Source: Geobacteraceae bacterium (GTDB lineage: Bacteria > Desulfobacterota > Desulfuromonadia > Geobacterales > Pseudopelobacteraceae). From it: a stretch of DNA of 64,000 nt. Position numbers and translations under genes: made by a program. Each line of letters begins with the position of its first letter. Positions within the stretch are counted from its first letter, which is position 1. The notes under the pieces were generated by a model. That model was not told the origin of the DNA. It searched no databases and was given only the letters and a program-made list of their open reading frames with translations. Where the stretch lies: the NCBI GenBank assembly GCA_013336525.1, contig JAAXTM010000007.1:1-64000 (forward strand), given 5' to 3'. Positions 1-64,000 of this stretch are shown one piece after another.

Positions 1-96
1 GGGAGAAGGTGGCCAAAGGCCGGATGAGGGGGTGACGGTGCTGCATAATCCACCATTTTTCCCCTCACCCTAACCCTCTCCCTCATGGAGAGGGGA
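1..96. repeat. Dispersed-type intergenic repeat with hairpin
   Basis: The segment begins with a purine-rich arm (GGGAGAAGG, then GATGAGGG) and ends with a pyrimidine-rich arm (CCCTCACCCTAACCCTCTCC). Positions 74-81 (CCCTCTCC) pair with 87-94 (GGAGAGGG) to form a short hairpin. This composition is typical of dispersed intergenic repeats seen in many Proteobacteria. The left edge of the element may lie outside the window. No coding potential was seen. Confidence 0.5.
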
Positions 97-358
97 CTGT
101 TTAGACCCCAAGCGCCTTATTGGAACGATTCAGGTTCCGCTTTGGATTGCTGCAACACCTATATTTGTACATTGTAATACTAAGCTTCCGCGTATATAGT
201 TAAACAAAAAACTCAGGTTCAGAGAAGGTCCCCAGTGCTCGCATTATTACATAGACTGAACGGATCACTAACAAGGCGATCACTCATTCTGATTGACCGA
301 ATATAGACCGGCGTTGCGGCTTTTACCGTGCGCCGGTTTATTATTTGGAGGTAACCTC
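97..358 (+). promoter_or_regulatory. Upstream and leader region of the PocR kinase gene, with hairpin 307-337
   Basis: No gene was seen in the first 358 bases. Directly ahead of the kinase, ACCGGCG (307-313) pairs with CGCCGGT (331-337), and a T-rich stretch (338-345) follows before the GGAGG ribosome-binding site at about 347-351. The hairpin could be a 5' leader attenuator or the terminator of an upstream transcript. I looked for a cyclic-di-GMP riboswitch core here and did not see one. No confident -10/-35 pair was found. Confidence 0.4.
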
Positions 359-3325
359 ATGAACTACACGCTCAAGGAACTCCTGGATATACCCAGACTA
401 CGGCTACTGCTCGATACTCTGGATGAAATTCACAGTATGCCGTCTGCTATAATTGATACGGAAGGCTCCGTTCTTACTGCCACGGCGTGGCAGGACATCT
501 GCACAAAATTTCACCGTATTAATCACGATACGGAAAAAATGTGTATTGAAAGCGATCGGAGCATCAAGGCAAGTCTTGGTGATAACAAGCAGCATGTCGT
601 CTACCGCTGCCCGATGGGCCTTGTAGATTCGGCAACGCCAATAATTATTGAAGGAAAACATCTCGGCAACGTATTCACCGGCCAGCTTTTTTTGATCCCC
701 CCTGACGAAACCCAATTTATCAAACAAGCCCGCCAGTACGGATTTGATGAAGAGGAGTATCTGGAGGCGATGAGGAAAGTACCCATCTTCCCGGAGGAAA
801 AACTTCACAAGAATCTTGCTTTCATCCATGGTCTCACCCAAATGCTGGCTGAGCAGGAATTACAGTACAAACGACAATGTGAAGCTGAAGAGAGGCTGCG
901 CAAGAACGAAGAAACCTTGCTTGCGCTCAAGGATACGCTTCAGGAACAGTATGAAGAGTTGCAGGTGAATGAAGAGTCACTGCGGGAGCAAAATGATGAA
1001 CTCCATGCAACTGAAGAAATGTTACGGGTTCAGATAGAAAATTTCGAGACCAGCCAGAAGTTGCTAAAAGAGAGCGAGGAGCGGTTCCGCATCCTTCACG
1101 ATGCCACCTTCGGCGGCCTCTTTATCCATCAAAATGGAATAATTCTGGACTGCAACCAGGGATTGTCAGACATAACCGGCTTTAGCAAGGAAGAACTTAT
1201 CGGCAAGAATGGATTCGAACTCATTGCACCGGGTTGGCGTGATGGTGTGGTTCAGAACAGTCAAAGCGGCTTCGATCAGCGCTATGAAGTCGAGGGGCTC
1301 CGCAAGGATGGCACAAGCTATCCTCTCTCGGTCATAGGAAAAAATATCCCCTATAAAGGCGGCACTGCACGGGTAATCGAATATAGGGACATCACGGAAC
1401 AAAATCGGGTTAAAGAATTACTGGAGGAAAGCGAGGAACGTTTTCATTCACTGGTGTTGAACATTCCGAATATTGCGGTGCAAGGCTATACTCTCGACGG
1501 CACGGTGATTTTCTGGAACCTGGCCTCTGAAATGCTCTATGGGTACAGTGCCGAAGAAGCAATGAACTCGAATCTGCTGGATCTCATCATCCCGCAGGAA
1601 ATGAAGTCAGAGATGGCAGGTGCCATACAGCAGATGACAGAAACAGGAGCTCCTATCCCTCCCGGTGAATTGTTACTGAAGCGTAAAGATGGTTCACGTG
1701 TGCCGGTATTCTCCAGTCATGCGCTGGTTCATCCTTTTGGCCGTCAACCGGAATTGTTCTGTCTGGATATTGATTTAACAGAACGCAAACAGGCAGAGGA
1801 AGCTCTCAGAGAGAGTGAATACCGCTGGAAATTTGCCATAGAAGGTTCCGGTGACGGCGTATGGGACTGGAACATCCTTTCCGATGAAGCAAAGTATTCA
1901 AAGCGGTGGAAGGAGATGCTCGGTTATAGCGAAAACGACATCCTGCCGACTAACCAGGAGTGGGTGGACCGGATTCACCCCGATGATCGATCGTATGTTG
2001 CAAAAACCATGCAGGATTATCTTGAAGGAAGAACGGAAATTTACGTCACGGAATACCGTTTAAGATGCAAGGATGGGAGCTATAAATGGATCTTGGGACG
2101 AGGCATGGTGGTAAGTCGCAGCGAGGACAGCAAACCGTTGCGCATGATCGGAACACACACCGATATTACCGTCCGTAAAGAGCACGAAAAAGAACAGCTG
2201 AAAATTGAAAAGCTGGAATCACTGGGCATTCTGGCAGGAGGCATTGCCCACGATTTCAACAACATTCTCACCGGAATCATTGGCAACATTTCCCTCGCAC
2301 AGATATTCCTTGATGCCACCCACAGGTCACACAAACCTCTGGTTGAAGCGGAAAAGGCCTCTATTCGGGCAACGGAACTGGCGCATCAGCTCCTGACTTT
2401 TGCCCGTGGTGGTGAACCGGTAAAGAAGGTTGTTTCAGTTCAAAATATTGCCAAAGAGACCATTTCACTGGTGCTTCATGGCTCGAATGTCAAGGGTAAT
2501 GTCGATATTCCAGACTCAGTTCATGCAATCGAAGCTGATGAAGGGCAGATGAGCCAGGTATTCCACAACATCATCATCAACGCCACACAAGCGATGCCGG
2601 GAGGCGGGTCTTTAACAATTACGGCACAGAATGAATCCCTGGACGCCGCGAACACAATTGCCCTTCCGGCCGGCGATTACGTCAGGATATCTTTTATCGA
2701 TCAGGGGTGCGGAATATCAGAGGATAATCTGAAGAAAATCTTTGACCCGTACTTCACCACCAAGTCGGCCGGAAATGGTCTGGGACTCGCTTCGGTTCAT
2801 TCGATAGTCAGCAGGCATGGCGGGCATATAGCCGTCAGTTCGATAACAGGAAAAGGGACAACATTCACGATCCACCTGCCATCAATAGGCGAAACGTACG
2901 CAAAGCGCCAAACCAGCTCTGCCGCTCAGACGATCAGGAATGATAAAGGCGGTTCCATTCTTGTCATGGATGACGAAAAGATGATCCGGGATATGACAAC
3001 TGAGATGCTGGAATATATCGGCTACAAGGTGACAACGTGCGAGAATGGTGCGGAGGCAATAACTCTGTATAAAACGGCAAGTGAATCTGGAGCAGCTTTT
3101 TCTGCAGTTATCATGGATCTTACCATTCCTGGCGGCATGGGGGGCAAGGAAACAGCAGAGCAGATTCTAGCCTTTGATCCGATGGCGTGCCTGCTCGTGT
3201 CAAGCGGCTATTCAAATGATCCGATCATGTCAGATTACAGCACTTACGGCTTTTCCGCTGCTGTGGCAAAACCTTACAAAATAATAGAATTAGGGCAACT
3301 GTTAAGTGCGATAGTCAAGGGATAA
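359..3325 (+). CDS. PocR/multi-PAS hybrid sensor histidine kinase with C-terminal receiver
   Basis: A cytoplasmic hybrid kinase of 988 residues. Domains in order: an N-terminal PocR-type ligand-sensing domain (about 1-165, Cys-containing), a long coiled coil (about 165-245), three PAS domains (about 250-365, 375-495 and 500-625), a HisKA-type dimerisation domain with phospho-acceptor His631 in a GGIAHDFNN motif, a HATPase domain (about 745-870) and a receiver domain whose phospho-acceptor is Asp920 (VIMDLT). No membrane segments were seen. The ATG at 359 is preferred over an in-frame start at 293 because it follows GGAGGT at ideal spacing and begins the PocR domain exactly. The gene runs towards, and ends 50 bases from, the sigma-54 regulator that closes the Pel operon, so the two may be partners; that link is inference. 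The PocR ligand cannot be told from sequence. Confidence 0.85.
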   Translation: MNYTLKELLDIPRLRLLLDTLDEIHSMPSAIIDTEGSVLTATAWQDICTKFHRINHDTEKMCIESDRSIKASLGDNKQHVVYRCPMGLVDSATPIIIEGKHLGNVFTGQLFLIPPDETQFIKQARQYGFDEEEYLEAMRKVPIFPEEKLHKNLAFIHGLTQMLAEQELQYKRQCEAEERLRKNEETLLALKDTLQEQYEELQVNEESLREQNDELHATEEMLRVQIENFETSQKLLKESEERFRILHDATFGGLFIHQNGIILDCNQGLSDITGFSKEELIGKNGFELIAPGWRDGVVQNSQSGFDQRYEVEGLRKDGTSYPLSVIGKNIPYKGGTARVIEYRDITEQNRVKELLEESEERFHSLVLNIPNIAVQGYTLDGTVIFWNLASEMLYGYSAEEAMNSNLLDLIIPQEMKSEMAGAIQQMTETGAPIPPGELLLKRKDGSRVPVFSSHALVHPFGRQPELFCLDIDLTERKQAEEALRESEYRWKFAIEGSGDGVWDWNILSDEAKYSKRWKEMLGYSENDILPTNQEWVDRIHPDDRSYVAKTMQDYLEGRTEIYVTEYRLRCKDGSYKWILGRGMVVSRSEDSKPLRMIGTHTDITVRKEHEKEQLKIEKLESLGILAGGIAHDFNNILTGIIGNISLAQIFLDATHRSHKPLVEAEKASIRATELAHQLLTFARGGEPVKKVVSVQNIAKETISLVLHGSNVKGNVDIPDSVHAIEADEGQMSQVFHNIIINATQAMPGGGSLTITAQNESLDAANTIALPAGDYVRISFIDQGCGISEDNLKKIFDPYFTTKSAGNGLGLASVHSIVSRHGGHIAVSSITGKGTTFTIHLPSIGETYAKRQTSSAAQTIRNDKGGSILVMDDEKMIRDMTTEMLEYIGYKVTTCENGAEAITLYKTASESGAAFSAVIMDLTIPGGMGGKETAEQILAFDPMACLLVSSGYSNDPIMSDYSTYGFSAAVAKPYKIIELGQLLSAIVKG

Positions 3326-3382
3326 GAGGGGGGCAAGTGGCAAGGAAGAAATATAATTGTACAGCCCCTTCCCTTCTATCCC
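3319..3382. terminator. Possible bidirectional terminator between convergent genes
   Basis: GGGAT...AGA...GGGG at 3319-3332 can pair, with small bulges, with CCCC...TCT...ATCCC at 3365-3382. The structure overlaps both converging stop codons. The stem is imperfect and the T-tracts are weak, so this is tentative. Confidence 0.3.
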
Positions 3383-4794
3383 GCCCGCGACAACCGTTTG
3401 TTAAGCGCCTGACGGGTGATCCCCAGATATGCGGCAGCGAGACGCTGATTATTATCAGCCATTCGCAACGCCTCCGCGACCAGAAGGTCCTCAGCTCCTT
3501 TGAGGGTCGGAAACTTTTCGGCGAACGGACAGACCGGACAATAGTTGGTTACCTGATTTGGTAATACATTAGAGCGCAGGCCGTCGCCGATCGCCGCCAC
3601 AATCGACTCCAGTGATAAAATACGACTCCCGGAACGGGCAACGGCATCATGTATTATCGCTTCCAGTTCGCGGATATTACCGGGAAAACTGTAAGCTGAC
3701 AGATAACAGTTCAATTCTGGCGGAGCATTCGGAGTCATTTTACCAAGCGAGGCAGATGCCTTCTCCATAAAATGCGCCGTCAGTAACGGTATATCTTCGG
3801 GACGGTCACGGAGCGGCGGAAGATCTACACGGTGGCTGCAAAGGCGGTAATACAGATCTGGACGAAATATCCCCTGTTCCATCTTGAGTTTCAGATCAGC
3901 ATGCGTGGCCGCCACAATACGGACGTCACTCTTTAGCACCTTATCTGCACCGAGCGGCAGGTATTCCCCCTCCTGCAGCAGCCTTAGAAGTTTGACCTGT
4001 GATCCTGGCGTCAGATCGCCGATCTCGTCAAGAAAAAGGGTGCCGCCTGATGCCTGGCGTATCAAGCCCTCTCTGGCACTGTCAGCGCCGGTAAAGGCCC
4101 CGCGCAGATGTCCGAAGAGGGTGTCGCTGAACATGCCGTCATCCAGTCCGGCCAGGTTTATAGCCACAAACGGACCGTCCAGTCCACTCAATGTGTGAAC
4201 CGCCCTCGCAATCAGCTCTTTACCGGTACCGGTCTCTCCGGTAATCAGCACCGATTGCCGGGATGGAGCTACCGACTCAAGATACAGGAAAATAGCGCGC
4301 ATCCGCGCAGACTGTGTGATAATGCTGCTGAAAGCGGACTCATTTCCCAACGTTCCGTCAGAAAGGTGACGACGAAGGCGCTCCAGCTCATATTTTGTAT
4401 TGGCTCGCTCAAGAGAACGTTCCAGCATGATCTGCAGCTCTTCAAAATTCATGATCGGCTTTGACAGATAATCCCAGGCCCCCAAACGCATGGCCCGTAC
4501 CGCCTCATTTATCTCACCTACACCGGAAACAACTACAATCGGGGTGAATTCAGACTCTGCCGCAATCGTTTCCACCAGTGTAAAACCGTCCATCACCGGC
4601 ATCCGGAGATCTGTCATGACAATATCCGGGTGCTGACTACGGAACTGTTCCAGCCCGATTTGGCCGTTTTCGGCTGACAAAACCCTATAACCGATGTCGT
4701 CGAGATAGACCGTCAATGACTCGCGGACATACCGTTCATCTTCTACCACCAGAATGGTTGGCTGCTTTTCGGCAAATGTTTTCATAGTGGGCAT
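3376..4794 (-). CDS. Sigma-54-dependent response regulator at the end of the Pel operon
   Basis: An NtrC-family regulator of 472 residues: receiver domain (about 12-125, ILVVEDE and phospho-acceptor in VMTDLRMP), an AAA+ domain (about 150-385) with Walker A GETGTGKE, the sigma-54 contact loop GAFTGA and Walker B GTLFLDEIGD, and a Fis-type helix-turn-helix at the C-terminus (TRQALNKRL). A CPVC pair (Cys419, Cys422) sits in the linker just before the HTH. The start at 4794 has AAGGA nine bases upstream; an in-frame start at 4878 would overlap pelG and has no such site. The gene begins 17 bases after pelG ends, so it is probably co-transcribed with pel. Regulation of pel by this protein is an inference from position. 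Confidence 0.85.
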   Translation of the reverse strand: MPTMKTFAEKQPTILVVEDERYVRESLTVYLDDIGYRVLSAENGQIGLEQFRSQHPDIVMTDLRMPVMDGFTLVETIAAESEFTPIVVVSGVGEINEAVRAMRLGAWDYLSKPIMNFEELQIMLERSLERANTKYELERLRRHLSDGTLGNESAFSSIITQSARMRAIFLYLESVAPSRQSVLITGETGTGKELIARAVHTLSGLDGPFVAINLAGLDDGMFSDTLFGHLRGAFTGADSAREGLIRQASGGTLFLDEIGDLTPGSQVKLLRLLQEGEYLPLGADKVLKSDVRIVAATHADLKLKMEQGIFRPDLYYRLCSHRVDLPPLRDRPEDIPLLTAHFMEKASASLGKMTPNAPPELNCYLSAYSFPGNIRELEAIIHDAVARSGSRILSLESIVAAIGDGLRSNVLPNQVTNYCPVCPFAEKFPTLKGAEDLLVAEALRMADNNQRLAAAYLGITRQALNKRLSRAG

Positions 4795-4811
4795 TAACCG
4801 TCTTCCTTGAA

Positions 4812-6182
4812 TTATTGCAGCATGAACGTTTCGTATTCCAGATTGGTCAGATCCCGGTCCAGAACAAAAAGTCCGCACATTATGGTTATACAGAGCGATA
4901 CCGCAAAACCATAACCGTAGTAGAATGGTCCCATCATGATTGACAAAAGGCTAAGCAGAATATTCAGGGCGGTAAACAGCATCGTTAGCGACAATGCCCG
5001 CCTGCGCCGGTCCAGGTAAAAATAAATATTGAGAATACCCAGCAATACAACCTGAAAACCGGCTCCGGCGACATCAATATAGAGCAGCGGCAGGAATACC
5101 GTGGGAATGCCGAGTGTTTCAAGCAGGGCACGGCCCAGAATAAATACGGCAATGGTGGCAATGGCCTGAATCTTTATGATATCATAGATTCCCTCTCGCG
5201 CCATGCGCACCATTTCATCCTTCATTTCCTTGATATATGAAAGTGATCCGCCTTCACGTACAGCATCGTAATAACGGTCGTAGTATTCGACAAAGTCTGT
5301 CTCCATACGCACAAGAAAAACAGCCATGCCCGGCAGGATTGCCAGATACGCCAAAAATACCGGCAGATCGTAAATTTCAGAGGCATTCAGCGGACCGATA
5401 ACATTGCTGCCGGTATAGGGATGAAACCAGAAGACGAATTTGTCCGCCCAGATGCCAAGATTGTAAAACAGCCCGATAAAAACCAGAGCCAGGTGCATCC
5501 GCCCGTTGCGCAAAAAGTCGAACTCTATAATTACTCGTGAAGGGTAGTTTTTGAAGACAACAATCAGCATCCCCATCAGCAGCACAAACTGACCTGTCAG
5601 AAAGGCCAGCATAAGACCTTCAAGTCCCCACATTCTTAAAAACAATACAAGAGCCAGCGAAGTGCCATATCCTGAAGCAAAATTAAGAAGTATGGCTTTG
5701 TATGCTTTAAGCCCGGAAAGAAGGATCGCTCCGATCCAGACAGCCGAAAGCATGACAAATGTGGTGGCAAACAGCAGCCTGAAATAAAGAGTATTCTTTG
5801 GGAATAGTAAATATGTAGCCGGAAAGGCCACCAAACCGCCAACAATAGTGACCAGGAACAGCAGACCTATCAGGTTGGGCATCAGCCGGTAATGTTCTTT
5901 TTCGAATATCCTGTCAGCACAATATCGGGTAAAAGCCAACTGGGTCAGGCCGGTATAGATGAGCGACAGTGCTATAAGATAGGTGATACAGACCTGGAAC
6001 TGTGAAATCAATATGTTCGGAATAACCATCGGGACAGAGATAATGCCGATAATAAGTACTGCCAGAATGGAGAGTACCCATGGGCCGGAACTGATAATGC
6101 CGGCGTAAGCATAGGTCTGAAGCAGAGAAAAATACGAATCCCTTTTCAGAAGTTTGCGCAGCTCGAAGCCGATCCCGGCCAT
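4812..6182 (-). CDS. pelG: PelG, inner-membrane Pel polysaccharide transporter
   Basis: A protein of 456 residues with about twelve hydrophobic segments, matching PelG, the polytopic inner-membrane protein of the MOP flippase superfamily that works with PelD, PelE and PelF in Pel synthesis and export. The N-terminal MAGIGFELRKLL motif, followed by a first membrane span, is characteristic of PelG. Its length equals that of the Pseudomonas protein (about 456). It overlaps the last base of pelF (TGATG type) and is followed by the response regulator after 17 bases. Translational coupling with pelF is likely. Confidence 0.93.
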   Translation of the reverse strand: MAGIGFELRKLLKRDSYFSLLQTYAYAGIISSGPWVLSILAVLIIGIISVPMVIPNILISQFQVCITYLIALSLIYTGLTQLAFTRYCADRIFEKEHYRLMPNLIGLLFLVTIVGGLVAFPATYLLFPKNTLYFRLLFATTFVMLSAVWIGAILLSGLKAYKAILLNFASGYGTSLALVLFLRMWGLEGLMLAFLTGQFVLLMGMLIVVFKNYPSRVIIEFDFLRNGRMHLALVFIGLFYNLGIWADKFVFWFHPYTGSNVIGPLNASEIYDLPVFLAYLAILPGMAVFLVRMETDFVEYYDRYYDAVREGGSLSYIKEMKDEMVRMAREGIYDIIKIQAIATIAVFILGRALLETLGIPTVFLPLLYIDVAGAGFQVVLLGILNIYFYLDRRRRALSLTMLFTALNILLSLLSIMMGPFYYGYGFAVSLCITIMCGLFVLDRDLTNLEYETFMLQ

Positions 6183-7693
6183 CAGTTCATCCCCTTCTGG
6201 TAAAATTTACGATAACTGTCAAACATCCTTTCCTGCGAATAAAAGCGCTCAACACGCTCAATTGCCGACCGGCGAGCCCGCCGCCATTCAGCAGGATTAC
6301 CCAGAAGCTGCAGAATCTCCGTTGCCATGGCCTGCGGATCGTTGATGCCGACAACCCCACCGGCGGCACCAATGGCTTCATCTGCTTCTCCAGACCCCAT
6401 AATCAGTTGCCTGCAGGCACCAACGTCAGTAGAAACAACCGGAAGTCCCGCCGCAAAAGCCTCCAGAATAACAAGTGGGAGCCCCTCACTGACGGAGCTA
6501 AGCACCAGCACTCCGGTTTTAGGAAAAATTTCCGCCGGATTCCGGAATCCCATGAAAATGATCTGACTATCCAGCACAAGACTTTCCGTAAGCGACTTGC
6601 ATTCAGCAGCGTACTCAGGGTCTTCGTCCTCAGGACCGATTATCCACCCCTGAACTGTCGGGATATGGTTTGCAATGATGCGAACAGTACGGATAAATGT
6701 TTTGATATCTTTGATCGGAACAACCCTGCCAAGAAGTGCCAACACCATCGGCGGATTCTCCGGCTGATCACTCCTTAACTTGGCATATCTGGCAATATCG
6801 ATACCGTTCGGTACGACCTGAGTGCGTTCAGGCAGCGCACCATCAGCAATTTGTCGTTCTCTGGCACCATCATAAAGCGATATTATTGTGCCGGAAGCGA
6901 CATAACAGAAGCGACCGATTGTCTCAAAAAAACGAATCCAAAGATCGCGAAAAAAACTGATCTCTGTCGGATCTTTCTGGAGCGCATTGCGGTTATCCTG
7001 TATCCAGCTGCTCTGAATTAAATCGATGCGGCGCTCTTTCGTATAAATGCCGTGCTCCGACAATATGAGCGGACGACCGGTATTGTAATGTAGTAATGAG
7101 CCGAGAAAGCCGGCATATCCGGTGGAAACCGTGTGATACATCCTGGCCGGGATCAGATTACTGGCGATTTCTGCCAGGAGCCAGATAGGGGCGTGCATGT
7201 TGCGGGCTGTCCAGAAATAATCAACAAATGAAGGATCGGTACAGCGCTCCTCGTAAAGTTCCGAAATCAGCTCCCACGACTGCTGAGAATAAAGAAACTG
7301 CCGGTAATCGATCCCTTTGTCCGGGTTCATATAAAAGTCCAGATCCTTGAGAGAAGGGTTGAGAGTATTCGGATCCGGCTTAAGAAACCAGGCATGCAGC
7401 CCCCTGACCACCTCAAATGCTTCCTTATTCCCTTCATGGGCAATTATCCTCGGCTTCGTCCGATGATCCTGCAGATAATGGGCTTCCAGATGGACCAGAT
7501 TTTCTGGAAGCTCATACTTCATGCCACCATAATCTTCTCGACTGCTGCCGATAAAGACAGCACCGAAACGATAATCCGGGAAGCCGCGTATTATCTGGTT
7601 TACCCAACTGGACACACCACCGCTTACATAAGGAAATGTCCCCTCTAGTAGCAGCATGATGTCCACCTGGTCTGATTTTGGAAAATTATCCAT
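6182..7693 (-). CDS. pelF: PelF, cytosolic Pel glycosyltransferase (GT4)
   Basis: A soluble GT-B fold glycosyltransferase of 503 residues, the polymerase of the Pel system; in studied homologues it uses UDP-GlcNAc/GalNAc. The N-terminal DIMLLLEGTFPYVSGGVSSW motif is typical of PelF, including the glycine-rich loop. The retaining-enzyme EX7E motif is present as Glu403 and Glu411 (EGLPLVILE). The gene lies four bases downstream of pelE and overlaps the start of pelG. Its length matches the family (about 500). Confidence 0.95.
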   Translation of the reverse strand: MDNFPKSDQVDIMLLLEGTFPYVSGGVSSWVNQIIRGFPDYRFGAVFIGSSREDYGGMKYELPENLVHLEAHYLQDHRTKPRIIAHEGNKEAFEVVRGLHAWFLKPDPNTLNPSLKDLDFYMNPDKGIDYRQFLYSQQSWELISELYEERCTDPSFVDYFWTARNMHAPIWLLAEIASNLIPARMYHTVSTGYAGFLGSLLHYNTGRPLILSEHGIYTKERRIDLIQSSWIQDNRNALQKDPTEISFFRDLWIRFFETIGRFCYVASGTIISLYDGARERQIADGALPERTQVVPNGIDIARYAKLRSDQPENPPMVLALLGRVVPIKDIKTFIRTVRIIANHIPTVQGWIIGPEDEDPEYAAECKSLTESLVLDSQIIFMGFRNPAEIFPKTGVLVLSSVSEGLPLVILEAFAAGLPVVSTDVGACRQLIMGSGEADEAIGAAGGVVGINDPQAMATEILQLLGNPAEWRRARRSAIERVERFYSQERMFDSYRKFYQKGMN

Positions 7694-7697
7694 CCGG

Positions 7698-8624
7698 TTA
7701 TTCCATCCAGAACTTTGCTACCGGGCCAATACCCGGTTTATGGCGCAACAGAGGATCATCTGTAAAAAACTGTTTCAACGCTTTAAAGTCCCTTTGGCGA
7801 TAAGCCAGCTCAGCAAGATAGGGTATTACCCTGTCACGATGAGCTCCACGTACCAGCCCCAGGTTTATGAATTTTTGTGCCAACTGAAAATCCCCTTTAC
7901 GCAGGTGAATTTTCCCAATGAGAATCAATAGTGAGTGGTCATCGACCTCAGCATTATATGCCTGAGTGGCATAATGCAAAGATTGCTCGATAAAAAATTG
8001 CGACAGATCATTGTTCAGTTCGTTAAAGACCATCTCCCAGTAGGAGAATGCCAGTGATCTAAATAAATGCCGCTTTTCACCCTCGTCATTCTGGTCATCA
8101 AACTCCCGAAGTTTATGCAAGGCTTCAGAAATCGAAGCGCCAATAACCTTTTCACGCTGGTCGTAAAGTTTAAATGCCAGCAACCTGATTTCATCATCAC
8201 TGTCACTGGTAGCCATCTGCAGCAGTCGACTTGAGTTGGACCCACCTCCGGCGTTGACTGCCAACAGCGCCTTCAGACGCATACCACGTGGGAGCTCAGG
8301 AGCGCGAAGACGGGACCATGCCCCCCCCTCTCCCATTCCTTGCGCCAGACCTCCTGATTCAGCCATAAAAGGAGGTGTACTAACTGTATAGAATTCAGTC
8401 CTCTCCTTAAAATATTGGAAATAACGAAAATATATCAATATCAAGAAAATCCCCAGAGCTCCAAACACCGGGATAAACAAGATAAAAGCGAAAATGATGA
8501 TCACGGCATAACGCTGACGAACTTCGAAGCGGTCAGGAATCATTGAAGTCAGCATGAGTGAAAACAGTGCCGAAATAATGGCATGTACTGGCAGAAACTG
8601 TATCATCTGGCTTGTGCCACTCAT
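7698..8624 (-). CDS. pelE: PelE, inner-membrane TPR protein
   Basis: A protein of 308 residues. Two hydrophobic segments near the N-terminus (about residues 10-28 and 37-60) are followed by a soluble helical region with TPR-like repeats (about 105-300), the layout of PelE, which assembles with PelD and PelG in the inner membrane. Its start overlaps the pelD stop by four bases (ATGA). The recognisable identity is mainly position plus topology, since PelE diverges quickly. Confidence 0.85.
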   Translation of the reverse strand: MSGTSQMIQFLPVHAIISALFSLMLTSMIPDRFEVRQRYAVIIIFAFILFIPVFGALGIFLILIYFRYFQYFKERTEFYTVSTPPFMAESGGLAQGMGEGGAWSRLRAPELPRGMRLKALLAVNAGGGSNSSRLLQMATSDSDDEIRLLAFKLYDQREKVIGASISEALHKLREFDDQNDEGEKRHLFRSLAFSYWEMVFNELNNDLSQFFIEQSLHYATQAYNAEVDDHSLLILIGKIHLRKGDFQLAQKFINLGLVRGAHRDRVIPYLAELAYRQRDFKALKQFFTDDPLLRHKPGIGPVAKFWME

Positions 8625-9940
8625 GCCACTTCCACATCAACAAGCAAATCAGCCAACTGATGCAACGGATCATCAGCCGCCACCATAAAAGATCTTGACG
8701 TTACGCCACCTTCGCTGATTTTCACTCCGAAATCTTTACGGAACATCTCGTTCAGTCTTGCCATGTAGCCTTCTACGGCTGCAGGCCCGGAGAACGGCAT
8801 CAGGGTTGCGAACTGAACCCCCCATCCCAAATCCCTGCGCCACCCGTGATCCAGACCACGCTGCTGCCTTTCAAGCGCAAGACAAATTTCGTGAAGCCTT
8901 CCAGTAGGCTTTATATTAACCACAACCAATGCGCTCGTAACATCCAGTTCACGCCGCAGCCGAACCATCTTGTACAATTCTGCAGCAAACATCGTTGGAC
9001 AATCAGGAAATACTGTCAGCAGGCTGCGGGCTTCATAGGCAGCCTCGGCGTGATCCGTTGCATACGCAAGCAAAACGCCCATTATCTGAAGCGTTTCACG
9101 TTTCAGTGCAAGAAAAGGCATTTCACTAACGAGCAGAATTCCTTTTGTAATTCCGGAGCTTGTACGCAGCGGGGCGGCCACCAGATAAGGGCTTTTCTCG
9201 TCTTGAGCAAGACGGTTTATCGACTGGTATGAGGCATTTCCTGTCTCAATGGCAGATCTGAGCAGCAGGTCATCCGCTTTCAAGTCTGCTCCGCTCCCAC
9301 ACACGGCCACCGGTTTTTCCTGTATTTTCCCGTTATTTTCCATCAAATATATTGCAGCGCTCTCAAGACTGCAGTAATGCACCAAGATTGAAATCATCGC
9401 TGAACCGGTCTCCTGGTCCAACACCCCCCCATGTGAAGCAAGTAAGCCGCGTAGGTCGACCAAGGCGTCACGCAGCGTCACCGGTCTACTTATAAGATTC
9501 TGTTCCAGGCGATCGTGAGACAGACGCACCATGAAATAGGACCGCGACAACTGTTCGAACCGCTCGCTTGCATGGCGGCTCAACTGGTCTGAGCGCCGTA
9601 AACGCGTACTCCATACGGAACTGAACTGACCACAAACCATGGTCATCAGAATGCCGCCAAGCATAAAGATCGTCGGGAATTCTCCTGTTAGAAGTCCCAT
9701 TCTGAAAAGTGACAAATAGAGCAGACAGATTATGGCCATAGAAACCATACCTGGAGAGATCCCGTAACGAAGCGCTATCAGCAGCGGGGCAAACAAAACC
9801 CACTGAAAATCAGCCTTGATGAAAAACGGGTCTGAGCGATTTAAGAAATATCCCCCTGCAAGGATTATCCCAGTGATAACAAGCGTCTCCAGCCATTTTT
9901 CCGTTCTCTCGGAAAGATATTTATTAAGCATGAAACTCAT
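8621..9940 (-). CDS. pelD: PelD, cyclic-di-GMP receptor of the Pel complex
   Basis: A protein of 439 residues. There are about four N-terminal membrane segments (residues 18-110), then a short coiled coil, a GAF domain (about 150-300) and a degenerate GGDEF domain (about 310-435). The signature GGDEF active site is absent, but an RxxD inhibitory-site motif is kept as Arg330-Glu-Leu-Asp333. In Pseudomonas PelD this motif binds cyclic-di-GMP and switches on synthesis. The gene is flanked by four-base overlaps with pelC and pelE, so translation is coupled. Cyclic-di-GMP binding here is inferred from motif conservation. Confidence 0.92.
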   Translation of the reverse strand: MSFMLNKYLSERTEKWLETLVITGIILAGGYFLNRSDPFFIKADFQWVLFAPLLIALRYGISPGMVSMAIICLLYLSLFRMGLLTGEFPTIFMLGGILMTMVCGQFSSVWSTRLRRSDQLSRHASERFEQLSRSYFMVRLSHDRLEQNLISRPVTLRDALVDLRGLLASHGGVLDQETGSAMISILVHYCSLESAAIYLMENNGKIQEKPVAVCGSGADLKADDLLLRSAIETGNASYQSINRLAQDEKSPYLVAAPLRTSSGITKGILLVSEMPFLALKRETLQIMGVLLAYATDHAEAAYEARSLLTVFPDCPTMFAAELYKMVRLRRELDVTSALVVVNIKPTGRLHEICLALERQQRGLDHGWRRDLGWGVQFATLMPFSGPAAVEGYMARLNEMFRKDFGVKISEGGVTSRSFMVAADDPLHQLADLLVDVEVA

Positions 9941-10488
9941 TTTTGCGGATTCTTGGACTGATTTTCAGGCAGCACCCTGATTTCTCCTAAAAGGCGGTCC
10001 AGCACCTGTTGTGCAACTGAACTGACCGCATCACGGCTCCAGCCGCTCTTGCCGGCTGCACCACTCCAGACGACCCTTCCCTCCGGCAACTCTATAAGCT
10101 GCAGGGTGAAGGCGGCCACCGGTTCGCCATCCAGGCCGACTTTGTAGCGCCATTCATTAACAGAGCCGGTCAGCACATAGCGCACTTTTTTCTGCTTTGC
10201 CAGCTCCAGAGCTTCACGCTGGCGCTTTTCACCACGGTCCATGCCCAGCTCTTCCGGTTTTGGCTCAACCGCAATCCGCTCCAGATGCTGTACACCACGC
10301 GCATAAAGCAGCGCGGCAACAATTGATTCACACCGCTCGGCTGCATACGGTGTCTCGGTGTTGTTGATAAATGGAATCAGGCCCCAGCTTTCCTGAAAGG
10401 AGACCTCTGTCCCGCTCTGGTGCAAGGTCACACAACCGGCCAAGCTTAGAGTTGCCGCAATTAGAAGCATTGTCATCAAACGTTTCAT
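9937..10488 (-). CDS. pelC: PelC, outer-membrane lipoprotein of the Pel secretion pore
   Basis: A lipoprotein of 183 residues. The signal peptide ends in a lipobox (LAGC, about residues 15-18). In Pseudomonas, PelC forms a dodecameric ring under the PelB barrel. The ATG at 10488 is chosen because GAGGAGG lies just upstream and the lipoprotein signal begins there; an in-frame upstream start at 10602 would overlap pelB by about 100 bases. It starts 13 bases after the pelB stop and overlaps pelD by four bases. Confidence 0.9.
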   Translation of the reverse strand: MKRLMTMLLIAATLSLAGCVTLHQSGTEVSFQESWGLIPFINNTETPYAAERCESIVAALLYARGVQHLERIAVEPKPEELGMDRGEKRQREALELAKQKKVRYVLTGSVNEWRYKVGLDGEPVAAFTLQLIELPEGRVVWSGAAGKSGWSRDAVSSVAQQVLDRLLGEIRVLPENQSKNPQK

Positions 10489-10501
10489 AGTTCCTCCTCG
10501 G

Positions 10502-13330
10502 TCAATCAAAATAATAGCGATACAGCAGTTCTGCTCGTGTAGTAAGAGCGCTGATTCCAAAAGAACCGCTATCTTGTGAAAAAGACAGTTCCAGCTTATC
10601 AAGCCCGAATACCGGGCCTACCAGACCAAAGTCATAGTGAAATCCGGTACCTGTTGTACTGGTCCAGCTTGCATCAGCAGAAGCAAAGGGCCCCCATCGT
10701 CTCACGTAATTTATACGCCCATCCTGCCCGACATTTATGCCGATGCCGGCCTGGGTAAAAGTTGCGGGAACATAAAAGGATGGATCGGCAACGGCACCAG
10801 GTATCAGCGAAAGCGCCTTGCCGGAAGGTATACCGGTTTTTTCATAGTAATGATATCCACTAAATGCTCGCAGATTTGTGTCAGGCCAACTGCTCAAAAG
10901 CCGGTGTGTCAACTCACCCTCAAAGGAAGACCCTCTGCCCATATCCCGGCGTTCCTGATCACGCAAATATCTCCCTGAAACCCGAAGGGAAAGCATATCA
11001 CGTGGCGATAGCGCTGCCACCAAGCCGATCCTGGCCTCATCCTTGATTCCGCCGATCTTCATATACACATTTTCTGTCCCGGCCGTTCCCGTCAAAAGTG
11101 CAAAATCCATTGTCAAGCGACTGTTCATCCTCCAGTTACTCTGTAATGATGATGACAAATAACGGGAAAGAGCGTCGGTAACGCCAGCGGTGAACTCGGC
11201 AGTTCCCCTTTCATGGCGCATTAGCAACCCAATCTGAGCATTCTGCGCGCTACTGGCATATTCCCCAAGAATACCGGCTTTTTGATGCCTGATGTCAGTA
11301 TTACCGACCTCAACACGCAAGGAATAGCGTGGAGCAACCGCAAATGTGTTGGATATACGCTGTTCTATAAAGCCCACTCCATCCTGATCCATCAGACTCA
11401 TACGATAACGAAAGCCGCCAGGGCGACTGCCGTAGAGAGTTCGTAACTGCTGATCAAGAAGATGGTCGCGGTCGTTGACCTGGAAGCGTTCAAAAGCATG
11501 AGTCTCGGCAACAGGAGTCCACCCGACACGCGATGCAGCTTCAACAGCATCCCTGTATGGAAGGCGCTGCAGCTCCTTTTGCAATAACCCCATTATTCGG
11601 GGACGGTCATTCTCATCCAGGGCCTGTGAAAGTTCCACCCAAAGTGGCCGCCTGGTCATACGGGCAAGCTCTTTCCAGTACCATATCCGGCCAAAATCGC
11701 TCCTGCCGCTGGACATCGCCCAGGCAATAACCAGTTCGCGGCTGACCGCGTCCTGTGGAGAATGCATAATTGCCTGCATCTGCCGGTCAACTGCCTCACC
11801 CGGTTCAACCCGCATTGCCAGAGAGGCATAACGGTACAGCAAAGTGCGCCGCTCTGTTTCTGGCAATGTCTGAACGCTTTTCATCTGTTTACGCACAAGA
11901 TGGAGCGCCCGCAGCCTCTCTAAAAAAGCCGGTTCCGGCCAGCCGGACTGTTCCATGGCATCAGCGTAACCGGCCAGCCACGAGGGGTCATTACGCATTT
12001 TACCGTAACGCGCCTGAAAATATATCAGAGCCTTACCGTATTCTCCCAGATATGAGTAAGCCGCAGCATATGTGTCAAACATATCCGGCGTTGATTGCAC
12101 ACGCTCTTTCCAGCCTTCCAGCGTACTTTGCAGCTCTTCTCTTTCCCCCAGATCAATCAGCAGCCAGATATATCCCTCAGCCAGTGACAGGTCGTGCGGC
12201 GCAAGGGCAAGTGCATGTCGATAGCTGCGTATACTTGCAGGCAAATCTCCGGCGCCTCGATATACCTGTGAAACAAGCCGCCAATAATAAACCGACTCCT
12301 CCATTGGCTCAAAAAATGACGAGTGTTGTGACTTCTGTATAATGGTTAAAAGTTCCTTGTAACGTTTCTGGGCCGAGCCAAGTTCCAGCAGGGTGATCAG
12401 AAACCCTCCCTTGCCCAAACGCCCCCAGGCTTCCATAGCTATATCATAAGCCAGGCCAGGGTCCTTTTCCCGGGTTATCAGGATCAGGCGCTGATAATCC
12501 ATATCGCGCCCAACACCTGCATCCACCAATAATCGCGCAGCCTTTTCCGCAGTGCTTAAATCCTGCAGCGCCCAAGCTAAATCACCGAATGTTTGCCAGT
12601 ATTCCTGTTCAGCTGTCGGAATCTGCTGTTTGCCAAGACTTAAAATTGTATAAGCCGCCGAGGCATCACCCGAACCATAAGACAGAGAGGCTGCCCTGAG
12701 CAATTCTGTAGCAATCATCCCATAACTTGCCGCTTTATCGAGTAGAGCAGTTATTGCGTCGGCATGACGACCAACCGTTTCATATAGACGGGCAAGCTGT
12801 TCAAGCACATACTTCCGGTCCGCCCCACCCCGCTGTTTTTCCAATGCCGCAATTGCATCTTCCGGAGCACCGGACAACTCACAAACAGTAACATATTCCC
12901 TGAGCAGCTCCGAGTTATCGGTAAAACCGCGCATTTCAAGCAGGAACTTTAGTTTGGCTCCGTCTCCAAGCGCCCGAGACAGCCTGAATGATTGATCAAC
13001 TGCATTTTGCTGATGAAGCTCCTTGGCAAGAAAAAACCAATGTTCCAGGGCCTTGACAGAATTTCCGGACCATTCTCCGCTCTGTGCCGCTTTGCGGCGC
13101 CATAGCGGGTCGCGCGGTCTTGAGAGGACTGCCTTTTCTGCAAGTAGAAATGCTTCAGCAGAGTTACTATTGGCAAGAAAGACATCATAACTGAGCCCAT
13201 AAAGTTCCGCATCAAAGGGTGTTACAGGGGCCATCGGAGGTGGAGGCTCTTCAGCACGGCACAAAATGGCAGCACTGAAAGGCGGTGCGGTCAGTAAAAG
13301 CGCAGTTATCCAGCGAAGAGCACTATTCAT
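10502..13330 (-). CDS. pelB: PelB, C-terminal part: periplasmic TPRs and outer-membrane beta-barrel
   Basis: A protein of 942 residues with its own signal peptide (about 1-26, ending ILCRAEE). Many TPR-like helical repeats (about 35-560) are followed by a beta-rich region (about 600-942) with alternating hydrophobic strands and a C-terminal aromatic strand (LLYRYYFD), as expected for an outer-membrane porin. This matches the TPR and barrel portion of PelB, through which Pel leaves the cell. In Pseudomonas PelB is a single protein of nearly 1200 residues with an N-terminal membrane anchor; here the anchor portion is encoded by a separate gene upstream. The two genes overlap by four bases. The split looks like normal gene organisation rather than a frameshift, because this part carries its own cleavable-type signal. 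Confidence 0.88.
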   Translation of the reverse strand: MNSALRWITALLLTAPPFSAAILCRAEEPPPPMAPVTPFDAELYGLSYDVFLANSNSAEAFLLAEKAVLSRPRDPLWRRKAAQSGEWSGNSVKALEHWFFLAKELHQQNAVDQSFRLSRALGDGAKLKFLLEMRGFTDNSELLREYVTVCELSGAPEDAIAALEKQRGGADRKYVLEQLARLYETVGRHADAITALLDKAASYGMIATELLRAASLSYGSGDASAAYTILSLGKQQIPTAEQEYWQTFGDLAWALQDLSTAEKAARLLVDAGVGRDMDYQRLILITREKDPGLAYDIAMEAWGRLGKGGFLITLLELGSAQKRYKELLTIIQKSQHSSFFEPMEESVYYWRLVSQVYRGAGDLPASIRSYRHALALAPHDLSLAEGYIWLLIDLGEREELQSTLEGWKERVQSTPDMFDTYAAAYSYLGEYGKALIYFQARYGKMRNDPSWLAGYADAMEQSGWPEPAFLERLRALHLVRKQMKSVQTLPETERRTLLYRYASLAMRVEPGEAVDRQMQAIMHSPQDAVSRELVIAWAMSSGRSDFGRIWYWKELARMTRRPLWVELSQALDENDRPRIMGLLQKELQRLPYRDAVEAASRVGWTPVAETHAFERFQVNDRDHLLDQQLRTLYGSRPGGFRYRMSLMDQDGVGFIEQRISNTFAVAPRYSLRVEVGNTDIRHQKAGILGEYASSAQNAQIGLLMRHERGTAEFTAGVTDALSRYLSSSLQSNWRMNSRLTMDFALLTGTAGTENVYMKIGGIKDEARIGLVAALSPRDMLSLRVSGRYLRDQERRDMGRGSSFEGELTHRLLSSWPDTNLRAFSGYHYYEKTGIPSGKALSLIPGAVADPSFYVPATFTQAGIGINVGQDGRINYVRRWGPFASADASWTSTTGTGFHYDFGLVGPVFGLDKLELSFSQDSGSFGISALTTRAELLYRYYFD

Positions 13331-14217
13331 GAAGCTCCCGCCTGATGCCTGGACGTTTCCATACCGAGAGCTCGCCTTACAAGTCGCTGAGCCCGTGCCG
13401 GCTGCCCGGCTGCCAATCCGACCCTGGTCAGAAAAATCAGGGTGTCGCGGTCTGAATATAGTCCATCAATATTTAGTTCGCCCGCTTCAAATGCCTCTTT
13501 TGGCAGGTTGCCAGCCTGCAGCATACGCACAGCACGAAAAAACAACTCCCTCCGTTTTGCAAGCGTATCGGCCTGTTTCATCTGTTCGAAACAGATAGCA
13601 GCACCCCTGCGATAATCACCGGCTATCTGAGCCTTTGCCGATTCATCGTTCGGTTGCTCGTTCTCCAGAGTTTCCATGGCAGCGAATTTTCGGCTGTATT
13701 CCTGCCATAATTCCAGATCTCCAGCTTTACGCGCATCGTTGGCGAAATCGCGCAAACGCCAGGCCGGCGGGTTCTTGCCTCCCAATTCTATGGCGGCCGA
13801 AGCGACAAGAGGTTTCAGGCGAAGCCACTCTGCGCTGCCAGGATCAGACTGGGCAAACATGTTTTTTAATGCCATATATTTCAGTTCGATCAGCACATGT
13901 TTTTGGGCCGCGGTAATCCCGACGGGAACACCCGAAAGGAGATCAAGAGCCTTGCGAGGGCTGCCGGAACGAACCAGCGAGCCTGCCACCCTGAAACGCA
14001 ACTCCGTATCATCCGGGCGAATGCGCAGCAGCGCCTCCTGGTAACGAATTGTAGTTGCATCATCGCTGGTGCCAAGAACACCAAGCAGGCCCTGCTCCGG
14101 ATAAAGGAGGACCAGCACCAGCATAAAGGCAAAAAAAATCCCGATTACACCCAGAGGTGTAGCAAAGCGCTCTCTCTTTGGTGCATCAGGATTATCGGCA
14201 GTCGACTGTGAGCGCAT
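13327..14217 (-). CDS. pelB: PelB, N-terminal part: membrane-anchored TPR protein
   Basis: A protein of 296 residues with a short cytoplasmic N-terminus, one membrane segment (about 22-45: GVIGIFFAFMLVLVLLYPE) and then TPR-like repeats (about 60-290) facing the periplasm. Its position between pelA and the barrel gene and its topology match the N-terminal membrane and TPR region of single-chain PelB. The ATG at 14217 has GAAGGA closely upstream; an in-frame ATG at 14250 has no such site. It overlaps the end of pelA by 26 bases and the next gene by four. Alternative: a separate accessory TPR protein rather than part of PelB. Confidence 0.75.
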   Translation of the reverse strand: MRSQSTADNPDAPKRERFATPLGVIGIFFAFMLVLVLLYPEQGLLGVLGTSDDATTIRYQEALLRIRPDDTELRFRVAGSLVRSGSPRKALDLLSGVPVGITAAQKHVLIELKYMALKNMFAQSDPGSAEWLRLKPLVASAAIELGGKNPPAWRLRDFANDARKAGDLELWQEYSRKFAAMETLENEQPNDESAKAQIAGDYRRGAAICFEQMKQADTLAKRRELFFRAVRMLQAGNLPKEAFEAGELNIDGLYSDRDTLIFLTRVGLAAGQPARAQRLVRRALGMETSRHQAGAS

Positions 14218-16954
14218 GCTTTCCTTCAGGCAGCTCCGCCACCAGTTCATTGATATTGCCGCTTGTCACAGTTTTGATACCTTTAGGAAAACGACACCCC
14301 TTGGCATTGGCAATACTGACTTTAAATGGCGTATAACCATGCAATCCCAGCTTCATACCATTTTTGCTCCGTTCAAAGCCGTCCAGAAAACCTCCGGCAG
14401 AGGCAAGATACGGCTCGCCAGGTGATGACTGTACAAGCGTCACCAGCGCCTCACCGCCAGGCAGCAGATGCAGGTAGCGGCTGTCACCATGGTCGTTGAA
14501 CCCAGCTACTTTATTGCTGTTTTTCAGATCAGGGTATCCAAGAGTGCGGGGAATACGCAGCTGGCGCAGCTGACCATTATTGCGTATCAACCAGCCGGAA
14601 CCGTCCCAGGCAATTACCGTTCGATTGTAGTCAAGCACCTTCTCGATATATTCTGACGTGTAAACAGCAAACAGTCTCTGGCCAATAGCCCAGTCATGCA
14701 CTTGCTTTAGGGCGTTCAGTGATGCCTCTTTGGTTGCGGAGTAAAAATGGTAGTAGATATTAACCGGTTTAAGCCGCATAGGTGAATCCGTTAGACGGAA
14801 GGTTTCCAACACTCGTTTATAACCATAGAACGGTCCGGTCCAGAGATTTGTATAAACATTTTCGTTTTGATTCGGGGCAAAAACTTGAAAAAAATCCCCT
14901 CTTGGTATGCCCAGAGGAGCAACATTACTGATACTGCGATTAGATCCGGTGATCACAGTATCGCCGCCGTTTATATTAAGGGCACCAGCTTCGTAGGTCA
15001 TCCTGACGGCCTCTTCTCCCGGCACGCAGTTTCCGGTCCACTGGAAGATGCGTGCCCTTTTCCCAGGTGGCATCAAGTTTTGGTTAATATAGTCCAGCGA
15101 ACCAGAAATCTCCGCCCCCAGGCTGAAGCTGTACCCCGGATTTTTTACCGCAGGCCAGACCTGTGTTCCTGTATCAGTCTGGTCCGGCTTCCACCTGAAT
15201 GGATGCGAAAATGAATGGCTGGCTCCCTCCACATTTGGGAGTTCCAGAATACCTCGGGCTATTTTCTCCAGTTGCGGTGCCAGAAGAGGCTTTATGCCGT
15301 TTTGCGTAAAGGAGCTGGTGATCAGCGAGATTGTTGTCGGTATGCGGTAGCGCTCCAGGATATGCGTACGCAGCTCCTCAGCCGCAAACTTTCCACCTGG
15401 CCACTCAGCGCGGCTCTCGAAACCGTCACCGTCAACATGGGACAGTAGTAGTCGCACTCCATTCTCTGTAGAGACATCCGGAACCGGCATGTCCCGAAGA
15501 CGCAACGCATCTTTGAAAAAGCTTAACGGATTCACAACCCAAGCGGTTTGTTCTCCAAAAAAAGGCGCCATTACATAGGGTTCGAGCACATAACCACCCC
15601 AGGTGGTTATCGCTGCTGCATCACTGACAATCCCATTGCCTGACAGTAGTTGCAGCAAAGGCTTTCCGGTCATTATCTTTATCGGTGTAAAGTTATCAGT
15701 TTTCGGTAGTGGTTGCTGTTCATAACCAATATGCTGATCTTTCAAAACAATCTTGATCGGCGGAACAATCTTATCTGCAGGCACCGATTCCAAACCGAGT
15801 GGAGACAGAAAACCGGCATCAAGTGTCACGCCGAAACGATCTAAAAAGACAATTGGAACACCTTCAGAAACACGCCGTAACGCCCAATCCTTTAGTCCCC
15901 GCTTTTCCCCGGAACGATCTGAATAGGGCCACACAAGCACGCCGGCATATCGTCCTTCAAGAATCCCTTCAGGCAATTTTTCCCTCAGATCATGCAGCTT
16001 TACAGTATACCCAAGGTAATTCAGCGGCATTACCGCATAACGCTGAAGGTTGGCAAAGAAGGCGTCCCCATTCCCTTCGGCACCGTCATAAAGCCCAAGC
16101 ACTGTCCGCGGCATAACCTCCACCGACCCGACACCCAAACTTGCCAGATCCTTGTCTGCCACCCAAGGGATGAAACCTAGCTCCTTGATTTTTTCTGCAG
16201 TCTTTCTGGCAAGATCGCGTTTTCCCGGCGGGACATAGTCTATGGCAATCACCGGCACGCCAGCGCTTTTGACCTCGTTCAGCTTAGCAGTCAGCCACTC
16301 ACGGTCATTAGGCGGCACTTTGCCGTATTGGCCGGTGGCTGGACTGAAGTTTTGATACAGGGATTCCGCTGCAACAGCAAAAACAATGTCTTTAACCTTG
16401 GGAAAGATCTCAAAGCCGCGATTAAGGATCAGGCGCGCTTCAGGATGGCGCACTTTGATCGCACGCACGGTCTCAGCAAGGCCTGATTCCATGGCAGCCA
16501 GCTTGCTTTTATCGGTTGACAGCTGATATGAATCCATCGTGTCGAGAAAAAAACCCCTGTACCCTGCCTTCCACAAAGGTCCGACCACTTTATCCAGAAA
16601 AAATTCGCGCCACTCGGGATTTGAAACGTCTATAACCTTTGAATTCCAGTCCTTGTTCTCGCCACAAAACCATTTTCTATTCATCTGTTTTGTGTAGTTG
16701 CGATTGGGGTCTGCCTCTCCGGCACTGACGTAGGCAAACAGGTTGCTCGGACCTGTACCGTAGGCCTCAGGTGTCAGACCGCTGTCTGGGTCAACAACTA
16801 CAACATCAAATGCCTTCAGTTCATTGATCGGGGGATTAGAAGCGTAAAAAACTGCAGTGCTGAATGATTTTGGTGAAGAAGCACCCCAGGCCGTTCCGCA
16901 GAAAGTCATAACAGCACTCAATAAAATCAGACGAACATAACCCTGAATCGTCAT
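14192..16954 (-). CDS. pelA: PelA, periplasmic Pel hydrolase and deacetylase
   Basis: A protein of 920 residues, close to the 948 of Pseudomonas PelA. A signal peptide (about 1-24) is followed by a GH114-like glycoside hydrolase domain (about 40-270; acidic pocket residues in FFLDTMDSY near residue 138 and in VAAESLY near 198), a central flavodoxin/reductase-like region (about 285-490) and a polysaccharide deacetylase domain (about 500-760). The metal-binding residues of the deacetylase are recognisable: His506-Val-Asp508-Gly-Asp510 and His580/His584 in ASHSFSH. PelA partly deacetylates Pel and can cleave it. It lies 60 bases after the sensor kinase gene on the same strand. Confidence 0.94.
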   Translation of the reverse strand: MTIQGYVRLILLSAVMTFCGTAWGASSPKSFSTAVFYASNPPINELKAFDVVVVDPDSGLTPEAYGTGPSNLFAYVSAGEADPNRNYTKQMNRKWFCGENKDWNSKVIDVSNPEWREFFLDKVVGPLWKAGYRGFFLDTMDSYQLSTDKSKLAAMESGLAETVRAIKVRHPEARLILNRGFEIFPKVKDIVFAVAAESLYQNFSPATGQYGKVPPNDREWLTAKLNEVKSAGVPVIAIDYVPPGKRDLARKTAEKIKELGFIPWVADKDLASLGVGSVEVMPRTVLGLYDGAEGNGDAFFANLQRYAVMPLNYLGYTVKLHDLREKLPEGILEGRYAGVLVWPYSDRSGEKRGLKDWALRRVSEGVPIVFLDRFGVTLDAGFLSPLGLESVPADKIVPPIKIVLKDQHIGYEQQPLPKTDNFTPIKIMTGKPLLQLLSGNGIVSDAAAITTWGGYVLEPYVMAPFFGEQTAWVVNPLSFFKDALRLRDMPVPDVSTENGVRLLLSHVDGDGFESRAEWPGGKFAAEELRTHILERYRIPTTISLITSSFTQNGIKPLLAPQLEKIARGILELPNVEGASHSFSHPFRWKPDQTDTGTQVWPAVKNPGYSFSLGAEISGSLDYINQNLMPPGKRARIFQWTGNCVPGEEAVRMTYEAGALNINGGDTVITGSNRSISNVAPLGIPRGDFFQVFAPNQNENVYTNLWTGPFYGYKRVLETFRLTDSPMRLKPVNIYYHFYSATKEASLNALKQVHDWAIGQRLFAVYTSEYIEKVLDYNRTVIAWDGSGWLIRNNGQLRQLRIPRTLGYPDLKNSNKVAGFNDHGDSRYLHLLPGGEALVTLVQSSPGEPYLASAGGFLDGFERSKNGMKLGLHGYTPFKVSIANAKGCRFPKGIKTVTSGNINELVAELPEGKHALTVDCR

Positions 16955-17014
16955 AACAACCTCTTAACGCATTAATTCTAAGCACGCCTTTTAAAAGCAA
17001 AACAACAGTGCCCA

Positions 17015-19810
17015 CTACCGCAATGCATATGCCACTGCCCGGCTCAGCTCACTACGGTTATACGGTTTTTGAATAAAGCCGCTGGCGCCCAACCCTAACA
17101 GCTCTTCACCTGTGCCCTCACGGCTGAATCCGGAGCAGAACAGTACTCTCAAGTCTGGATCCATATCACGCAAGCGTAGAAAGGCTTCTTTGCCACCCAT
17201 CTTAGGCATAATCATGTCCAGCATAACCAGCGAGATATCGCCCCGGTTAGCAGCAAACACCTCCAGAGCCTGTTCCCCGTTTTCAGCAATATATACCGTA
17301 TATCCAAGATCAACTAAGAGGTCTTGACCGACTTCCCGCAGAATTTTTTCATCATCGACCAGAAGAATCCCGCCTTTACCGGCAACGGTATCATCATTTG
17401 ATACCGGAGGAACTATTTCACATTCTACCATCGGAAGGTAGATTTTGAACACCGAACCTACCCCCGGTTCGCTCTGTACATACAATTCGCCCTGATGACC
17501 CCGGACTGTTCCGTAAATAGACGCCAAGCCAAGCCCGGTACCTTTACCTACCTGTTTTGTGGTAAAAAACGGTTCGAAGATATGTCCAATAACCTCTTTT
17601 GTCATGCCGACCCCGGTATCCGACACAGCAATTTCAAGATAACGGCCGGATGCGAGGGATATGTTCATCAACCGGCAGGCTGATTCATCCAGCATCTTCA
17701 CGGTGGTTGCGTAGGTCAGAGTACCACCATCAGGCATGGCATCACGGGCGTTAACCCCCAGATTAAGAAGTGCATTCTGCAACTGGGTCTGATCTCCCAT
17801 TACTACAGGATTACTATCATCCAATCGTGACTTGATCTGTATCTGCTTGTCAATGGTTCGTTCCAGCAGACTAATGACAGCAGCAATGATGTCATGAATG
17901 CGAACCGGATTTGTTATTGTTGTACCTTTGCGGGAGAATGTCAGAAGCTCACGGGTCAGATCTGCGGAACGGGTAGTTGCTTCAATAATGGTATCCACCA
18001 GCTTGTTGTTTCTGTCATCACCCTGCAGGCGGCGCTTCAGCAGTTCGGCAGCGGCCATGATGCCGGCGAGCATATTATTGAAATCATGAGCAATGCCGCC
18101 GGCTAACTGGCCGACAACATCCATCTTCTGCGATTGAAGAAGTTGGTTTTGGAGCCGCTTCTGCTCCGACATATCCATAATGGCACTCAGGGTAAATGGT
18201 TTTCCGGCAATATCCAGAAGTGCCCCCGAGAAAAAGACCGCAAACAGCTCGCCACCCTTGCGGCGCATTTCGACTTCAAAATTGTGAACGTATTTTTCTT
18301 CCCGCAACTGCTGCAGAAACCGGTCACGATCGGATTCGTTCGCCCAGACTCCGAGTTCGACAGTGGTTTTGCCGATTGCCTCTTCGCGTGAGTAGCCAAA
18401 CATCTCGACAAAGGACTGATTTACCTCACTAAAGGTTCCTTCCGGCAAACTTGTGAGCGCAACCGTTATCGGTGAATGTTCAAAAACGGCCTTGAATTTT
18501 TGCGAACTCTCTTCAACCGCCTCCAACTGGACCCGCAGCATCTCTTCAGTAGCCAGCAGTTCGTTCTGACTCAGCATGTAGTCGTCGACCTGTGCACGCA
18601 GCATCTCTTCTGTCGCCAGCAGTTCCACCTGAGATTCCTGATACTCGTCGATTTTGAGACGCAGCATCTCCTCAAGACGTCGGCGTTTGCGGATGTTCAG
18701 GGCCAAGACCATCAAACCGGCCGTACAAAACATAATAAAGAAACTACCCAGCCAGACTGCGGTCTTGTTTATGGCAAAGGTAGAAGACCGTTTATTCATT
18801 ATTATCGAGCTGGCAGGAAGCTTGGCCGGGTTTATGTCAAATTTTTCCAGAACGCAGTAATCAAACATCGGACGGGATTGATTGTCGTTTATAACCGGCA
18901 GCTTTTCCGGGAGTTCTCCTCCGATAATTCGCGCAGCAAGATCCGCCGCCTTACTCCCTTGTGTCTGCCCCTCCAGCATCAGGCCGCCGACAACGCCTGC
19001 CCCCAGTTGAACTGCATGTACGGCATAAACCGGAACCGGACTGGCGCTGCTGACCAGACGGGCCGCCTCGTACTGACTGAAGGTCCGTCCACCTTTTTCA
19101 ACCGTGTATGAAAGCAACAACACCAGTTGGTCGGGAGATAAACTCTTCAGCTTTTCAACAGCTCTCTCCAGCGGCATTTCGTCAAGAAATTCAAATTTGA
19201 TGTGCGGATAACGAGCGGCTGTTCTTTCCATTTCACGGCGTATGGCCTGGCCGGTATCGGTTTGATCATGAATGGCGACAACACCACGTACCGAAGGGTG
19301 CATCCGGAGGGCCAATCCAAGAGTACCGGCAGAATCAAGGTATTCAGTAACCCCAGTGACTGAATGGTACCCGGCGATCATGGATGGTGCAAAATCATTA
19401 ATGCCGCAGAAAACCAGAGGGGTGTCTGGAGAAATACTCGGTCGGTACTGCAACGCAAACTCCAGCGCGGCATTATCCATAGCTATGATGACATCAAGTT
19501 TACGGGATGCATACTTGCCTTCAAGCAGGTCTGCCAGGCGTGGAAAGTGTTTTTTGGTATGGAAGTTTTTTGTATCTAGATATTCAACGAAGAGTTCCGT
19601 ACGAGGAAAAGCTTTTGACAGCCCTTCACGGACCCCTGCCATCTCATTTTCCGACCAATCGTAGCTGATATTATATGAATTGAGGACAAGAATGCGCGGA
19701 ACTGAGGAGGGAGCATGAAGCGGTGTTTCAGCAAAAGACTGTACAGGCCAGGCCATACTGGTGGCAATTATGAAACAAGCCAGATAAAAATGGCGTAGCA
19801 AAGCTCTCAT
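17015..19810 (-). CDS. Membrane hybrid histidine kinase with ABC-type binding-protein sensor, ahead of pel
   Basis: A hybrid kinase of 931 residues. A signal or anchor segment (about 8-28) precedes a periplasmic ABC substrate-binding-like domain (about 40-330, ILVLNSYN). Then come a membrane helix (about 350-372), a coiled coil with repeated LLATEEMLR units (about 375-440), one PAS domain (about 445-555), HisKA with His575 (GGIAHDFNN), HATPase (about 680-790) and a receiver domain (about 810-930; VMLDMIMP). The start at 19810 precedes the signal segment; the ribosome site is weak (GGGGTC). The gap to pelA is only 60 bases with no terminator seen, so it is likely the first gene of the Pel operon. 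The periplasmic ligand is unknown. Confidence 0.87.
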   Translation of the reverse strand: MRALLRHFYLACFIIATSMAWPVQSFAETPLHAPSSVPRILVLNSYNISYDWSENEMAGVREGLSKAFPRTELFVEYLDTKNFHTKKHFPRLADLLEGKYASRKLDVIIAMDNAALEFALQYRPSISPDTPLVFCGINDFAPSMIAGYHSVTGVTEYLDSAGTLGLALRMHPSVRGVVAIHDQTDTGQAIRREMERTAARYPHIKFEFLDEMPLERAVEKLKSLSPDQLVLLLSYTVEKGGRTFSQYEAARLVSSASPVPVYAVHAVQLGAGVVGGLMLEGQTQGSKAADLAARIIGGELPEKLPVINDNQSRPMFDYCVLEKFDINPAKLPASSIIMNKRSSTFAINKTAVWLGSFFIMFCTAGLMVLALNIRKRRRLEEMLRLKIDEYQESQVELLATEEMLRAQVDDYMLSQNELLATEEMLRVQLEAVEESSQKFKAVFEHSPITVALTSLPEGTFSEVNQSFVEMFGYSREEAIGKTTVELGVWANESDRDRFLQQLREEKYVHNFEVEMRRKGGELFAVFFSGALLDIAGKPFTLSAIMDMSEQKRLQNQLLQSQKMDVVGQLAGGIAHDFNNMLAGIMAAAELLKRRLQGDDRNNKLVDTIIEATTRSADLTRELLTFSRKGTTITNPVRIHDIIAAVISLLERTIDKQIQIKSRLDDSNPVVMGDQTQLQNALLNLGVNARDAMPDGGTLTYATTVKMLDESACRLMNISLASGRYLEIAVSDTGVGMTKEVIGHIFEPFFTTKQVGKGTGLGLASIYGTVRGHQGELYVQSEPGVGSVFKIYLPMVECEIVPPVSNDDTVAGKGGILLVDDEKILREVGQDLLVDLGYTVYIAENGEQALEVFAANRGDISLVMLDMIMPKMGGKEAFLRLRDMDPDLRVLFCSGFSREGTGEELLGLGASGFIQKPYNRSELSRAVAYALR

Positions 19811-19872
19811 AAAGACCCCGTACCTATTGCTGCAAGTGAAAACAACCACGGATAAGATTCACTACCTTGGCT

Positions 19873-19895
19873 AATAATGATCGTTATTCATTATC
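19873..19895. promoter_or_regulatory. Fur-box-like palindrome upstream of the kinase-pel operon
   Basis: AATAATGA (19873-19880) and TCATTATC (19888-19895) form a nearly perfect inverted repeat with a seven-base spacer. The A+T-rich half-sites resemble the GATAAT/ATTATC units of Fur boxes. The element lies 63 bases ahead of the kinase ATG, where an operator would be expected. No clear -10/-35 pair was identified with it. Confidence 0.4.
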
Positions 19896-19924
19896 ATATC
19901 TGCAAAGACTGCGAAACTAATTAA

Positions 19925-19957
19925 AACGGCCGTCAGGAATAAATCATGACGGCCGTT
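19925..19957 (-). terminator. Rho-independent terminator after the parvulin gene
   Basis: AACGGCCGTC (19925-19934) and GACGGCCGTT (19948-19957) form a perfect ten-pair stem. On the minus strand it is followed by TTTTAATT. It lies 34 bases after the stop codon of the peptidyl-prolyl isomerase gene and separates that gene from the kinase-pel unit. Confidence 0.75.
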
Positions 19958-19991
19958 GAAATTATGGTAACAAACAAATAATGCCGCCGAT

Positions 19992-21011
19992 TTATTTTAA
20001 TAGAACCTCGATTTTGGCGCTTTTTCTGGCATCGGCAATAAACGACTGGATAGCATCGTTAATTTTCTGCCCATTTAGATATTCTTCAATTCTGGGCTTT
20101 GCATCCTTAAAAGCAACCGTTTCGGCCGCTTTTTTCTCGGTCAGCTTGATAATGTGATAGCCAAACTGGGTTTCGACAACATCACTGACCTCACCTGGCT
20201 TAAGAGAAAATGCGGCTTTTTCAAACGCAGGCACCATCTGCCCTTTACCAAAGAAACCGAGATCTCCGCCTTGCTGACTGCTGGGACAGGATGAATTCCC
20301 CTTGGCCAAAGCAGCGAAATCAGCACCGCCTGTCAGCTCCTTTTTCAACTTTTCGGCCTTTTCACGTCCTTTTTTCCTGTCGTCTGCAGATGCTTTTTCA
20401 TCAATACCAATCAGAATATGGCTGGCTTTAACGCCTTCTTCCTGCTTGAATTTGTCCAGGTTTTTATCATAAAAAGCGCGGACTTCAGTTTCAGTAGCAG
20501 CATTTTTTTTCACAAATGTCGTTTCAATAAAGCGTGAGATCAAAAGGTCGCGGCGAGTATACTCACGCAGGTCTTTTTCAGTCATCTCCATGTCTTTAAT
20601 GGCATTTTTGAAGCCTTGCTCATCATTAAATTTAGCTTTTCCATCGGCAATCTTGGTATCGATTTCTTTATCCAGATCTTTATGCTCCAGCTTCGCAGCA
20701 GCTTGATACAGCAATTCAGCAGATATCAGCTGTTCAACCGCCTGCTTGTCGATTGCCGCTTGCTGTTCAGCCGGCGCTGTCTGCCCGCGCAGCAGAACTT
20801 TTTTTGCACGGCGCAGCTCTACAGCATCGATAGCAGTCCCGTTAACACGGGCTACAGGGCCCTGTGGCGTAACAGCGGCAACCGATACAGGAACAGGGGG
20901 GCTCGTTTTTTTTGCTTCATGCTCGGCAGCAGCAACAAAGCTTGCAGACGAAACGACTGCAGCTACAAGGAATCCTTTCAAAAACCATACAGATGAATTG
21001 TTTTTTTGCAT
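19992..21011 (-). CDS. Periplasmic peptidyl-prolyl cis-trans isomerase (parvulin, SurA/PpiC type)
   Basis: A foldase of 339 residues. A signal peptide (about 1-29, ending VAAAEH) precedes a SurA-like helical chaperone region (about 50-185, including the VARVNGTAIDAVEL start) and a single parvulin domain (about 190-290; ASHILIG, GGDLGFFGKGQMVPAF and FGYHIIKL motifs). It probably assists folding of exported proteins. An AAGGAG site lies upstream of the ATG. It is a single-gene unit ending in the terminator at 19925-19957. Which named member (SurA, PrsA or PpiC-like) cannot be decided. Confidence 0.9.
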   Translation of the reverse strand: MQKNNSSVWFLKGFLVAAVVSSASFVAAAEHEAKKTSPPVPVSVAAVTPQGPVARVNGTAIDAVELRRAKKVLLRGQTAPAEQQAAIDKQAVEQLISAELLYQAAAKLEHKDLDKEIDTKIADGKAKFNDEQGFKNAIKDMEMTEKDLREYTRRDLLISRFIETTFVKKNAATETEVRAFYDKNLDKFKQEEGVKASHILIGIDEKASADDRKKGREKAEKLKKELTGGADFAALAKGNSSCPSSQQGGDLGFFGKGQMVPAFEKAAFSLKPGEVSDVVETQFGYHIIKLTEKKAAETVAFKDAKPRIEEYLNGQKINDAIQSFIADARKSAKIEVLLK

Positions 21012-21188
21012 TGTACCGGTTACTCCTTAATATAAATTTTTCGTGAGTGTAGCACATTAATCCTGAGCATGAAAAGCCAAACATATTTTTGACATTTGTA
21101 ATACTTTCAGATACATTCTGCGACTGAATCAGACACCAATCAGCTTGTGTTCTACAGTCGGTTTTCAGCCAGTTAACCAGGAGGAAAA
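21012..21188. promoter_or_regulatory. Divergent intergenic region between parvulin and cheY genes
   Basis: About 177 bases separate the divergent starts and should hold both promoters. An AAGGAG site serves the parvulin gene and AGGAGG (21179-21184) serves cheY. No confident promoter boxes or operator palindromes were seen. Confidence 0.4.
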
Positions 21189-21554
21189 GTGGAAATGAAA
21201 AGGGTCCTTGTAGTAGATGACAGCCTCTCAGTTGCACGCCAGCTTGAGAAGATAATTGCTGAATCAGGCGATTTCACCTGTGTCGGCCATGCCAAAAACG
21301 GCGCCGAAGCGATCAAGATGAATCACACCGAAAATCCTGAAATTATCTGTATGGACATGAACATGCCGGGTATGGACGGCCTTACAGCACTGCGTACGCT
21401 CTCAGTCATGGACAAAGAGGTCAAGGTTGTAATGGTGACATCGCTTGGCGGCGTTGGTGACAAGTTTACCGAGGCACTTAAACTTGGCGCAAAAAATGTC
21501 ATCTCGAAGCCGTTTGAAGCCGATAATGTCCTGAGGATCCTGCGGGAACTCTGA
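21189..21554 (+). CDS. CheY-like single-domain response regulator
   Basis: A stand-alone receiver domain of 121 residues with the acidic pair and phospho-acceptor in VLVVDDS and ICMDMNMPGMDG, the Thr/Ser switch in MVTSLGG and the conserved Lys in ISKPFEA. It starts either at GTG 21189, four bases after AGGAGG, or at ATG 21195, ten bases after it; the second is equally plausible and gives 119 residues. It has no output domain, so it probably acts by binding a partner. The CheX-like gene 100 bases downstream suggests a CheY-phosphatase pair. Confidence 0.88.
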   Translation: MEMKRVLVVDDSLSVARQLEKIIAESGDFTCVGHAKNGAEAIKMNHTENPEIICMDMNMPGMDGLTALRTLSVMDKEVKVVMVTSLGGVGDKFTEALKLGAKNVISKPFEADNVLRILREL

Positions 21555-21654
21555 TTCATCAAATTCATGCTTCAGTAAGGTATAAATGATTTTCTAAAAG
21601 AAAAAATCTTTGACGCACTTATCCTGTTATCAGGGTTAGACAAGGGGCGCTAAT

Positions 21655-22521
21655 ATGGCTGTTAAATTTTTTGGACAGTTTTTAATTGAACAGAGTGTAG
21701 TCACAAGTGATGCGCTGCTGAACGCTATTGATCTTCAGGACAAGAACAACCTTAAACTCGGTGAAATGGCCGTATCAATGGGCCTGATTACAGCGTCTGA
21801 CATCCAGCGTGCCCACAACGCTCAGATGTCCAAAGACATGAAACTTGGCGATCTGCTGGTCGAGATGGGATTTCTGACACTCGACCAGCTAAACGATGTC
21901 ATTACACGCCAGAAGAACACCCATCTGTACATCGGTGAAGCGCTGGTACAGGTTGGAGCGTTGACAAGTGACAACCTCCAGAAACAACTGGATGCCTTCA
22001 AGGCTGATCAAGCCGGATACGTATCGGACGGCATTGAGCTTCCGATAGCCTCCGCAAACAATAAAATCTGGGAAATGACGGCTGACCTTACCTACAAGAT
22101 GGTTACCCGTGTACTCAACCTGCGGTTCCGGCCAGGCAAATGTACCCTTGCAACATCTATCTCCCATAACTTCATGCTGGCAGCTATGGATTTTGCGGGA
22201 GATGCGGAAGCCCGCTATCTGCTCTCCGTGTCAGAGGGGCTGCAAAAATCGATTGCAAAGGCAATATTAAATGAGGAATCGGTTGATGGCGAACCAGTAG
22301 AAATACTGGAAGACACCGTAATGGAATTTATCAATGTTGTCTGCGGCAACGTAGCGGCCAAAGCTTCACAGATGGGGATTATCATGAACATCAATCCCCC
22401 GGTTACAGTTCACTCGCCGCTCGGCGGCATGCCGATTCCTGACGGCCACAAGGCGCTCAGCTTTCCGATTCACATTGAAGACGGAGACACGATGGAGTTG
22501 ATTCTGCTGATCAAAGAATAA
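21655..22521 (+). CDS. CheX-like protein with N-terminal MshEN-type repeats
   Basis: A soluble protein of 288 residues. The N-terminal part (about 1-125) has repeated FGQFLIEQSVVT, LGDLLVEMGFLT and IGEALVQVGALT units like the MshEN/GspE N-terminal fold, which in some ATPases binds cyclic-di-GMP. The C-terminal part (about 135-288) resembles the CheX/CheC phosphatase fold, with an ILEDTVMEFINVVCGNVA helix. A role in dephosphorylating the neighbouring CheY-like protein is inferred from adjacency and fold. Whether the N-terminal repeats bind a nucleotide is unknown. Confidence 0.7.
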   Translation: MAVKFFGQFLIEQSVVTSDALLNAIDLQDKNNLKLGEMAVSMGLITASDIQRAHNAQMSKDMKLGDLLVEMGFLTLDQLNDVITRQKNTHLYIGEALVQVGALTSDNLQKQLDAFKADQAGYVSDGIELPIASANNKIWEMTADLTYKMVTRVLNLRFRPGKCTLATSISHNFMLAAMDFAGDAEARYLLSVSEGLQKSIAKAILNEESVDGEPVEILEDTVMEFINVVCGNVAAKASQMGIIMNINPPVTVHSPLGGMPIPDGHKALSFPIHIEDGDTMELILLIKE

Positions 22522-22544
22522 AAAATCATCACACACAGAAAATC

Positions 22545-22585
22545 AAGCCTCAGGGGTTATTAAAAAACCCTGGAGGCTTTTTTAT
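22545..22585. terminator. Bidirectional terminator between cheX-like and trmN6 genes
   Basis: GCCTCAGGGGTT (22547-22558) pairs with AACCCTGGAGGC (22566-22577) with one bulge. T-runs follow on the plus strand (TTTTTTTA), and a weaker one (TTGATTTT) follows on the minus strand. It lies between two converging genes. Confidence 0.8.
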
Positions 22586-22591
22586 TATCAC

Positions 22592-23311
22592 TCACCGCCA
22601 AACCTCATCGGTATACTCCCCGTTCATATCCCGCACGAACAAAGGCGGCTGCACAACCGGTGTGCTGCGTCTCCCTTTGGCCAATTCTGCCATGAACATG
22701 GTTGCCGGTGACTCCGCATTGCTGTGAATCATGCGCAGCCGCAGCACGGACAATTTCATTTCAGAGGCGAGCGCCATGAATTCGGGCAGACGGGACGGAA
22801 GCTGAATGAAGCATATTTTGCCAGTAGGTTTTACCAGATATTTGGCCGCAGCCAAAAAATCAGACAGGCCGGCAGTCGTTTCATGGCGGGCACTATCGCG
22901 CCCGGCCTTTGGGCTGACTTTACCACTGCCGGCTTTCCGGAACGGGGGGTTGGATACTACCAGATCAAAGGTTGAATCAGGACATTTTTTGCGCAAACTC
23001 ATCACATCTTCAGCCAGCACGGAAACTCTCTCGGAAAGATCATTGTGCTGAATATTTTGTTCGATAAGCGCTGCCATATCAGGGTTGTTTTCGACTGCAA
23101 TCACTGAAGCCGCAGGGTTGATCCGCGCCAGCACCAGAGAGATGATGCCGCAGCCGGCTCCAAGGTCAATAATGCTTTCACCGGGCTTCACTTCCGGGCA
23201 GAACCTTGCCAAAAGCAGAGGATCCAGCGAATAACGATACCCCTTGCGTGGTTGGAACAGTTGCAGATCAAACAGTTTGATCTCATCTTGCGTCAAACAG
23301 TCACCCCTCAC
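22592..23311 (-). CDS. tRNA1(Val) (adenine-37-N6)-methyltransferase-like protein
   Basis: A protein of 239 residues with the class I methyltransferase fold: SAM-binding motif IIDLGAGCGIISLVLA (about 43-58), an acidic VIAVENN strand end and the catalytic NPPF motif typical of N6-adenine methyltransferases (VVSNPPFRK, about residue 125). This matches the TrmN6/YfiC family acting on tRNA. It begins with GTG at 23311, overlapping the yfhO-type gene by 11 bases; a TTG at 23296 preceded by GAGGGG is an alternative start. Its place at the end of a polysaccharide operon is probably incidental. Confidence 0.82.
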   Translation of the reverse strand: MRGDCLTQDEIKLFDLQLFQPRKGYRYSLDPLLLARFCPEVKPGESIIDLGAGCGIISLVLARINPAASVIAVENNPDMAALIEQNIQHNDLSERVSVLAEDVMSLRKKCPDSTFDLVVSNPPFRKAGSGKVSPKAGRDSARHETTAGLSDFLAAAKYLVKPTGKICFIQLPSRLPEFMALASEMKLSVLRLRMIHSNAESPATMFMAELAKGRRSTPVVQPPLFVRDMNGEYTDEVWR

Positions 23312-25766
23312 ACTTCACATTTTTACGACGTAAAAACCACTCGCGAATGAGCATCCCGGCAAACAGAGCAAACGAAGCCAGTGTCAGATACTTGCCGATC
23401 TTGAAGGGGAGCGGATCGAAACGGAACTCTACTTTGTGGCTGCCTGGTGTGAGGTAGACGCCTCGTAAGATATGATTGACCGGAACGATCTCGGTCGGCT
23501 TGCCATCAACAGTGGCTTTCCATCCCTGATAATACTTTTCCCCCAGCACCAGCAGTGCATTGACTGGAGTCGCTGCATCGACAACAATATGGTCCCCTTC
23601 ATACACAGGTATCGAGACGTTCTGCACAGGAAGTGGGGACAGCTGACCGTTCGGATCAGCGAGCGGAATTGGTGGTTGAGCTTCCACCATAGCTATGGTC
23701 GCCGGGTTGAACTGCGGGCTTTGCAAAATCGCCAGGCGCTGGGCCGGATCGGTTACCAATGCCGCAGAGGGTACCAGCCAACCCTTGGGAAGAACTTGCC
23801 GGTTTTCGAGGAGAACTAAAGCGCTGTCCGGGGGGGTAAAGGCCGGTACATATTTCTCTCCCATCTGCGCTTTCTGCAGTTGATAGTCGGCACTCGGCAT
23901 GATCAGGTACTTGACGTTGAGGATATCAGTCATAGGACCGGCGACGTTGAGGCTGTCAAGATACTGCTGCCAGCGCACATGCTGGACCGGATTGGAGGTA
24001 AACATCACCGGAATACCGGCCGTGGCATACTGCATCGGGTCGCTGCCGTCCATGGGGAGCGTCCGGTACTGGGTCGTGTTATTAGCAAGCAGGTATTCAA
24101 CAAGCGGTGATTTTACCCCTTTGTCCCTGTGCGGCTCATCCGTCAGAAACATGAATTTACTGTTGATCCTCCCCACATCGAAGAGAAAGAGCAGCAGAAG
24201 AAGATATGGAAGTATCCTGACGGGCAGCCTTTTCCAATGATACGCCGTGAAAAGCGCTGCAAACAACGCCGCCAATCCGGCGGCAAGGGTTGTCTCAAAA
24301 ACCAGATTGTTCCAGCGCTGCAGTACCAGCTGTCCCCCCCCCTGCTCGTAACGGGTCGGCTGGGCCAGTATTTCAACGAAGCTGTTAAGCCACAGTTCTT
24401 TGCCGATCATCTCAGCTGTCAGCAGCAGAAGCAGCGCAAGCGGGACGGCCAGTATGCCAACGATATAGCGGCGGAAGGCCAGAGTGCCACGCAGCGACTC
24501 ATCACGCAGAATGTCAAGCCCCCTCGCTGCCAGCACCCCCACTCCCAGCACCGGCATGAACATGATCATTTTCGGCACCCTAAAACGGTTGATGCCTGGG
24601 AAGTAATCGAATAGAAGATTGTAAAATGGTGTGTACTTGCCCATGGAGAACAGGAGACCCACCACCACGGCAGCCAGTGCAATCCAGGTTATCGGGTCAC
24701 GCCGGAAGAGCAGCGGCAGCGGTAACAGCAACAACGGGAGTAGTCCCATATAACTGACGGTCTGAGTGAAGCGCATCCTGCCCCAGTAATATGATGCAAT
24801 ACTGTCCGGATTTGGACCTGCCTCCTGACGAGATAAACCGAAGAAACCGGGTATGACTAGTGCGGCGAGCTCTTCAGGCGGAAGTGACCATGACATCGCC
24901 TCTTCCCGTTCAAGTCCACCCTTCGGCTGACTGGCGCTGCTTCCGGCAACTGTGTTCGCACCGCTTTCTGCGCCGCGGTTGGTACCTTTGGACCAGTTGG
25001 CAAGAGGAACCAACGAGATTGCTACGGTGGAAAGGAAAAAGAACAGCAGTGCCAGATTCATACCAAGCAGTTTGAATGTGCCCCGCTTCCCCTCTTTCAC
25101 TTCGCTCCGATAGATAAAGGCCAATCTGATGACCGCATACAGAGCCATGCCGAGGCAGGTGTAAAAAGCAACCTGCCAATGGGTATGAAAAAATTGATAG
25201 GCAAGCACAACAGCGGTCGTCAGGAAGAAGATCAAACGGCGGGTCTGGAACCCTTTTTCAAAGAAATAGAAGGCCCACGGGGCAAAGGAGATAGTGGCTA
25301 TCTTCATGACGTGACCGGCATTGATCAGTGACGCGTTTTCCGGAGCGATGGCGAAGATCAGACCGCCGAGCAGCGCGGCAAAGCGGCTGGTGCCGATCAG
25401 GCGGCAATAGTAGTAGGTGCCGGCAGCGCCAATAAAGAGCTGGAAGATGATATACCAGGCAACGCTTGCCGGTGCGGGAAAGAGCCAGAAAATGAGTCGT
25501 TGAAAGAGCAGGAACTGTAGCGAAGCCATACCCCCCTCATTAGTATGGCCGCTGTTTACAAACAGATTCCAATCAGCGTTCGAGAGGTTAATCTTGAAAA
25601 TTGCCCAGAAGGGCTGGTCTCCGCCCCCCTTCACTCCCCAGTAAAACTCATTGATAATGTCTGGAGCCCGAATGATCTGGTGGGTAAAAAGGATCTTCGA
25701 GAACAACAGAATCAGCCCCGCCAGGAGAGCGACGATAATCAGCAGGTCTTTTTTACGTTCAGCCAT
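23301..25766 (-). CDS. YfhO-family multi-spanning membrane protein
   Basis: A protein of 821 residues with about twelve to fourteen hydrophobic segments over residues 8-530, an extracytoplasmic domain of about 250 residues (about 540-785) and a final membrane helix (about 790-810) followed by a basic tail. The layout and the motifs GSHKVEFRFDP and YYQGWKATVDG near the C-terminus are those of YfhO-like proteins, thought to be GT-C-type enzymes that add sugars to polymers outside the membrane. It is the last membrane component of the polysaccharide cluster. The substrate is unknown. Confidence 0.82.
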   Translation of the reverse strand: MAERKKDLLIIVALLAGLILLFSKILFTHQIIRAPDIINEFYWGVKGGGDQPFWAIFKINLSNADWNLFVNSGHTNEGGMASLQFLLFQRLIFWLFPAPASVAWYIIFQLFIGAAGTYYYCRLIGTSRFAALLGGLIFAIAPENASLINAGHVMKIATISFAPWAFYFFEKGFQTRRLIFFLTTAVVLAYQFFHTHWQVAFYTCLGMALYAVIRLAFIYRSEVKEGKRGTFKLLGMNLALLFFFLSTVAISLVPLANWSKGTNRGAESGANTVAGSSASQPKGGLEREEAMSWSLPPEELAALVIPGFFGLSRQEAGPNPDSIASYYWGRMRFTQTVSYMGLLPLLLLPLPLLFRRDPITWIALAAVVVGLLFSMGKYTPFYNLLFDYFPGINRFRVPKMIMFMPVLGVGVLAARGLDILRDESLRGTLAFRRYIVGILAVPLALLLLLTAEMIGKELWLNSFVEILAQPTRYEQGGGQLVLQRWNNLVFETTLAAGLAALFAALFTAYHWKRLPVRILPYLLLLLFLFDVGRINSKFMFLTDEPHRDKGVKSPLVEYLLANNTTQYRTLPMDGSDPMQYATAGIPVMFTSNPVQHVRWQQYLDSLNVAGPMTDILNVKYLIMPSADYQLQKAQMGEKYVPAFTPPDSALVLLENRQVLPKGWLVPSAALVTDPAQRLAILQSPQFNPATIAMVEAQPPIPLADPNGQLSPLPVQNVSIPVYEGDHIVVDAATPVNALLVLGEKYYQGWKATVDGKPTEIVPVNHILRGVYLTPGSHKVEFRFDPLPFKIGKYLTLASFALFAGMLIREWFLRRKNVKCEG

Positions 25767-25832
25767 GAGGAAGCTCCATGCTTAACCAATAAAATTTGTC
25801 GCAGGTTCAAATTTTGTAAATATACATTTAAA

Positions 25833-27026
25833 TCAAATTTTTACGTTTTTAAGATAATATCCAACCAGCCGCTTCGCATATTGCCGCCAACTAAAGTTCT
25901 CCACTAGATAGCGCCTGCCGGCCAATCCCAGGGTTTTACTCCGCACACGGTTCTGCAGCAACTCCACCGTCCGATTAATCAGCCCCTGCCGATCGTCGGG
26001 GTCGCAGAGAATTCCGGAATGTTCAGGGTTGATATATTCCAGCGCCTGCCCCACCGCATCTGCAACCACCGGCACCCCTGCCCGGATTATCTCCGTCAGC
26101 TTGGCCGGACACTTGGCGCGGTTAACCAGAGTATCGTCCAGCGGATAGATAGCCACGTCAGCAGCGGCCAGGTAATCCGGTATTTCGAGTGGTTCAACCC
26201 ACCCAACCATGACCAGTGACCCGGCAAACCCCATCTCCCTGGAGGCCGCCAGCAGAAGTTCTTCCTCCCCATGCCTCCCCTTCCCCACCACTAGAAAACG
26301 GACGTCGGGTACCCGCTCACAAATCCCTGCCAGCACCCGGTGCAGCCGTTCCTGTGAAAACTCAAAAAAACGGGTGTATAAAAGAACGACCGGAGTATCG
26401 GCTCCGATTGCCAATTTCTGCCGGATAAGCAGACCATCTCCAGGCGGGACATCTTCCACACAATTAGGCAGATAGAGAATCTTTTCCGCTGCCACACCCA
26501 GCCCGGCGGTCAACCGTTGCAGTTCACGACTGGCGACAGTCATTCCGACGGCATGACGGGACAGCCACTGTTCCTGAAAAGCGTAGAAGCGCTTTTCAGA
26601 GGAGGAGTAGGACTGCAGGTCATTCATGCCCCCCTTCCCCTCCCAGTCATCGCTGTCGACAAACAGGGGCGGCATACGCAGACCGCAGCGTTCAATCAGG
26701 TGCATCAACATGGCTGCCAGACCGCCGTACCCCTTGGGCTTGAACAGGTGGATCAGGTCCGGCTTTTCAGCGAGTGCCGCACGTAACATCCGCCAGGCAA
26801 GGGGGAGAGCAGAGAGCACCTTACCGGCAGTGGGAAGCACGACATTAACAAGCCTGACACCGCGTACGGTCTCAGTTTTACCAGAGTCTTCAGGGTTGGT
26901 GTAAGGGGGAGCTATTACCGTCACCGTATGGTCAAAACGCTGCAGCTCAACCGCCAGAGGCAGCATCCGGGCAAGCACGGTTCCCTTGGGGCGGATGCCA
27001 AAAGGTGCGAGGAATACAATTTTCAT
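25833..27026 (-). CDS. Glycosyltransferase family 4 (GT-B) protein
   Basis: A protein of 397 residues. The N-terminal glycine-containing KIVFLAPFGIRPKGTV segment and the C-terminal donor-binding half (PVVLLYTRFFEFSQERL, VGWVEPLEIPDYLAAADVAIYPLDDT) place it in GT4. The usual EX7E pair is not obvious; the second half reads KCPAKLTEIIRAGVPVVAD, so Lys/Glu in this loop probably fill that role. It starts two bases from the end of the preceding GT2 gene and is likely co-transcribed. Sugar specificity cannot be predicted. Confidence 0.85.
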   Translation of the reverse strand: MKIVFLAPFGIRPKGTVLARMLPLAVELQRFDHTVTVIAPPYTNPEDSGKTETVRGVRLVNVVLPTAGKVLSALPLAWRMLRAALAEKPDLIHLFKPKGYGGLAAMLMHLIERCGLRMPPLFVDSDDWEGKGGMNDLQSYSSSEKRFYAFQEQWLSRHAVGMTVASRELQRLTAGLGVAAEKILYLPNCVEDVPPGDGLLIRQKLAIGADTPVVLLYTRFFEFSQERLHRVLAGICERVPDVRFLVVGKGRHGEEELLLAASREMGFAGSLVMVGWVEPLEIPDYLAAADVAIYPLDDTLVNRAKCPAKLTEIIRAGVPVVADAVGQALEYINPEHSGILCDPDDRQGLINRTVELLQNRVRSKTLGLAGRRYLVENFSWRQYAKRLVGYYLKNVKI

Positions 27027-27027
27027 C

Positions 27028-27945
27028 TTATCGTGCCCTTTTTAGCGCGAGAGCCAGCAGTACGGCAAAATTGAGCTGGAACAGAATAAATGCATGCCGG
27101 TTACTCAATCGACACTCCAAAAATCGCCGCTTCAGGGTGCGGTCCAGGAAGCTCAACACAGTCACGTTGCATCTCTCAAAAAATTCGGCCACCTTGGAGA
27201 TAGCAGAGGCCGCGAACGCTTCCGGACAAATCTCCCGCAGCAGCAGATAATTCGGCACCGAGTTGCACATTTTTTCGTAGGTTTTGGCCTTTGTCACCAG
27301 CCCCAGATGCGAGGCGGTATTGTCGATATGCAGAATCCGATACTTTTTGGCAAGCCGCACGCCCCACTCGATGTCTTCGTACCCATAACCGGTGAATCGT
27401 TCGTTGAAAGGGGTCGCCTGAAAGACGCTCTTCCGCACCATTATGTTAGAGGTCAGGATATGACGCCAAGGTTCCTTATTCCGCTCTGACGCGGACTTAA
27501 CCTCTTTCCTGTTGCCGAGATAGGCATGGTAATCGTATTCCGGTTCGTTCAAGATTCTGGTTCGGTAGCTTATGCCTCCGCAGACCACGTCAAAATTGTT
27601 TTCCTCGGCAAGCGAGAGATATTTCCCGATGAAATCGTTCGTGTCGGGCAGCACATCACAGTCAAGAAAAAGGAGAAAATTACCCGACGCCTTTGATGCA
27701 AGCAGGTTCCGTATCGCCGAGCGACCGAGGTTCTGGTCAAGCTTTTCGCAGGTCATATTCGGATTCAGATGTTCCGAGAGGAAGCCAACATTTACGGCAT
27801 CCGCTTTAGTGTCGGTTGAACAGTCATCGAGGACGATAATTTCCACCCGCGAGCCGAGGGAATTGTCCTTGTTTTCCTCGAATATTCTCTTCAACAGCCG
27901 TGTGGCATCCCAGTTATATACGGGGATGAGAATGGATAAGTCCAT
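27028..27945 (-). CDS. Glycosyltransferase family 2 (GT-A) protein
   Basis: A protein of 305 residues. It starts with the GT2 nucleotide-binding strand LSILIPVYNWD and has IVLDDCSTD, the DXD-type motif FLDCDVLP and the GYGYEDIEWGVRL acceptor/catalytic region with the ED pair. The ATG at 27945 has AAGG five bases upstream; an ATG at 27966 is an alternative that adds seven residues. It lies between the GT2-GT4 fusion and the GT4 gene on the same strand. Confidence 0.87.
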   Translation of the reverse strand: MDLSILIPVYNWDATRLLKRIFEENKDNSLGSRVEIIVLDDCSTDTKADAVNVGFLSEHLNPNMTCEKLDQNLGRSAIRNLLASKASGNFLLFLDCDVLPDTNDFIGKYLSLAEENNFDVVCGGISYRTRILNEPEYDYHAYLGNRKEVKSASERNKEPWRHILTSNIMVRKSVFQATPFNERFTGYGYEDIEWGVRLAKKYRILHIDNTASHLGLVTKAKTYEKMCNSVPNYLLLREICPEAFAASAISKVAEFFERCNVTVLSFLDRTLKRRFLECRLSNRHAFILFQLNFAVLLALALKRAR

Positions 27946-27978
27946 AGTTGCCTTGTGCCCTAACATAAGTTCATAGAA

Positions 27979-29976
27979 TCATGAGTCCAGCAGTAACGAC
28001 CGGTATGCCGAGCAGAACTTTTCCCCGCTGAAATGCATCCTGGCATGGTCATAGGCAGAGCGAGACATGGTGCTCAGCAGTTCCCGGTCCAAGCACATGC
28101 GCTCGATGATCCAGCACATTTCGGCAACAATCTGTTCCTCGCCAAGGTTATTTCGCACCAGCCACCCATTGCAACCAGACGTCAGATGCAGAGGAATACC
28201 GCCGACATCAGTGGAAACCGGTACGACTCCATGCGCCATTCCTTCCATTATAACCATGGGGAAACCTTCCCTGTCTGAGGTCAGTAAAAGTAAATCCGCA
28301 TCATCGTAAATACGGTTCAAGTGGCCCTGGTCCGCAATCTCACCCAGAAAATCGCAATACGGTCGGTCCGCTTCATCGACAGCGTGAGCGGTATCACCCA
28401 CAAGGAGAACCTCAACGGGAAGCCCACGTTGACAGCAGAGGGCAGCGATCCGGCCAACAAGATGCACCCGTTTCTCTTCGGAACCTCTCCCTACATAAAG
28501 GATTTTCAGTAGTGTCTGCTGCACTTTCTCAACATATCTTTCAGGCACGGCAACATAATTCTCTATCAACAAAACCCGCTCTGCGAGAAACGGAGGTCCG
28601 CCGTGCTTGAGGTACTGTCCCTTGAGATCATCGACAGTCTTGCCGTTGATGGCGACACGAGCGTGCAACCGCGCAGCCACGGGGAGACTGAAATCCTCCG
28701 AGCCGCCGCCGAAAGCATGTATAAGGTCGATGCACCTTACCTCAGGCTTCAGATAGGGCAGCAGCAGGTAATAGAAAAGACTGTTACTTCCGAAGACAAC
28801 TGGATGCTTGTGACGGTTAATGAATCCAGCCATAACCCCAATGCTCACGGGATAGCCGTACTTAAGCAGGAACCACATATTGCAAAGCCGGGCACGCTCC
28901 CCGAAGAGGGAGAGGAAACCATGGTTAGCAGATTTTTTTGTAAAAAATACCCACGGCCGTTCTTCCGCGAAACAGCCGACAATGCTGGCATGGACTTTTT
29001 CGGCGCCACCTACGTGGCAGAAGGGGAAAAAGAAAAATAGCGATGAGTTGTTTCTGACAGGAAAGACAAACCCGATTATTTTGGAAATATTTATTATTAT
29101 TTTGAAAAAGGGTGAATTATTTAATGCAACAGCAAATAAGTCCCTGTTGTTATGCCAATTCACTTTAAATATGGAATGAAGTGCCTTTTTTGCAATTAAA
29201 TAGTAGATGTCTCTAAAAATGTGAAGAAAAACTTTTAGCAACCAAATAGTTACCAAACCATGCTTTATAACATTCCAGGCAAAAGTTAATTTAGTCCTTA
29301 TTTGTTTCAGTTCCGGAAAGTTCAAATTACTTTTTGAAGTTATTGAAAGAGGGTGAATTCTGTATTTCAGCAAAGGTTCGGTTATTTTTTCAATTTTCAC
29401 CCCATCGACACAGAGCCTGAGCCAGAGATCATAATCCTCTGATGCGTTCTGTAGCGGGTTATATCGATATTTTTTTAGAGTTTCCTCTCTGATCATTATG
29501 GATGGATGGGCGATGCAATTGGCTTTAGGGAGAAAATTCCTGATTTCCTCATAGGTATGTGTTTTTGCATCATCCTCCCATATGCCGCGCGATATCCCCT
29601 GTTCATCCAGAAAAATCACATTTGCCGCGATGACAGTACATGCCGAATTTTCGTCCAAATATGTTACCTGCTTCTCCAGTCGTTCGGGCAGGCTTACATC
29701 GTCGCAGTCCATCCGGGCGATGTACTCACCCTTGGCAAGGTCAATCCCTCTGTTCAGAGTTGATATCAAGCCAAGATTTATCTCGTTGTGAATCAGTTTA
29801 ATCCGGGGATCATTATATGAAGCGATGATCTCAACCGAGTGATCTGTTGAGCCATCGTTTATAATCAGGAATTCAAAGTCAGGGAAAGTCTGGTTCAGAA
29901 TGCTCTCGATCGCTTCACGGAGATAGCGCTCGCCATTGTACACCGGCATTAGTACGGTTACTTTCGTGGTCTTCAC
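27979..29976 (-). CDS. Bifunctional glycosyltransferase: GT2 domain fused to GT4 domain
   Basis: A protein of 665 residues. The N-terminal GT2 domain (about 1-235) has VTVLMPVYNGE, FLIINDGSTD and ARMDCDD (DXD type). A helical stretch (about 235-310) links it to a GT-B domain (about 315-665), where ILYVGRGSEEKRVHL and the donor-site DREGFPMVIMEGMAHGVVPVST (EX7E-like) are visible. Such fusions usually add two sugars in sequence. A GTG at 29976 preceded by GAGGA and overlapping the fucosyltransferase stop (GTGA) is preferred; a GTG at 29994 is possible. The C-terminal stretch 28280-29300 is more A+T-rich than the flanking genes. Confidence 0.87.
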   Translation of the reverse strand: MKTTKVTVLMPVYNGERYLREAIESILNQTFPDFEFLIINDGSTDHSVEIIASYNDPRIKLIHNEINLGLISTLNRGIDLAKGEYIARMDCDDVSLPERLEKQVTYLDENSACTVIAANVIFLDEQGISRGIWEDDAKTHTYEEIRNFLPKANCIAHPSIMIREETLKKYRYNPLQNASEDYDLWLRLCVDGVKIEKITEPLLKYRIHPLSITSKSNLNFPELKQIRTKLTFAWNVIKHGLVTIWLLKVFLHIFRDIYYLIAKKALHSIFKVNWHNNRDLFAVALNNSPFFKIIINISKIIGFVFPVRNNSSLFFFFPFCHVGGAEKVHASIVGCFAEERPWVFFTKKSANHGFLSLFGERARLCNMWFLLKYGYPVSIGVMAGFINRHKHPVVFGSNSLFYYLLLPYLKPEVRCIDLIHAFGGGSEDFSLPVAARLHARVAINGKTVDDLKGQYLKHGGPPFLAERVLLIENYVAVPERYVEKVQQTLLKILYVGRGSEEKRVHLVGRIAALCCQRGLPVEVLLVGDTAHAVDEADRPYCDFLGEIADQGHLNRIYDDADLLLLTSDREGFPMVIMEGMAHGVVPVSTDVGGIPLHLTSGCNGWLVRNNLGEEQIVAEMCWIIERMCLDRELLSTMSRSAYDHARMHFSGEKFCSAYRSLLLDS

Positions 29977-30863
29977 GCAGCAATCCTCAGCCACGACTCC
30001 GGTAATAGATCCGCGACGTCAATTTCAGGGTTCGTGAACCAATCTGACGGCGCCACTATCATCTTGTCCGAATTTTGGTTCAGCCAAGCTCCCCACCAAC
30101 TAAATGAACTGTTGGCGATAATGTTATGCTTGCAAAGACTCATGAGCCGTAAATCTTCATGGCCTCTAGAGGCATTGTGAGTGATAAAAGTTGTCGGAAA
30201 AGGAATCACCAAATTGGCCTTAACCCACGTTGAGTCGTCTGAAAAAACATAGAATTCGGGGTGGTTCACATCTTTTGAGATACGCTTTATGGCATGTTCG
30301 TAATACTTTAGTCCGCAAATGCCGTGATAATTTGACGCTTCAGCGTTGGTAACGAAATCGCCACGACGCACATGCAGCGACACTGAATCTGTTTCACTTA
30401 TCAGCTCGGCAAGCTCTAGATTTCGGCCTTCTAGCGGATCTCGGACCGCAAACTCATCCCTTATTTCCACGGCACAAGCTTCAAAATACTTTTCTGACTG
30501 CCAATAACCATCAAGATACCGCTCATCAGGTGTCACAGAGAAGTTAGGGTCAAAGGTAAAGTGTGGTTCTTGATAATCACCAGGTAAAGGGCACTTCTTG
30601 CCCACCAGCCGTAAACCGGTTGAAAGAAGCTGCAGCACTAAACCACCACCATGCCTCCTCAGCAAGTCTATTTCAGCAGCAGTGGCTATCTCAGCATTAA
30701 TTGACAGATGCTTCAGTTCATAATCACGAGGAGTGTTCCCTTCCGACGCAAGGCTGGAGATATCAAGCTTAAGTTGTGTGTTATTGAGTAAAGATAACTG
30801 ACGCCCTGCTGCATACTGGAACATCTGGTTACCAAGACCACCCATGAGTTTGACGATGATCAC
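29973..30863 (-). CDS. Alpha-1,2-fucosyltransferase (GT11)
   Basis: A protein of 296 residues with all GT11 hallmarks: the N-terminal VKLMGGLGNQMFQYAAG, the donor-binding SLHVRRGDFV (HxRRxD) and the third motif IIANSSFSWWGAWL. It transfers fucose from GDP-fucose to a galactose-type acceptor. The GTG at 30863 directly follows the previous stop codon, with AAGAAGGG about seven bases upstream; a longer in-frame reading from 30905 lacks a comparable site. GDP-fucose can be made by the fucose synthase encoded at the start of this cluster. Confidence 0.93.
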   Translation of the reverse strand: MIIVKLMGGLGNQMFQYAAGRQLSLLNNTQLKLDISSLASEGNTPRDYELKHLSINAEIATAAEIDLLRRHGGGLVLQLLSTGLRLVGKKCPLPGDYQEPHFTFDPNFSVTPDERYLDGYWQSEKYFEACAVEIRDEFAVRDPLEGRNLELAELISETDSVSLHVRRGDFVTNAEASNYHGICGLKYYEHAIKRISKDVNHPEFYVFSDDSTWVKANLVIPFPTTFITHNASRGHEDLRLMSLCKHNIIANSSFSWWGAWLNQNSDKMIVAPSDWFTNPEIDVADLLPESWLRIAA

Positions 30864-30865
30864 TA

Positions 30866-31570
30866 TTAGCCCTTCTTTACCGCAGAAACATGATAACCAA
30901 AGCAAAGCAGCTCATGAGAACCAGTGTCTCTCCCCACCAACCTCGCGAGAACGAACAACATGAGTTGAATAACAATCTTCTCCAGCAGGTTCAGTTTTAT
31001 ACCGGCGTACTTCTTCGAGATAAAGCCTATTCTCCGAATCTCCTGAGCAACATACTCAATGAAATTGCCATTGTGCCGAAGCTCAACAATATCGAGTCCG
31101 CTGGCCGGGAGATGGGTTTCGTAAAAGTATCGATTGAAGCCCGAGTAAAAATGAAACGGTGCAAAATGAGTAAGGCTGCAGAATGGAGCCGTTAGAATCA
31201 AATGACCACCGGGGCGCAGCAGTCGCGAAAACTCTTGCAGAACCAGAATTGGATTCGGCAGATGCTCGAACACCTCAATGCACATGATGGCATCGAACGA
31301 TGCATCTGGCTCGGGAATGGCGGTGATATCGCAGACGATATCAAGCTTGCTCTGATCCCACGACCCCATCTGCAGACCTAAATTGTCGCCAGCACCGTCA
31401 TACTGAGCAAAGTCCTGTGAGACATAGTCCAGGTGTGAACAGAATCTCTTGTACTGCAATTCGCCTGCACCGGCGTCAAGTATCTTGGAACCGGCTGGAA
31501 TTTTTCTAAGTGCTTCTTCTAGCCACTCTTCACGGTTTGCTTCATTATTTGTTCCAACACTGGTCAACAT
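30866..31570 (-). CDS. SAM-dependent class I methyltransferase of the polysaccharide cluster
   Basis: A protein of 234 residues. It has SAM motif I (SKILDAGAGELQYKRF, about 30-45), a DIVCDITAIPEPDASFDAIMCIEVFEHLPNP segment (motifs II-III) and RPGGHLILTAPF (motif IV region), like methyltransferases found in O-antigen and capsule clusters. The ATG at 31570 follows AAGGAG by eight bases; an in-frame ATG at 31606 is less likely. It overlaps the preceding gene by seven bases. It may methylate a sugar or a lipid-linked intermediate; the substrate is unknown. Confidence 0.82.
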   Translation of the reverse strand: MLTSVGTNNEANREEWLEEALRKIPAGSKILDAGAGELQYKRFCSHLDYVSQDFAQYDGAGDNLGLQMGSWDQSKLDIVCDITAIPEPDASFDAIMCIEVFEHLPNPILVLQEFSRLLRPGGHLILTAPFCSLTHFAPFHFYSGFNRYFYETHLPASGLDIVELRHNGNFIEYVAQEIRRIGFISKKYAGIKLNLLEKIVIQLMLFVLARLVGRDTGSHELLCFGYHVSAVKKG

Positions 31571-32346
31571 TTCGATGACTCCTTCCTGAACCAGAAACAG
31601 CCGCAACCGTAGCTCTGGGCATCGGCCTGCTCTTCTAAAGCATTACATATTATCCCGCCATCCTCTGATTTATCAGGTATTAAAGAAAATTCGACGAGCT
31701 TAAGCTCTGAAAAATATTCTAAGATCATTCGATATGAGTAGATTCTATGGGCGTTGAACATGATTCGCGGTTTGCCCGTGGGTACCACGAAAAGCAGACT
31801 TCCCCCCGGAGCCAGTATCCGCTTCAGTTCAGCAATTGCCTTTAAGTCACCATTAGGATCAATAGGATCGCCATAGCGACCCAAACCAATATGCTCGACC
31901 ACATGCATACAGGAGATGGAATGAACACTTGCGTCAGGAAATGGTAGAGCACAGATATCTGCCGGGGTAGACGTAAGATTGCTCAGACGTAGCTCTGCCG
32001 GGCGGTAATCATAAAAACGGACCGGTATAAACGCAGAAACCAACGTGCAAAAGTTGAGTGATGAGGAGATATCGGCATGCCATTCGGGTCGCGTTTGCGC
32101 CAGCACACGAGCCGCCCATGCGGGATGATAGATGTAGTGGCGATCAAACGAGGTAGTTGCAGTCTTGTCGCTTAGGCAAGGATAAAGGTCTCGCAATGCG
32201 ATACTCAAGCGCTGCCCGGCAGCAACTGTTTTTCGCTTGAAGCTTAGGAAAGCCGCCACATATGAAAAGCTTGCAATGGAGTTTTTGAGTAAGGCATGTG
32301 CCCAAAGTGCACACGGTATTTTTTTAAGTATATTTTTCAAGTTCAT
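31564..32346 (-). CDS. DUF268-type methyltransferase-like protein
   Basis: A protein of 260 residues. It has ADICALPFPDASVHSISCMHVVEHIGLGRYGDPIDP followed by a LAPGGSLLFVVPTG strand. The HVVEHIGLGRYGDP core is the DUF268 signature. The glycine-rich SAM loop typical of motif I is not obvious, so activity is uncertain. Families of this type are common in bacterial surface-polysaccharide clusters. It starts 105 bases after the flippase gene. Confidence 0.72.
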   Translation of the reverse strand: MNLKNILKKIPCALWAHALLKNSIASFSYVAAFLSFKRKTVAAGQRLSIALRDLYPCLSDKTATTSFDRHYIYHPAWAARVLAQTRPEWHADISSSLNFCTLVSAFIPVRFYDYRPAELRLSNLTSTPADICALPFPDASVHSISCMHVVEHIGLGRYGDPIDPNGDLKAIAELKRILAPGGSLLFVVPTGKPRIMFNAHRIYSYRMILEYFSELKLVEFSLIPDKSEDGGIICNALEEQADAQSYGCGCFWFRKESSKC

Positions 32347-32450
32347 CAGCTCAGTTCTCTTGAGATAAAGGCAGTGGTTTAGCCACTGGTTCCATCCGTT
32401 TAATTTCCATCTCGGAAGAAAAGTAGTCTTTAAGTTTCAGAAAGGATTTT

Positions 32451-33797
32451 TCATAAAGGTTCCAGACAATCGACAAACTCCACCTTAAGTCTGCTGTTTA
32501 CAGCGAGAACCGCACCAACATAGATTGCAGAGGAGAGGCATAAAGCCCATGCCATTCCGGTCAAACCGTAGCAACTTGTCAGCAGATAACCTGCAGCAAG
32601 CAGCGATACCGCTTGGATTCCTTTTGGCCAAAAATATATTTTAGGACTGTTGCAGTAAAGTCCTTTCAATGCCAGCAGTTGACCTATGTTGAACAGAGAC
32701 AGACCCAATACCAATATCCACAGTAAATTGTGATATTGGGCAAAGACGGCATTGGTAATAATCTTCACAAGCGCTTCACCGCCAAAATAAAGTATCAATA
32801 TTGTCAGTGCCATAACCACCGTAGAAAGAAAAACCGTCAAATGAACCAGCTTGGCACTATTTTCAGCCTGCGAAACTGATGTCATGGCACCCGCTCGTTC
32901 AAAAACGATAGGAACCGCAAGCTGATTGACCATAGAGAAGAACATATTGACCGGGGAAGCAGCAATTTGATAAATAGCGGCATAAATACCAACGACTCCC
33001 ACTCCAAACAGCCCCTGAAGTATCCAGCGATCCGCATACATACTTATCGACGCAAAAACAGCAAACACCATAAATGACGCAGCGTAGCCGGTAAATTCAC
33101 GGGAACAACTTGATTCTTTTTCGGCATCTATTGCTACGCCGTACCAGTTAGATTGGATCTCTTTGTTTTTAAGAGCGAAAAATCCCTGCGAGACGGTTAC
33201 GATAAAAGTGCCGAGCAAGTACCCTAAAAGGGCAAAATAGCCGCTTTTACTGAACAAAAGAAGCAATATAATGGATAAGCCGATCCGCAGCCAAACATCC
33301 GCGCCTTGGTGCAAGGCGACAATTTTACGCTGCCTGATTGCGCTTTGCAGCGACAAGTAGGAAGCATTGATACCATTTACTACGCCATACAGCGACGAAA
33401 GGAGAATAATTAAGGCCCATTCGCGCCCTAAAAACAAGCCTGCTACTCCGCTCACCAAAAAAGTCAGTACGAGTACAACAACGGCAAGGATTTTGTGAAA
33501 CTTTTTAAGGATCAAAAAATATACGTGTAATTCCCCTCTCTCACGACAAACCACAAAAAAACGGGCGACTACATTTGCAAGTGGTCCATAAACATATGCA
33601 TTGAAAAGACCGGCAATAGTGAGTCCCAGCGCAAGCTGCCCATAACCGTCAGGACCCATAATATTGGTCAACACCTTGATACCGATGAACCCGCCGACAA
33701 AACCGAGCGCCTGCCCAATCAGTATCCAGACGATTTCTCTTCGTAATTTAGCAAATCGCCCAACAATTTCTTTAATCTTCAATAGGTGTTCCACCAA
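32451..33797 (-). CDS. Wzx-like polysaccharide flippase (MOP superfamily)
   Basis: A protein of 448 residues with about twelve predicted membrane helices beginning at IVWILIGQALGFVGGFIGIKVL, typical of the Wzx/RfbX polysaccharide translocases that flip lipid-linked repeat units across the inner membrane. It starts with TTG at 33797 or the adjacent GTG at 33794; GGGAG lies six to nine bases upstream. No Wzy-type polymerase was recognised next to it, though YfhO or unseen genes outside the window could complete the pathway. Confidence 0.85.
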   Translation of the reverse strand: MVEHLLKIKEIVGRFAKLRREIVWILIGQALGFVGGFIGIKVLTNIMGPDGYGQLALGLTIAGLFNAYVYGPLANVVARFFVVCRERGELHVYFLILKKFHKILAVVVLVLTFLVSGVAGLFLGREWALIILLSSLYGVVNGINASYLSLQSAIRQRKIVALHQGADVWLRIGLSIILLLLFSKSGYFALLGYLLGTFIVTVSQGFFALKNKEIQSNWYGVAIDAEKESSCSREFTGYAASFMVFAVFASISMYADRWILQGLFGVGVVGIYAAIYQIAASPVNMFFSMVNQLAVPIVFERAGAMTSVSQAENSAKLVHLTVFLSTVVMALTILILYFGGEALVKIITNAVFAQYHNLLWILVLGLSLFNIGQLLALKGLYCNSPKIYFWPKGIQAVSLLAAGYLLTSCYGLTGMAWALCLSSAIYVGAVLAVNSRLKVEFVDCLEPL

Positions 33798-33909
33798 ACA
33801 AATCTCCCGCGACCTAGCGTACTAAAAACCCGCGTGTATTTCTCCGGTATCTGAATCACGGCGAGATCTATGATCGTTTCCTGGCGTGTGCTGAATGTTT
33901 GACCGCATT

Positions 33910-34539
33910 TCAGCCCTCATTTATCTCTTTAACGCCATTTGTACAAGCGGTAAAAACCATGCAGAAAGGGACACCGAGATCATAGAGCGCCTTCTGTAGT
34001 TCTTCTCCCCTTTTCAAAGAGGAAATTACCAATGGAGCGCTCATATGCAGAACTCCTTTCGCTATTGATACAATCTCCATTCCAAAAAAGTTCTCCCCTT
34101 GCCGCCCATCATCAATCACTGCCACCAGCTTCAATCCGGTTTCCTGTAGCGACAGATACGCAACCTCTGCGACTTCATCCACCCCGCAGAAAACAATCTC
34201 ACGCACACCGGTACTTTCCAGACGGCGGAACAGGTCGAGATAATCCTGCCGCGCTACGGTGTAGAGACTGGTGAAGTAACTGAGATGCTGATAGGCGAGC
34301 CGGCTTTTTTCGGCAATACCTTGGGGGGTTAGAAGATAGGCGTAACGATTGCTGGGGAAGTTTTTTACCCGTACAAACCCTTTGGAAACCAGGTTTTTAA
34401 GGTAGGAGTTAACCAAGCCGACGGCAATACCGAGACGACGGGAGAGTTCGCGCTGAGAAAGCGGCTCATCGCCGCTGATCTCGGAGAGAAGCTGGAGGGA
34501 ACGTGACGAATCAAGCGGTTTTTCTGTTGTAGCGTTCAT
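33910..34539 (-). CDS. Winged-helix regulator of the polysaccharide cluster (MarR-like HTH plus nucleotide-fold domain)
   Basis: A protein of 209 residues. The N-terminal winged helix (about 12-75: LSQRELSRRLGIAVGLVNSYLKNLVSKGFV, then a wing FPSNRYAYLLT) resembles the MarR-like regulators associated with exopolysaccharide clusters. The C-terminal part (about 110-200: VREIVFCGVDEVAEVAYLSLQETGLKLVAVIDD) looks like a Rossmann-type sensor domain. Its own start codon lies inside a palindrome that is repeated 50 bases upstream, so autoregulation is likely. It is the first gene before the flippase on the same strand. Confidence 0.8.
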   Translation of the reverse strand: MNATTEKPLDSSRSLQLLSEISGDEPLSQRELSRRLGIAVGLVNSYLKNLVSKGFVRVKNFPSNRYAYLLTPQGIAEKSRLAYQHLSYFTSLYTVARQDYLDLFRRLESTGVREIVFCGVDEVAEVAYLSLQETGLKLVAVIDDGRQGENFFGMEIVSIAKGVLHMSAPLVISSLKRGEELQKALYDLGVPFCMVFTACTNGVKEINEG

Positions 34540-34548
34540 ATTTTGAAC
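34534..34548. promoter_or_regulatory. Operator palindrome 1 (GTTCA-N5-TGAAC) over the regulator start codon
   Basis: GTTCA (34534-34538) and TGAAC (34544-34548) form a perfect inverted repeat with spacer TATTT. The regulator start codon (34539-34537, minus strand) lies inside it. A bound repressor would block translation initiation or promoter clearance. Confidence 0.65.
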
Positions 34549-34583
34549 AATAGTACGGGAAGGAAGGGAAATGCAAGCAGATT

Positions 34584-34598
34584 GTTCATATCGTGAAC
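34584..34598. promoter_or_regulatory. Operator palindrome 2 (GTTCA-N5-TGAAC) upstream of the regulator
   Basis: This is the same palindrome, with spacer TATCG. The two copies are 50 bases apart, close to five helical turns, so dimers on both could contact one another on the same DNA face. Confidence 0.65.
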
Positions 34599-34629
34599 GG
34601 TTGGGGTAGCGGGGATATTTGATTTCTTA

Positions 34630-34780
34630 GTAAAAACCATTTCTACAGGGATGAAGGGGATAAAGGGGATAAAACCTTCCACCATAAAAGCATTTTTTGA
34701 TTTCAAACCAAAGAGTCTTTGCCTTGGTTTTGATGTATCCCCTTTATCCCCTGTATCCCTGTTAAATTGGAAGTTTTTAC
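34630..34780. repeat. Long imperfect inverted repeat (miniature element-like) between fucose synthase and regulator genes
   Basis: The outer arms GTAAAAAC (34630-34637) and GTTTTTAC (34773-34780) flank inner arms CAGGGAT-AGGGGATAAAGGGGATA (34647-34671) and their complement (34737-34761). The central loop of about 65 bases also has partial self-complementarity (CAAACCAAAG / CTTTGCCTTGG). The right end overlaps the fucose synthase stop codon. It could be a miniature element, a REP-like unit or a strong transcription-stopping hairpin; it lacks a clean T-tract. Confidence 0.6.
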
Positions 34781-35745
34781 AATGTGCTGTAATTATCCAG
34801 AAACCACTTGTACGCCCCTGTAATGCCATCGCGCAGTTCAACTGTATGATGCCACCCAAGCTCATGAATCCGCGAAGAATCGGCCAGTTTTCTTGGCGTT
34901 CCGTCTGGCTTGTCCGTATCAAAAATCAGAGTGCCGGTAAAGCCGACCACATCCTGCACCAGCAGCGCCAGATCACTGATGCTGATCTCCTGACCGGAAC
35001 CGACGTTGATCAGCGCCGGCGCAACCGGGTCATTCAACAGTGCCTGGTAGCGTGCGTCGTCAAGGTTCATCAAAAACAGGCAGGCGGCGGCCAGATCATC
35101 AACCTGAAGAAATTCACGCAGCGGCGTGCCGGTCCCCCAGATTGTGACTGATTCATCACCACGCTGCTTTGCTTCGTGAAATTTACGAATCATGGCCGGC
35201 AGTACGTGAGATTTTTCCAGATCGAAGTTGTCGTTGGGGCCATAAAGGTTATTCGGCATGGCCGACAGGTAGCTGGTGCCGTACTGCTGATTATACGAGC
35301 GGCATTGGCAGATTCCGGCAATCTTGGCAATCGCATAGGCGTCATTGGTCGGTTCAAGGGGGCCGGTCAGCAGATGTTCTTCCTTCATCGGCTGCGGAGC
35401 AAATTTGGGATATATGCAGGTACTGCCGAGAAAGAGGAGCCGCTTGACACCGTTCAACCAGGAGTTGTGAATGATGTTATTCTGAATCATCAGGTTGTCA
35501 TGAATGAACTCGCCCTTGTAGCTGCTGTTGGCGATGATGCCGCCCACCCTGGCTGCGGCAAGAAAAACGTATTCCGGCCGGTGTTCACGAAAAAATGATT
35601 CGACTTCGCTCTGGTTACAAAGGTCCAGCTCCGTTCGCGATCTGAGCAGCAGGTTACTGTATCCCGCGCCCTGAAGTTTCCTAACTATGGCAGAGCCAAC
35701 CATACCACGGTGCCCTGCTACAAATATTTTGGCATCAATATGCAT
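34777..35745 (-). CDS. fcl: GDP-L-fucose synthase
   Basis: An extended SDR enzyme of 322 residues that converts GDP-4-keto-6-deoxymannose to GDP-L-fucose by epimerisation and reduction. It has the NADP-binding GHRGMVGSAIVRKL (about 10-23), the catalytic Tyr-x3-Lys as YAIAK (about residue 138), the LFLGSTCIYP Ser/Thr region and MPNNLYGPNDNFD, which is typical of this family. The partner GDP-mannose 4,6-dehydratase was not found in the window. Its product would feed the alpha-1,2-fucosyltransferase at 29973-30863. Confidence 0.93.
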   Translation of the reverse strand: MHIDAKIFVAGHRGMVGSAIVRKLQGAGYSNLLLRSRTELDLCNQSEVESFFREHRPEYVFLAAARVGGIIANSSYKGEFIHDNLMIQNNIIHNSWLNGVKRLLFLGSTCIYPKFAPQPMKEEHLLTGPLEPTNDAYAIAKIAGICQCRSYNQQYGTSYLSAMPNNLYGPNDNFDLEKSHVLPAMIRKFHEAKQRGDESVTIWGTGTPLREFLQVDDLAAACLFLMNLDDARYQALLNDPVAPALINVGSGQEISISDLALLVQDVVGFTGTLIFDTDKPDGTPRKLADSSRIHELGWHHTVELRDGITGAYKWFLDNYSTL

Positions 35746-35795
35746 CTCTTTTTTAACCTCTGTTCTTAATAATAACTGCAGTTCAAATATTTATT

Positions 35796-36134
35796 CTATT
35801 CAGAAGGACTGTAACGTATAACAGTCGCCTTTTCGAGTGTGATCATCCCACCGGCCATCATACTGTCAATACGCGGCATAATGGCGTTGATCTTCTCCTG
35901 GCTGTCGACGACCTCCACGACAAGCGGAAGATCAGCTGAGAGATCCAGCAGTTTTTGCGTATGACAGACCCGGTTGGCCCCGAATCCGCAGACTCCGCGC
36001 AATACTGTTGCACCGGCGAAACCCTCACTCCGCAGCAGCTCGACCAGAGCTTCATAAAGCGGCTTATGTTCGAAGCGGTCGCCCTCCCCTATGAATATCC
36101 GCATCAGCACCTGTTCACCAATCAACTTTGTCAT
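35796..36134 (-). CDS. DUF190 family protein next to crcB
   Basis: A small soluble protein of 112 residues of the DUF190/UPF0166 type, with an ACT/PII-like pattern: MRIFIGEGDRFEHKPLYEALVELLRSEGFAGATVLRGVCGFG, then LPLVVEVVDSQEKI. Members are often encoded beside fluoride channels, probably as regulators. The start at 36134 follows AAAGGA; a longer reading from 36224 would overlap crcB. It lies 10 bases from crcB on the same strand. Confidence 0.85.
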   Translation of the reverse strand: MTKLIGEQVLMRIFIGEGDRFEHKPLYEALVELLRSEGFAGATVLRGVCGFGANRVCHTQKLLDLSADLPLVVEVVDSQEKINAIMPRIDSMMAGGMITLEKATVIRYSPSE

Positions 36135-36144
36135 AACGTATCCT

Positions 36145-36522
36145 TTACGCCAGAGTTCTAACCGTAACAATCCCAAGCCAGGTAAACAGGAGGCAGACCG
36201 CGACACTTCCCATAATATTGGCAAAAGCCACTAGAAACCGGCCATCCTCCAGCAGCGAGAATGTTTCATAACTAAACGTGGAAAAGGTTGTCAAACCGCC
36301 AAGAAAGCCGACTGTCAGCCCGAGTCGCAATGTATCGGGAATAACCGTACTGCGCAGTCCGAGCTCCATTATCAGCCCGATCATGTAGGCACCTATAATG
36401 TTAACCACAAAGGTGCCGAATGGAAAGGCACGCCCCAACAAACTGTAGATCCAGCCCGAGAGGTAGTAGCGGGTAAGTCCGCCACCGGCGCAGAACAGGG
36501 CTATTGTCGCAGCTGTCTTCAT
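36145..36522 (-). CDS. crcB: Fluoride channel CrcB/FluC
   Basis: A four-helix membrane protein of 125 residues that exports fluoride as a dual-topology dimer. The signature GFLGGLTTFSTFSYET, with the Thr/Phe fluoride track and the central Na+-binding glycine region, is visible at about 75-90, and GTFVVNIIGAYMIG near 35-48 carries the conserved Asn. It follows nikR after five bases and precedes the DUF190 gene by ten. I looked for a fluoride riboswitch upstream and did not see one. Confidence 0.93.
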   Translation of the reverse strand: MKTAATIALFCAGGGLTRYYLSGWIYSLLGRAFPFGTFVVNIIGAYMIGLIMELGLRSTVIPDTLRLGLTVGFLGGLTTFSTFSYETFSLLEDGRFLVAFANIMGSVAVCLLFTWLGIVTVRTLA

Positions 36523-36527
36523 ATCGA

Positions 36528-36944
36528 TTAAAGATCCTCGCCGGTAGTGGTCAAAACAAGCTTGCCATGCTTGACCCCTTTGACACTGATCAGTTCATTG
36601 GCTATCTGTTTCACCAGCCGGACTGTACCGCGAATAACCAGCACTTCAAGGCAGTTGTGGGCATCAAGATGGACGTGCAGTGTTGAAACTATCTGATCAT
36701 GATGTGCGTGCTGGTGGTCAGTCAGCTTATCGGCAAGATCCCTTACGTGGTGATTATAAACCAGCGTCACGGTGCCAACCGCTTCCTGGTCCTCAGCCCC
36801 GCAGCGTTCCTCAACCAGTGACGCGCGAATGAGATCACGAATCGCCTCGGAGCGGTTCATATAACTTTTCTGCTCTATCAGCTGATCAAAATTCTGCAAC
36901 AGCTTTTCATCAAGCGAAATGCCAAACCTTACCGTCTGTCCCAT
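36528..36944 (-). CDS. nikR: Nickel-responsive regulator NikR
   Basis: A protein of 138 residues with an N-terminal ribbon-helix-helix ([18 protein letters not shown], about 5-45) and a C-terminal ACT-type nickel-binding domain. The metal ligands are recognisable: His77-region (YNHHVRDL), His88-90 region (HQHAHHDQ) and the [18 protein letters not shown] segment with His and Cys. In the presence of Ni(II) it binds operators and represses uptake genes. It is divergent from cbiQ-cbiO at 37284, a plausible target. No clear NikR operator was found by eye in the gap. Confidence 0.93.
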
Positions 36945-36976
36945 GCCACGCCTCCTGTACCTTAATATCCGCGCGC

Positions 36977-37005
36977 ATCCTAGCCGATTTTTTATAAAAT
37001 GTCAC
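36977..37005 (-). promoter_or_regulatory. Candidate sigma-70 promoter of nikR-crcB
   Basis: On the minus strand GTGACA (37005-37000) and TAGGAT (36982-36977) are spaced by 17 bases, and AGGAGG follows before the nikR ATG. The match to consensus is fair (four or five of six at each box). Confidence 0.4.
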
Positions 37006-37110
37006 GATTTGGGGCATTCCCGGTTTTTCGTGTAATCATTTTTGGATTTGTGCTACAAATTGCGTCTCTTTTCAGTATTAAGAGTACTAACAAACTTAGA
37101 AAGACCGTTG

Positions 37111-37259
37111 AACCGCCGAACACGCAGATGAACGCCGAGAAGACAAAGCATTATTCAAAAAGACAACCTACCTTTTTGATTAAACCGGTTTTTATTACAA
37201 GCCTTCCTCTGCGTGTATCGCTTAGAAGCGCCTACTTCTGGCTGCGTTCATCGGCGGTT
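37111..37259. repeat. Degenerate inverted-repeat element between nikR and cbiQ
   Basis: AACCGCCG (37111-37118) and CGGCGGTT (37252-37259) form the outer ends. Inner partly matching arms (CGCAGATGAACGCCGAG against the complement of TGGCTGCGTTCAT) follow. This ending type, with CGCAGATGAACGCCGA, is common in dispersed intergenic repeats of Proteobacteria. It fills the 340-base gap between the two divergent genes; an 88-codon reading frame across it (36999-37265) has no coding character. Confidence 0.5.
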
Positions 37260-37283
37260 AACTAGTCTTAAAGGTGCACCGTC

Positions 37284-38096
37284 ATGGCATCAATATCTGC
37301 AGCAGTAATAGATTTAAAACGGCTTGAATTGCTGGCAGACAGCGATTCACCAGTTCACGTTATAGACGCACGTGCCAAAGTGCTTGTGACGTTTGTATTC
37401 ATCGTAGCTGTTGTTTCGCACAACAGCTACGAACTTGCACGACTGCTCCCATTCTTTATCTTCCCGACCGTCATGATTGCGCTTGCCGGCCTGCCGATGC
37501 TCTATCTTGCCAGGAAGATTGCGCTCATCTCCACCTTCGCGTTGATGGTCGGAATCTTCAACCCGGTTTTTGACCGAACAATATTGTATCAAATTGGCCA
37601 GTGGGGAATATCCGGCGGCTGGATATCGCTGCTCTCACTACTCATCCGTTCCATGCTGACTGTCGGGGCGGCATTCATCCTTGTTGGGACAACCGGTTTT
37701 ACAGCCGTCTGCCAGGCTCTTGAAAGATTGGGAATGCCACAGCTTTTCGCCATACAGCTGCTCTTCCTGCATCGTTATATTTTCGTCCTTGCTGATGAAA
37801 CCGGCAGGTCTTCGCGTGCACGCGAACTTCGTTCGTGCGGCAGAAAAGGGCTCGGAGTGGCCAGCTTCGGCTCGCTGGTGGGTCACCTGCTGCTGCGAAC
37901 CTGGCAGAAGGCGGAACGTATTCATATCGCCATGCTGGCACGCGGCTTTGTCGGACGGTTCCATGCACACCGACAATCCAGTTTTGGCAAGGCCGAACTA
38001 TATTTTCTCCTGGGCTGGTCTTCTCTCTTTATTGTACTGCGCACGTTTGATGTCACCGGAACTCTCGGAACACTGATTACAGGAATATTTAAATGA
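37284..38096 (+). CDS. cbiQ: ECF transporter transmembrane (T) component, CbiQ type
   Basis: A protein of 270 residues with five or six membrane segments and the cytoplasmic ARGF motif region (RIHIAMLARGFVGRF, about 213-227), where T-components couple to the ATPase; a second Ala-Arg-Glu-like motif occurs as SSRARELRSCGRKG (about 173-186). This matches CbiQ/NikQ of nickel or cobalt ECF transporters. Its stop overlaps the start of cbiO by four bases. No substrate-binding CbiM/NikM gene is present next to it. Nickel is suggested by the divergent nikR. Confidence 0.87.
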   Translation: MASISAAVIDLKRLELLADSDSPVHVIDARAKVLVTFVFIVAVVSHNSYELARLLPFFIFPTVMIALAGLPMLYLARKIALISTFALMVGIFNPVFDRTILYQIGQWGISGGWISLLSLLIRSMLTVGAAFILVGTTGFTAVCQALERLGMPQLFAIQLLFLHRYIFVLADETGRSSRARELRSCGRKGLGVASFGSLVGHLLLRTWQKAERIHIAMLARGFVGRFHAHRQSSFGKAELYFLLGWSSLFIVLRTFDVTGTLGTLITGIFK

Positions 38097-38872
38097 GCCA
38101 TCACATCGTCGAGGCAAAGAACCTGCAGCATGTATATCCGGATGGCACCGTTGCCATAAAAGATGTTTCCTTTTGCATCACGCATGGCGAATCAGTAGCC
38201 ATTATCGGCGCCAACGGAGCGGGCAAGTCAACTCTTCTGCAGCATCTTAACGGCTGCCTTATCGCTACCTCCGGGCAGATCAGGATCGGAGACACACCGC
38301 TCTCCAAGGGCACACTGCCTGACATCCGGCGGACGGTCGGTATGGTTTTTCAATACCCGGATGACCAGCTTTTTATGCCGACAGTATTCGAAGATGTTGC
38401 CTTTGGGCCACTGAACCTGGGGCTTTCCGGAGATGAAGTTGACCAGAGGGTGGTTGAGGCTCTTGAACGCGTTGGGGCCGGACATCTGCGTACCAAACCC
38501 CCATATAATCTTTCCGGCGGTGAAAAAAAACGGGTTGCCATTGCCACTGTGTTGGCAATGGCGCCTGACATTCTGGTCATGGACGAACCGACCAGCGGAC
38601 TCGATCCTTTCGCACGACGGCAGCTCATTTCTCTCTTACGGGAATTTCAGCATACAAAAATTTTCACCAGCCACGATCTGGACATGGTTCTGGATCTCTG
38701 CCAGCGGACAATTATTCTGCATGAAGGGGTGATAATGGCTGATGGACCAACGGATGAAATATTCCAGAACGAGGAACTGCTGGCAGCCTGCAGGTTGGAG
38801 AAACCTTTTTCTATGCAGGGCTGCCCTGTCTGCAACGGAAAAACAAATACAAAATGTCATGATGCCGGCTAG
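38093..38872 (+). CDS. cbiO: ECF transporter ATPase component, CbiO/NikO type
   Basis: An ABC ATPase of 259 residues. It has Walker A GANGAGKST (about 41-49), the Q-loop VFQYPDDQLF (characteristic of ECF A-components), signature LSGGEKKRV, Walker B DILVMDEPT and the H-loop TSHDLDM. It pairs with CbiQ to drive nickel or cobalt uptake. The start overlaps the cbiQ stop. It ends two bases before a convergent gene with no terminator visible. Confidence 0.9.
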   Translation: MSHHIVEAKNLQHVYPDGTVAIKDVSFCITHGESVAIIGANGAGKSTLLQHLNGCLIATSGQIRIGDTPLSKGTLPDIRRTVGMVFQYPDDQLFMPTVFEDVAFGPLNLGLSGDEVDQRVVEALERVGAGHLRTKPPYNLSGGEKKRVAIATVLAMAPDILVMDEPTSGLDPFARRQLISLLREFQHTKIFTSHDLDMVLDLCQRTIILHEGVIMADGPTDEIFQNEELLAACRLEKPFSMQGCPVCNGKTNTKCHDAG

Positions 38873-38873
38873 T

Positions 38874-39395
38874 TTATTTTTTACCAGGGCCAAAAAAGGA
38901 AAGGATCGCATCGTCCAGATTTACCGCCTTGCTCTTTTCATCTGACGGTGCACTTTTTTGTGTCTTGGGATCTGGACTGTTTTTTGCCGGTTGTTGGGAC
39001 AAGTCAAACAGCATTGAAACATCCGATTTTGGCACGGAGACCGGCGCAGGGGTAGACGCTGGCAAATCTTGAACAGGTTCAACTTCCGGTTCCAGCATAG
39101 GTATTTCATAGTTTTCAATCAGCTGCGCTTTGAAGGAGAATGCTTTTTCGTCGAATTCACCCGATTTCAACCGCCGCATCATATCCTTATGCTGTTCTTT
39201 CATCAGTTCTTCTACAACGACTTCAAGGTTATCCATTCTCAGAATATCAGAATAGCTGGTTTTTTTTGAAGTAATGATCACCCCGCCCCGATACAGCAGC
39301 GTAATAATATGCGGATTGGCAACACCACTATCCTCGGTCTGGACGTGGAACACCTCACCTTTGTACGTTACATTATGATTAAATCCGAGGACCAT
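38874..39395 (-). CDS. Conserved hypothetical protein
   Basis: A protein of 173 residues with no function recognised. The N-terminal half (MVLGFNHNVTYKGEVFHVQTED, then NPHIITLLYRGGVIITSKKTSY) looks like a beta-rich domain. The C-terminal half is Pro/Ser/Lys-rich and probably disordered (about 100-173). No signal peptide or membrane segment was seen. The ATG at 39395 is preceded by GGTGG; an in-frame ATG at 39437 would add 14 residues. It stands alone, convergent with cbiO. Confidence 0.6.
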   Translation of the reverse strand: MVLGFNHNVTYKGEVFHVQTEDSGVANPHIITLLYRGGVIITSKKTSYSDILRMDNLEVVVEELMKEQHKDMMRRLKSGEFDEKAFSFKAQLIENYEIPMLEPEVEPVQDLPASTPAPVSVPKSDVSMLFDLSQQPAKNSPDPKTQKSAPSDEKSKAVNLDDAILSFFGPGKK

Positions 39396-39528
39396 AGCGC
39401 CACCTTTACCAAACCTTGCTTTTTTCGACGCTATCATATCAATTGAGACAATAGCAATCGGTTACTTTTCAACACAGGACAAGCAGGATAGTAGTTATTT
39501 TTTACGACAACAATGTATAAAACGGCCC

Positions 39529-41943
39529 CTATTTTGCCAAGAGAATCTTTATTTTTGCAACAGCCTCCATCGCGTCCTTTGCATACAGATCTGCACCGAT
39601 ACGATCAGCGTATTCCTGTGTAACAACCGCCCCACCCACCATCGTAAATGTTTTGATTCCTGCGCTGCGAAGCTTTTTCAGCACGTTGTCCATCTCTGAC
39701 ATGGTTGTTGTCATAAGGGCCGATAGACCGACTGCATCAACAGCGTGCTCTCTCGCTTTGGCGATAATAGTCGCAGCTGAAACATTCTTACCGATGTCAA
39801 AAACTTCAAAACCGTGGTTCTCCAGCAGGGTGCAGACAATGTTCTTGCCGATATCGTGGATATCACCTTCAACCGTCGCCATGAGAATTTTCCCAAGGCT
39901 TTTGAATTTCTCACCATGCATTTCCACTTTCAAGCGCGTAAACCCGATCTGCATGGTATCAGCAGACTGCATTACCTGAGGCAGAAAAAAGATGTTGCGT
40001 TCAAAACGCCTGCCGACCTCTTCCAGACCCGGCATAAAGCCTTTGTTGCTGATTTCCAGCGGTTCGAATCCTTCCGCCAGCGCCTGTTCTACGAGAGCAA
40101 CGATACCATCACTGTCACCGCCAATAATCGCCTGCGACAGACGTTCGAGGACGGTAACGGCTGTTCCGGCCTGCGGTGCCTGCTGAACGACGGTGTTCTG
40201 TTGATCACGATAGGCTTCAATGTAGGCAGCAGCCTGATGATCCCGATTGAGCAGCACCATTGCTGATCGCCATGCTGCCATCATCGGCTTGTCCTTGGGG
40301 TTTATGATGGCGGCATCAAGTCCAGCCTCCATCGCCATGGCGAAGAATGCGGATGAGATCAGAGGGCGTTGCGGCAGTCCAAACGATATGTTGCTGACCC
40401 CCAATACGGTAGAAAGTCCCAATTTATTCTTGACGAGACGAATGGCACGCAGCGTCTCAGCCGCCCGCTTCTGTTCGGCACTGACCGTAAGGGTCAGACA
40501 ATCGATAATAATGTCGTTATCTGGAATACCGATGCGACGTGCGGCGTTACGAATACGGCGCGCGACAGCAACTCGCCCCTCAGCAGTTTCAGGGATACCC
40601 TTCTTGTCGAGAGCCAGCCCGATTATGGCGGCACCGTATTTTTTTGCCAGCGGCAGAACCCTTTTAAGGCTTTTGGCTTCACCCGATACCGAGTTAATTA
40701 ACACCTTACCGTCAGCCGCCTTTAATCCTGCTTCCAGTGCGGCCGGGTTTGAAGAGTCAAGCACCAACGGTGCACTGACAGCACCGGAAACGCAAAACAC
40801 GGCCCGTTGCATGGCCAACGGCTCATCAATCCCTGGTGCACCGACGTTTACATCAAGGACTGTTGCGCCGGCCTCAACCTGTTCCATGGCTTCACGACGG
40901 ATGTAAGTGACTTTCCCTTCCTGTAATTCCTGCGAATAAAGTTTTTTGCCGGTCGGGTTTATACGTTCACCAATAATGGCCGTGGCTGTGCCGGCGCCAA
41001 CCGTAGCCCAGCCAGAGCGACTGGAGAGAAATGTCTTCCCGCTCTTTTGAACATCAGACAGCCAGACGTTCTTCCTGGAACCCAGTGCCAGTTTCATGGC
41101 ACGGATATGGGCCGGTGTCGTACCACAACAACCGCCGATAACACGAACCCCCAGGGCGATCATCCGCTCATGATACGCGACCATCTCATCCGGTGTACCT
41201 GGGAATACAGTACGATCACCAACCAACTGCGGAAGTCCGGCATTAGCCTGCGAGATCAGCGGCAAACCTGTCACCTGACGCATACGGCAGAGGATGTCGT
41301 ATATGCCATCTACACCCAAGCCACAGTTTGAGCCGACTATATCAGCACCGGCAGCAGTCAGAGTAATAGCAGCGGCTTCAGGAGGAGTTCCGAGAACTGA
41401 ACGCCCATTATCGTCAAAAGTCAGCATGGCGATAATCGGGATTGTGGCGGAGACCTCTCGAATGGCGATAACAGCGGCACGGCACTCTTTGATGTCAAGA
41501 AACGTTTCAAGGGTAATCAGGTCAGCACCGGCAGAAACAAGCGCTTCGGCCTGTTCACGAAAGGCCTCCTTCATCTGATCAAATGACACTTCACCGAGCG
41601 GCTCAACAAATTGACCGGTTGGCCCCATCGAAGCGCCGACATAGGCTTTGGAACCAGCCGCTTTTCGGGCAATTCCAACTGCGAGCGTATTAATCTCGAC
41701 CAGGCGCTCTTCCAGACCGTAGTGAGCCAGCTTGAATCTGGTCCCGCCAAAGGTGTTCGTAACGATTATATCTGCACCGGCATCGATGTAATCACGATGA
41801 ACCGAAGCGACCACATCCGGCATGGTAAGATTCAGCTCCTCCGGTGACTGCCCCGGCTGTAGCCCACGCTCCTGTAGCATCGTGCCCATAGCACCGTCCA
41901 GTATCAGTACCTGCTCCTGGATCGCCTCGCGAAATGGTTTCAT
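39529..41943 (-). CDS. metH: Cobalamin-dependent methionine synthase lacking the reactivation domain
   Basis: A protein of 804 residues with three domains: homocysteine-binding (about 1-290; zinc Cys in GSNCGLG and GGCCGTTP), methyltetrahydrofolate/pterin-binding (about 315-565; IGERINPTGKK) and cobalamin-binding (about 595-804), where His696 of Asp694-x-His696-x2-Gly699 (EGDIHDIGKN) would be the lower cobalt ligand. The C-terminal SAM-dependent reactivation domain of E. coli MetH (1227 residues) is absent, as in other short forms. The start overlaps the stop of the GerM-domain gene. A separate reactivase would be needed. Confidence 0.93.
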   Translation of the reverse strand: MKPFREAIQEQVLILDGAMGTMLQERGLQPGQSPEELNLTMPDVVASVHRDYIDAGADIIVTNTFGGTRFKLAHYGLEERLVEINTLAVGIARKAAGSKAYVGASMGPTGQFVEPLGEVSFDQMKEAFREQAEALVSAGADLITLETFLDIKECRAAVIAIREVSATIPIIAMLTFDDNGRSVLGTPPEAAAITLTAAGADIVGSNCGLGVDGIYDILCRMRQVTGLPLISQANAGLPQLVGDRTVFPGTPDEMVAYHERMIALGVRVIGGCCGTTPAHIRAMKLALGSRKNVWLSDVQKSGKTFLSSRSGWATVGAGTATAIIGERINPTGKKLYSQELQEGKVTYIRREAMEQVEAGATVLDVNVGAPGIDEPLAMQRAVFCVSGAVSAPLVLDSSNPAALEAGLKAADGKVLINSVSGEAKSLKRVLPLAKKYGAAIIGLALDKKGIPETAEGRVAVARRIRNAARRIGIPDNDIIIDCLTLTVSAEQKRAAETLRAIRLVKNKLGLSTVLGVSNISFGLPQRPLISSAFFAMAMEAGLDAAIINPKDKPMMAAWRSAMVLLNRDHQAAAYIEAYRDQQNTVVQQAPQAGTAVTVLERLSQAIIGGDSDGIVALVEQALAEGFEPLEISNKGFMPGLEEVGRRFERNIFFLPQVMQSADTMQIGFTRLKVEMHGEKFKSLGKILMATVEGDIHDIGKNIVCTLLENHGFEVFDIGKNVSAATIIAKAREHAVDAVGLSALMTTTMSEMDNVLKKLRSAGIKTFTMVGGAVVTQEYADRIGADLYAKDAMEAVAKIKILLAK

Positions 41944-42563
41944 CAGTGTGCCCCTTTACGTTTGGTTGCCGAGCCGACTGGACTCTTTACAGGTTCTGCC
42001 TGAGGGGACTCCTCCAGAGAATAGTCGGGCTGCAGCGGATCAGACAGATCGAGATGACGGAGGACTGTCTCTTTATTGCCATCAACGTTTAATTTAACAC
42101 TTTTTATCTGAGGGAAATTGGCGGCGATCGTATTAACGACAGAATAGACAGCCAGCATTTCGGCGGAACTGCCAGACGGCATCGCATCGAAAAAAGTACG
42201 ATTAAACTCAATTGTAACCTGATCCCCTTCGATAAGGACGGCATCAACAGAAGCTCCCGCCGGTACCGCTTCCTCAAATTCGCCAACGGGACCGCTCAGC
42301 AACTCATCAAGGATGTTTTCAAGACATGAGTTGCTATCATCACAAGGTTCAATCGATCGTGCTTCCCTCGCCAGCCGTGTACCATCTGCAGCAAAAAAGA
42401 GCGTAACCGTCCGGCAACCTTCTACTTGCTGCTGTGGTGGAGTAACCGGCAATTCATAGCTGGAACGATATTTTTGCCAGATCATGATACTAAAAAACAG
42501 TATAAAAACCAGAAATGGTATCACTATGCTGATTTTTATCTTTTTTCGCTGGTGAGTAGCCAT
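41943..42563 (-). CDS. Membrane-anchored GerMN-domain protein
   Basis: A protein of 206 residues. One N-terminal membrane helix (about 9-29) is followed by a GerMN domain (about 48-165; VTLFFAADGTRLAREARSI, then GPVGEFEEAVPAGASVDAVLIEGDQVTIEFN), a fold seen in germination and peptidoglycan-associated proteins. The C-terminal tail is Pro/Ser-rich. It lies between murI and metH with one-base TGATG overlaps. Together with murI this suggests a cell-wall role, which is inference. Confidence 0.82.
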   Translation of the reverse strand: MATHQRKKIKISIVIPFLVFILFFSIMIWQKYRSSYELPVTPPQQQVEGCRTVTLFFAADGTRLAREARSIEPCDDSNSCLENILDELLSGPVGEFEEAVPAGASVDAVLIEGDQVTIEFNRTFFDAMPSGSSAEMLAVYSVVNTIAANFPQIKSVKLNVDGNKETVLRHLDLSDPLQPDYSLEESPQAEPVKSPVGSATKRKGAH

Positions 42564-43381
42564 CAGACGATTACCCCCTCTTCATCAAGACTGACCTGAA
42601 ATACGTCTCCAAGCTTCCCGCCAAGAAAACGATTCCCGACCCGGACAAAACCGGCCGGTATGTCGCTTACATAATAACTATGGTTGCCCTTTTCAGAGGG
42701 GGGGCGAAGCAACTTTTTATCCGCCAGAATGGCGGCTACGGTAAGAGCCGTTTCTTCTGCAGAGTCCACCAGAGTGACGTCAGGCCCCATAACTTCAGCT
42801 ATCATTGTTTTTAACAGCGGATAGTGAGTGCATCCAAGCACCAGCGTATCAACGGCAGCGTCTTTCAGCTCCTGGAGATAGGTCTCTGCTGTCAACCGTG
42901 CCACCTGGTTGTCTGTCCATCCCTCTTCTGCCAGGGGAACAAAAAGTGGGCAGGCGCGGGTCAGAACCTCGGCATCAGGATTCAGGCGTTTGATTGCTCT
43001 GGTATAGGCGCTGCTGCGAATGGTACCTGAAGTACCGATGACACCGATCCTCCCGGATCGGGTCACCTGTGCCGCCCGGCGCGCCCCCGGCTCGATAACA
43101 CCAACTACCGGAATTGATAACGTCCGCTTGAGAGTTGGCAACGCCACCGCCGATGCGGTGTTGCAGGCCACAACCAGCAGCTTTATATCCCGCTTGATCA
43201 GAAAAGAGGCGATCTCACCGGCATATCGGGTTACCGTTTCGGGGGATTTGCTGCCGTATGGGACACGTGCGGTATCGCCAAAATAGAGCGTATCCTCCTG
43301 GGGAAGCACCTGCATTATCTCGCGCAGGACCGTCAACCCCCCCACACCCGAATCAAATATGCCAATTGACTTCCACGTCAC
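42563..43381 (-). CDS. murI: Glutamate racemase
   Basis: A cytosolic enzyme of 272 residues that makes D-glutamate for peptidoglycan. It has the substrate-binding IGIFDSGVGGLTVLRE (about 6-21) and the two catalytic cysteines of MurI, in VVACNTASA (Cys about 73) and LGCTHYPLL (Cys about 183). The GTG start at 43381 has GAGGT seven bases upstream. It is the first gene of murI-gerM-metH. Confidence 0.95.
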   Translation of the reverse strand: MTWKSIGIFDSGVGGLTVLREIMQVLPQEDTLYFGDTARVPYGSKSPETVTRYAGEIASFLIKRDIKLLVVACNTASAVALPTLKRTLSIPVVGVIEPGARRAAQVTRSGRIGVIGTSGTIRSSAYTRAIKRLNPDAEVLTRACPLFVPLAEEGWTDNQVARLTAETYLQELKDAAVDTLVLGCTHYPLLKTMIAEVMGPDVTLVDSAEETALTVAAILADKKLLRPPSEKGNHSYYVSDIPAGFVRVGNRFLGGKLGDVFQVSLDEEGVIV

Positions 43382-43422
43382 AACGACGTCACCTCGTGCA
43401 TTAAAGTACCTTCAAGAATTGT

Positions 43423-43448
43423 GAAGTATATACTTTTTTATATACTTC
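43423..43448. promoter_or_regulatory. Long A+T palindrome upstream of murI and glgC
   Basis: GAAGTATATA (43423-43432) and TATATACTTC (43439-43448) form a perfect inverted repeat with a six-base spacer of mostly T. It lies 42 bases from the murI start and 150 bases from glgC. It could be an operator or, because the arms are TATA-rich, a promoter overlap; it is too A+T-rich for a classical terminator. The rest of the 217-base gap shows no clear gene. Confidence 0.45.
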
Positions 43449-43598
43449 AGGCAAGCCATTTACAGCAATTTGTACCCAAAAAAACCCAGTTAACAATTCA
43501 AAATGGCTGATTGTTGATATTTACATATTTTTATGTTCAAGATCAGCATAATACGGTAAAGTTGCGCCTGAATTAGTTCCTTTATCAAGGGGGTGTGT

Positions 43599-44840
43599 AT
43601 GTATTCGATGGACAATGTCGGCAGAAACACAATCGCCATGGTCCTGGCTGGCGGAAAAGGGGAACGGCTTAGTCCCCTGACTCTTCGTCGCGCCAAGCCG
43701 AGTGTCGCCTTTGGCGGAAAATACAAAATAATTGATTTTGTATTAAGCAATCTGTTCAACTCCGGCATCAAAAAAGTTTATATCCTGACACAATACCGTG
43801 CTTATTCACTTAACAAGCATATCCGCGAATCATGGGGGAAGTGGACCGGGCTGGGGGAGTTCTACGTTGCTATTTCTCCTGAGACAAGCAGCGAAAGTGA
43901 AGAGTGGTTCAAGGGAACTGCCGATGCGATCCTCCAGTACCTGAGATTTGTCGAGTCCTCTGATGCCGATTATGTCGCTATCTTTGGCGGCGACCATATC
44001 TACAAAATGGACATTACCCAGATGATTAACGCACACCGCATGAACCGGGCCGACATAACTATCGCAGCTCTGGAGGTGCCGGCAGAAGAGGCCTGTCGTT
44101 TCGGAGTGTTTTCTGTAGATGATGATGCGCGCGTGATCGCCTTCACCGAGAAACCGGATGAACCTGAACCTATACCTGGTCGAAAAACCTGTCTCGCGTC
44201 CATGGGGAATTACATTTTTTCAACCAAGAAGCTGATCGATGTGCTACTGGAGGGGAAAAAACACCATGAAGATCTTGATTTCGGAAAGCACGTTATCCCG
44301 ATGATGCTGGAGAACAGTGATCGGGTTTTTGCTTACAACTTCAACGACAACCAGGTACCAGGCATGAGAGCCGAAGAGCGCGGCTACTGGAAGGATGTGG
44401 GAACAATAGAATCCTACTACGAAGCCAATATGGATCTCATCAATGTGTCCCCGCAGTTGAATCTGTATAATTACAAATGGCCGATCCTGACGAATCAGGG
44501 GAACCTACCGCCAGCCAAGACGGTATTTGATGACGACGACCGCCGCGGGGCAAATATAGATTCATACGTCTGCGCTGGCTGCATCACCAGCGGCAGCACC
44601 GTCAGACGCTCCATCCTGGGCCCTCTCTGCAAAGTTAACAGCTATAGCCTGGTAGAAGATTCAATTCTGTTTGAAAACGTCAACGTCGGGCGAAACGTCA
44701 AAATCAAACGGGCGATAATCGACAAGGGAGTTGTAATCACAGACGGATCTACTATCGGCTACGACACGGAGTCTGATCTGCGTAATGGCTACACCGTTAC
44801 CGAATCAGGCATTGTTATCGTGCCACGCAAGGACAAATAA
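43599..44840 (+). CDS. glgC: Glucose-1-phosphate adenylyltransferase
   Basis: A protein of 413 residues that makes ADP-glucose for glycogen synthesis. An N-terminal nucleotidyltransferase domain has AMVLAGGKGERLSPLT (about 14-29) and GGDHIYKMD, followed by a left-handed beta-helix domain (about 290-410, LGPLCKVNSYS and VNVGRNVKIKRAIID). The ATG at 43599 follows AAGGGGG by about seven bases; a GTG at 43593 and an ATG at 43608 are other in-frame starts. It is a single-gene unit with its own terminator. No glgA or glgB was seen nearby. Confidence 0.95.
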   Translation: MYSMDNVGRNTIAMVLAGGKGERLSPLTLRRAKPSVAFGGKYKIIDFVLSNLFNSGIKKVYILTQYRAYSLNKHIRESWGKWTGLGEFYVAISPETSSESEEWFKGTADAILQYLRFVESSDADYVAIFGGDHIYKMDITQMINAHRMNRADITIAALEVPAEEACRFGVFSVDDDARVIAFTEKPDEPEPIPGRKTCLASMGNYIFSTKKLIDVLLEGKKHHEDLDFGKHVIPMMLENSDRVFAYNFNDNQVPGMRAEERGYWKDVGTIESYYEANMDLINVSPQLNLYNYKWPILTNQGNLPPAKTVFDDDDRRGANIDSYVCAGCITSGSTVRRSILGPLCKVNSYSLVEDSILFENVNVGRNVKIKRAIIDKGVVITDGSTIGYDTESDLRNGYTVTESGIVIVPRKDK

Positions 44841-44867
44841 CCCAGGACTTTTAAACACAGAAACAGA

Positions 44868-44910
44868 GAGGCACTGAGTTACATAAAAGCTCAGTGCCTC
44901 AATTATTTTT
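44868..44910 (+). terminator. Rho-independent terminator after glgC
   Basis: GAGGCACTGAG (44868-44878) and CTCAGTGCCTC (44890-44900) form a perfect eleven-pair stem, followed by AATTATTTTT. It also lies 22 bases from the stop of the convergent cobD. Confidence 0.88.
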
Positions 44911-44931
44911 ACTTCCTAATTATTCCACCAG

Positions 44932-46008
44932 CTATTTCAAGATCCTCCCCAGGCATTCCAATAACCGTTTATTCTCGTCACTGGTCCGGACCGCAATGCG
45001 GAAAAAATATTCCGTCAAACCCATGAAACTGGCACAATCACGGATCAGAATCCGCTGTAACAGAAGCTGTTCTTTGAGTTCAAGAGACGTCATTCCCCCC
45101 TTTATCTCAACGAGCAGATAATTTGCTGTTGAAGGATATACCTTGAACTGAGGAAACTGCTCCAAACCATCTAAAAGAATGCATCGTTCCCGCTGAACGT
45201 AATCCAGACTCTCTTTATTGTGCTGAGCATCCTGAATAGCCGCCATCCCTGCGGCCAGCGCCAGTGTATTGACACTCCAGGGACCACCCATCGCGTCCAG
45301 TTGTTCGGCGAGGGAGGGGTTGCTGATCGCATAGCCCAGACGCAGACCGGGAATACCGAAGAATTTTGTCATCGAGCGCAGTACAACGGCATTATCGCCC
45401 TGAATGACCATCCGTTTGGCAGAAGTTTCCTCGCTAAAATCCATGAACGCTTCATCCAGGACCAGAAAAGTGCCTGATGACTGACAGAGAGTGTGGATTT
45501 GTTCTATGACCCGCTGCGGATAGAGTGTTCCATTGGGGTTTCCCGGATTACAAATAAAGAGCAAATCAACACCAGCGGCCAGAACCGGCTCCAGTTTGTC
45601 CATATCAATGGCAAAACCACTCTCAGGTGTAAGGACAAAATGCTGTACTTCCCAATGATGTTGATGAAGCGCCCTGACATATTCGCTGAACGAAGGGGAG
45701 ATAATCAGCGCTTTTCTGCCGGACAGCATGGCTGGTAGATTATAAATCAGCTCGGTGGAGCCGTTTGCAATTGTAAAGTGTGTTGCAGGAAGATCATGGA
45801 ATTTTGCCAGCGCCAGCTTCAAATCGCTATGACTGGTATCCGGATAATGAATCAGGCTGTCTACAGAATTAACCAGAGCTTTGCGCACGGTTGATGACAT
45901 GCCAAGCGGGTTTATACTGGCGGAAAAATCAAGGATCTGCTCTGGTGCGACGCCGAGCGTTCGGGCAACAGTGAAAATATTACCGCCATGATCATATGAA
46001 CGGGACAT
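44932..46008 (-). CDS. cobD: L-threonine-O-3-phosphate decarboxylase CobD (cobalamin side chain)
   Basis: A PLP-dependent class I aminotransferase-fold protein of 358 residues that makes 1-aminopropan-2-ol phosphate for cobalamin. It has HGGNIFTVARTLG at the N-terminus, the FICNPGNPNGTLYP motif and the PLP-lysine motif SMTKFFGIPGLRLGY. The N-terminal YDHGGNI motif and the cobalamin neighbours favour CobD over the closely related HisC. It overlaps the end of cbiB by 17 bases. Confidence 0.9.
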   Translation of the reverse strand: MSRSYDHGGNIFTVARTLGVAPEQILDFSASINPLGMSSTVRKALVNSVDSLIHYPDTSHSDLKLALAKFHDLPATHFTIANGSTELIYNLPAMLSGRKALIISPSFSEYVRALHQHHWEVQHFVLTPESGFAIDMDKLEPVLAAGVDLLFICNPGNPNGTLYPQRVIEQIHTLCQSSGTFLVLDEAFMDFSEETSAKRMVIQGDNAVVLRSMTKFFGIPGLRLGYAISNPSLAEQLDAMGGPWSVNTLALAAGMAAIQDAQHNKESLDYVQRERCILLDGLEQFPQFKVYPSTANYLLVEIKGGMTSLELKEQLLLQRILIRDCASFMGLTEYFFRIAVRTSDENKRLLECLGRILK

Positions 46009-46975
46009 TGAATCCTCTCAAAAAGAAGGCGGCTAACATGCATCCGGCAGCCATCAGCAGTGTTGATATGTACATCAGCCTGATCATACTGCGATACGCA
46101 CGCTCATCAAGCGGCTGCAGACTATCACCAATATACTCTTTCCATGACAAATTTCCGCTATAACTGGCAGCCCCTCCCAATTGCACCCCCAATGCACCGG
46201 CTGCAGCCGCTTCCGGGTGCCCGCTGTTGGGTGATGGGTGTTTCAGGCGATCACGGAGCGTTATCCGGGCGGCGGCAGACGCTGAACAGCCGGCCAGAGG
46301 CGCGGCAAATACCAGCAGCAGGGCAGAAAGCCTTGCCGGAATATAATTAAGCAGGTCATCCATCCGTGCCGAAGCCCACCCCATCTGCAGATAACGCCGG
46401 TTTTTGTAACCAACCATCGAATCCAGCGTACTGACCGCTTTGTAGGCCATCGCAGCGACCGGACCTCCAATCGTCAGCCAGAAAAGCGGGGCAATAATGC
46501 CATCGGAGGTATTTTCGGCAACTGTCTCCACCACGGCTCGCCAGATTTCCGGTTCTTCAAGCTGGTCTGTATCCCGTCCCACAATGTACGACAGATAGCG
46601 CCTCGCCAGAGGGAGGTCACCTGCCAGCAGTGCAGAAGCAACTCGGTCTGATTCTTGGTGCAGTGATCTGGCGGCCAGACAGGTTGAAGATACCAAAATG
46701 ACGGCGATCCACCCAGCAAATGGCAATATAATGGTGAGTGACTGCAGCAGAATCCAGGTTATACCCGCAGAGCAGGTAACAACGATCAACAGCAGCAGTA
46801 TTCCTGCCAAACGTTCATTGAGCCAGCCACGTCGTAACCATCGATCCAGCCAGCTTATCAAATGCCCGATAGCAACAACCGGATGAGGCAGCCAGCGCGG
46901 GTCTCCTATCGACAGGTCGAGCAGCAGAGCCGATAAAATGATCAGTGAATCAGGGGGTGTCACTGCCAAGCCCAC
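45992..46975 (-). CDS. cbiB: Adenosylcobinamide-phosphate synthase CbiB
   Basis: A protein of 327 residues with five or so membrane segments, of the CbiB family that joins the aminopropanol arm to cobyric acid. The motifs DPRWLPHPVVAIGHLI near the N-terminus, VVETVAENTSDGIIAPLFW (about 148-166) and NSGHPEAAAAGALGVQLGG are characteristic. It begins with GTG at 46975, overlapping the cbiH-cobQ gene by 26 bases; another in-frame GTG at 46963 is possible. It sits between cobQ and cobD, an order that follows the biosynthetic steps. Confidence 0.93.
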   Translation of the reverse strand: MGLAVTPPDSLIILSALLLDLSIGDPRWLPHPVVAIGHLISWLDRWLRRGWLNERLAGILLLLIVVTCSAGITWILLQSLTIILPFAGWIAVILVSSTCLAARSLHQESDRVASALLAGDLPLARRYLSYIVGRDTDQLEEPEIWRAVVETVAENTSDGIIAPLFWLTIGGPVAAMAYKAVSTLDSMVGYKNRRYLQMGWASARMDDLLNYIPARLSALLLVFAAPLAGCSASAAARITLRDRLKHPSPNSGHPEAAAAGALGVQLGGAASYSGNLSWKEYIGDSLQPLDERAYRSMIRLMYISTLLMAAGCMLAAFFLRGFNVPFI

Positions 46976-49286
46976 AAATTGTCATAAGACGCGGCAGGTC
47001 GAGATGTTTTTCAAGCTGATCCGCCAGTTGTTCGAAAGGGTCCTGCTGCAGCTGCTTATCTGTTTCAAACCTGAGCGGCATCCCCTTTTCAAGTCGAATT
47101 CTATTCAGGTAAATTTCGAGGAACATACTGTTTTCGAAAAGGCCGTGCAGATATGTGCCGAAGATCCTGCCATCTGGAGACACCGCACCGTCTTCAACTG
47201 AAACAGCTGCAGCGCCGCGCCTGAATATGCGCGAGAACGGCTGCAACCCCTTATCGAGCGTTGTCACTCCCATATGAATTTCATAACCGGTCATGACTCC
47301 GCTACATTCCGGGGCGACGCTCAAGCCTGCTTCATTCAGATACGCCAGTGCCTGGTGAGTCTCTTTTTCCATCAAAAGAACCGTTGTGGAAGGGAGCATG
47401 GCAAGCCCCTGTGCCTCTTTGATAGCAGACTCGACGGCATCTGGATCTAGTACTACGGTCCCTAACATTTGGAAACCACCACATATCCCGACAATATGTC
47501 CCTTAAAGTCACGTATTTCGTCAAAAAAGCCACGTTCCCTCAGGAAGTGCAGATCTGCAATAGTTGATTTACTGCCGGGAAGGATCAAAACATCCAATCC
47601 ATGTAGCTGGTCCGGCACCTCGACATAACTGAGGTGAACATCCGGTTCGTTCTGCAGCGGATCGAAATCGGTAAAATTCGAGATTCTCGGAAGTTTCAGG
47701 ACACCAACCTGGATTTTTTTCAGCCCGGTCATAACATTGTCAGCCTTGGAACATTGGCCGAGTGCGACACTGTCTTCGGCAGGTAGGTTTATGTCGGCAA
47801 ACCAGGGGAGTATTCCCAAAACCGGTACACCTGTGCGCTGCTCGATAAAATCGATGCCAGGCTTCAGAATATCAACATCCCCGCGGAATTTATTAATGAT
47901 GATGCCTTTGATACAGGAGCGCTCTAACGGTTCCAGCAGCTCAATTGTGCCGATTATCTGAGCAAATACTCCGCCTCTGTCGATGTCTGCCACCAGAATT
48001 ACCGGGCATCGTGCCATTGAGGCGATCTTGAGGTTAGCGATGTCGCTCTTTTTCAGGTTGATTTCCGAAATGCTTCCAGCCCCCTCAATAACAATGAACT
48101 CGTAAGCCTGGCGAAGCCGGTCAAAGCTCTCACATATTTTTTTAAAGGCTGTCGGCTTGTAAGCGTCATATTCCGAGATAGACATATTACCGACCGGCCT
48201 CCCATGCACAACGACCTGACTGCCGACATCAGAATTTGGTTTAAGAAGAACCGGGTTCATATCGGTATGAGGATTAATAAGGCAGGCCTGAGCCTGCACC
48301 GCCTGAGCGCGGCCAATCTCTCCCCCTTCCGGGGTGACATATGAATTTAACGACATGTTTTGGGATTTGAATGGGGCAACGACCATCCCGCGCTTAACCA
48401 GGCAGCGACAGAAGCCGGATGTTACGATAGATTTACCGACGTCAGAGGCTGTGCCGCAAAACATGACAGCCCCCGACTTTATAAGTGGTTCCTGTTCTGT
48501 GATTGATTCTGGCACAGTAGCTGCCGGGCCATATTTGGCCGCATAGCCGCGTGGCGTTACAATACGCCCCTCCGCGTCAATGAAACTGCTGGCATTACCG
48601 ATCAGTACGATGCTGGTCATGTCAATTTCATGGTCAAGCAGTTGACCAAGTGTTGTTACGACCACCGTTTGCCCGTCACGACAGGCATTGCGAACGATAC
48701 CGGCCGGAGTATCTGCCGGACGATGAACCAGGAGAATGCTCTGCGCTTCCTGTATCTGTGTTCTACGACTTTTACTGCGGGGGTTGTATATGGCGACAAC
48801 GAAATCTGCCCTTGCAGCAGCTACCAGTCTGGTTTTAATCAGGTCCCACGGAGTCAGCAGATCTGATAACGAAATCACCGCAAAATCGTGCATCAAGGGG
48901 GCACCAAGCAATGCCGCCGCGGCTTGTACAGCAGAAACACCCGGAATTATCTGTACGTCAATGCGAGGCATGTCTGGATTTTGTCTGGCATCCATCTCCA
49001 CAAGCTCGAGCACCAGACCGGCCATACCGTAAATCCCGGAATCACCACCCGAGACAAGTGCAACAGATTTTCCGGCGCGCGCAAACCCGATCGCTTCACG
49101 GCAGCGCTGTACCTCCTGCATCATACCGGTTGATATGATCTGCTTCCCCTCAAGAAGGTGTCGAACCAGTTCGACATAATTATCATACCCTACAATGACA
49201 TCGGAAACCGCAATAGCCTGTTTTGCGGCATCGGTCAAGTGACAGGTGGCACCGGGACCGGTGCCGATAATGTAAAGTGGGGCCAT
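46950..49286 (-). CDS. cbiH-cobQ: Fusion of precorrin-3B C17-methyltransferase (CbiH/CobJ) with cobyric acid synthase (CobQ)
   Basis: A protein of 778 residues with two cobalamin enzymes in one chain. Residues about 1-245 are a tetrapyrrole methyltransferase (APLYIIGTGPGATCHLTDAA, GGDSGIYGMAG, VAIYNPRSKSR, VLIGNASSF), the ring-contracting CbiH/CobJ type. Residues about 270-770 are CobQ: an N-terminal ATP-binding domain (MFCGTASDVGKS, then FKSQNMSLNSYVT) and a class I amidotransferase with nucleophile Cys in GICGGFQMLG and His in TYLHGLFENS. No internal stop or frameshift was found at the join (about 245-270). The downstream cbiB and cobD overlap in the same direction. Confidence 0.93.
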   Translation of the reverse strand: MAPLYIIGTGPGATCHLTDAAKQAIAVSDVIVGYDNYVELVRHLLEGKQIISTGMMQEVQRCREAIGFARAGKSVALVSGGDSGIYGMAGLVLELVEMDARQNPDMPRIDVQIIPGVSAVQAAAALLGAPLMHDFAVISLSDLLTPWDLIKTRLVAAARADFVVAIYNPRSKSRRTQIQEAQSILLVHRPADTPAGIVRNACRDGQTVVVTTLGQLLDHEIDMTSIVLIGNASSFIDAEGRIVTPRGYAAKYGPAATVPESITEQEPLIKSGAVMFCGTASDVGKSIVTSGFCRCLVKRGMVVAPFKSQNMSLNSYVTPEGGEIGRAQAVQAQACLINPHTDMNPVLLKPNSDVGSQVVVHGRPVGNMSISEYDAYKPTAFKKICESFDRLRQAYEFIVIEGAGSISEINLKKSDIANLKIASMARCPVILVADIDRGGVFAQIIGTIELLEPLERSCIKGIIINKFRGDVDILKPGIDFIEQRTGVPVLGILPWFADINLPAEDSVALGQCSKADNVMTGLKKIQVGVLKLPRISNFTDFDPLQNEPDVHLSYVEVPDQLHGLDVLILPGSKSTIADLHFLRERGFFDEIRDFKGHIVGICGGFQMLGTVVLDPDAVESAIKEAQGLAMLPSTTVLLMEKETHQALAYLNEAGLSVAPECSGVMTGYEIHMGVTTLDKGLQPFSRIFRRGAAAVSVEDGAVSPDGRIFGTYLHGLFENSMFLEIYLNRIRLEKGMPLRFETDKQLQQDPFEQLADQLEKHLDLPRLMTICGLGSDTP

Positions 49287-49341
49287 GAGTTCCTCTCGTG
49301 GGAATAGTGGTATTAGTTAAATTGATTGTAAACGGGGATTA

Positions 49342-50166
49342 TCAGACGTTGTATGAAGCGTACAGCTGCTTGACACGCACCAGATATTCGCGTGTTTCTC
49401 GCGGCAGGTGATCGGGGCGTTTGTCAACATTGCCGGGGCCCCAGTTGTAGGCAGCAAGGGCTGAATCAACGTTGCCGCCATAACGTTTTAGCATATCTTT
49501 CAGAAAACGGGTGCCCCCCATGACATTCTGCTCCGCGTCAAATGAATCGGTCACCCCAAGCGAACGTGCTGTGGCCGGCATAAGCTGCATTAACCCGCGT
49601 GCTCCGGCGTGTGAAACCGCCTGTGGATTGAAGTTACTCTCGGCCTTGATGACCGCCTTTATCAACCCGACATCAACACCATACTTCCTGGACGCCTTTA
49701 AAATAATCGGATCAAGCCAGGCTGTATCTGCAGCTGAAGTGGGAGTTTGAACTTTAGGAGCAACTTTAGGAATAACGCCAGGCACATCATCCACAAATTC
49801 CTGAAGCTGTGACGGAGCAGTCACCGGAGTCGGCAACGCCTGCTCTCCCCCGGAAGGAAGATTGGTACGGTAGGCTTGAAGAAGAGCGTTTGCAGAAGAA
49901 AACGGTGTCACACCCGAAGGATCGACGCTGTCAGAGGGCGAATCGCCAGCAAGCGTGAGAGAGCTGTGCAGCATCTGCAAAGTTAGCGATTCCGCTAGTT
50001 CACGAGCTTTATCGTTGGTGCCTGGAGCGACAGATTCACCACTGCCAAGTGCTTTGTCAAGTTTTTCGGCAAACCCCCTACCCTGCTGGACAGCTTCACT
50101 GTCAAGTTTTTGTCGAAGCGGGGCTAGCGCATCCAGTAACGAGAGTTTTTCTACGGTTATCGACAT
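49342..50166 (-). CDS. Lytic transglycosylase (SLT) domain protein without a signal peptide
   Basis: A protein of 274 residues. The C-terminal SLT domain (about 150-270) has the catalytic Glu in IKAVIKAESNFNPQAVSHAGARGLMQLMPATA and the AAYNWGPGNV motif. The N-terminal half (about 1-145) is Ser/Pro/Ala-rich with no hydrophobic signal segment, so export would need another route, such as a flagellar apparatus. It lies four bases from the sigma-54 regulator gene on the same strand, with cobalamin genes downstream. It cleaves peptidoglycan, judged by the domain. Confidence 0.85.
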   Translation of the reverse strand: MSITVEKLSLLDALAPLRQKLDSEAVQQGRGFAEKLDKALGSGESVAPGTNDKARELAESLTLQMLHSSLTLAGDSPSDSVDPSGVTPFSSANALLQAYRTNLPSGGEQALPTPVTAPSQLQEFVDDVPGVIPKVAPKVQTPTSAADTAWLDPIILKASRKYGVDVGLIKAVIKAESNFNPQAVSHAGARGLMQLMPATARSLGVTDSFDAEQNVMGGTRFLKDMLKRYGGNVDSALAAYNWGPGNVDKRPDHLPRETREYLVRVKQLYASYNV

Positions 50167-50170
50167 ATGG

Positions 50171-51574
50171 TCAATCCTCGCTGAAAGCCAGGTTTTTCTT
50201 CTTCAGTTTTTCAATCAGTGTCGTTCTCTTAAGATTAAGTAAAAGAGCCGCTTCTTTTTTATTACCACCAGAACGGGCAAGAGCCTGCATTATAAGATTA
50301 TTTTCAAACTCGTCCACTGCAGAATTGAGGCAGATCCCCCCTTCTGGAAGCAGATTGTCTGATGGCAGACCTGGAGATTGAACCGATACCGGGTGAGATA
50401 TTTTCCCCGAAAGATATTTTTCCGGCAGATCGTCCGGAACAATAAGACCGCTCCCTTTCAGGATAACGAGTCGCTCAACCAGATTTTCCAGTTCTCTTAC
50501 ATTACCAGGCCATTCATAGTTGCATAAAATTGCTAGCGAGTCGCGTGAAAAGCCTTTAACTGCATGACGTTTGTCAGCGTTGAAACGTGTCAGAAAAGTA
50601 TGAATCAGAACAGGTATATCTTCTCTCCGCTCGCGAAGTGGAGGAATGACAATCGGGATAACAGACAATCGGTAATACAGGTCTTCACGGAAATCACGGC
50701 TAATGACCAACTCTTCAAGATTTTTATTGGTAGCGGCAATAATGCGTACATCGACTTTTTGCGATTTTGACGCTCCAACCGGCTCAAATTCCCTATTTTG
50801 AAGAACCCGCAACAGCTTTACCTGTAAATTGGCCTTCATATCGCCAATTTCATCGAGAAACAGTGTGCCCCTGTCAGCCATTTCAAAGCGGCCAATCCGG
50901 TTAGCATAGGCTCCGGTAAACGAGCCCTTGACATGACCGAACAACTCACTTTCCAGCAGGTCATCCGGGATAGCCGCACAGTTGACCGGCACGAAGTTTC
51001 TGGCATGCCTGTCACTCAGCTGATGAATAGCCCTTGCTGCAAGTTCTTTGCCGGTTCCGGACTCACCCTGTATCAGTACAGTTGCTTTTGAGGTCGCAAC
51101 CTTGGAAATCATTTCAAAAAGTGCGCGCATAGGCGGGCTTGTGCCGATCATTGTTGCAGAGAGGAGCTGAAATTGTGATGATCCGCCAGCCGAGTTGTCG
51201 TACAATTTCATTGACTGGTACTCACGAGCCCGCATGACCAGACTTTCCAGCTCGTCCAGATTGATCGGCTTCGGAATAGTGAAGATGTCATCACTCGTTT
51301 TTTTATGCTCGTCACTGCTTGCTTCACTATACCCAATCAGTACCATTAGCGGGTTTATCATGGAACTGCGCTCTTCAAAATCCGGAGCGATAGACTGTAG
51401 ATAAGCTAAATCGGCAATGACTATATCGACATTATTTTTCTGAAGTGTGTCAAAAAAAGAAGTACCAACTTCTGCCACAGTGATGCCATACCCCTTATAT
51501 GTCAAAAAAGCCGACACCAGATCGCGTGATTTTACATCACAGTCTGCTATGAAAATAGTACCATTTTCTTGCAT
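50171..51574 (-). CDS. Sigma-54-dependent response regulator beside the chemotaxis cluster
   Basis: A protein of 467 residues. A receiver-like domain (about 1-120; phospho-acceptor Asp in IVIADLAYL) has a degenerate active-site neighbourhood. The AAA+ domain (about 140-375) has Walker A GESGTGKE, the sigma-54 contact loop as GSFTGA (Ser in place of the usual Ala) and GTLFLDEIGD. A Fis-type HTH (NKKEAALLLNLKRTTLIEKLKKK) ends the protein. Ser at this loop position is a known natural variant. It is divergent from cheW and probably governs motility-type genes; that is inference from position. Confidence 0.87.
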   Translation of the reverse strand: MQENGTIFIADCDVKSRDLVSAFLTYKGYGITVAEVGTSFFDTLQKNNVDIVIADLAYLQSIAPDFEERSSMINPLMVLIGYSEASSDEHKKTSDDIFTIPKPINLDELESLVMRAREYQSMKLYDNSAGGSSQFQLLSATMIGTSPPMRALFEMISKVATSKATVLIQGESGTGKELAARAIHQLSDRHARNFVPVNCAAIPDDLLESELFGHVKGSFTGAYANRIGRFEMADRGTLFLDEIGDMKANLQVKLLRVLQNREFEPVGASKSQKVDVRIIAATNKNLEELVISRDFREDLYYRLSVIPIVIPPLRERREDIPVLIHTFLTRFNADKRHAVKGFSRDSLAILCNYEWPGNVRELENLVERLVILKGSGLIVPDDLPEKYLSGKISHPVSVQSPGLPSDNLLPEGGICLNSAVDEFENNLIMQALARSGGNKKEAALLLNLKRTTLIEKLKKKNLAFSED

Positions 51575-51834
51575 AGCTGGCCGTACCCCCTAATAAATAA
51601 GCATCTTTTTGCCATATATACACATCTTAACACAAATGTCAATAAAATGACTCTAGATCGGCTTTATAAAAAGGGCAGGCCGCCCATGCTATCATGCTTG
51701 ATTTTAGACAACTTTTTATTGTATGTGGCTTGATATAGTTTTATATGCATGATAGATTGACAAAAATCACCTAAACTTGGCGATTATAAGTAATATTTAG
51801 GTTTAACATTCCTTTTGTTCGAGGAGATCTATTG
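51575..51834. promoter_or_regulatory. Divergent intergenic region with inverted repeat, cheW side
   Basis: This 260-base gap lies between the sigma-54 regulator and cheW. CTATCATGC (51689-51697) is repeated inverted as GCATGATAG (51747-51755), the arms being 49 bases apart. A TTGACA at about 51757 and a GATTAT-like box 19 bases later are a weak promoter candidate for cheW. GAGGAG (51821-51826) is the cheW ribosome site. Confidence 0.4.
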
Positions 51835-52329
51835 ATGCAGAATGCACTGGTACCGATAAATGCTGAGGGCACTCATGATGAACTTATCCAGCTGGTAAGC
51901 TTTAACCTTGACCAGGAAGAGTATGGCGTCGACGTATTAAAGGTTCGCGAAATTATCCGCATGCCGATTGTTACTCGAGTACCTAACACCCCACACTATG
52001 TAGAGGGGGTCATCAATCTGCGCGGCAAGGTCGTTCCCATTATCTGTATGAGAAAGAAATTCGGCCTGGCTGAATCAGAGAACGACAAGCAGACCAGAAT
52101 CATGGTTATGGATATGGACGGTGAACTGATGGGATTTATTGTTGACGCCGTCTCAGAAGTCATAAGAATATCTGGTAGTGAGATCCAACCATCTCCCGCG
52201 ATGGTAGCTGGCGGCATAGACCAGGAATGTATTGCGGGCGTTATTAACCAAGCCGAGCGCCTGCTTGTTTTACTCAACCTGGAGAAGATGTTTTCCCGTG
52301 ATGAAAAGAATCTGTTCACAGGGATGTAA
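51835..52329 (+). CDS. cheW: Chemotaxis adaptor CheW
   Basis: A CheW-domain coupling protein of 164 residues that links receptors to CheA. The SFNLDQEEYGVDVLKVREIIR, GVINLRGKVVPIICMRKKFGL and DAVSEVIRI motifs are those of the family. The ATG at 51835 lies eight bases after GAGGAG. It is the first gene of cheW-cheA-cheR-HDOD-cheB. No chemoreceptor gene is in the window. Confidence 0.93.
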   Translation: MQNALVPINAEGTHDELIQLVSFNLDQEEYGVDVLKVREIIRMPIVTRVPNTPHYVEGVINLRGKVVPIICMRKKFGLAESENDKQTRIMVMDMDGELMGFIVDAVSEVIRISGSEIQPSPAMVAGGIDQECIAGVINQAERLLVLLNLEKMFSRDEKNLFTGM

Positions 52330-52369
52330 AAGAATCCAATCTCCATTATTTTTTTAGGAGTCGTGCACC

Positions 52370-54175
52370 ATGCCACCAATTGATTGCGAAGATCAGGAAC
52401 TGCTTGACGGTTTTCTTGCAGAGACAACCGAGTTACTTGAAAAACTTGACGATGATCTTATTGCTCTTGAGAAGTCTTCCGATGACACCGATTTGATGAA
52501 CCGGATTTTCCGGTCGATTCACACTATCAAGGGTGCCTCAAGCTTCTTGGGATTTGATCTGCTGGTTAAGGTTGCCCATAAAACGGAAGACGTACTGAAC
52601 CGCCTCCGCAAAGGCGAGCTGGTTGTAAATCCTGATATAATGGATGTTATTCTGGAAGCAACTGACCTTGTCAAACTCCTGGTAAGTGACATAAAGGCGG
52701 GGGACATACAGGAACGGGAAACAGAAGGGACCATCAACAAATTACTACCATATCTTTTAGATACCGCTGGAGCCAGGCAAACTGCTGCAACTACATCACC
52801 CGCAACACCTTCACCGGCATCAGACGAATCACCAGCTGTTACAGAAACATTGGGGACAACAGCTGATTCGGAACCAGCCCCGACTGCTGCTGCGGCTCCA
52901 GTTCCTGCACCAAAACCGGCCACTGATGCTGCTCCCAAAAAATCACCAGCTCCCCCTAAGCCGGTAGACGGTAAAGGGGATGACCTTTCCGATAACACCA
53001 CTGTAAGAGTCGATGTAAAACGTCTGGACGACTTGATGAACCAGGTCGGAGAACTCGTACTTGAGCGAAACCGTATGATCCAGATCAACCAGGATTTACA
53101 GCAAAGTGATGTGAATCGGGCCGACTTTAATGAGGAATTTGGCAAACTCACCAAACGGATGAGCTTTGTTACCTCTGAATTGCAGATGCAGGTTCTTAAA
53201 ATGCGTATGATACCGGTTGAGAAGGTATTCAAAAAGTTCCCCCGCATAGTACGCAGCATGTCCCGTGACTTGGGTAAAGAAGTTGAATTACAGATTATCG
53301 GTGAAGAAACTGAACTGGATAGATCGGTAGTTGACGAAATCGGTGATCCACTAATTCACTTGATTCGCAACGCCATGGATCACGGGCTTGAAACCCCTGA
53401 CGAGCGCCTGGCTGCCGGAAAACCACGCGGCGGTACCCTCGTATTGGCCGCCGTACACGAGGGTAATCAGATTATCATCAGTATAAAGGATGACGGCAAC
53501 GGCATAGATCCGGAGCGCGTTGGGCGTAAAGCAATTGAAAAAGGGCTTATTACTGAAGATCAGTTTGCTGCCATGGGGCAGCGGGAGGTCTTTGACCTGC
53601 TTTTCCTGCCAGGTTTTTCTACCAAGGATAAAGCTACTGACCTTTCAGGACGTGGTGTTGGCATGGATGTCGTCAAGACCAACATCAAAAAGCTGAATGG
53701 ACTAATTGAAATAAAGAGCACCAAAGGGGTCGGTTCCGAATTTATTCTTCGACTGCCACTTACGCTGGCTATTATCCAGTCACTGCTGGTTGAAGTTGAG
53801 GGAGAAATCTACTCCGTTCCCCTCTCATCGGTTCTGGAAACAATCCGGGTTGATCAGCGCCAGTTCCACCTGGTTGGTGGTCAGGAAGTTTTGAAACTGC
53901 GAGACATCGTTTTGCCGCTGATCCGGCTGCAGAAAGTTTTCAACGTACAGCAACGCGGTGAAGTAGATGATTTTTGCTATGTCGTGGTTGTCGGTGCTGC
54001 AGAGAAGAGAATGGGTTTAGTCGTTACCCGTTTGGTTGGGCAGCAGGAGGTAGCCATCAAGTCGCTCGGCAACTACCTTGCTAATATCCCCGGCATTGCC
54101 GGTTCCACCATTCTGGGTGATGGACGGGTTGCCCTTATCATTGATCCGGTTGCAATGTCAGAGGTCTGCGAATAA
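52370..54175 (+). CDS. cheA: Chemotaxis histidine kinase CheA without P2 domain
   Basis: A protein of 601 residues. The HPt domain (about 1-110) has phosphorylatable His51 (IHTIKGASSFLGF). A Pro/Ala/Thr-rich linker (about 125-200) follows where many CheA proteins carry the CheY-binding P2 domain, which is missing here. Then come the dimerisation domain (about 215-275), the HATPase domain (about 280-460; NAMDHGLE, DDGNGID, GRGVGMDVV) and a CheW-like regulatory domain (about 465-600). It phosphorylates CheY and CheB. It lies 41 bases after cheW. Confidence 0.95.
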   Translation: MPPIDCEDQELLDGFLAETTELLEKLDDDLIALEKSSDDTDLMNRIFRSIHTIKGASSFLGFDLLVKVAHKTEDVLNRLRKGELVVNPDIMDVILEATDLVKLLVSDIKAGDIQERETEGTINKLLPYLLDTAGARQTAATTSPATPSPASDESPAVTETLGTTADSEPAPTAAAAPVPAPKPATDAAPKKSPAPPKPVDGKGDDLSDNTTVRVDVKRLDDLMNQVGELVLERNRMIQINQDLQQSDVNRADFNEEFGKLTKRMSFVTSELQMQVLKMRMIPVEKVFKKFPRIVRSMSRDLGKEVELQIIGEETELDRSVVDEIGDPLIHLIRNAMDHGLETPDERLAAGKPRGGTLVLAAVHEGNQIIISIKDDGNGIDPERVGRKAIEKGLITEDQFAAMGQREVFDLLFLPGFSTKDKATDLSGRGVGMDVVKTNIKKLNGLIEIKSTKGVGSEFILRLPLTLAIIQSLLVEVEGEIYSVPLSSVLETIRVDQRQFHLVGGQEVLKLRDIVLPLIRLQKVFNVQQRGEVDDFCYVVVVGAAEKRMGLVVTRLVGQQEVAIKSLGNYLANIPGIAGSTILGDGRVALIIDPVAMSEVCE

Positions 54176-54239
54176 CATGTAAACCGCTGAATATATCAAT
54201 GATTGCCTTAACAATGTAATAACGCCCAAGGAGTAAAAA

Positions 54240-55067
54240 GTGGCTATAAACGACAAAGATTTTGAACAGCTCCGTGATTTTATTTACAACATCTGCGGAA
54301 TGTATTTCCACGCCACCAAGAAGTATTTTTTGGAAAGTCGCCTTACGCGCCGCATGGAGGCGACCGGCACTAAGGCCTATCAGGACTATTACCTGCTGCT
54401 TAAGTCACCGCGCGGTTCAGAAGAATTAAAGTTTTTAATGGATGAAATTACCACAAATGAAACATATTTTTTCCGCAATGTCCCTCAGCTAGCGGCCCTT
54501 GAAAACAAGCTGCTGCCAGAAATTGTTGAAGCTAAAAACAAAATGGGATTCCGGAAACTGCGGATCTGGAGCGCCGCTTCATCCTCTGGGGAAGAAGCCT
54601 ATACAATGGCGATGATCCTTCTTGAAAAACGGGCAACACTTCTTAAAGACTGGATCATTGAAATAGTCGGCACTGACATCAATGAAACTGTTATTGCTCA
54701 GGCAAAGGAAGGGATTTACAACGCCTATTCGGTTCGGAACATCCCTGAAGCGTATAAACGCAAATATATTCGTGAGGACAATGGTAAATTTATCCTGTCT
54801 CCTGAAGTTAAAAAGTTCGTTACCTTCAACAAGCTCAACCTGTATGAAGACTCTAAGATGATTTTTATGAAGAGCTTTGATTTCATCTTCTGCGCCAATG
54901 TCCTGATCTATTTTGACACCGCTTCAAAATCAAAAGTTGTTCAGCACTTTTACAATAACCTGCAGCCTTACGGTTATTTCTTTGTCGGCCAGTCGGAATC
55001 ACTACATGGCGTCAACGACAAATTCAAGACGGTTCACTTCCCCGGTGGTTTTGGCTACAAAAAATAG
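54240..55067 (+). CDS. cheR: Chemoreceptor methyltransferase CheR
   Basis: An enzyme of 275 residues that methylates receptor glutamates using SAM. It has an N-terminal helical domain (about 1-75) with a YYLLLKSPRGSEELKFLMDEITTNETYFFR substrate region, and the SAM-binding fold (about 95-270) with IWSAASSSGEEAYTMAMIL. The GTG at 54240 follows AAGGAG with five bases between. It lies between cheA and the HDOD gene. Confidence 0.93.
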   Translation: MAINDKDFEQLRDFIYNICGMYFHATKKYFLESRLTRRMEATGTKAYQDYYLLLKSPRGSEELKFLMDEITTNETYFFRNVPQLAALENKLLPEIVEAKNKMGFRKLRIWSAASSSGEEAYTMAMILLEKRATLLKDWIIEIVGTDINETVIAQAKEGIYNAYSVRNIPEAYKRKYIREDNGKFILSPEVKKFVTFNKLNLYEDSKMIFMKSFDFIFCANVLIYFDTASKSKVVQHFYNNLQPYGYFFVGQSESLHGVNDKFKTVHFPGGFGYKK

Positions 55068-55085
55068 TCAGAGAGGTTTTATTGT

Positions 55086-55979
55086 ATGGATAAAAATCAG
55101 ATGTTGGAGCGGGCCGAGATATTGGTTGGGGCTGTTGATGATCTTCCCACCATTCCGATTGTGGCAACCAAAGTGTTGCTTCTGCTTGACAACCCTGATG
55201 TCAGCGTCGAAGAGGTAGCTGATTTAATGTTGTCAGATCAGGTTATGACCGCGCGGGTCATGAAACTGATCAACTCGCCTGTCTACAAACCAACACAGGA
55301 AATCACTTCCCTGAAAAGAGCTCTGGTATACCTCGGGTTGCGTCATGTTCGCGAACTGGCGTTAACAACCTCTGTTATCAGTGCGTTTGACGGAACAACG
55401 GGAGCACTTGAGCTTAATGCGTTCTGGGAGCACTCCTTCGGGGTCGGCATGGTATCTAAGATTATCGCCCAGAAGATCGGCTATCAAGACTTGGAAAAAG
55501 CTTATATTGCCGGAATCATTCATGATCTAGGCGAAGTTTTTTTAAGCAACTTCCTTCGTGAACCATTTTTAGAAGTGCTGGACTATATCAAAGCCCACCC
55601 GGTAAAACTTGTCGATGCGGAAGCTGAACTGCTCGGCACGACCCACTGTGAAATAGGTCTCAGTATGGCGCGTAAGTGGAATTTCCCTGACGCCTACTGT
55701 GATGTGATAGCCTATCACCACAACCCGGGCGAGGCCACCGTAGACCCTATCCTGTGCGCTATCGTAAACCTGGCAGATCTGTTCTGCACGGTTCGTGAAT
55801 TGAACTACGGCGGCCGTGAATGGATCAGCTTCAACTTGAGTGATGAGGAAGCATGGACTATCCTGAAAAAGGAATCCCCGGCATTCGCAGAGATGGATGT
55901 AGAACGTTTCTGTTACGAGCTGGATGATGCCGTTCCTGATGTTAAAGAACTGGTTTCATCCATATTTTCATCAACCTGA
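55086..55979 (+). CDS. HDOD-domain protein in chemotaxis operon
   Basis: A protein of 297 residues with one HDOD domain (about 15-215), related to HD hydrolases: IPIVATKVLLLLDNPDVSVEEVADLMLSDQVMTARVMKLINS, then AYIAGIIHDLGEVFL. The HD pair is present (IIHDLGE), but catalysis is usually lost in HDOD proteins, so a signalling or scaffold role is likely. It is encoded 18 bases after cheR and 77 bases before cheB. Confidence 0.88.
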   Translation: MDKNQMLERAEILVGAVDDLPTIPIVATKVLLLLDNPDVSVEEVADLMLSDQVMTARVMKLINSPVYKPTQEITSLKRALVYLGLRHVRELALTTSVISAFDGTTGALELNAFWEHSFGVGMVSKIIAQKIGYQDLEKAYIAGIIHDLGEVFLSNFLREPFLEVLDYIKAHPVKLVDAEAELLGTTHCEIGLSMARKWNFPDAYCDVIAYHHNPGEATVDPILCAIVNLADLFCTVRELNYGGREWISFNLSDEEAWTILKKESPAFAEMDVERFCYELDDAVPDVKELVSSIFSST

Positions 55980-56056
55980 TCTAAAGAAGCAGAATAAACA
56001 TGAAAGAATCAATAGCACCTTAGTTGGTCGCTACTTAACTAAAAGGCGAAACCCTG

Positions 56057-57145
56057 ATGATAATACCGCAGCAAACAAAGACCAGAATTCTGATCGTTGA
56101 TGACTCATCTTTCATGCGAATGGCCATCCGCAGCGTTCTATCTAAAGATCCATCATTTGATATCGTCGGAACAGCTGCAGATGGAATGGAAGGTGTAGAA
56201 AAAGCAATCGCTCTCAAACCTGATCTCATCACAATGGATGTCGAGATGCCGCGCATGGACGGTATCGCTGCCCTGAAGCAGATCATGGCCAAGGCGCCGA
56301 CAAAAATCATTATGGTTTCAACTTTGACGAATGAAGGTGCCAAGTCGACATTTGAAGCACTTGATGCCGGAGCAATCGATTATATTCCAAAAAATGTTAC
56401 CGACTCGTCAGATGCCCAGAATATTTTCAAACAGGAGCTGATTCGCAAGATCAAAGAGGCAATTGCATCGCGCATACATCGTATGCCAAGCGGAGCATCA
56501 ACATCATTGCGTCCTGCGGCCCCTGCTATCCCGGCGCCACAAAGGCCGACATCGTCAAAGTTCCTTGGTAAAAAGATTCAGTACGTCGGCATAGGTGCTT
56601 CAACCGGCGGGCCGGTTGCCCTGCAGGAAGTCCTCTCACGTATTCCGGTTAATTTTCCCTACGGCATCATTGTTGGCATCCACATGCCAAAAGCGTTTAC
56701 CGGACCTTATGCGGACCGACTCAATGCCAAATGCTCAATGACCATCCGCGAAGCTGTTGACGGTGACATCCTTAAACCTGGACTCGCACTGATAGCGCCG
56801 GGAGGCATGCATACAACTCTGGTTCGTCATGGAAGTAACATCGTAGTACGAACTCAGCCCACCAGTGCATATCCACAATACGTCTACATTCCTTCGGTCG
56901 ACCTGATGATGTCAAGTATGGCCGAAGCAACCGGCGGATCAATGCTGGGTGTCATTTTGACCGGAATGGGCAGCGATGGATTCAAGGGAATGCAGTTGCT
57001 CAAACAGAAGGGCGGAGTTACTATTGCACAGGATGAAGCTACCTCGACCATTTACGGCATGCCGAAAGCCTGTGTTGACGGCGGTGTAGCTGATGAAGTG
57101 CTGCCGCTGGGACAGATAGGTTTTGAAATATCCAAGTTTATGTAA
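56057..57145 (+). CDS. cheB: Chemoreceptor methylesterase CheB
   Basis: A protein of 362 residues with an N-terminal receiver domain (about 9-130; phospho-acceptor in LITMDVEMPRMDG) and a C-terminal methylesterase domain (about 175-360). The Ser-His-Asp triad is recognisable in GIGASTGGPVALQEV (Ser), VGIHMPKAFTGPYADRL (His) and LTGMGSDGFKGM (Asp). It removes methyl groups and opposes CheR. It is the last gene of the che cluster. Confidence 0.95.
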   Translation: MIIPQQTKTRILIVDDSSFMRMAIRSVLSKDPSFDIVGTAADGMEGVEKAIALKPDLITMDVEMPRMDGIAALKQIMAKAPTKIIMVSTLTNEGAKSTFEALDAGAIDYIPKNVTDSSDAQNIFKQELIRKIKEAIASRIHRMPSGASTSLRPAAPAIPAPQRPTSSKFLGKKIQYVGIGASTGGPVALQEVLSRIPVNFPYGIIVGIHMPKAFTGPYADRLNAKCSMTIREAVDGDILKPGLALIAPGGMHTTLVRHGSNIVVRTQPTSAYPQYVYIPSVDLMMSSMAEATGGSMLGVILTGMGSDGFKGMQLLKQKGGVTIAQDEATSTIYGMPKACVDGGVADEVLPLGQIGFEISKFM

Positions 57146-57177
57146 ACAGCTGGGATTAATATCTATAGAGTACAGCA

Positions 57178-57202
57178 AAGGGCGTCCGGCAAGGTCGCCC
57201 TT
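57178..57202 (+). terminator. Weak terminator-like hairpin after cheB
   Basis: AAGGGCG (57178-57184) and CGCCCTT (57196-57202) form a perfect seven-pair stem with an eleven-base loop. The T-tract is short and interrupted (CCGCGTTTAGCG). It lies 33 bases after cheB. Confidence 0.4.
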
Positions 57203-57208
57203 CCGCGT

Positions 57209-57421
57209 TTAGCGTACGGCGTACACAACGAGACCTGTTTCTGACACTTCAACCCGGCAGTTTGAAAACCCTCGGCGCTTGAGGCGGAACATGATGAGCG
57301 GGGCGACCAGAGGGTGAACACCGGACAAAGTTTGCGGGAAATGGGTGTATGACATACCCATAAGCACGCTTACTGTCTCCCTAAGATTGATTGAATGTTT
57401 TTGTTTCACTGATTTATTCAT
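57209..57421 (-). CDS. Small hypothetical protein after prfC
   Basis: A possible protein of 70 residues beginning 13 bases after the prfC stop. The C-terminal half (MFRLKRRGFSNCRVEVSETGLVVYAVR) reads as protein-like, with one Cys and a short beta-type strand pattern. There is no good ribosome site, no signal and no recognised family. It could be a non-coding frame; an internal ATG at about residue 23 is a possible alternative start. Confidence 0.3.
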   Translation of the reverse strand: MNKSVKQKHSINLRETVSVLMGMSYTHFPQTLSGVHPLVAPLIMFRLKRRGFSNCRVEVSETGLVVYAVR

Positions 57422-57434
57422 ACACTTAGTTAGC

Positions 57435-59018
57435 TTAACTGTGCTCGCTAGTTTCGTGAAACTCCAACATCTTCCAGCTTTCAGTGGTATTATCCAAGCG
57501 CCATTGACTGCCAGCCATGTAGGTCAACTTGCCTTCGCCATCAATATAGACGTGCATGGCCTCTTTCTTCTCAAAATCTTCGATACTTTTCTTATCGCCT
57601 GTTACCCAGCGAGCCGTGACGTAACTGACCGGCTCAAAGGCTACTTTAACACTATATTCGTGTTCCAGACGATGCATTACCACATCAAACTGTAGCAGAC
57701 CGACCGCCCCAATAACCCAGTCCGACCCCATCAACGGTTTGAATACCTGAGTTGCCCCCTCTTCGGCCAATTGCACCAACCCCTTTTCGAGAGCCTTTGA
57801 CTTCATCGGGTTCAGAAGCCTCACTTTGCGAAAGTGTTCAGGGGCAAAGCTGGGGATTCCGGTAAATTTGAGGTCCTCACCAATGGTGAAGGTATCGCCG
57901 ATTTTGATAGTGCCGTGGTTATGAATGCCTATGATATCACCTGGCCAGGCTTCTTCCACATTTGTGCGATCCTGGGCCATAAATATTGTTGCGTTTGCAA
58001 TCTGGACATCACGTCCGAGACGGACATGACGAACCTTCATACCACGAGTAAACTTTCCGGAACAAATCCGGAAGAACGCGATCCGGTCACGGTGAGCAGG
58101 GTCCATATTTGCCTGGATCTTGAAGGTAAAACCGCTAAAGGGCTCTTCGTATGGAGAGACAGTGCGAGTGGATGTTTCGCGCGGCAACGGGTGCGGCGCA
58201 TACTGGACAAAAGCATCCAGTAACTGCTGAACACCAAAGGTATTGATGGCACTGCCAAAAAAAACCGGTGTCTGACGCCCGGCCAGGTACGCAGACATAT
58301 CGAAGGGATGAGCAGCACCCTCCAGCAGCTCTATGTCGTTCCTCAACTCTTCAACCTGACTCCCCAGCAGCTCATCCAGGCGTGGATCATCCAGACCATT
58401 GACCGTTATAATTTCTCCGGTACCGTTATCCGCCTCAGCGTCGAAAAAAATAAGCTCTTTGGTGTACAGATGATAGGTGCCTCTGAACCGCTTGCCCATA
58501 CCGATTGGCCACGTAATCGGAGCCGTCTGCATATGAAGGTTTTTTTCAATATCATCAAGAAGGTCGAGTGGTTCCTGCCCTTCACGATCAAGCTTATTCA
58601 TAAAAGTCATAATCGGGGTGTGGCGAAGACGGCAGACCTCCAGCAGTTTTTTGGTCTGACTCTCAACACCTTTAACCGAGTCTATCACCATAAGCACAGA
58701 GTCTACTGCCGTCAAAACACGATAAGTGTCTTCAGAAAAATCGTTGTGACCAGGAGTATCAAGCAAATTGATTTCGCATTCGTCGTAGGTAAACTTCATA
58801 ACTGATGAAGTAACTGAAATGCCCCTCTGTTTTTCTAACTCCATCCAGTCTGATGTTGCATGACGGGCACTCTTTCTGGCACGCACCTCACCAGCCTGCT
58901 GAATCGCACCTCCAAATAGCAGCAATTTTTCAGTGATGGTTGTTTTGCCTGCGTCAGGGTGACTAATGATGGCAAAAGTACGTCGTTTCTCAACTTCCTT
59001 CTGGTTGAACAGTTCCAC
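57435..59018 (-). CDS. prfC: Peptide chain release factor 3
   Basis: A translation GTPase of 527 residues that recycles RF1 and RF2 after termination. It has G1 SHPDAGKTT (about 20-28), switch I ([10 protein letters not shown]), G3 DTPGHNDF, G4 MNKLDRE and the RF3-specific central and C-terminal domains. The length matches RF3 (about 529). It is the first gene of its strand segment; no operon partner other than the small downstream frame. Confidence 0.96.
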
Positions 59019-59140
59019 GGGATGTAACTCCTTTTGTTACAATATAAAATTTCGTGATAGCACTTATCTCAGTTTATGCGGAATAGGCAAGAGAAAGGCG
59101 GGGCAAGCCCGCCTGAAATCAAAAGAATGAACTTTATTGA

Positions 59141-59587
59141 TTATGAGCGGAACACTAGTCGGTCAAGGCACCACCTGCCACCACCAGCTATCATCAGATA
59201 AAGGGCTATACCCAACAGAGCGATATTGTACTCGACCCCCTGCCCGCGACCGGCAACGCAATTAATGTTAAGAAAAAAACCGTGGGCCCAGTGAACCTTA
59301 TAGATGGCTACAAGCATGACCACTGAAATGCCGGCAGCCGAGAGACGCGTCAGAAAACCGGAGAGAACTCCAAAACCACCGCCAAATTCAGCAATAATTG
59401 CCAACAGTGTAAAAATAGGTGGAATCCCGATTTTTATTTCAAACAACTTAAAAGTTCCTGTCAATCCCTGGCCACCAAAAAGGCCCAACAACTTTTGAGA
59501 ACCGTGAGCCATGAAAATGAGCCCGAGCGGGATACGGAGCATCATTGGAGCAATCAAATCAGTTGCGTCAAAACTTCCCTTAGCCAT
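59141..59587 (-). CDS. DoxX-family membrane protein
   Basis: A protein of 148 residues with four hydrophobic helices (about 12-33, 50-75, 78-100 and 115-140) and the family start LRIPLGLIFMAHGSQKLLGLFGG. DoxX-type proteins are small inner-membrane proteins, often linked to redox or stress functions; the role here is unknown. The ATG at 59587 has GGAGGT five bases upstream; a longer frame from 59668 lacks such a site. Confidence 0.85.
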   Translation of the reverse strand: MAKGSFDATDLIAPMMLRIPLGLIFMAHGSQKLLGLFGGQGLTGTFKLFEIKIGIPPIFTLLAIIAEFGGGFGVLSGFLTRLSAAGISVVMLVAIYKVHWAHGFFLNINCVAGRGQGVEYNIALLGIALYLMIAGGGRWCLDRLVFRS

Positions 59588-59643
59588 GCTAGACCTCCAC
59601 CTTCTCCCTATGCAGCAATCTATAATTACGAACTGATAACATT

Positions 59644-59820
59644 TTATCTCAATCGCTTTGCAACACACATAACATCGTATGGATTGCCTCTATAATCACG
59701 AAGATAAGTATAATTCATCCCCGCAGCCGTACAAGCATCGATTTTGTTTTTCAGCTCTTCTTCGTTTACTTTTGTACAACCGGTCAAAAAAGTGAGCAAA
59801 AGAAAAAGTGTAATCCTCAT
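59644..59820 (-). CDS. Small lipoprotein of 58 residues
   Basis: A protein of 58 residues starting at the ATG at 59820, seven bases after GAGGAGG. The N-terminus MRITLFLLLTFLTGC is a lipoprotein signal with lipobox LTGC (Cys15). The mature part is about 44 residues with two further cysteines (Cys30, Cys52) and a Tyr-Asp-Tyr-rich centre (MNYTYLRDYRGNPYDVMCV). It begins just upstream of doxX on the same strand, so the two may be co-transcribed. Function unknown. Confidence 0.72.
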   Translation of the reverse strand: MRITLFLLLTFLTGCTKVNEEELKNKIDACTAAGMNYTYLRDYRGNPYDVMCVAKRLR

Positions 59821-60143
59821 CTGTCCTCCTCAAAGATGTTCTTAAACCTAGTGTTTTAGATACACATCAAACAAAGAGATGAAAACAGCATGGCCCAACG
59901 AGGTACTTAATGAAGGGGAAAAGCTTATTTAAAGAACCATTTCAGTCAAAGCAACTGTCAGTTGACCCATTAAATACAGCTTGGCATAATCCCATAAGAA
60001 GCTCAATTATACAATTGATTTAATATACCATTGCCATATATTTTCACTGCGAACCAGACAGAGAAGTGAATAATTTTAGTTCAATCCGCCCTTGCAAAAA
60101 CAACTAAAAGCAACTCAACAGCAATCACCTAAGGAGTCTTCAA
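59821..60143. other. A+T-rich intergenic region
   Basis: A 323-base stretch with no recognised gene. It separates the doxX/lipoprotein pair from the divergent leader ORF and lysR. The region is A+T-rich and should hold promoters for both sides; no palindromic operator or confident -10/-35 pair was identified. Confidence 0.4.
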
Positions 60144-60200
60144 ATGTTTAATAATGAATCAAATAAATTGACATTAATATTGGCAGTTTGTTATATTTAA
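60144..60200 (+). CDS. Possible 18-codon leader peptide upstream of lysR
   Basis: An ATG at 60144 follows AAGGAG (60131-60136) at the ideal seven-base spacing and reads 18 codons (MFNNESNKLTLILAVCYI) to a TAA at 60198-60200. The lysR GTG begins 36 bases later. The ribosome site is better than that of lysR itself. This could be a translated leader that tunes lysR expression, or a chance reading frame. Nothing is known of it. Confidence 0.35.
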   Translation: MFNNESNKLTLILAVCYI

Positions 60201-60236
60201 CGGTCTTTTAGTTGGAGCTGCAGACGGGGTGGGCAG

Positions 60237-61145
60237 GTGGAAACACGTTACCTAAAGACATTCAAAGTAGTGCTGGATATGGGGAGCTTTTCTCTTGCCG
60301 CTAAAGAGCTTTGCATAACTCAGTCGGCAGTATCCCAGCGTATAAAAGTTCTTGAGAGTCACTATGGATGTCAACTGATAGACCGTTCTGCCGTTGTTCT
60401 TAAGCCAACTCCTCCCGGAGTGAAGGTTCTCGCCAGGGCAAACATGATATTGACTGCTGTCCGTGACATTGAAGAAGCTGTAAACAATTTAGGAAAAAAG
60501 TCCGAATTTATAATAGGATTTACGCCGACATTCGGTTTTGTTTTCTTGCCGAATGTTTTGGATTTATTCCTGGGCAGGAACTCTCCTGAAATAAATATCA
60601 GATTCATATCTCAACAACCAGAACAATTAATCCAGGAACTTATAGAAAAAAAACTCGATGTTATTGTTATTGAGCACTGCAATGAAATAACTAATGACAA
60701 TATTGCGATCTTTCCTCTGCCAAAGGATGAGATGGTTATGATTTCATCACCATCACTAGGGATTACAGCCGGGGAAACCAGGCTGGAAGTTTTTTTTAAA
60801 CAGAGACTCATATCACGAGGAGAAGTATGCAGCTCACGCCATCTTCTCAATAACAACTTAAGCAGGACCGGAAATTCTGTAAAAAATTTCAGGGGCATGA
60901 TTACCCACGACCACATCAAGTGCTTAATACAATCAACCATGCAGGGGCAAGGTGTCGCCTTTGTATCCAGATCTCTCGTCAATGACCACATTTCTAAGGG
61001 AGATCTCTGTGAACACATTATTCCTGAGTTTAGCAACACACGTTCACGCACATTAGCCTGCAATCAGAGCCGGGTTAACGACCCTTTAATCAAAGATTTT
61101 GTTGAATCCGTCTTTCAGACTTTTAACCTGAAGTCACCTTTTTAA
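60237..61145 (+). CDS. LysR-family transcriptional regulator
   Basis: A protein of 302 residues with the LysR winged helix (about 1-62: TRYLKTFKVVLDMGSFSLAAKELCITQSAVSQRIKVLESHYGCQLIDRS) and an effector-binding domain (about 90-295) with IIGFTPTFGFVFLPNVLDLFL. The GTG start at 60237 is preceded by GGGGT. Its neighbours are a selenocysteine-tRNA-like element and selB, which fits the group of LysR proteins linked to selenium metabolism; this is inference from context. The inducer is unknown. Confidence 0.85.
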   Translation: METRYLKTFKVVLDMGSFSLAAKELCITQSAVSQRIKVLESHYGCQLIDRSAVVLKPTPPGVKVLARANMILTAVRDIEEAVNNLGKKSEFIIGFTPTFGFVFLPNVLDLFLGRNSPEINIRFISQQPEQLIQELIEKKLDVIVIEHCNEITNDNIAIFPLPKDEMVMISSPSLGITAGETRLEVFFKQRLISRGEVCSSRHLLNNNLSRTGNSVKNFRGMITHDHIKCLIQSTMQGQGVAFVSRSLVNDHISKGDLCEHIIPEFSNTRSRTLACNQSRVNDPLIKDFVESVFQTFNLKSPF

Positions 61146-61198
61146 ACTCCTCAAAGTTGTGTTATCATCTAAACCTGTTTAGCACATAGACCTGCTGT

Positions 61199-61296
61199 GG
61201 AAGGACCTCCGTCGCTGGCGGGCGACCTAGTCTTCAAAACCAGAGGGGTGGACGAGAAATTTCACGATTTTTTTCAATTCCCATGTGCTTCAGCTA
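61199..61296 (+). pseudogene. selC: Degenerate selenocysteine tRNA-like element (selC)
   Basis: A 98-base element with tRNA-Sec layout. 5' acceptor strand GGAAGGAC (61199-61206); D-arm GTCGC/GCGAC (61211-61215 with 61222-61226); anticodon arm CTAGT/ACCAG (61227-61231 with 61239-61243) around loop CTTCAAA, giving anticodon TCA (61234-61236); and a variable stem GTGGA/TTCAC (61248-61252 with 61261-61265). The T-loop TTCAATT is at 61273-61279 and the 3' acceptor GTGCTTCA, followed by GCTA, is at 61285-61296. Defects: two mismatches in the eight-base acceptor stem, one A-C mismatch in the anticodon stem, and a T-stem replaced on its 5' side by a run of T. It may be a pseudogene or a strongly altered tRNA. 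Confidence 0.55.
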
Positions 61297-61424
61297 TTTT
61301 AATACTATTGTCAGTTCCCTGGCATGGAGGTATGCGTGATATATTGTAACAAACATGAAGTTCTTCCGAAACAATACGGACATTGCTCCGGTGTCAATCC
61401 CAGCACATACAAAGCATATCAATC

Positions 61425-63338
61425 ATGAAAAATCTCATTCTTGGTACAGCCGGACATATTGACCACGGCAAAACGTCGCTGGTAAGAGCCCTTACCGGAA
61501 TAGACACAGACAGACTAAAGGAAGAAAAGGCGCGTGGAATCACCATTGAACTGGGTTTTGCGCATCTGGAACTTCCAGGAGACATCAGATTCGGCATAAT
61601 CGATGTTCCTGGGCATGAAAAATTCGTACGTTCCATGGTGGCAGGCGTAGGCGGCATGGATATTGTTATGCTGGTCATCGCTGCTGACGAAGGAATCATG
61701 CCACAAACGCGGGAACATATGGACATCCTGCGGTTGCTTGGAGTCAAAAACGGCCTGATAGCTTTAACCAAGCGAGACATGGTCGAACCGGAATGGCTGG
61801 ATCTGGTAACCGAAGAAGTGCGTGACTACGTGTCCGGCAGCTTTCTGGAAAATGCCCCGATCGTGCCAGTTTCATCACGAACCGGAGAAGGTCTTGAAGA
61901 ACTGAAGGCGGTCCTGTCCGATCTGGCAAACAAAGTAGCCGAAAAGCGAAGCGAGGGGCATTTTCGGCTGCCGGTAGACCGGGTTTTCACAATGACCGGC
62001 TTCGGGACTGTGGTCACCGGAACTCTTCTCTCTGGCGAGATAACCGTGGGAGAGGAGGTAGAAGTACTCCCATCGGGCAGATTAGGCAGGGTCCGCGGTA
62101 TTCAAGCCCATGGAAGCAAAGTTGAGAAGGGACTGGCAGGCCAGCGCCTCGCGGTAAACTTACAGGGGGTAGACCTGGACGAGGTACACCGGGGAGACGT
62201 TGTTGCCCCGCGTAATATTTTCCAGACAACCCGTGTTGTGGATGTCCGCCTCGATCATCTTTCCACAGCACCTCGTGAATTGAAACACCGCGCCAGTGTA
62301 AACCTTCATTCGGCCACCTATGAGGTTCAAGCAAAGGTTCTTCTGCTGGACCGTAATACAATCGAACCTGGTGAAAGCACCTACGTACAGTTACGACTAA
62401 GTGAACCGGTACTGCTCAATTCCGGCGACAGCTACATCCTGAGGATCGCCTCACCCGCCACCACGATTGGCGGTGGCATCGTGCTGGACCCCTTCCCTCC
62501 TCGCCGCAGGCGCCGGAGCGAAGAGGCAGTAATGCTGCTAGAGTCTCTGGAAAGTCAGGAGCATCAACGAGTCTGCAGCCTGATAATCGGCCAGAGCAAA
62601 CTGTCCGGAATTTCATTTGAAGACATCATCCTGCGCTCAGGAGTCTCTCGCAAGGCCGCAGAGGCGGCACTTTTAATACTTCTTGGTACCGGCGACATAA
62701 TTCAGATGATTCGCGAACCGCGCATTTTTATCGCCAGGGATGCCTTCGATACGCTAAAATGTGGCCTAACTGAAGGGGTAAGTGCCTTTTTGGCAGAGAA
62801 CCCTCTTAAACATGGAATAGGAAAAGAAGAACTTAAAACACGGCTGCCAAAGCGGAGTGACCAGAGATTCTTCACTCCTCTTCTCTCGGCGCTGGAACGA
62901 GAAGGAATATTGATTCCTGAGCGTGATATCGTCAAACTGGCAGGTCATGTCATGCGTTCAACCGCTTCGGCAGAGGACCTGACATCAGCCTTTAGCGCCT
63001 TTTTACGCGAAAAGGCACTTGAACCTCCCACTGTAAAAGAGTTCATGGAGCGATTCCATTACGACGAGAAGTCCGTACGCGACAATATTGCCATACTGAT
63101 CAGAAATGGAGAGGCGGTGAGGATATCCAGTGATTTATTCTACGCCAGTGAAGTCCTGGACGCACTGCGGGAAAAGTTGATCCACCATCTTCGGGAAAAT
63201 GAAGGAATAACTCCGCCTGAATACCGTGAACTGACGGGACTGTCGCGCAAATTCCTGATTCCGCTGTTGGAACATTTCGACAGTGAGAAGATTACAATCC
63301 GGGTTGGAGACAAACGAGTACTACGTAAACGACTGTAG
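61425..63338 (+). CDS. selB: Selenocysteine-specific elongation factor SelB
   Basis: A translation GTPase of 637 residues that delivers Sec-tRNA to the ribosome at UGA/SECIS sites. It has G1 [13 protein letters not shown] (about 6-18), [11 protein letters not shown]3 DVPGHEKFV and G4 TKRDMVE, then domains II and III, and a C-terminal array of winged helices (about 380-637) that binds the SECIS hairpin. The ATG at 61425 is preferred because the protein begins there with the G-domain; an upstream TTG at 61383 would add 14 residues. It lies about 130 bases after the tRNA-Sec-like element. Confidence 0.95.
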
Positions 63339-63386
63339 AACGGCCAAAAACGGCTCACCAATAAACTGACAGCAGTTAATGGGTAT

Positions 63387-64000
63387 TTAATATCCAGACG
63401 AGCCACTCATGCTCGTGTGGCACCGCTTGCAGTCATTCATCGGAAAAGCCACACGCATATGGCAGGCGCCGCAATAATTCCCGTAAAGACTGTTCTTCAT
63501 GGAAAAAGACACCGTTCCCTCCCTCTTTATCTTGAATATGTCAGGATGGCAGCTTGAGCAGTCCAGTTCAGCAAAATGATCCTCATGGGAAAAAGTGACG
63601 TCACTGCGTGGAGATGTTGTGCCCAGCTTCAGCGGTTCTTTAAGTTTGTCCGGGAACTGTATTGTTAAACGCTCTGTACGGATTGTATTGGCAGGCGTGA
63701 TCTGCCCCTCAACCAGTGCCTTGGCCCAATCTATGCCGTTTCCGAAAGAGGCCTGGGGGAGATTCTCGGCAAATTTTCCAAAGCGTTCCTCCAAGGCATG
63801 GGTGTCCTTCATATGACATTTAACGCATTTGGCTGGGTCTTTGTCCAGCACGCTAAATGCGGTTTTTCCATCGTGACAGACCCCGCAGTATTTACCTGAC
63901 AGATACTGCGTTCGGGTAATCCCGGTGTCACCCGAACGCATACCAAATTCCAGCTCAAGATGACAAACACGACAGGTATATTTTGTACGATGATTCCAGT
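63387..64000 (-). CDS. Multi-heme c-type cytochrome (partial, runs off the right edge)
   Basis: The minus-strand frame is open from the stop at 63387 to the window edge, so its start is not seen. Within it are six CXXCH heme sites: CRVCH (in codons between 63963 and 63977), then CGVCH, CVKCH, CSSCH, CGACH and CKRCH. The residues between hemes are short and include extra His that could serve as axial ligands. This is typical of periplasmic or outer-surface multi-heme cytochromes for electron transfer in metal-reducing bacteria. The protein ends MSGSSGY. It is convergent with selB. Confidence 0.85.
   Translation of the reverse strand, partial: WNHRTKYTCRVCHLELEFGMRSGDTGITRTQYLSGKYCGVCHDGKTAFSVLDKDPAKCVKCHMKDTHALEERFGKFAENLPQASFGNGIDWAKALVEGQITPANTIRTERLTIQFPDKLKEPLKLGTTSPRSDVTFSHEDHFAELDCSSCHPDIFKIKREGTVSFSMKNSLYGNYCGACHMRVAFPMNDCKRCHTSMSGSSGY

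Follow-up and report, generated by a model that had tools for sequence, protein, structure and literature searches.

A pel operon very probably inserted between the genes of an older kinase and sigma-54 regulator pair in a Geobacteraceae bacterium

Results and Discussion

Gene content of the locus

The window, that is, the whole 64 kb stretch of DNA analyzed here, carries on its minus strand a row of ten genes running from position 19810 to 3376, neighbors being separated by 60 bp or less: a hybrid kinase, pelA, two pelB pieces, pelC, pelD, pelE, pelF, pelG and a sigma-54 response regulator. Genomes are designated below by G numbers, G000 being the window genome, G009 a sister species of the same genus, and the others related genomes. 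In the direction of reading, the genes and sites are the following:

19923..19958, minus strand: inverted repeat with a T-run, terminator-like, after the PpiC gene and ahead of the kinase; read in the sequence
19890..19916, minus strand: promoter-like block upstream of the kinase; TTTCRC, about 15-17 nt, TGnTA-type -10 element
17015..19810, minus strand: hybrid sensor kinase; signal/TM segment, periplasmic ABC_sub_bind-like sensor, TM segment, coiled coil, PAS, HisKA, HATPase, REC
17019..17034, minus strand: sigma-54 promoter-like site of the -24/-12 type, TGGCATATGCATTGCG, within the final kinase codons, 80 bp upstream of pelA; of doubtful function
14192..16954, minus strand: pelA; GH114 hydrolase and deacetylase; PF03537 (Pfam); PDB 9cgy, E 7e-166
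13327..14250, minus strand: first pelB piece; 307 aa, N-terminal TM segment, TPR-like; named by position and homologues
10502..13330, minus strand: second pelB piece; 942 aa, TPR and C-terminal beta barrel; PF24604, E 1.2e-51
9937..10488, minus strand: pelC, lipoprotein; PDB 5t0z (E 1e-67), 9h80_C, 5t10, 5t11; start most likely at 10488
8621..9940, minus strand: pelD, c-di-GMP receptor; PF16963 GGDEF; PDB 4dmz, E 1e-17
7698..8624, minus strand: pelE; named by position and homologues (42-88% identity in order-level Pel loci)
6182..7693, minus strand: pelF, glycosyltransferase; NF038011, 740 bits (cut-off 100)
4812..6182, minus strand: pelG; PF16933, E 2.9e-157
3376..4794, minus strand: sigma-54-dependent response regulator; REC, AAA+ with GAFTGA, Fis-type HTH (REC-Sigma54_activat-HTH_8); start at 4794 or 4785

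Gene calls, Pfam and NCBIfam profiles and PDB matches bear out what the first-pass annotation had read here, namely a complete Pel operon placed, on one strand, between a kinase and a sigma-54 regulator. PelF, PelG, PelD, PelA and the outer-membrane PelB barrel are all present, and in PelD the RxxD c-di-GMP motif is kept, its QRGLD aligning on the QRGLD of 4dmz. For PelE, Pfam returned one weak, unrelated match, below the gathering threshold.

The window has two ORFs in place of a single pelB gene. The second piece aligns with residues 287-1071 of the PelB chain 9h80_M (PDB sequence search, E 2e-21), so the first piece should correspond to the N-terminal part of PelB. That first piece sits between pelA and the barrel piece, gave weak TPR matches only in Pfam and no PelB chain in the PDB, and has a homologue at the same place in all readable order-level Pel loci. 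The split was not counted against Pel identity, since fission of pelB into two loci within the pel operon has already been described, according to the accessible part of that report, for aquatic thermophilic species (PMC7112194). The feature is shared with those species, and across the present order it is the rule, being found in 20 of 20 readable loci, the window included.

Riboswitch control of pel was rejected, as Rfam gave no riboswitch match at the gathering threshold in the window or in the Pel loci L023, L022, L018 and L016.

The kinase and the regulator

In an alignment of 17 kinases, the window kinase included with its start taken as 19810, the histidine of the GGIAHDFNN motif and the aspartate of the REC domain are invariant. 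The protein is a hybrid kinase, and no Pfam Hpt match was obtained for any of the ten proteins. The proposal that its periplasmic part is a binding-protein-like sensor held up: ABC_sub_bind was detected by Pfam in 14 of the 17 orthologues, the window copy scoring 20.8 bits, below the gathering threshold of 25.9, and a profile search found PDB 6hni (E 1.8e-4) over a 74-residue stretch. A single-sequence PDB search with the sensor found nothing. An AlphaFold2 model of the sensor built from two sequences had a pLDDT of 53 and a pTM of 0.40, and with it Foldseek placed 6hnj at the top of its list, which also included 3lkv and 3lft, the latter bearing the title of an L-Trp complex. This list is in line with the sequence evidence for the sensor and, at TM-scores near 0.3, is not independent proof. 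Grouping of the sensor with the ABC_sub_bind solute-binding proteins is thus supported at the level of sequence profiles.

Upstream of the kinase, 14 of the 17 regions were aligned, three having been dropped beforehand. The terminator-like repeat at 19923..19958 is conserved in this alignment; our terminator scan did not list it, its loop being longer than the limit of the scan. The TGnTA-type element was counted by eye in 12 of the 14 regions (G018 is without it, and the G012 region is incomplete), and the window copy of the promoter-like block deviates in its -35 part.

The regulator has the REC domain, the AAA+ domain with GAFTGA and the Fis-type HTH of the NtrC type. Its HTH_8 score is 19.8 (gathering 22) in the window and 25.5 in the G009 orthologue, which is 90% identical to it, and the HTH is nearly invariant across 11 orthologues.

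The kinase-regulator pair across the genus and the insertion point

The regulator and the sensor of the kinase were searched in 58 genomes, 37 of them of the genus, the window genome included. The regulator was found at no less than 76% identity in 14 genus genomes (window, G005, G006, G009, G013, G015, G017, G018, G019, G025, G026, G027, G028 and G029). In ten of them (G013, G015, G017, G018, G019 and G025-G029) kinase and regulator genes abut or overlap, the kinase of G013 being split over two contigs and that of G018 being without the sensor. In two, the window and G009, pelA-G lies between the genes, and the remaining two of the 14, G005 and G006, have the regulator and no kinase. Moreover, seven genomes (G010, G011, G012, G023, G024, G030 and G036) have the kinase with no copy of this regulator found beside it, 313 bp downstream of the kinase being available for reading in G011; the pair is therefore not indivisible.

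An adjacency kept across ten genomes of the same genus is what is expected of a cognate pair. Kinase and regulator are thus almost certainly partners, as the first-pass annotation had supposed, judging from this gene order, but not because of Pel. As ten genus genomes join the two genes without pel, the comparison indicates that the pair is older than its pel link.

The insertion point can be read closely. From the kinase stop to the conserved VVxDE codon of the regulator there are 39 nt in eight of the ten insert-free genomes (30 in G025 and 42 in G018), as against 12,266 nt in the window and 12,281 nt in G009. The junction of these two genomes consists of pelA-G, about 12.27 kb, with both flanking genes whole. 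In both, the kinase end (..SRAVAxALR) and the regulator start (MKTF.EKQPTILVVEDE) are much like those of the relatives, which places the insert between stop and start. The surroundings fit the same comparison: in nine of the ten insert-free genomes PpiC is the gene immediately before the kinase, G025 having two genes in between, and downstream of the regulator the window has a PocR kinase as G017 does (75% over 363 aa), and G009 a chemoreceptor as in G027. An assembly artefact is unlikely, given that the arrangement is common to two separate genomes. Taken by itself, the placing of pelA-G between older kinase and regulator genes is a claim we hold with high confidence.

Origin of the pel genes

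Pel proteins of the window are closest to those of G009 (PelG 93, PelF 90 and PelA 88% identity). Identities to two genomes of other genera are 78, 68 and 64% for G045 and 78, 71 and 60% for G042, in the same order, while PelG reaches only 67-70% in the same-genus G031, G038, G005 and G001, and PelA 50-52% in G031, G038 and G005 (PelA of G001 was outside the comparison). Partial rpoB, for which G038 and G053 gave no match, is 93-98% identical within the genus and 86-87% to G045 and G042. The Pel tree holds G042, G045 and G000 with G009 together at supports of 0.995-1.0, apart from the same-genus G001/G005/G038 and G031, contrary to rpoB, which places G000 and G009 inside their own genus. Since Pel groups with other genera against rpoB, these trees suggest that pel is most likely a horizontally acquired insert, its donor lineage resting on 12 loci.

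In the kinase tree, G000 and G009 are sisters (0.997) beside G027, which is without the insert; in the regulator tree they are sisters as well (1.0), with a support of 0.48 for their neighbor. G013 was left out of both trees. The simplest history is a single insertion before G000 and G009 split. Composition was discarded as a sign of transfer, as GC3 of pel is similar to that of the neighboring genes, and so was Pel on plasmids, all 22 plasmid records found having less than 60% identity at their best place.

Distribution of the arrangement and relation to known systems

PelG was found above cut-off in 6 of 39 genus genomes, in 23 of 141 order-level genomes and in 11 of 395 genomes drawn from the phylum, this last sample overlapping that of the order. 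Besides the window, the order has 22 Pel loci, of which 17 can be read on the pelA side, upstream of that gene, and 20 on the far side of pelG. A sigma-54 regulator adjoins pelG in the window and G009 only, i.e., in 2 of the 23 loci, two others being unreadable downstream, so that the synteny survey does not uphold the conservation of gene order in relatives that the first-pass annotation had named as support. A same-strand kinase upstream of pelA was found, besides the window, in G009 and in G120, where a 155-aa ORF lies between. Independently of ORF calls, tblastn with the sigma-54 AAA domain matched the window, G009 and the phylum locus G244 only, more than 13 kb from pelG in the latter, and with the kinase domain it matched the window (also the PocR kinase), G009 (twice), G120 and G244 only. 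In six further phylum Pel loci, some of them incomplete, the kinase-regulator pair is in none. In some relatives, enzymes of c-di-GMP turnover were seen in the vicinity of pel. Genus g2 has a REC-PAS-GGDEF protein close to pelA, with GGDEF seen in L015, L017, L019 and L097 (the L095 and L096 sequences end before that position); G005 has a GGDEF-EAL protein adjoining pelG, and G063 a REC-HD protein.

The closest known operon is pelABCDEFG of Pseudomonas aeruginosa. The likeness consists in the seven functions, the order A-G, the matches of PelA, PelB, PelC and PelD to solved Pel proteins, and RxxD; unlike there, pelB is two genes here, and the operon lies between a kinase gene and that of a sigma-54 regulator. 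The pel promoter of P. aeruginosa is reportedly a target of FleQ, which responds to c-di-GMP. Kinases and sigma-54 response regulators also occur with other exopolysaccharides. The PEP-CTERM/XrtA system, of exopolysaccharide type, has the kinase PrsK and a sigma-54 response regulator; the window shares this combination, but its proteins are below the curated NCBIfam cut-offs, the regulator scoring 302.6 bits against 502.6 on TIGR02915 and the kinase 71.5 against 300 on its family. In Vibrio fischeri, sypF and sypG lie inside the syp cluster. There, as stated in the accessible part of PMC12369376, the sensor kinase SypF activates the sigma-54-dependent regulator SypG, which is tied to the syp polysaccharide locus and activates syp directly. 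Compared with what that source states, the polysaccharide is another one here, and the conserved candidate target of the regulator lies elsewhere (see below). The linkage that a self-contained Syp-type module would keep among carriers of the polysaccharide genes is known from just those 2 of 23 loci. Among the open-licence papers listed, no title or abstract opening describes pel between a kinase and a regulator gene.

A candidate old target of the regulator

Downstream of the regulator, TGGCAY-N5-CTGCW lies 61-85 nt before the next gene in eight of eight genomes (G009, G027, G019, G029, G013, G026, G006 and G015), with a -24/-12 score of 19.9 in all eight; among random 300-nt stretches, 0.8% score as high. 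This next gene encodes an sCache_2 chemoreceptor in G027 and G009, the two that were scanned. Above the -24/-12 site, two further elements are found in 8/8, U1 (TGCGACAAAAGTTGCTG) at 164-167 nt and U2 (GTCAA-N5-GTCGCW) at 78-81 nt, with scores of 23.5-30.4 and 19.1-24.9, respectively; the U1/U2 profile was built from these eight founding genomes, which match it by construction. The same trio recurs behind the regulator gene in G028, with a sigma-54 score of 18.9, and in G025. In G018 it precedes the chemoreceptor and in G017 an unlinked one, and G005 has it with U2 degenerate.

Overall, all 13 of the other genomes that carry the regulator have a sigma-54 promoter with paired enhancer-like sites ahead of the chemoreceptor or of the next gene, and this promoter is likely the old target of the regulator. 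From linkage we infer that the paired sites belong to this regulator, the G017 copy being unlinked. The dedicated, self-contained module that had been proposed does not agree with a conserved and unrelated candidate target of this kind.

G009 keeps the candidate target beside the insert, and the window genome does not at that place. The 64 kb of the window contain no U1/U2 pair (best U1 14.3, best U2 11.5), and two exact promoter copies elsewhere in the genome have no strong U1/U2 and no chemoreceptor near them. Its chemoreceptor orthologue (92% in the sensor), on another contig, has no sigma-54 match of at least 18.5 in the stretch scanned, the best upstream being 17.7.

Control of pel transcription and alternative explanations

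The terminator scan listed nothing in the two junction gaps, which makes a single transcript across the locus plausible. In addition, the terminator-like repeat and the promoter-like block kept upstream of the kinase suggest that transcription likely enters pel from there, and pel would probably ride on the promoter of the kinase. In the region, 27 terminator-like sites were found against 19.1 in shuffles, and the search for internal sigma-70 promoters was uninformative (19 against 18.3 in shuffles).

The full account toward which we lean, with somewhat better than even confidence, combines the pelA-G insert, its co-reading from the kinase promoter and a job of the regulator elsewhere. A complete, acquired pelA-G operon would have inserted, in the ancestor that the window species shared with G009, between the stop codon of the kinase and the start codon of the cognate sigma-54 regulator gene. 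Kinase, pelA-G and regulator would be read as one unit from the old conserved promoter of the kinase, pel thereby riding with the two-component system, and PelD would still gate synthesis through c-di-GMP. Upon a periplasmic solute cue the kinase would phosphorylate the regulator, which would fire the sigma-54 promoter, via the paired upstream sites, before the chemoreceptor or next downstream gene. Co-transcription, phosphotransfer and binding of the regulator to the paired sites are predictions of this account. Observations against it include a weak terminator-like site at 17093-17081, just inside the kinase end, and the -24/-12 match before pelA, which is unlikely by density and would fit direct control.

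That match is what makes another reading worth weighing, in which, after the insertion, the regulator would have gained control of a sigma-54 promoter within the final kinase codons and would now drive pelA-G and itself directly. TGGCATATGCATTGCG has the best -24/-12 score in the 64 kb window and is one of 26 occurrences of TGGCAYN5TTGC in the genome (3.5 Mb), where the reversed pattern occurs 9 times, with about 0.0007 expected per 200 bp of one strand; RpoN is encoded in the genome, and TGGCN7TTGC is kept before pelA in G009. However, the G009 site is without the A after TGGC, and its score of 17.7 is reached by 7.9% of random 300-nt stretches and ranks about 11th in its 20 kb. The window site is, moreover, coding sequence. 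Within 400 nt of pelA, U1 and U2 are absent from both genomes (best scores 6.0/2.1 in the window and 5.4/3.7 in G009), even though the HTH is nearly invariant; the absence of these enhancer-like sites makes the function of TGGCATATGCATTGCG doubtful and, together with the weak G009 site, is why we rank riding on the kinase promoter above such a capture, which we consider unlikely. Direct control of pelA by the regulator through the match 80 bp upstream is, in the same way, possible, yet less likely than riding.

The remaining readings fare worse. The first-pass annotation had seen a self-contained signal-to-matrix module; on such a view, kinase, Pel and regulator would have evolved together as a conserved unit. 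The gene order with its short gaps, kept in the sister species, speaks for it, but the framing is known in 2 of 23 order-level Pel loci, and the pair is older, occurs without pel elsewhere and has another conserved candidate target. The survey largely refutes this view, and we give it very little credence: the partnership of kinase and regulator stands, the dedicated module does not, and an unrelated candidate target and a gene order not conserved in relatives, the two outcomes that had been named as speaking against it, are largely what was obtained. Even harder to accept is that the framing is ancestral and pel was deleted many times. We found no evidence supporting it, and against it stand the tight kinase-regulator junction in ten genomes, with its 39-nt spacing in eight, the nesting of the insert carriers among insert-free genomes in the kinase tree, and the conflict of the Pel tree with rpoB.

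Pel is a known machine and the two-component pair is of a known kind; a precise insertion joined them, and the parts are not new. What is new is that the states before and after are documented, with the conserved candidate target of the pair as a yardstick. The wiring of acquired operons into host signaling is usually inferred long after the event. Here, one genus offers ten genomes with the joined pair and two that carry the insert, the point of insertion can be narrowed to the stretch from stop to start codon, and the probable old target with its sites serves as a control. It becomes directly testable whether a biofilm machine comes under regulation simply by landing in a signaling operon or whether a new promoter has to evolve.

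A more far-reaching history is doubtful, though conceivable. The one insertion may have joined matrix genes, chemoreception and c-di-GMP turnover, read by PelD, under one sensor, the pair that pel joined being solute-sensing, with a regulator that would drive a chemoreceptor promoter. In G027, further downstream of the chemoreceptor, there is also a REC-PAS-GGDEF-EAL gene. The sigma-54 promoter at the end of the kinase gene would then have allowed the regulator to drive both pel and its own gene, closing a loop that arises from gene order, and the kinase gene may contain other regulator sites, or weaker ones.

Promoter beside the regulator gene in relatives

Between the gene for the sigma-54 response regulator and its next gene, a conserved sigma-54 promoter, TGGCAY-N5-CTGCW, was found in eight loci, with two conserved blocks located upstream of it at fixed distances.

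Sigma-54 promoter with its two upstream blocks (coordinates within each locus)
L023 2795-3042
L052 12157-12420
L055 7473-7741
L057 11423-11690
L063 2758-3024
L054 10041-10309
L060 7168-7662
L058 3272-3541

This promoter is probably the regulator's own target, with the upstream blocks as its candidate binding sites. The chemoreceptor orthologue of the window genome (92% in the sensor) is located on a different contig (C14, locus L116), where it is preceded by a CheW-like gene, and no promoter comparable to the sigma-54 promoter of the relatives was found in the surrounding L116 stretch. The arrangement of regulator gene and probable target promoter seems to have been lost in the window lineage.

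At window 293-3325, a PocR-PAS hybrid kinase gene is convergent with the regulator gene, at a gap of 50 bp. A homologue (75% over 363 aa, at a contig edge) occupies the same position in the pel-free locus of G017.

Divergence of the linked kinase

When the kinase (window 17015-19810) was compared with that of the sister species (L051 2930-5848), identity was 79%, and 76% in the sensor part, against 90% for the regulator and 93% for PelG. This lower identity may reflect an ongoing change in the ligand of the sensor. In G018, the kinase adjoining the regulator (L062 6389-8395) is devoid of a sensor domain.

Additional genes in the Pel loci of relatives

In the Pel loci of several relatives, either the pelB-pelC or the pelC-pelD interval contains an additional ORF, with a length of about 580-630 aa.

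Extra ORFs in Pel loci
L016 9466-11367
L018 7903-9648
L020 9707-11470
L021 8836-10620
L022 9601-11373
L024 10515-12263

A Pfam scan of four of these ORFs returned no family for three and a weak fn3 match for the other. In genus g2, a REC-PAS-GGDEF protein is encoded near pelA, with DksA-like and DUF362 genes in between, each identified in one locus.

REC-PAS-GGDEF genes near pelA, genus g2
L015 18761-19999
L017 537-1814
L019 18677-19999
L097 214-1590

Genome G119 also harbors a second, partial PelG-like fragment (L110 4254-4610), separate from its complete Pel locus.
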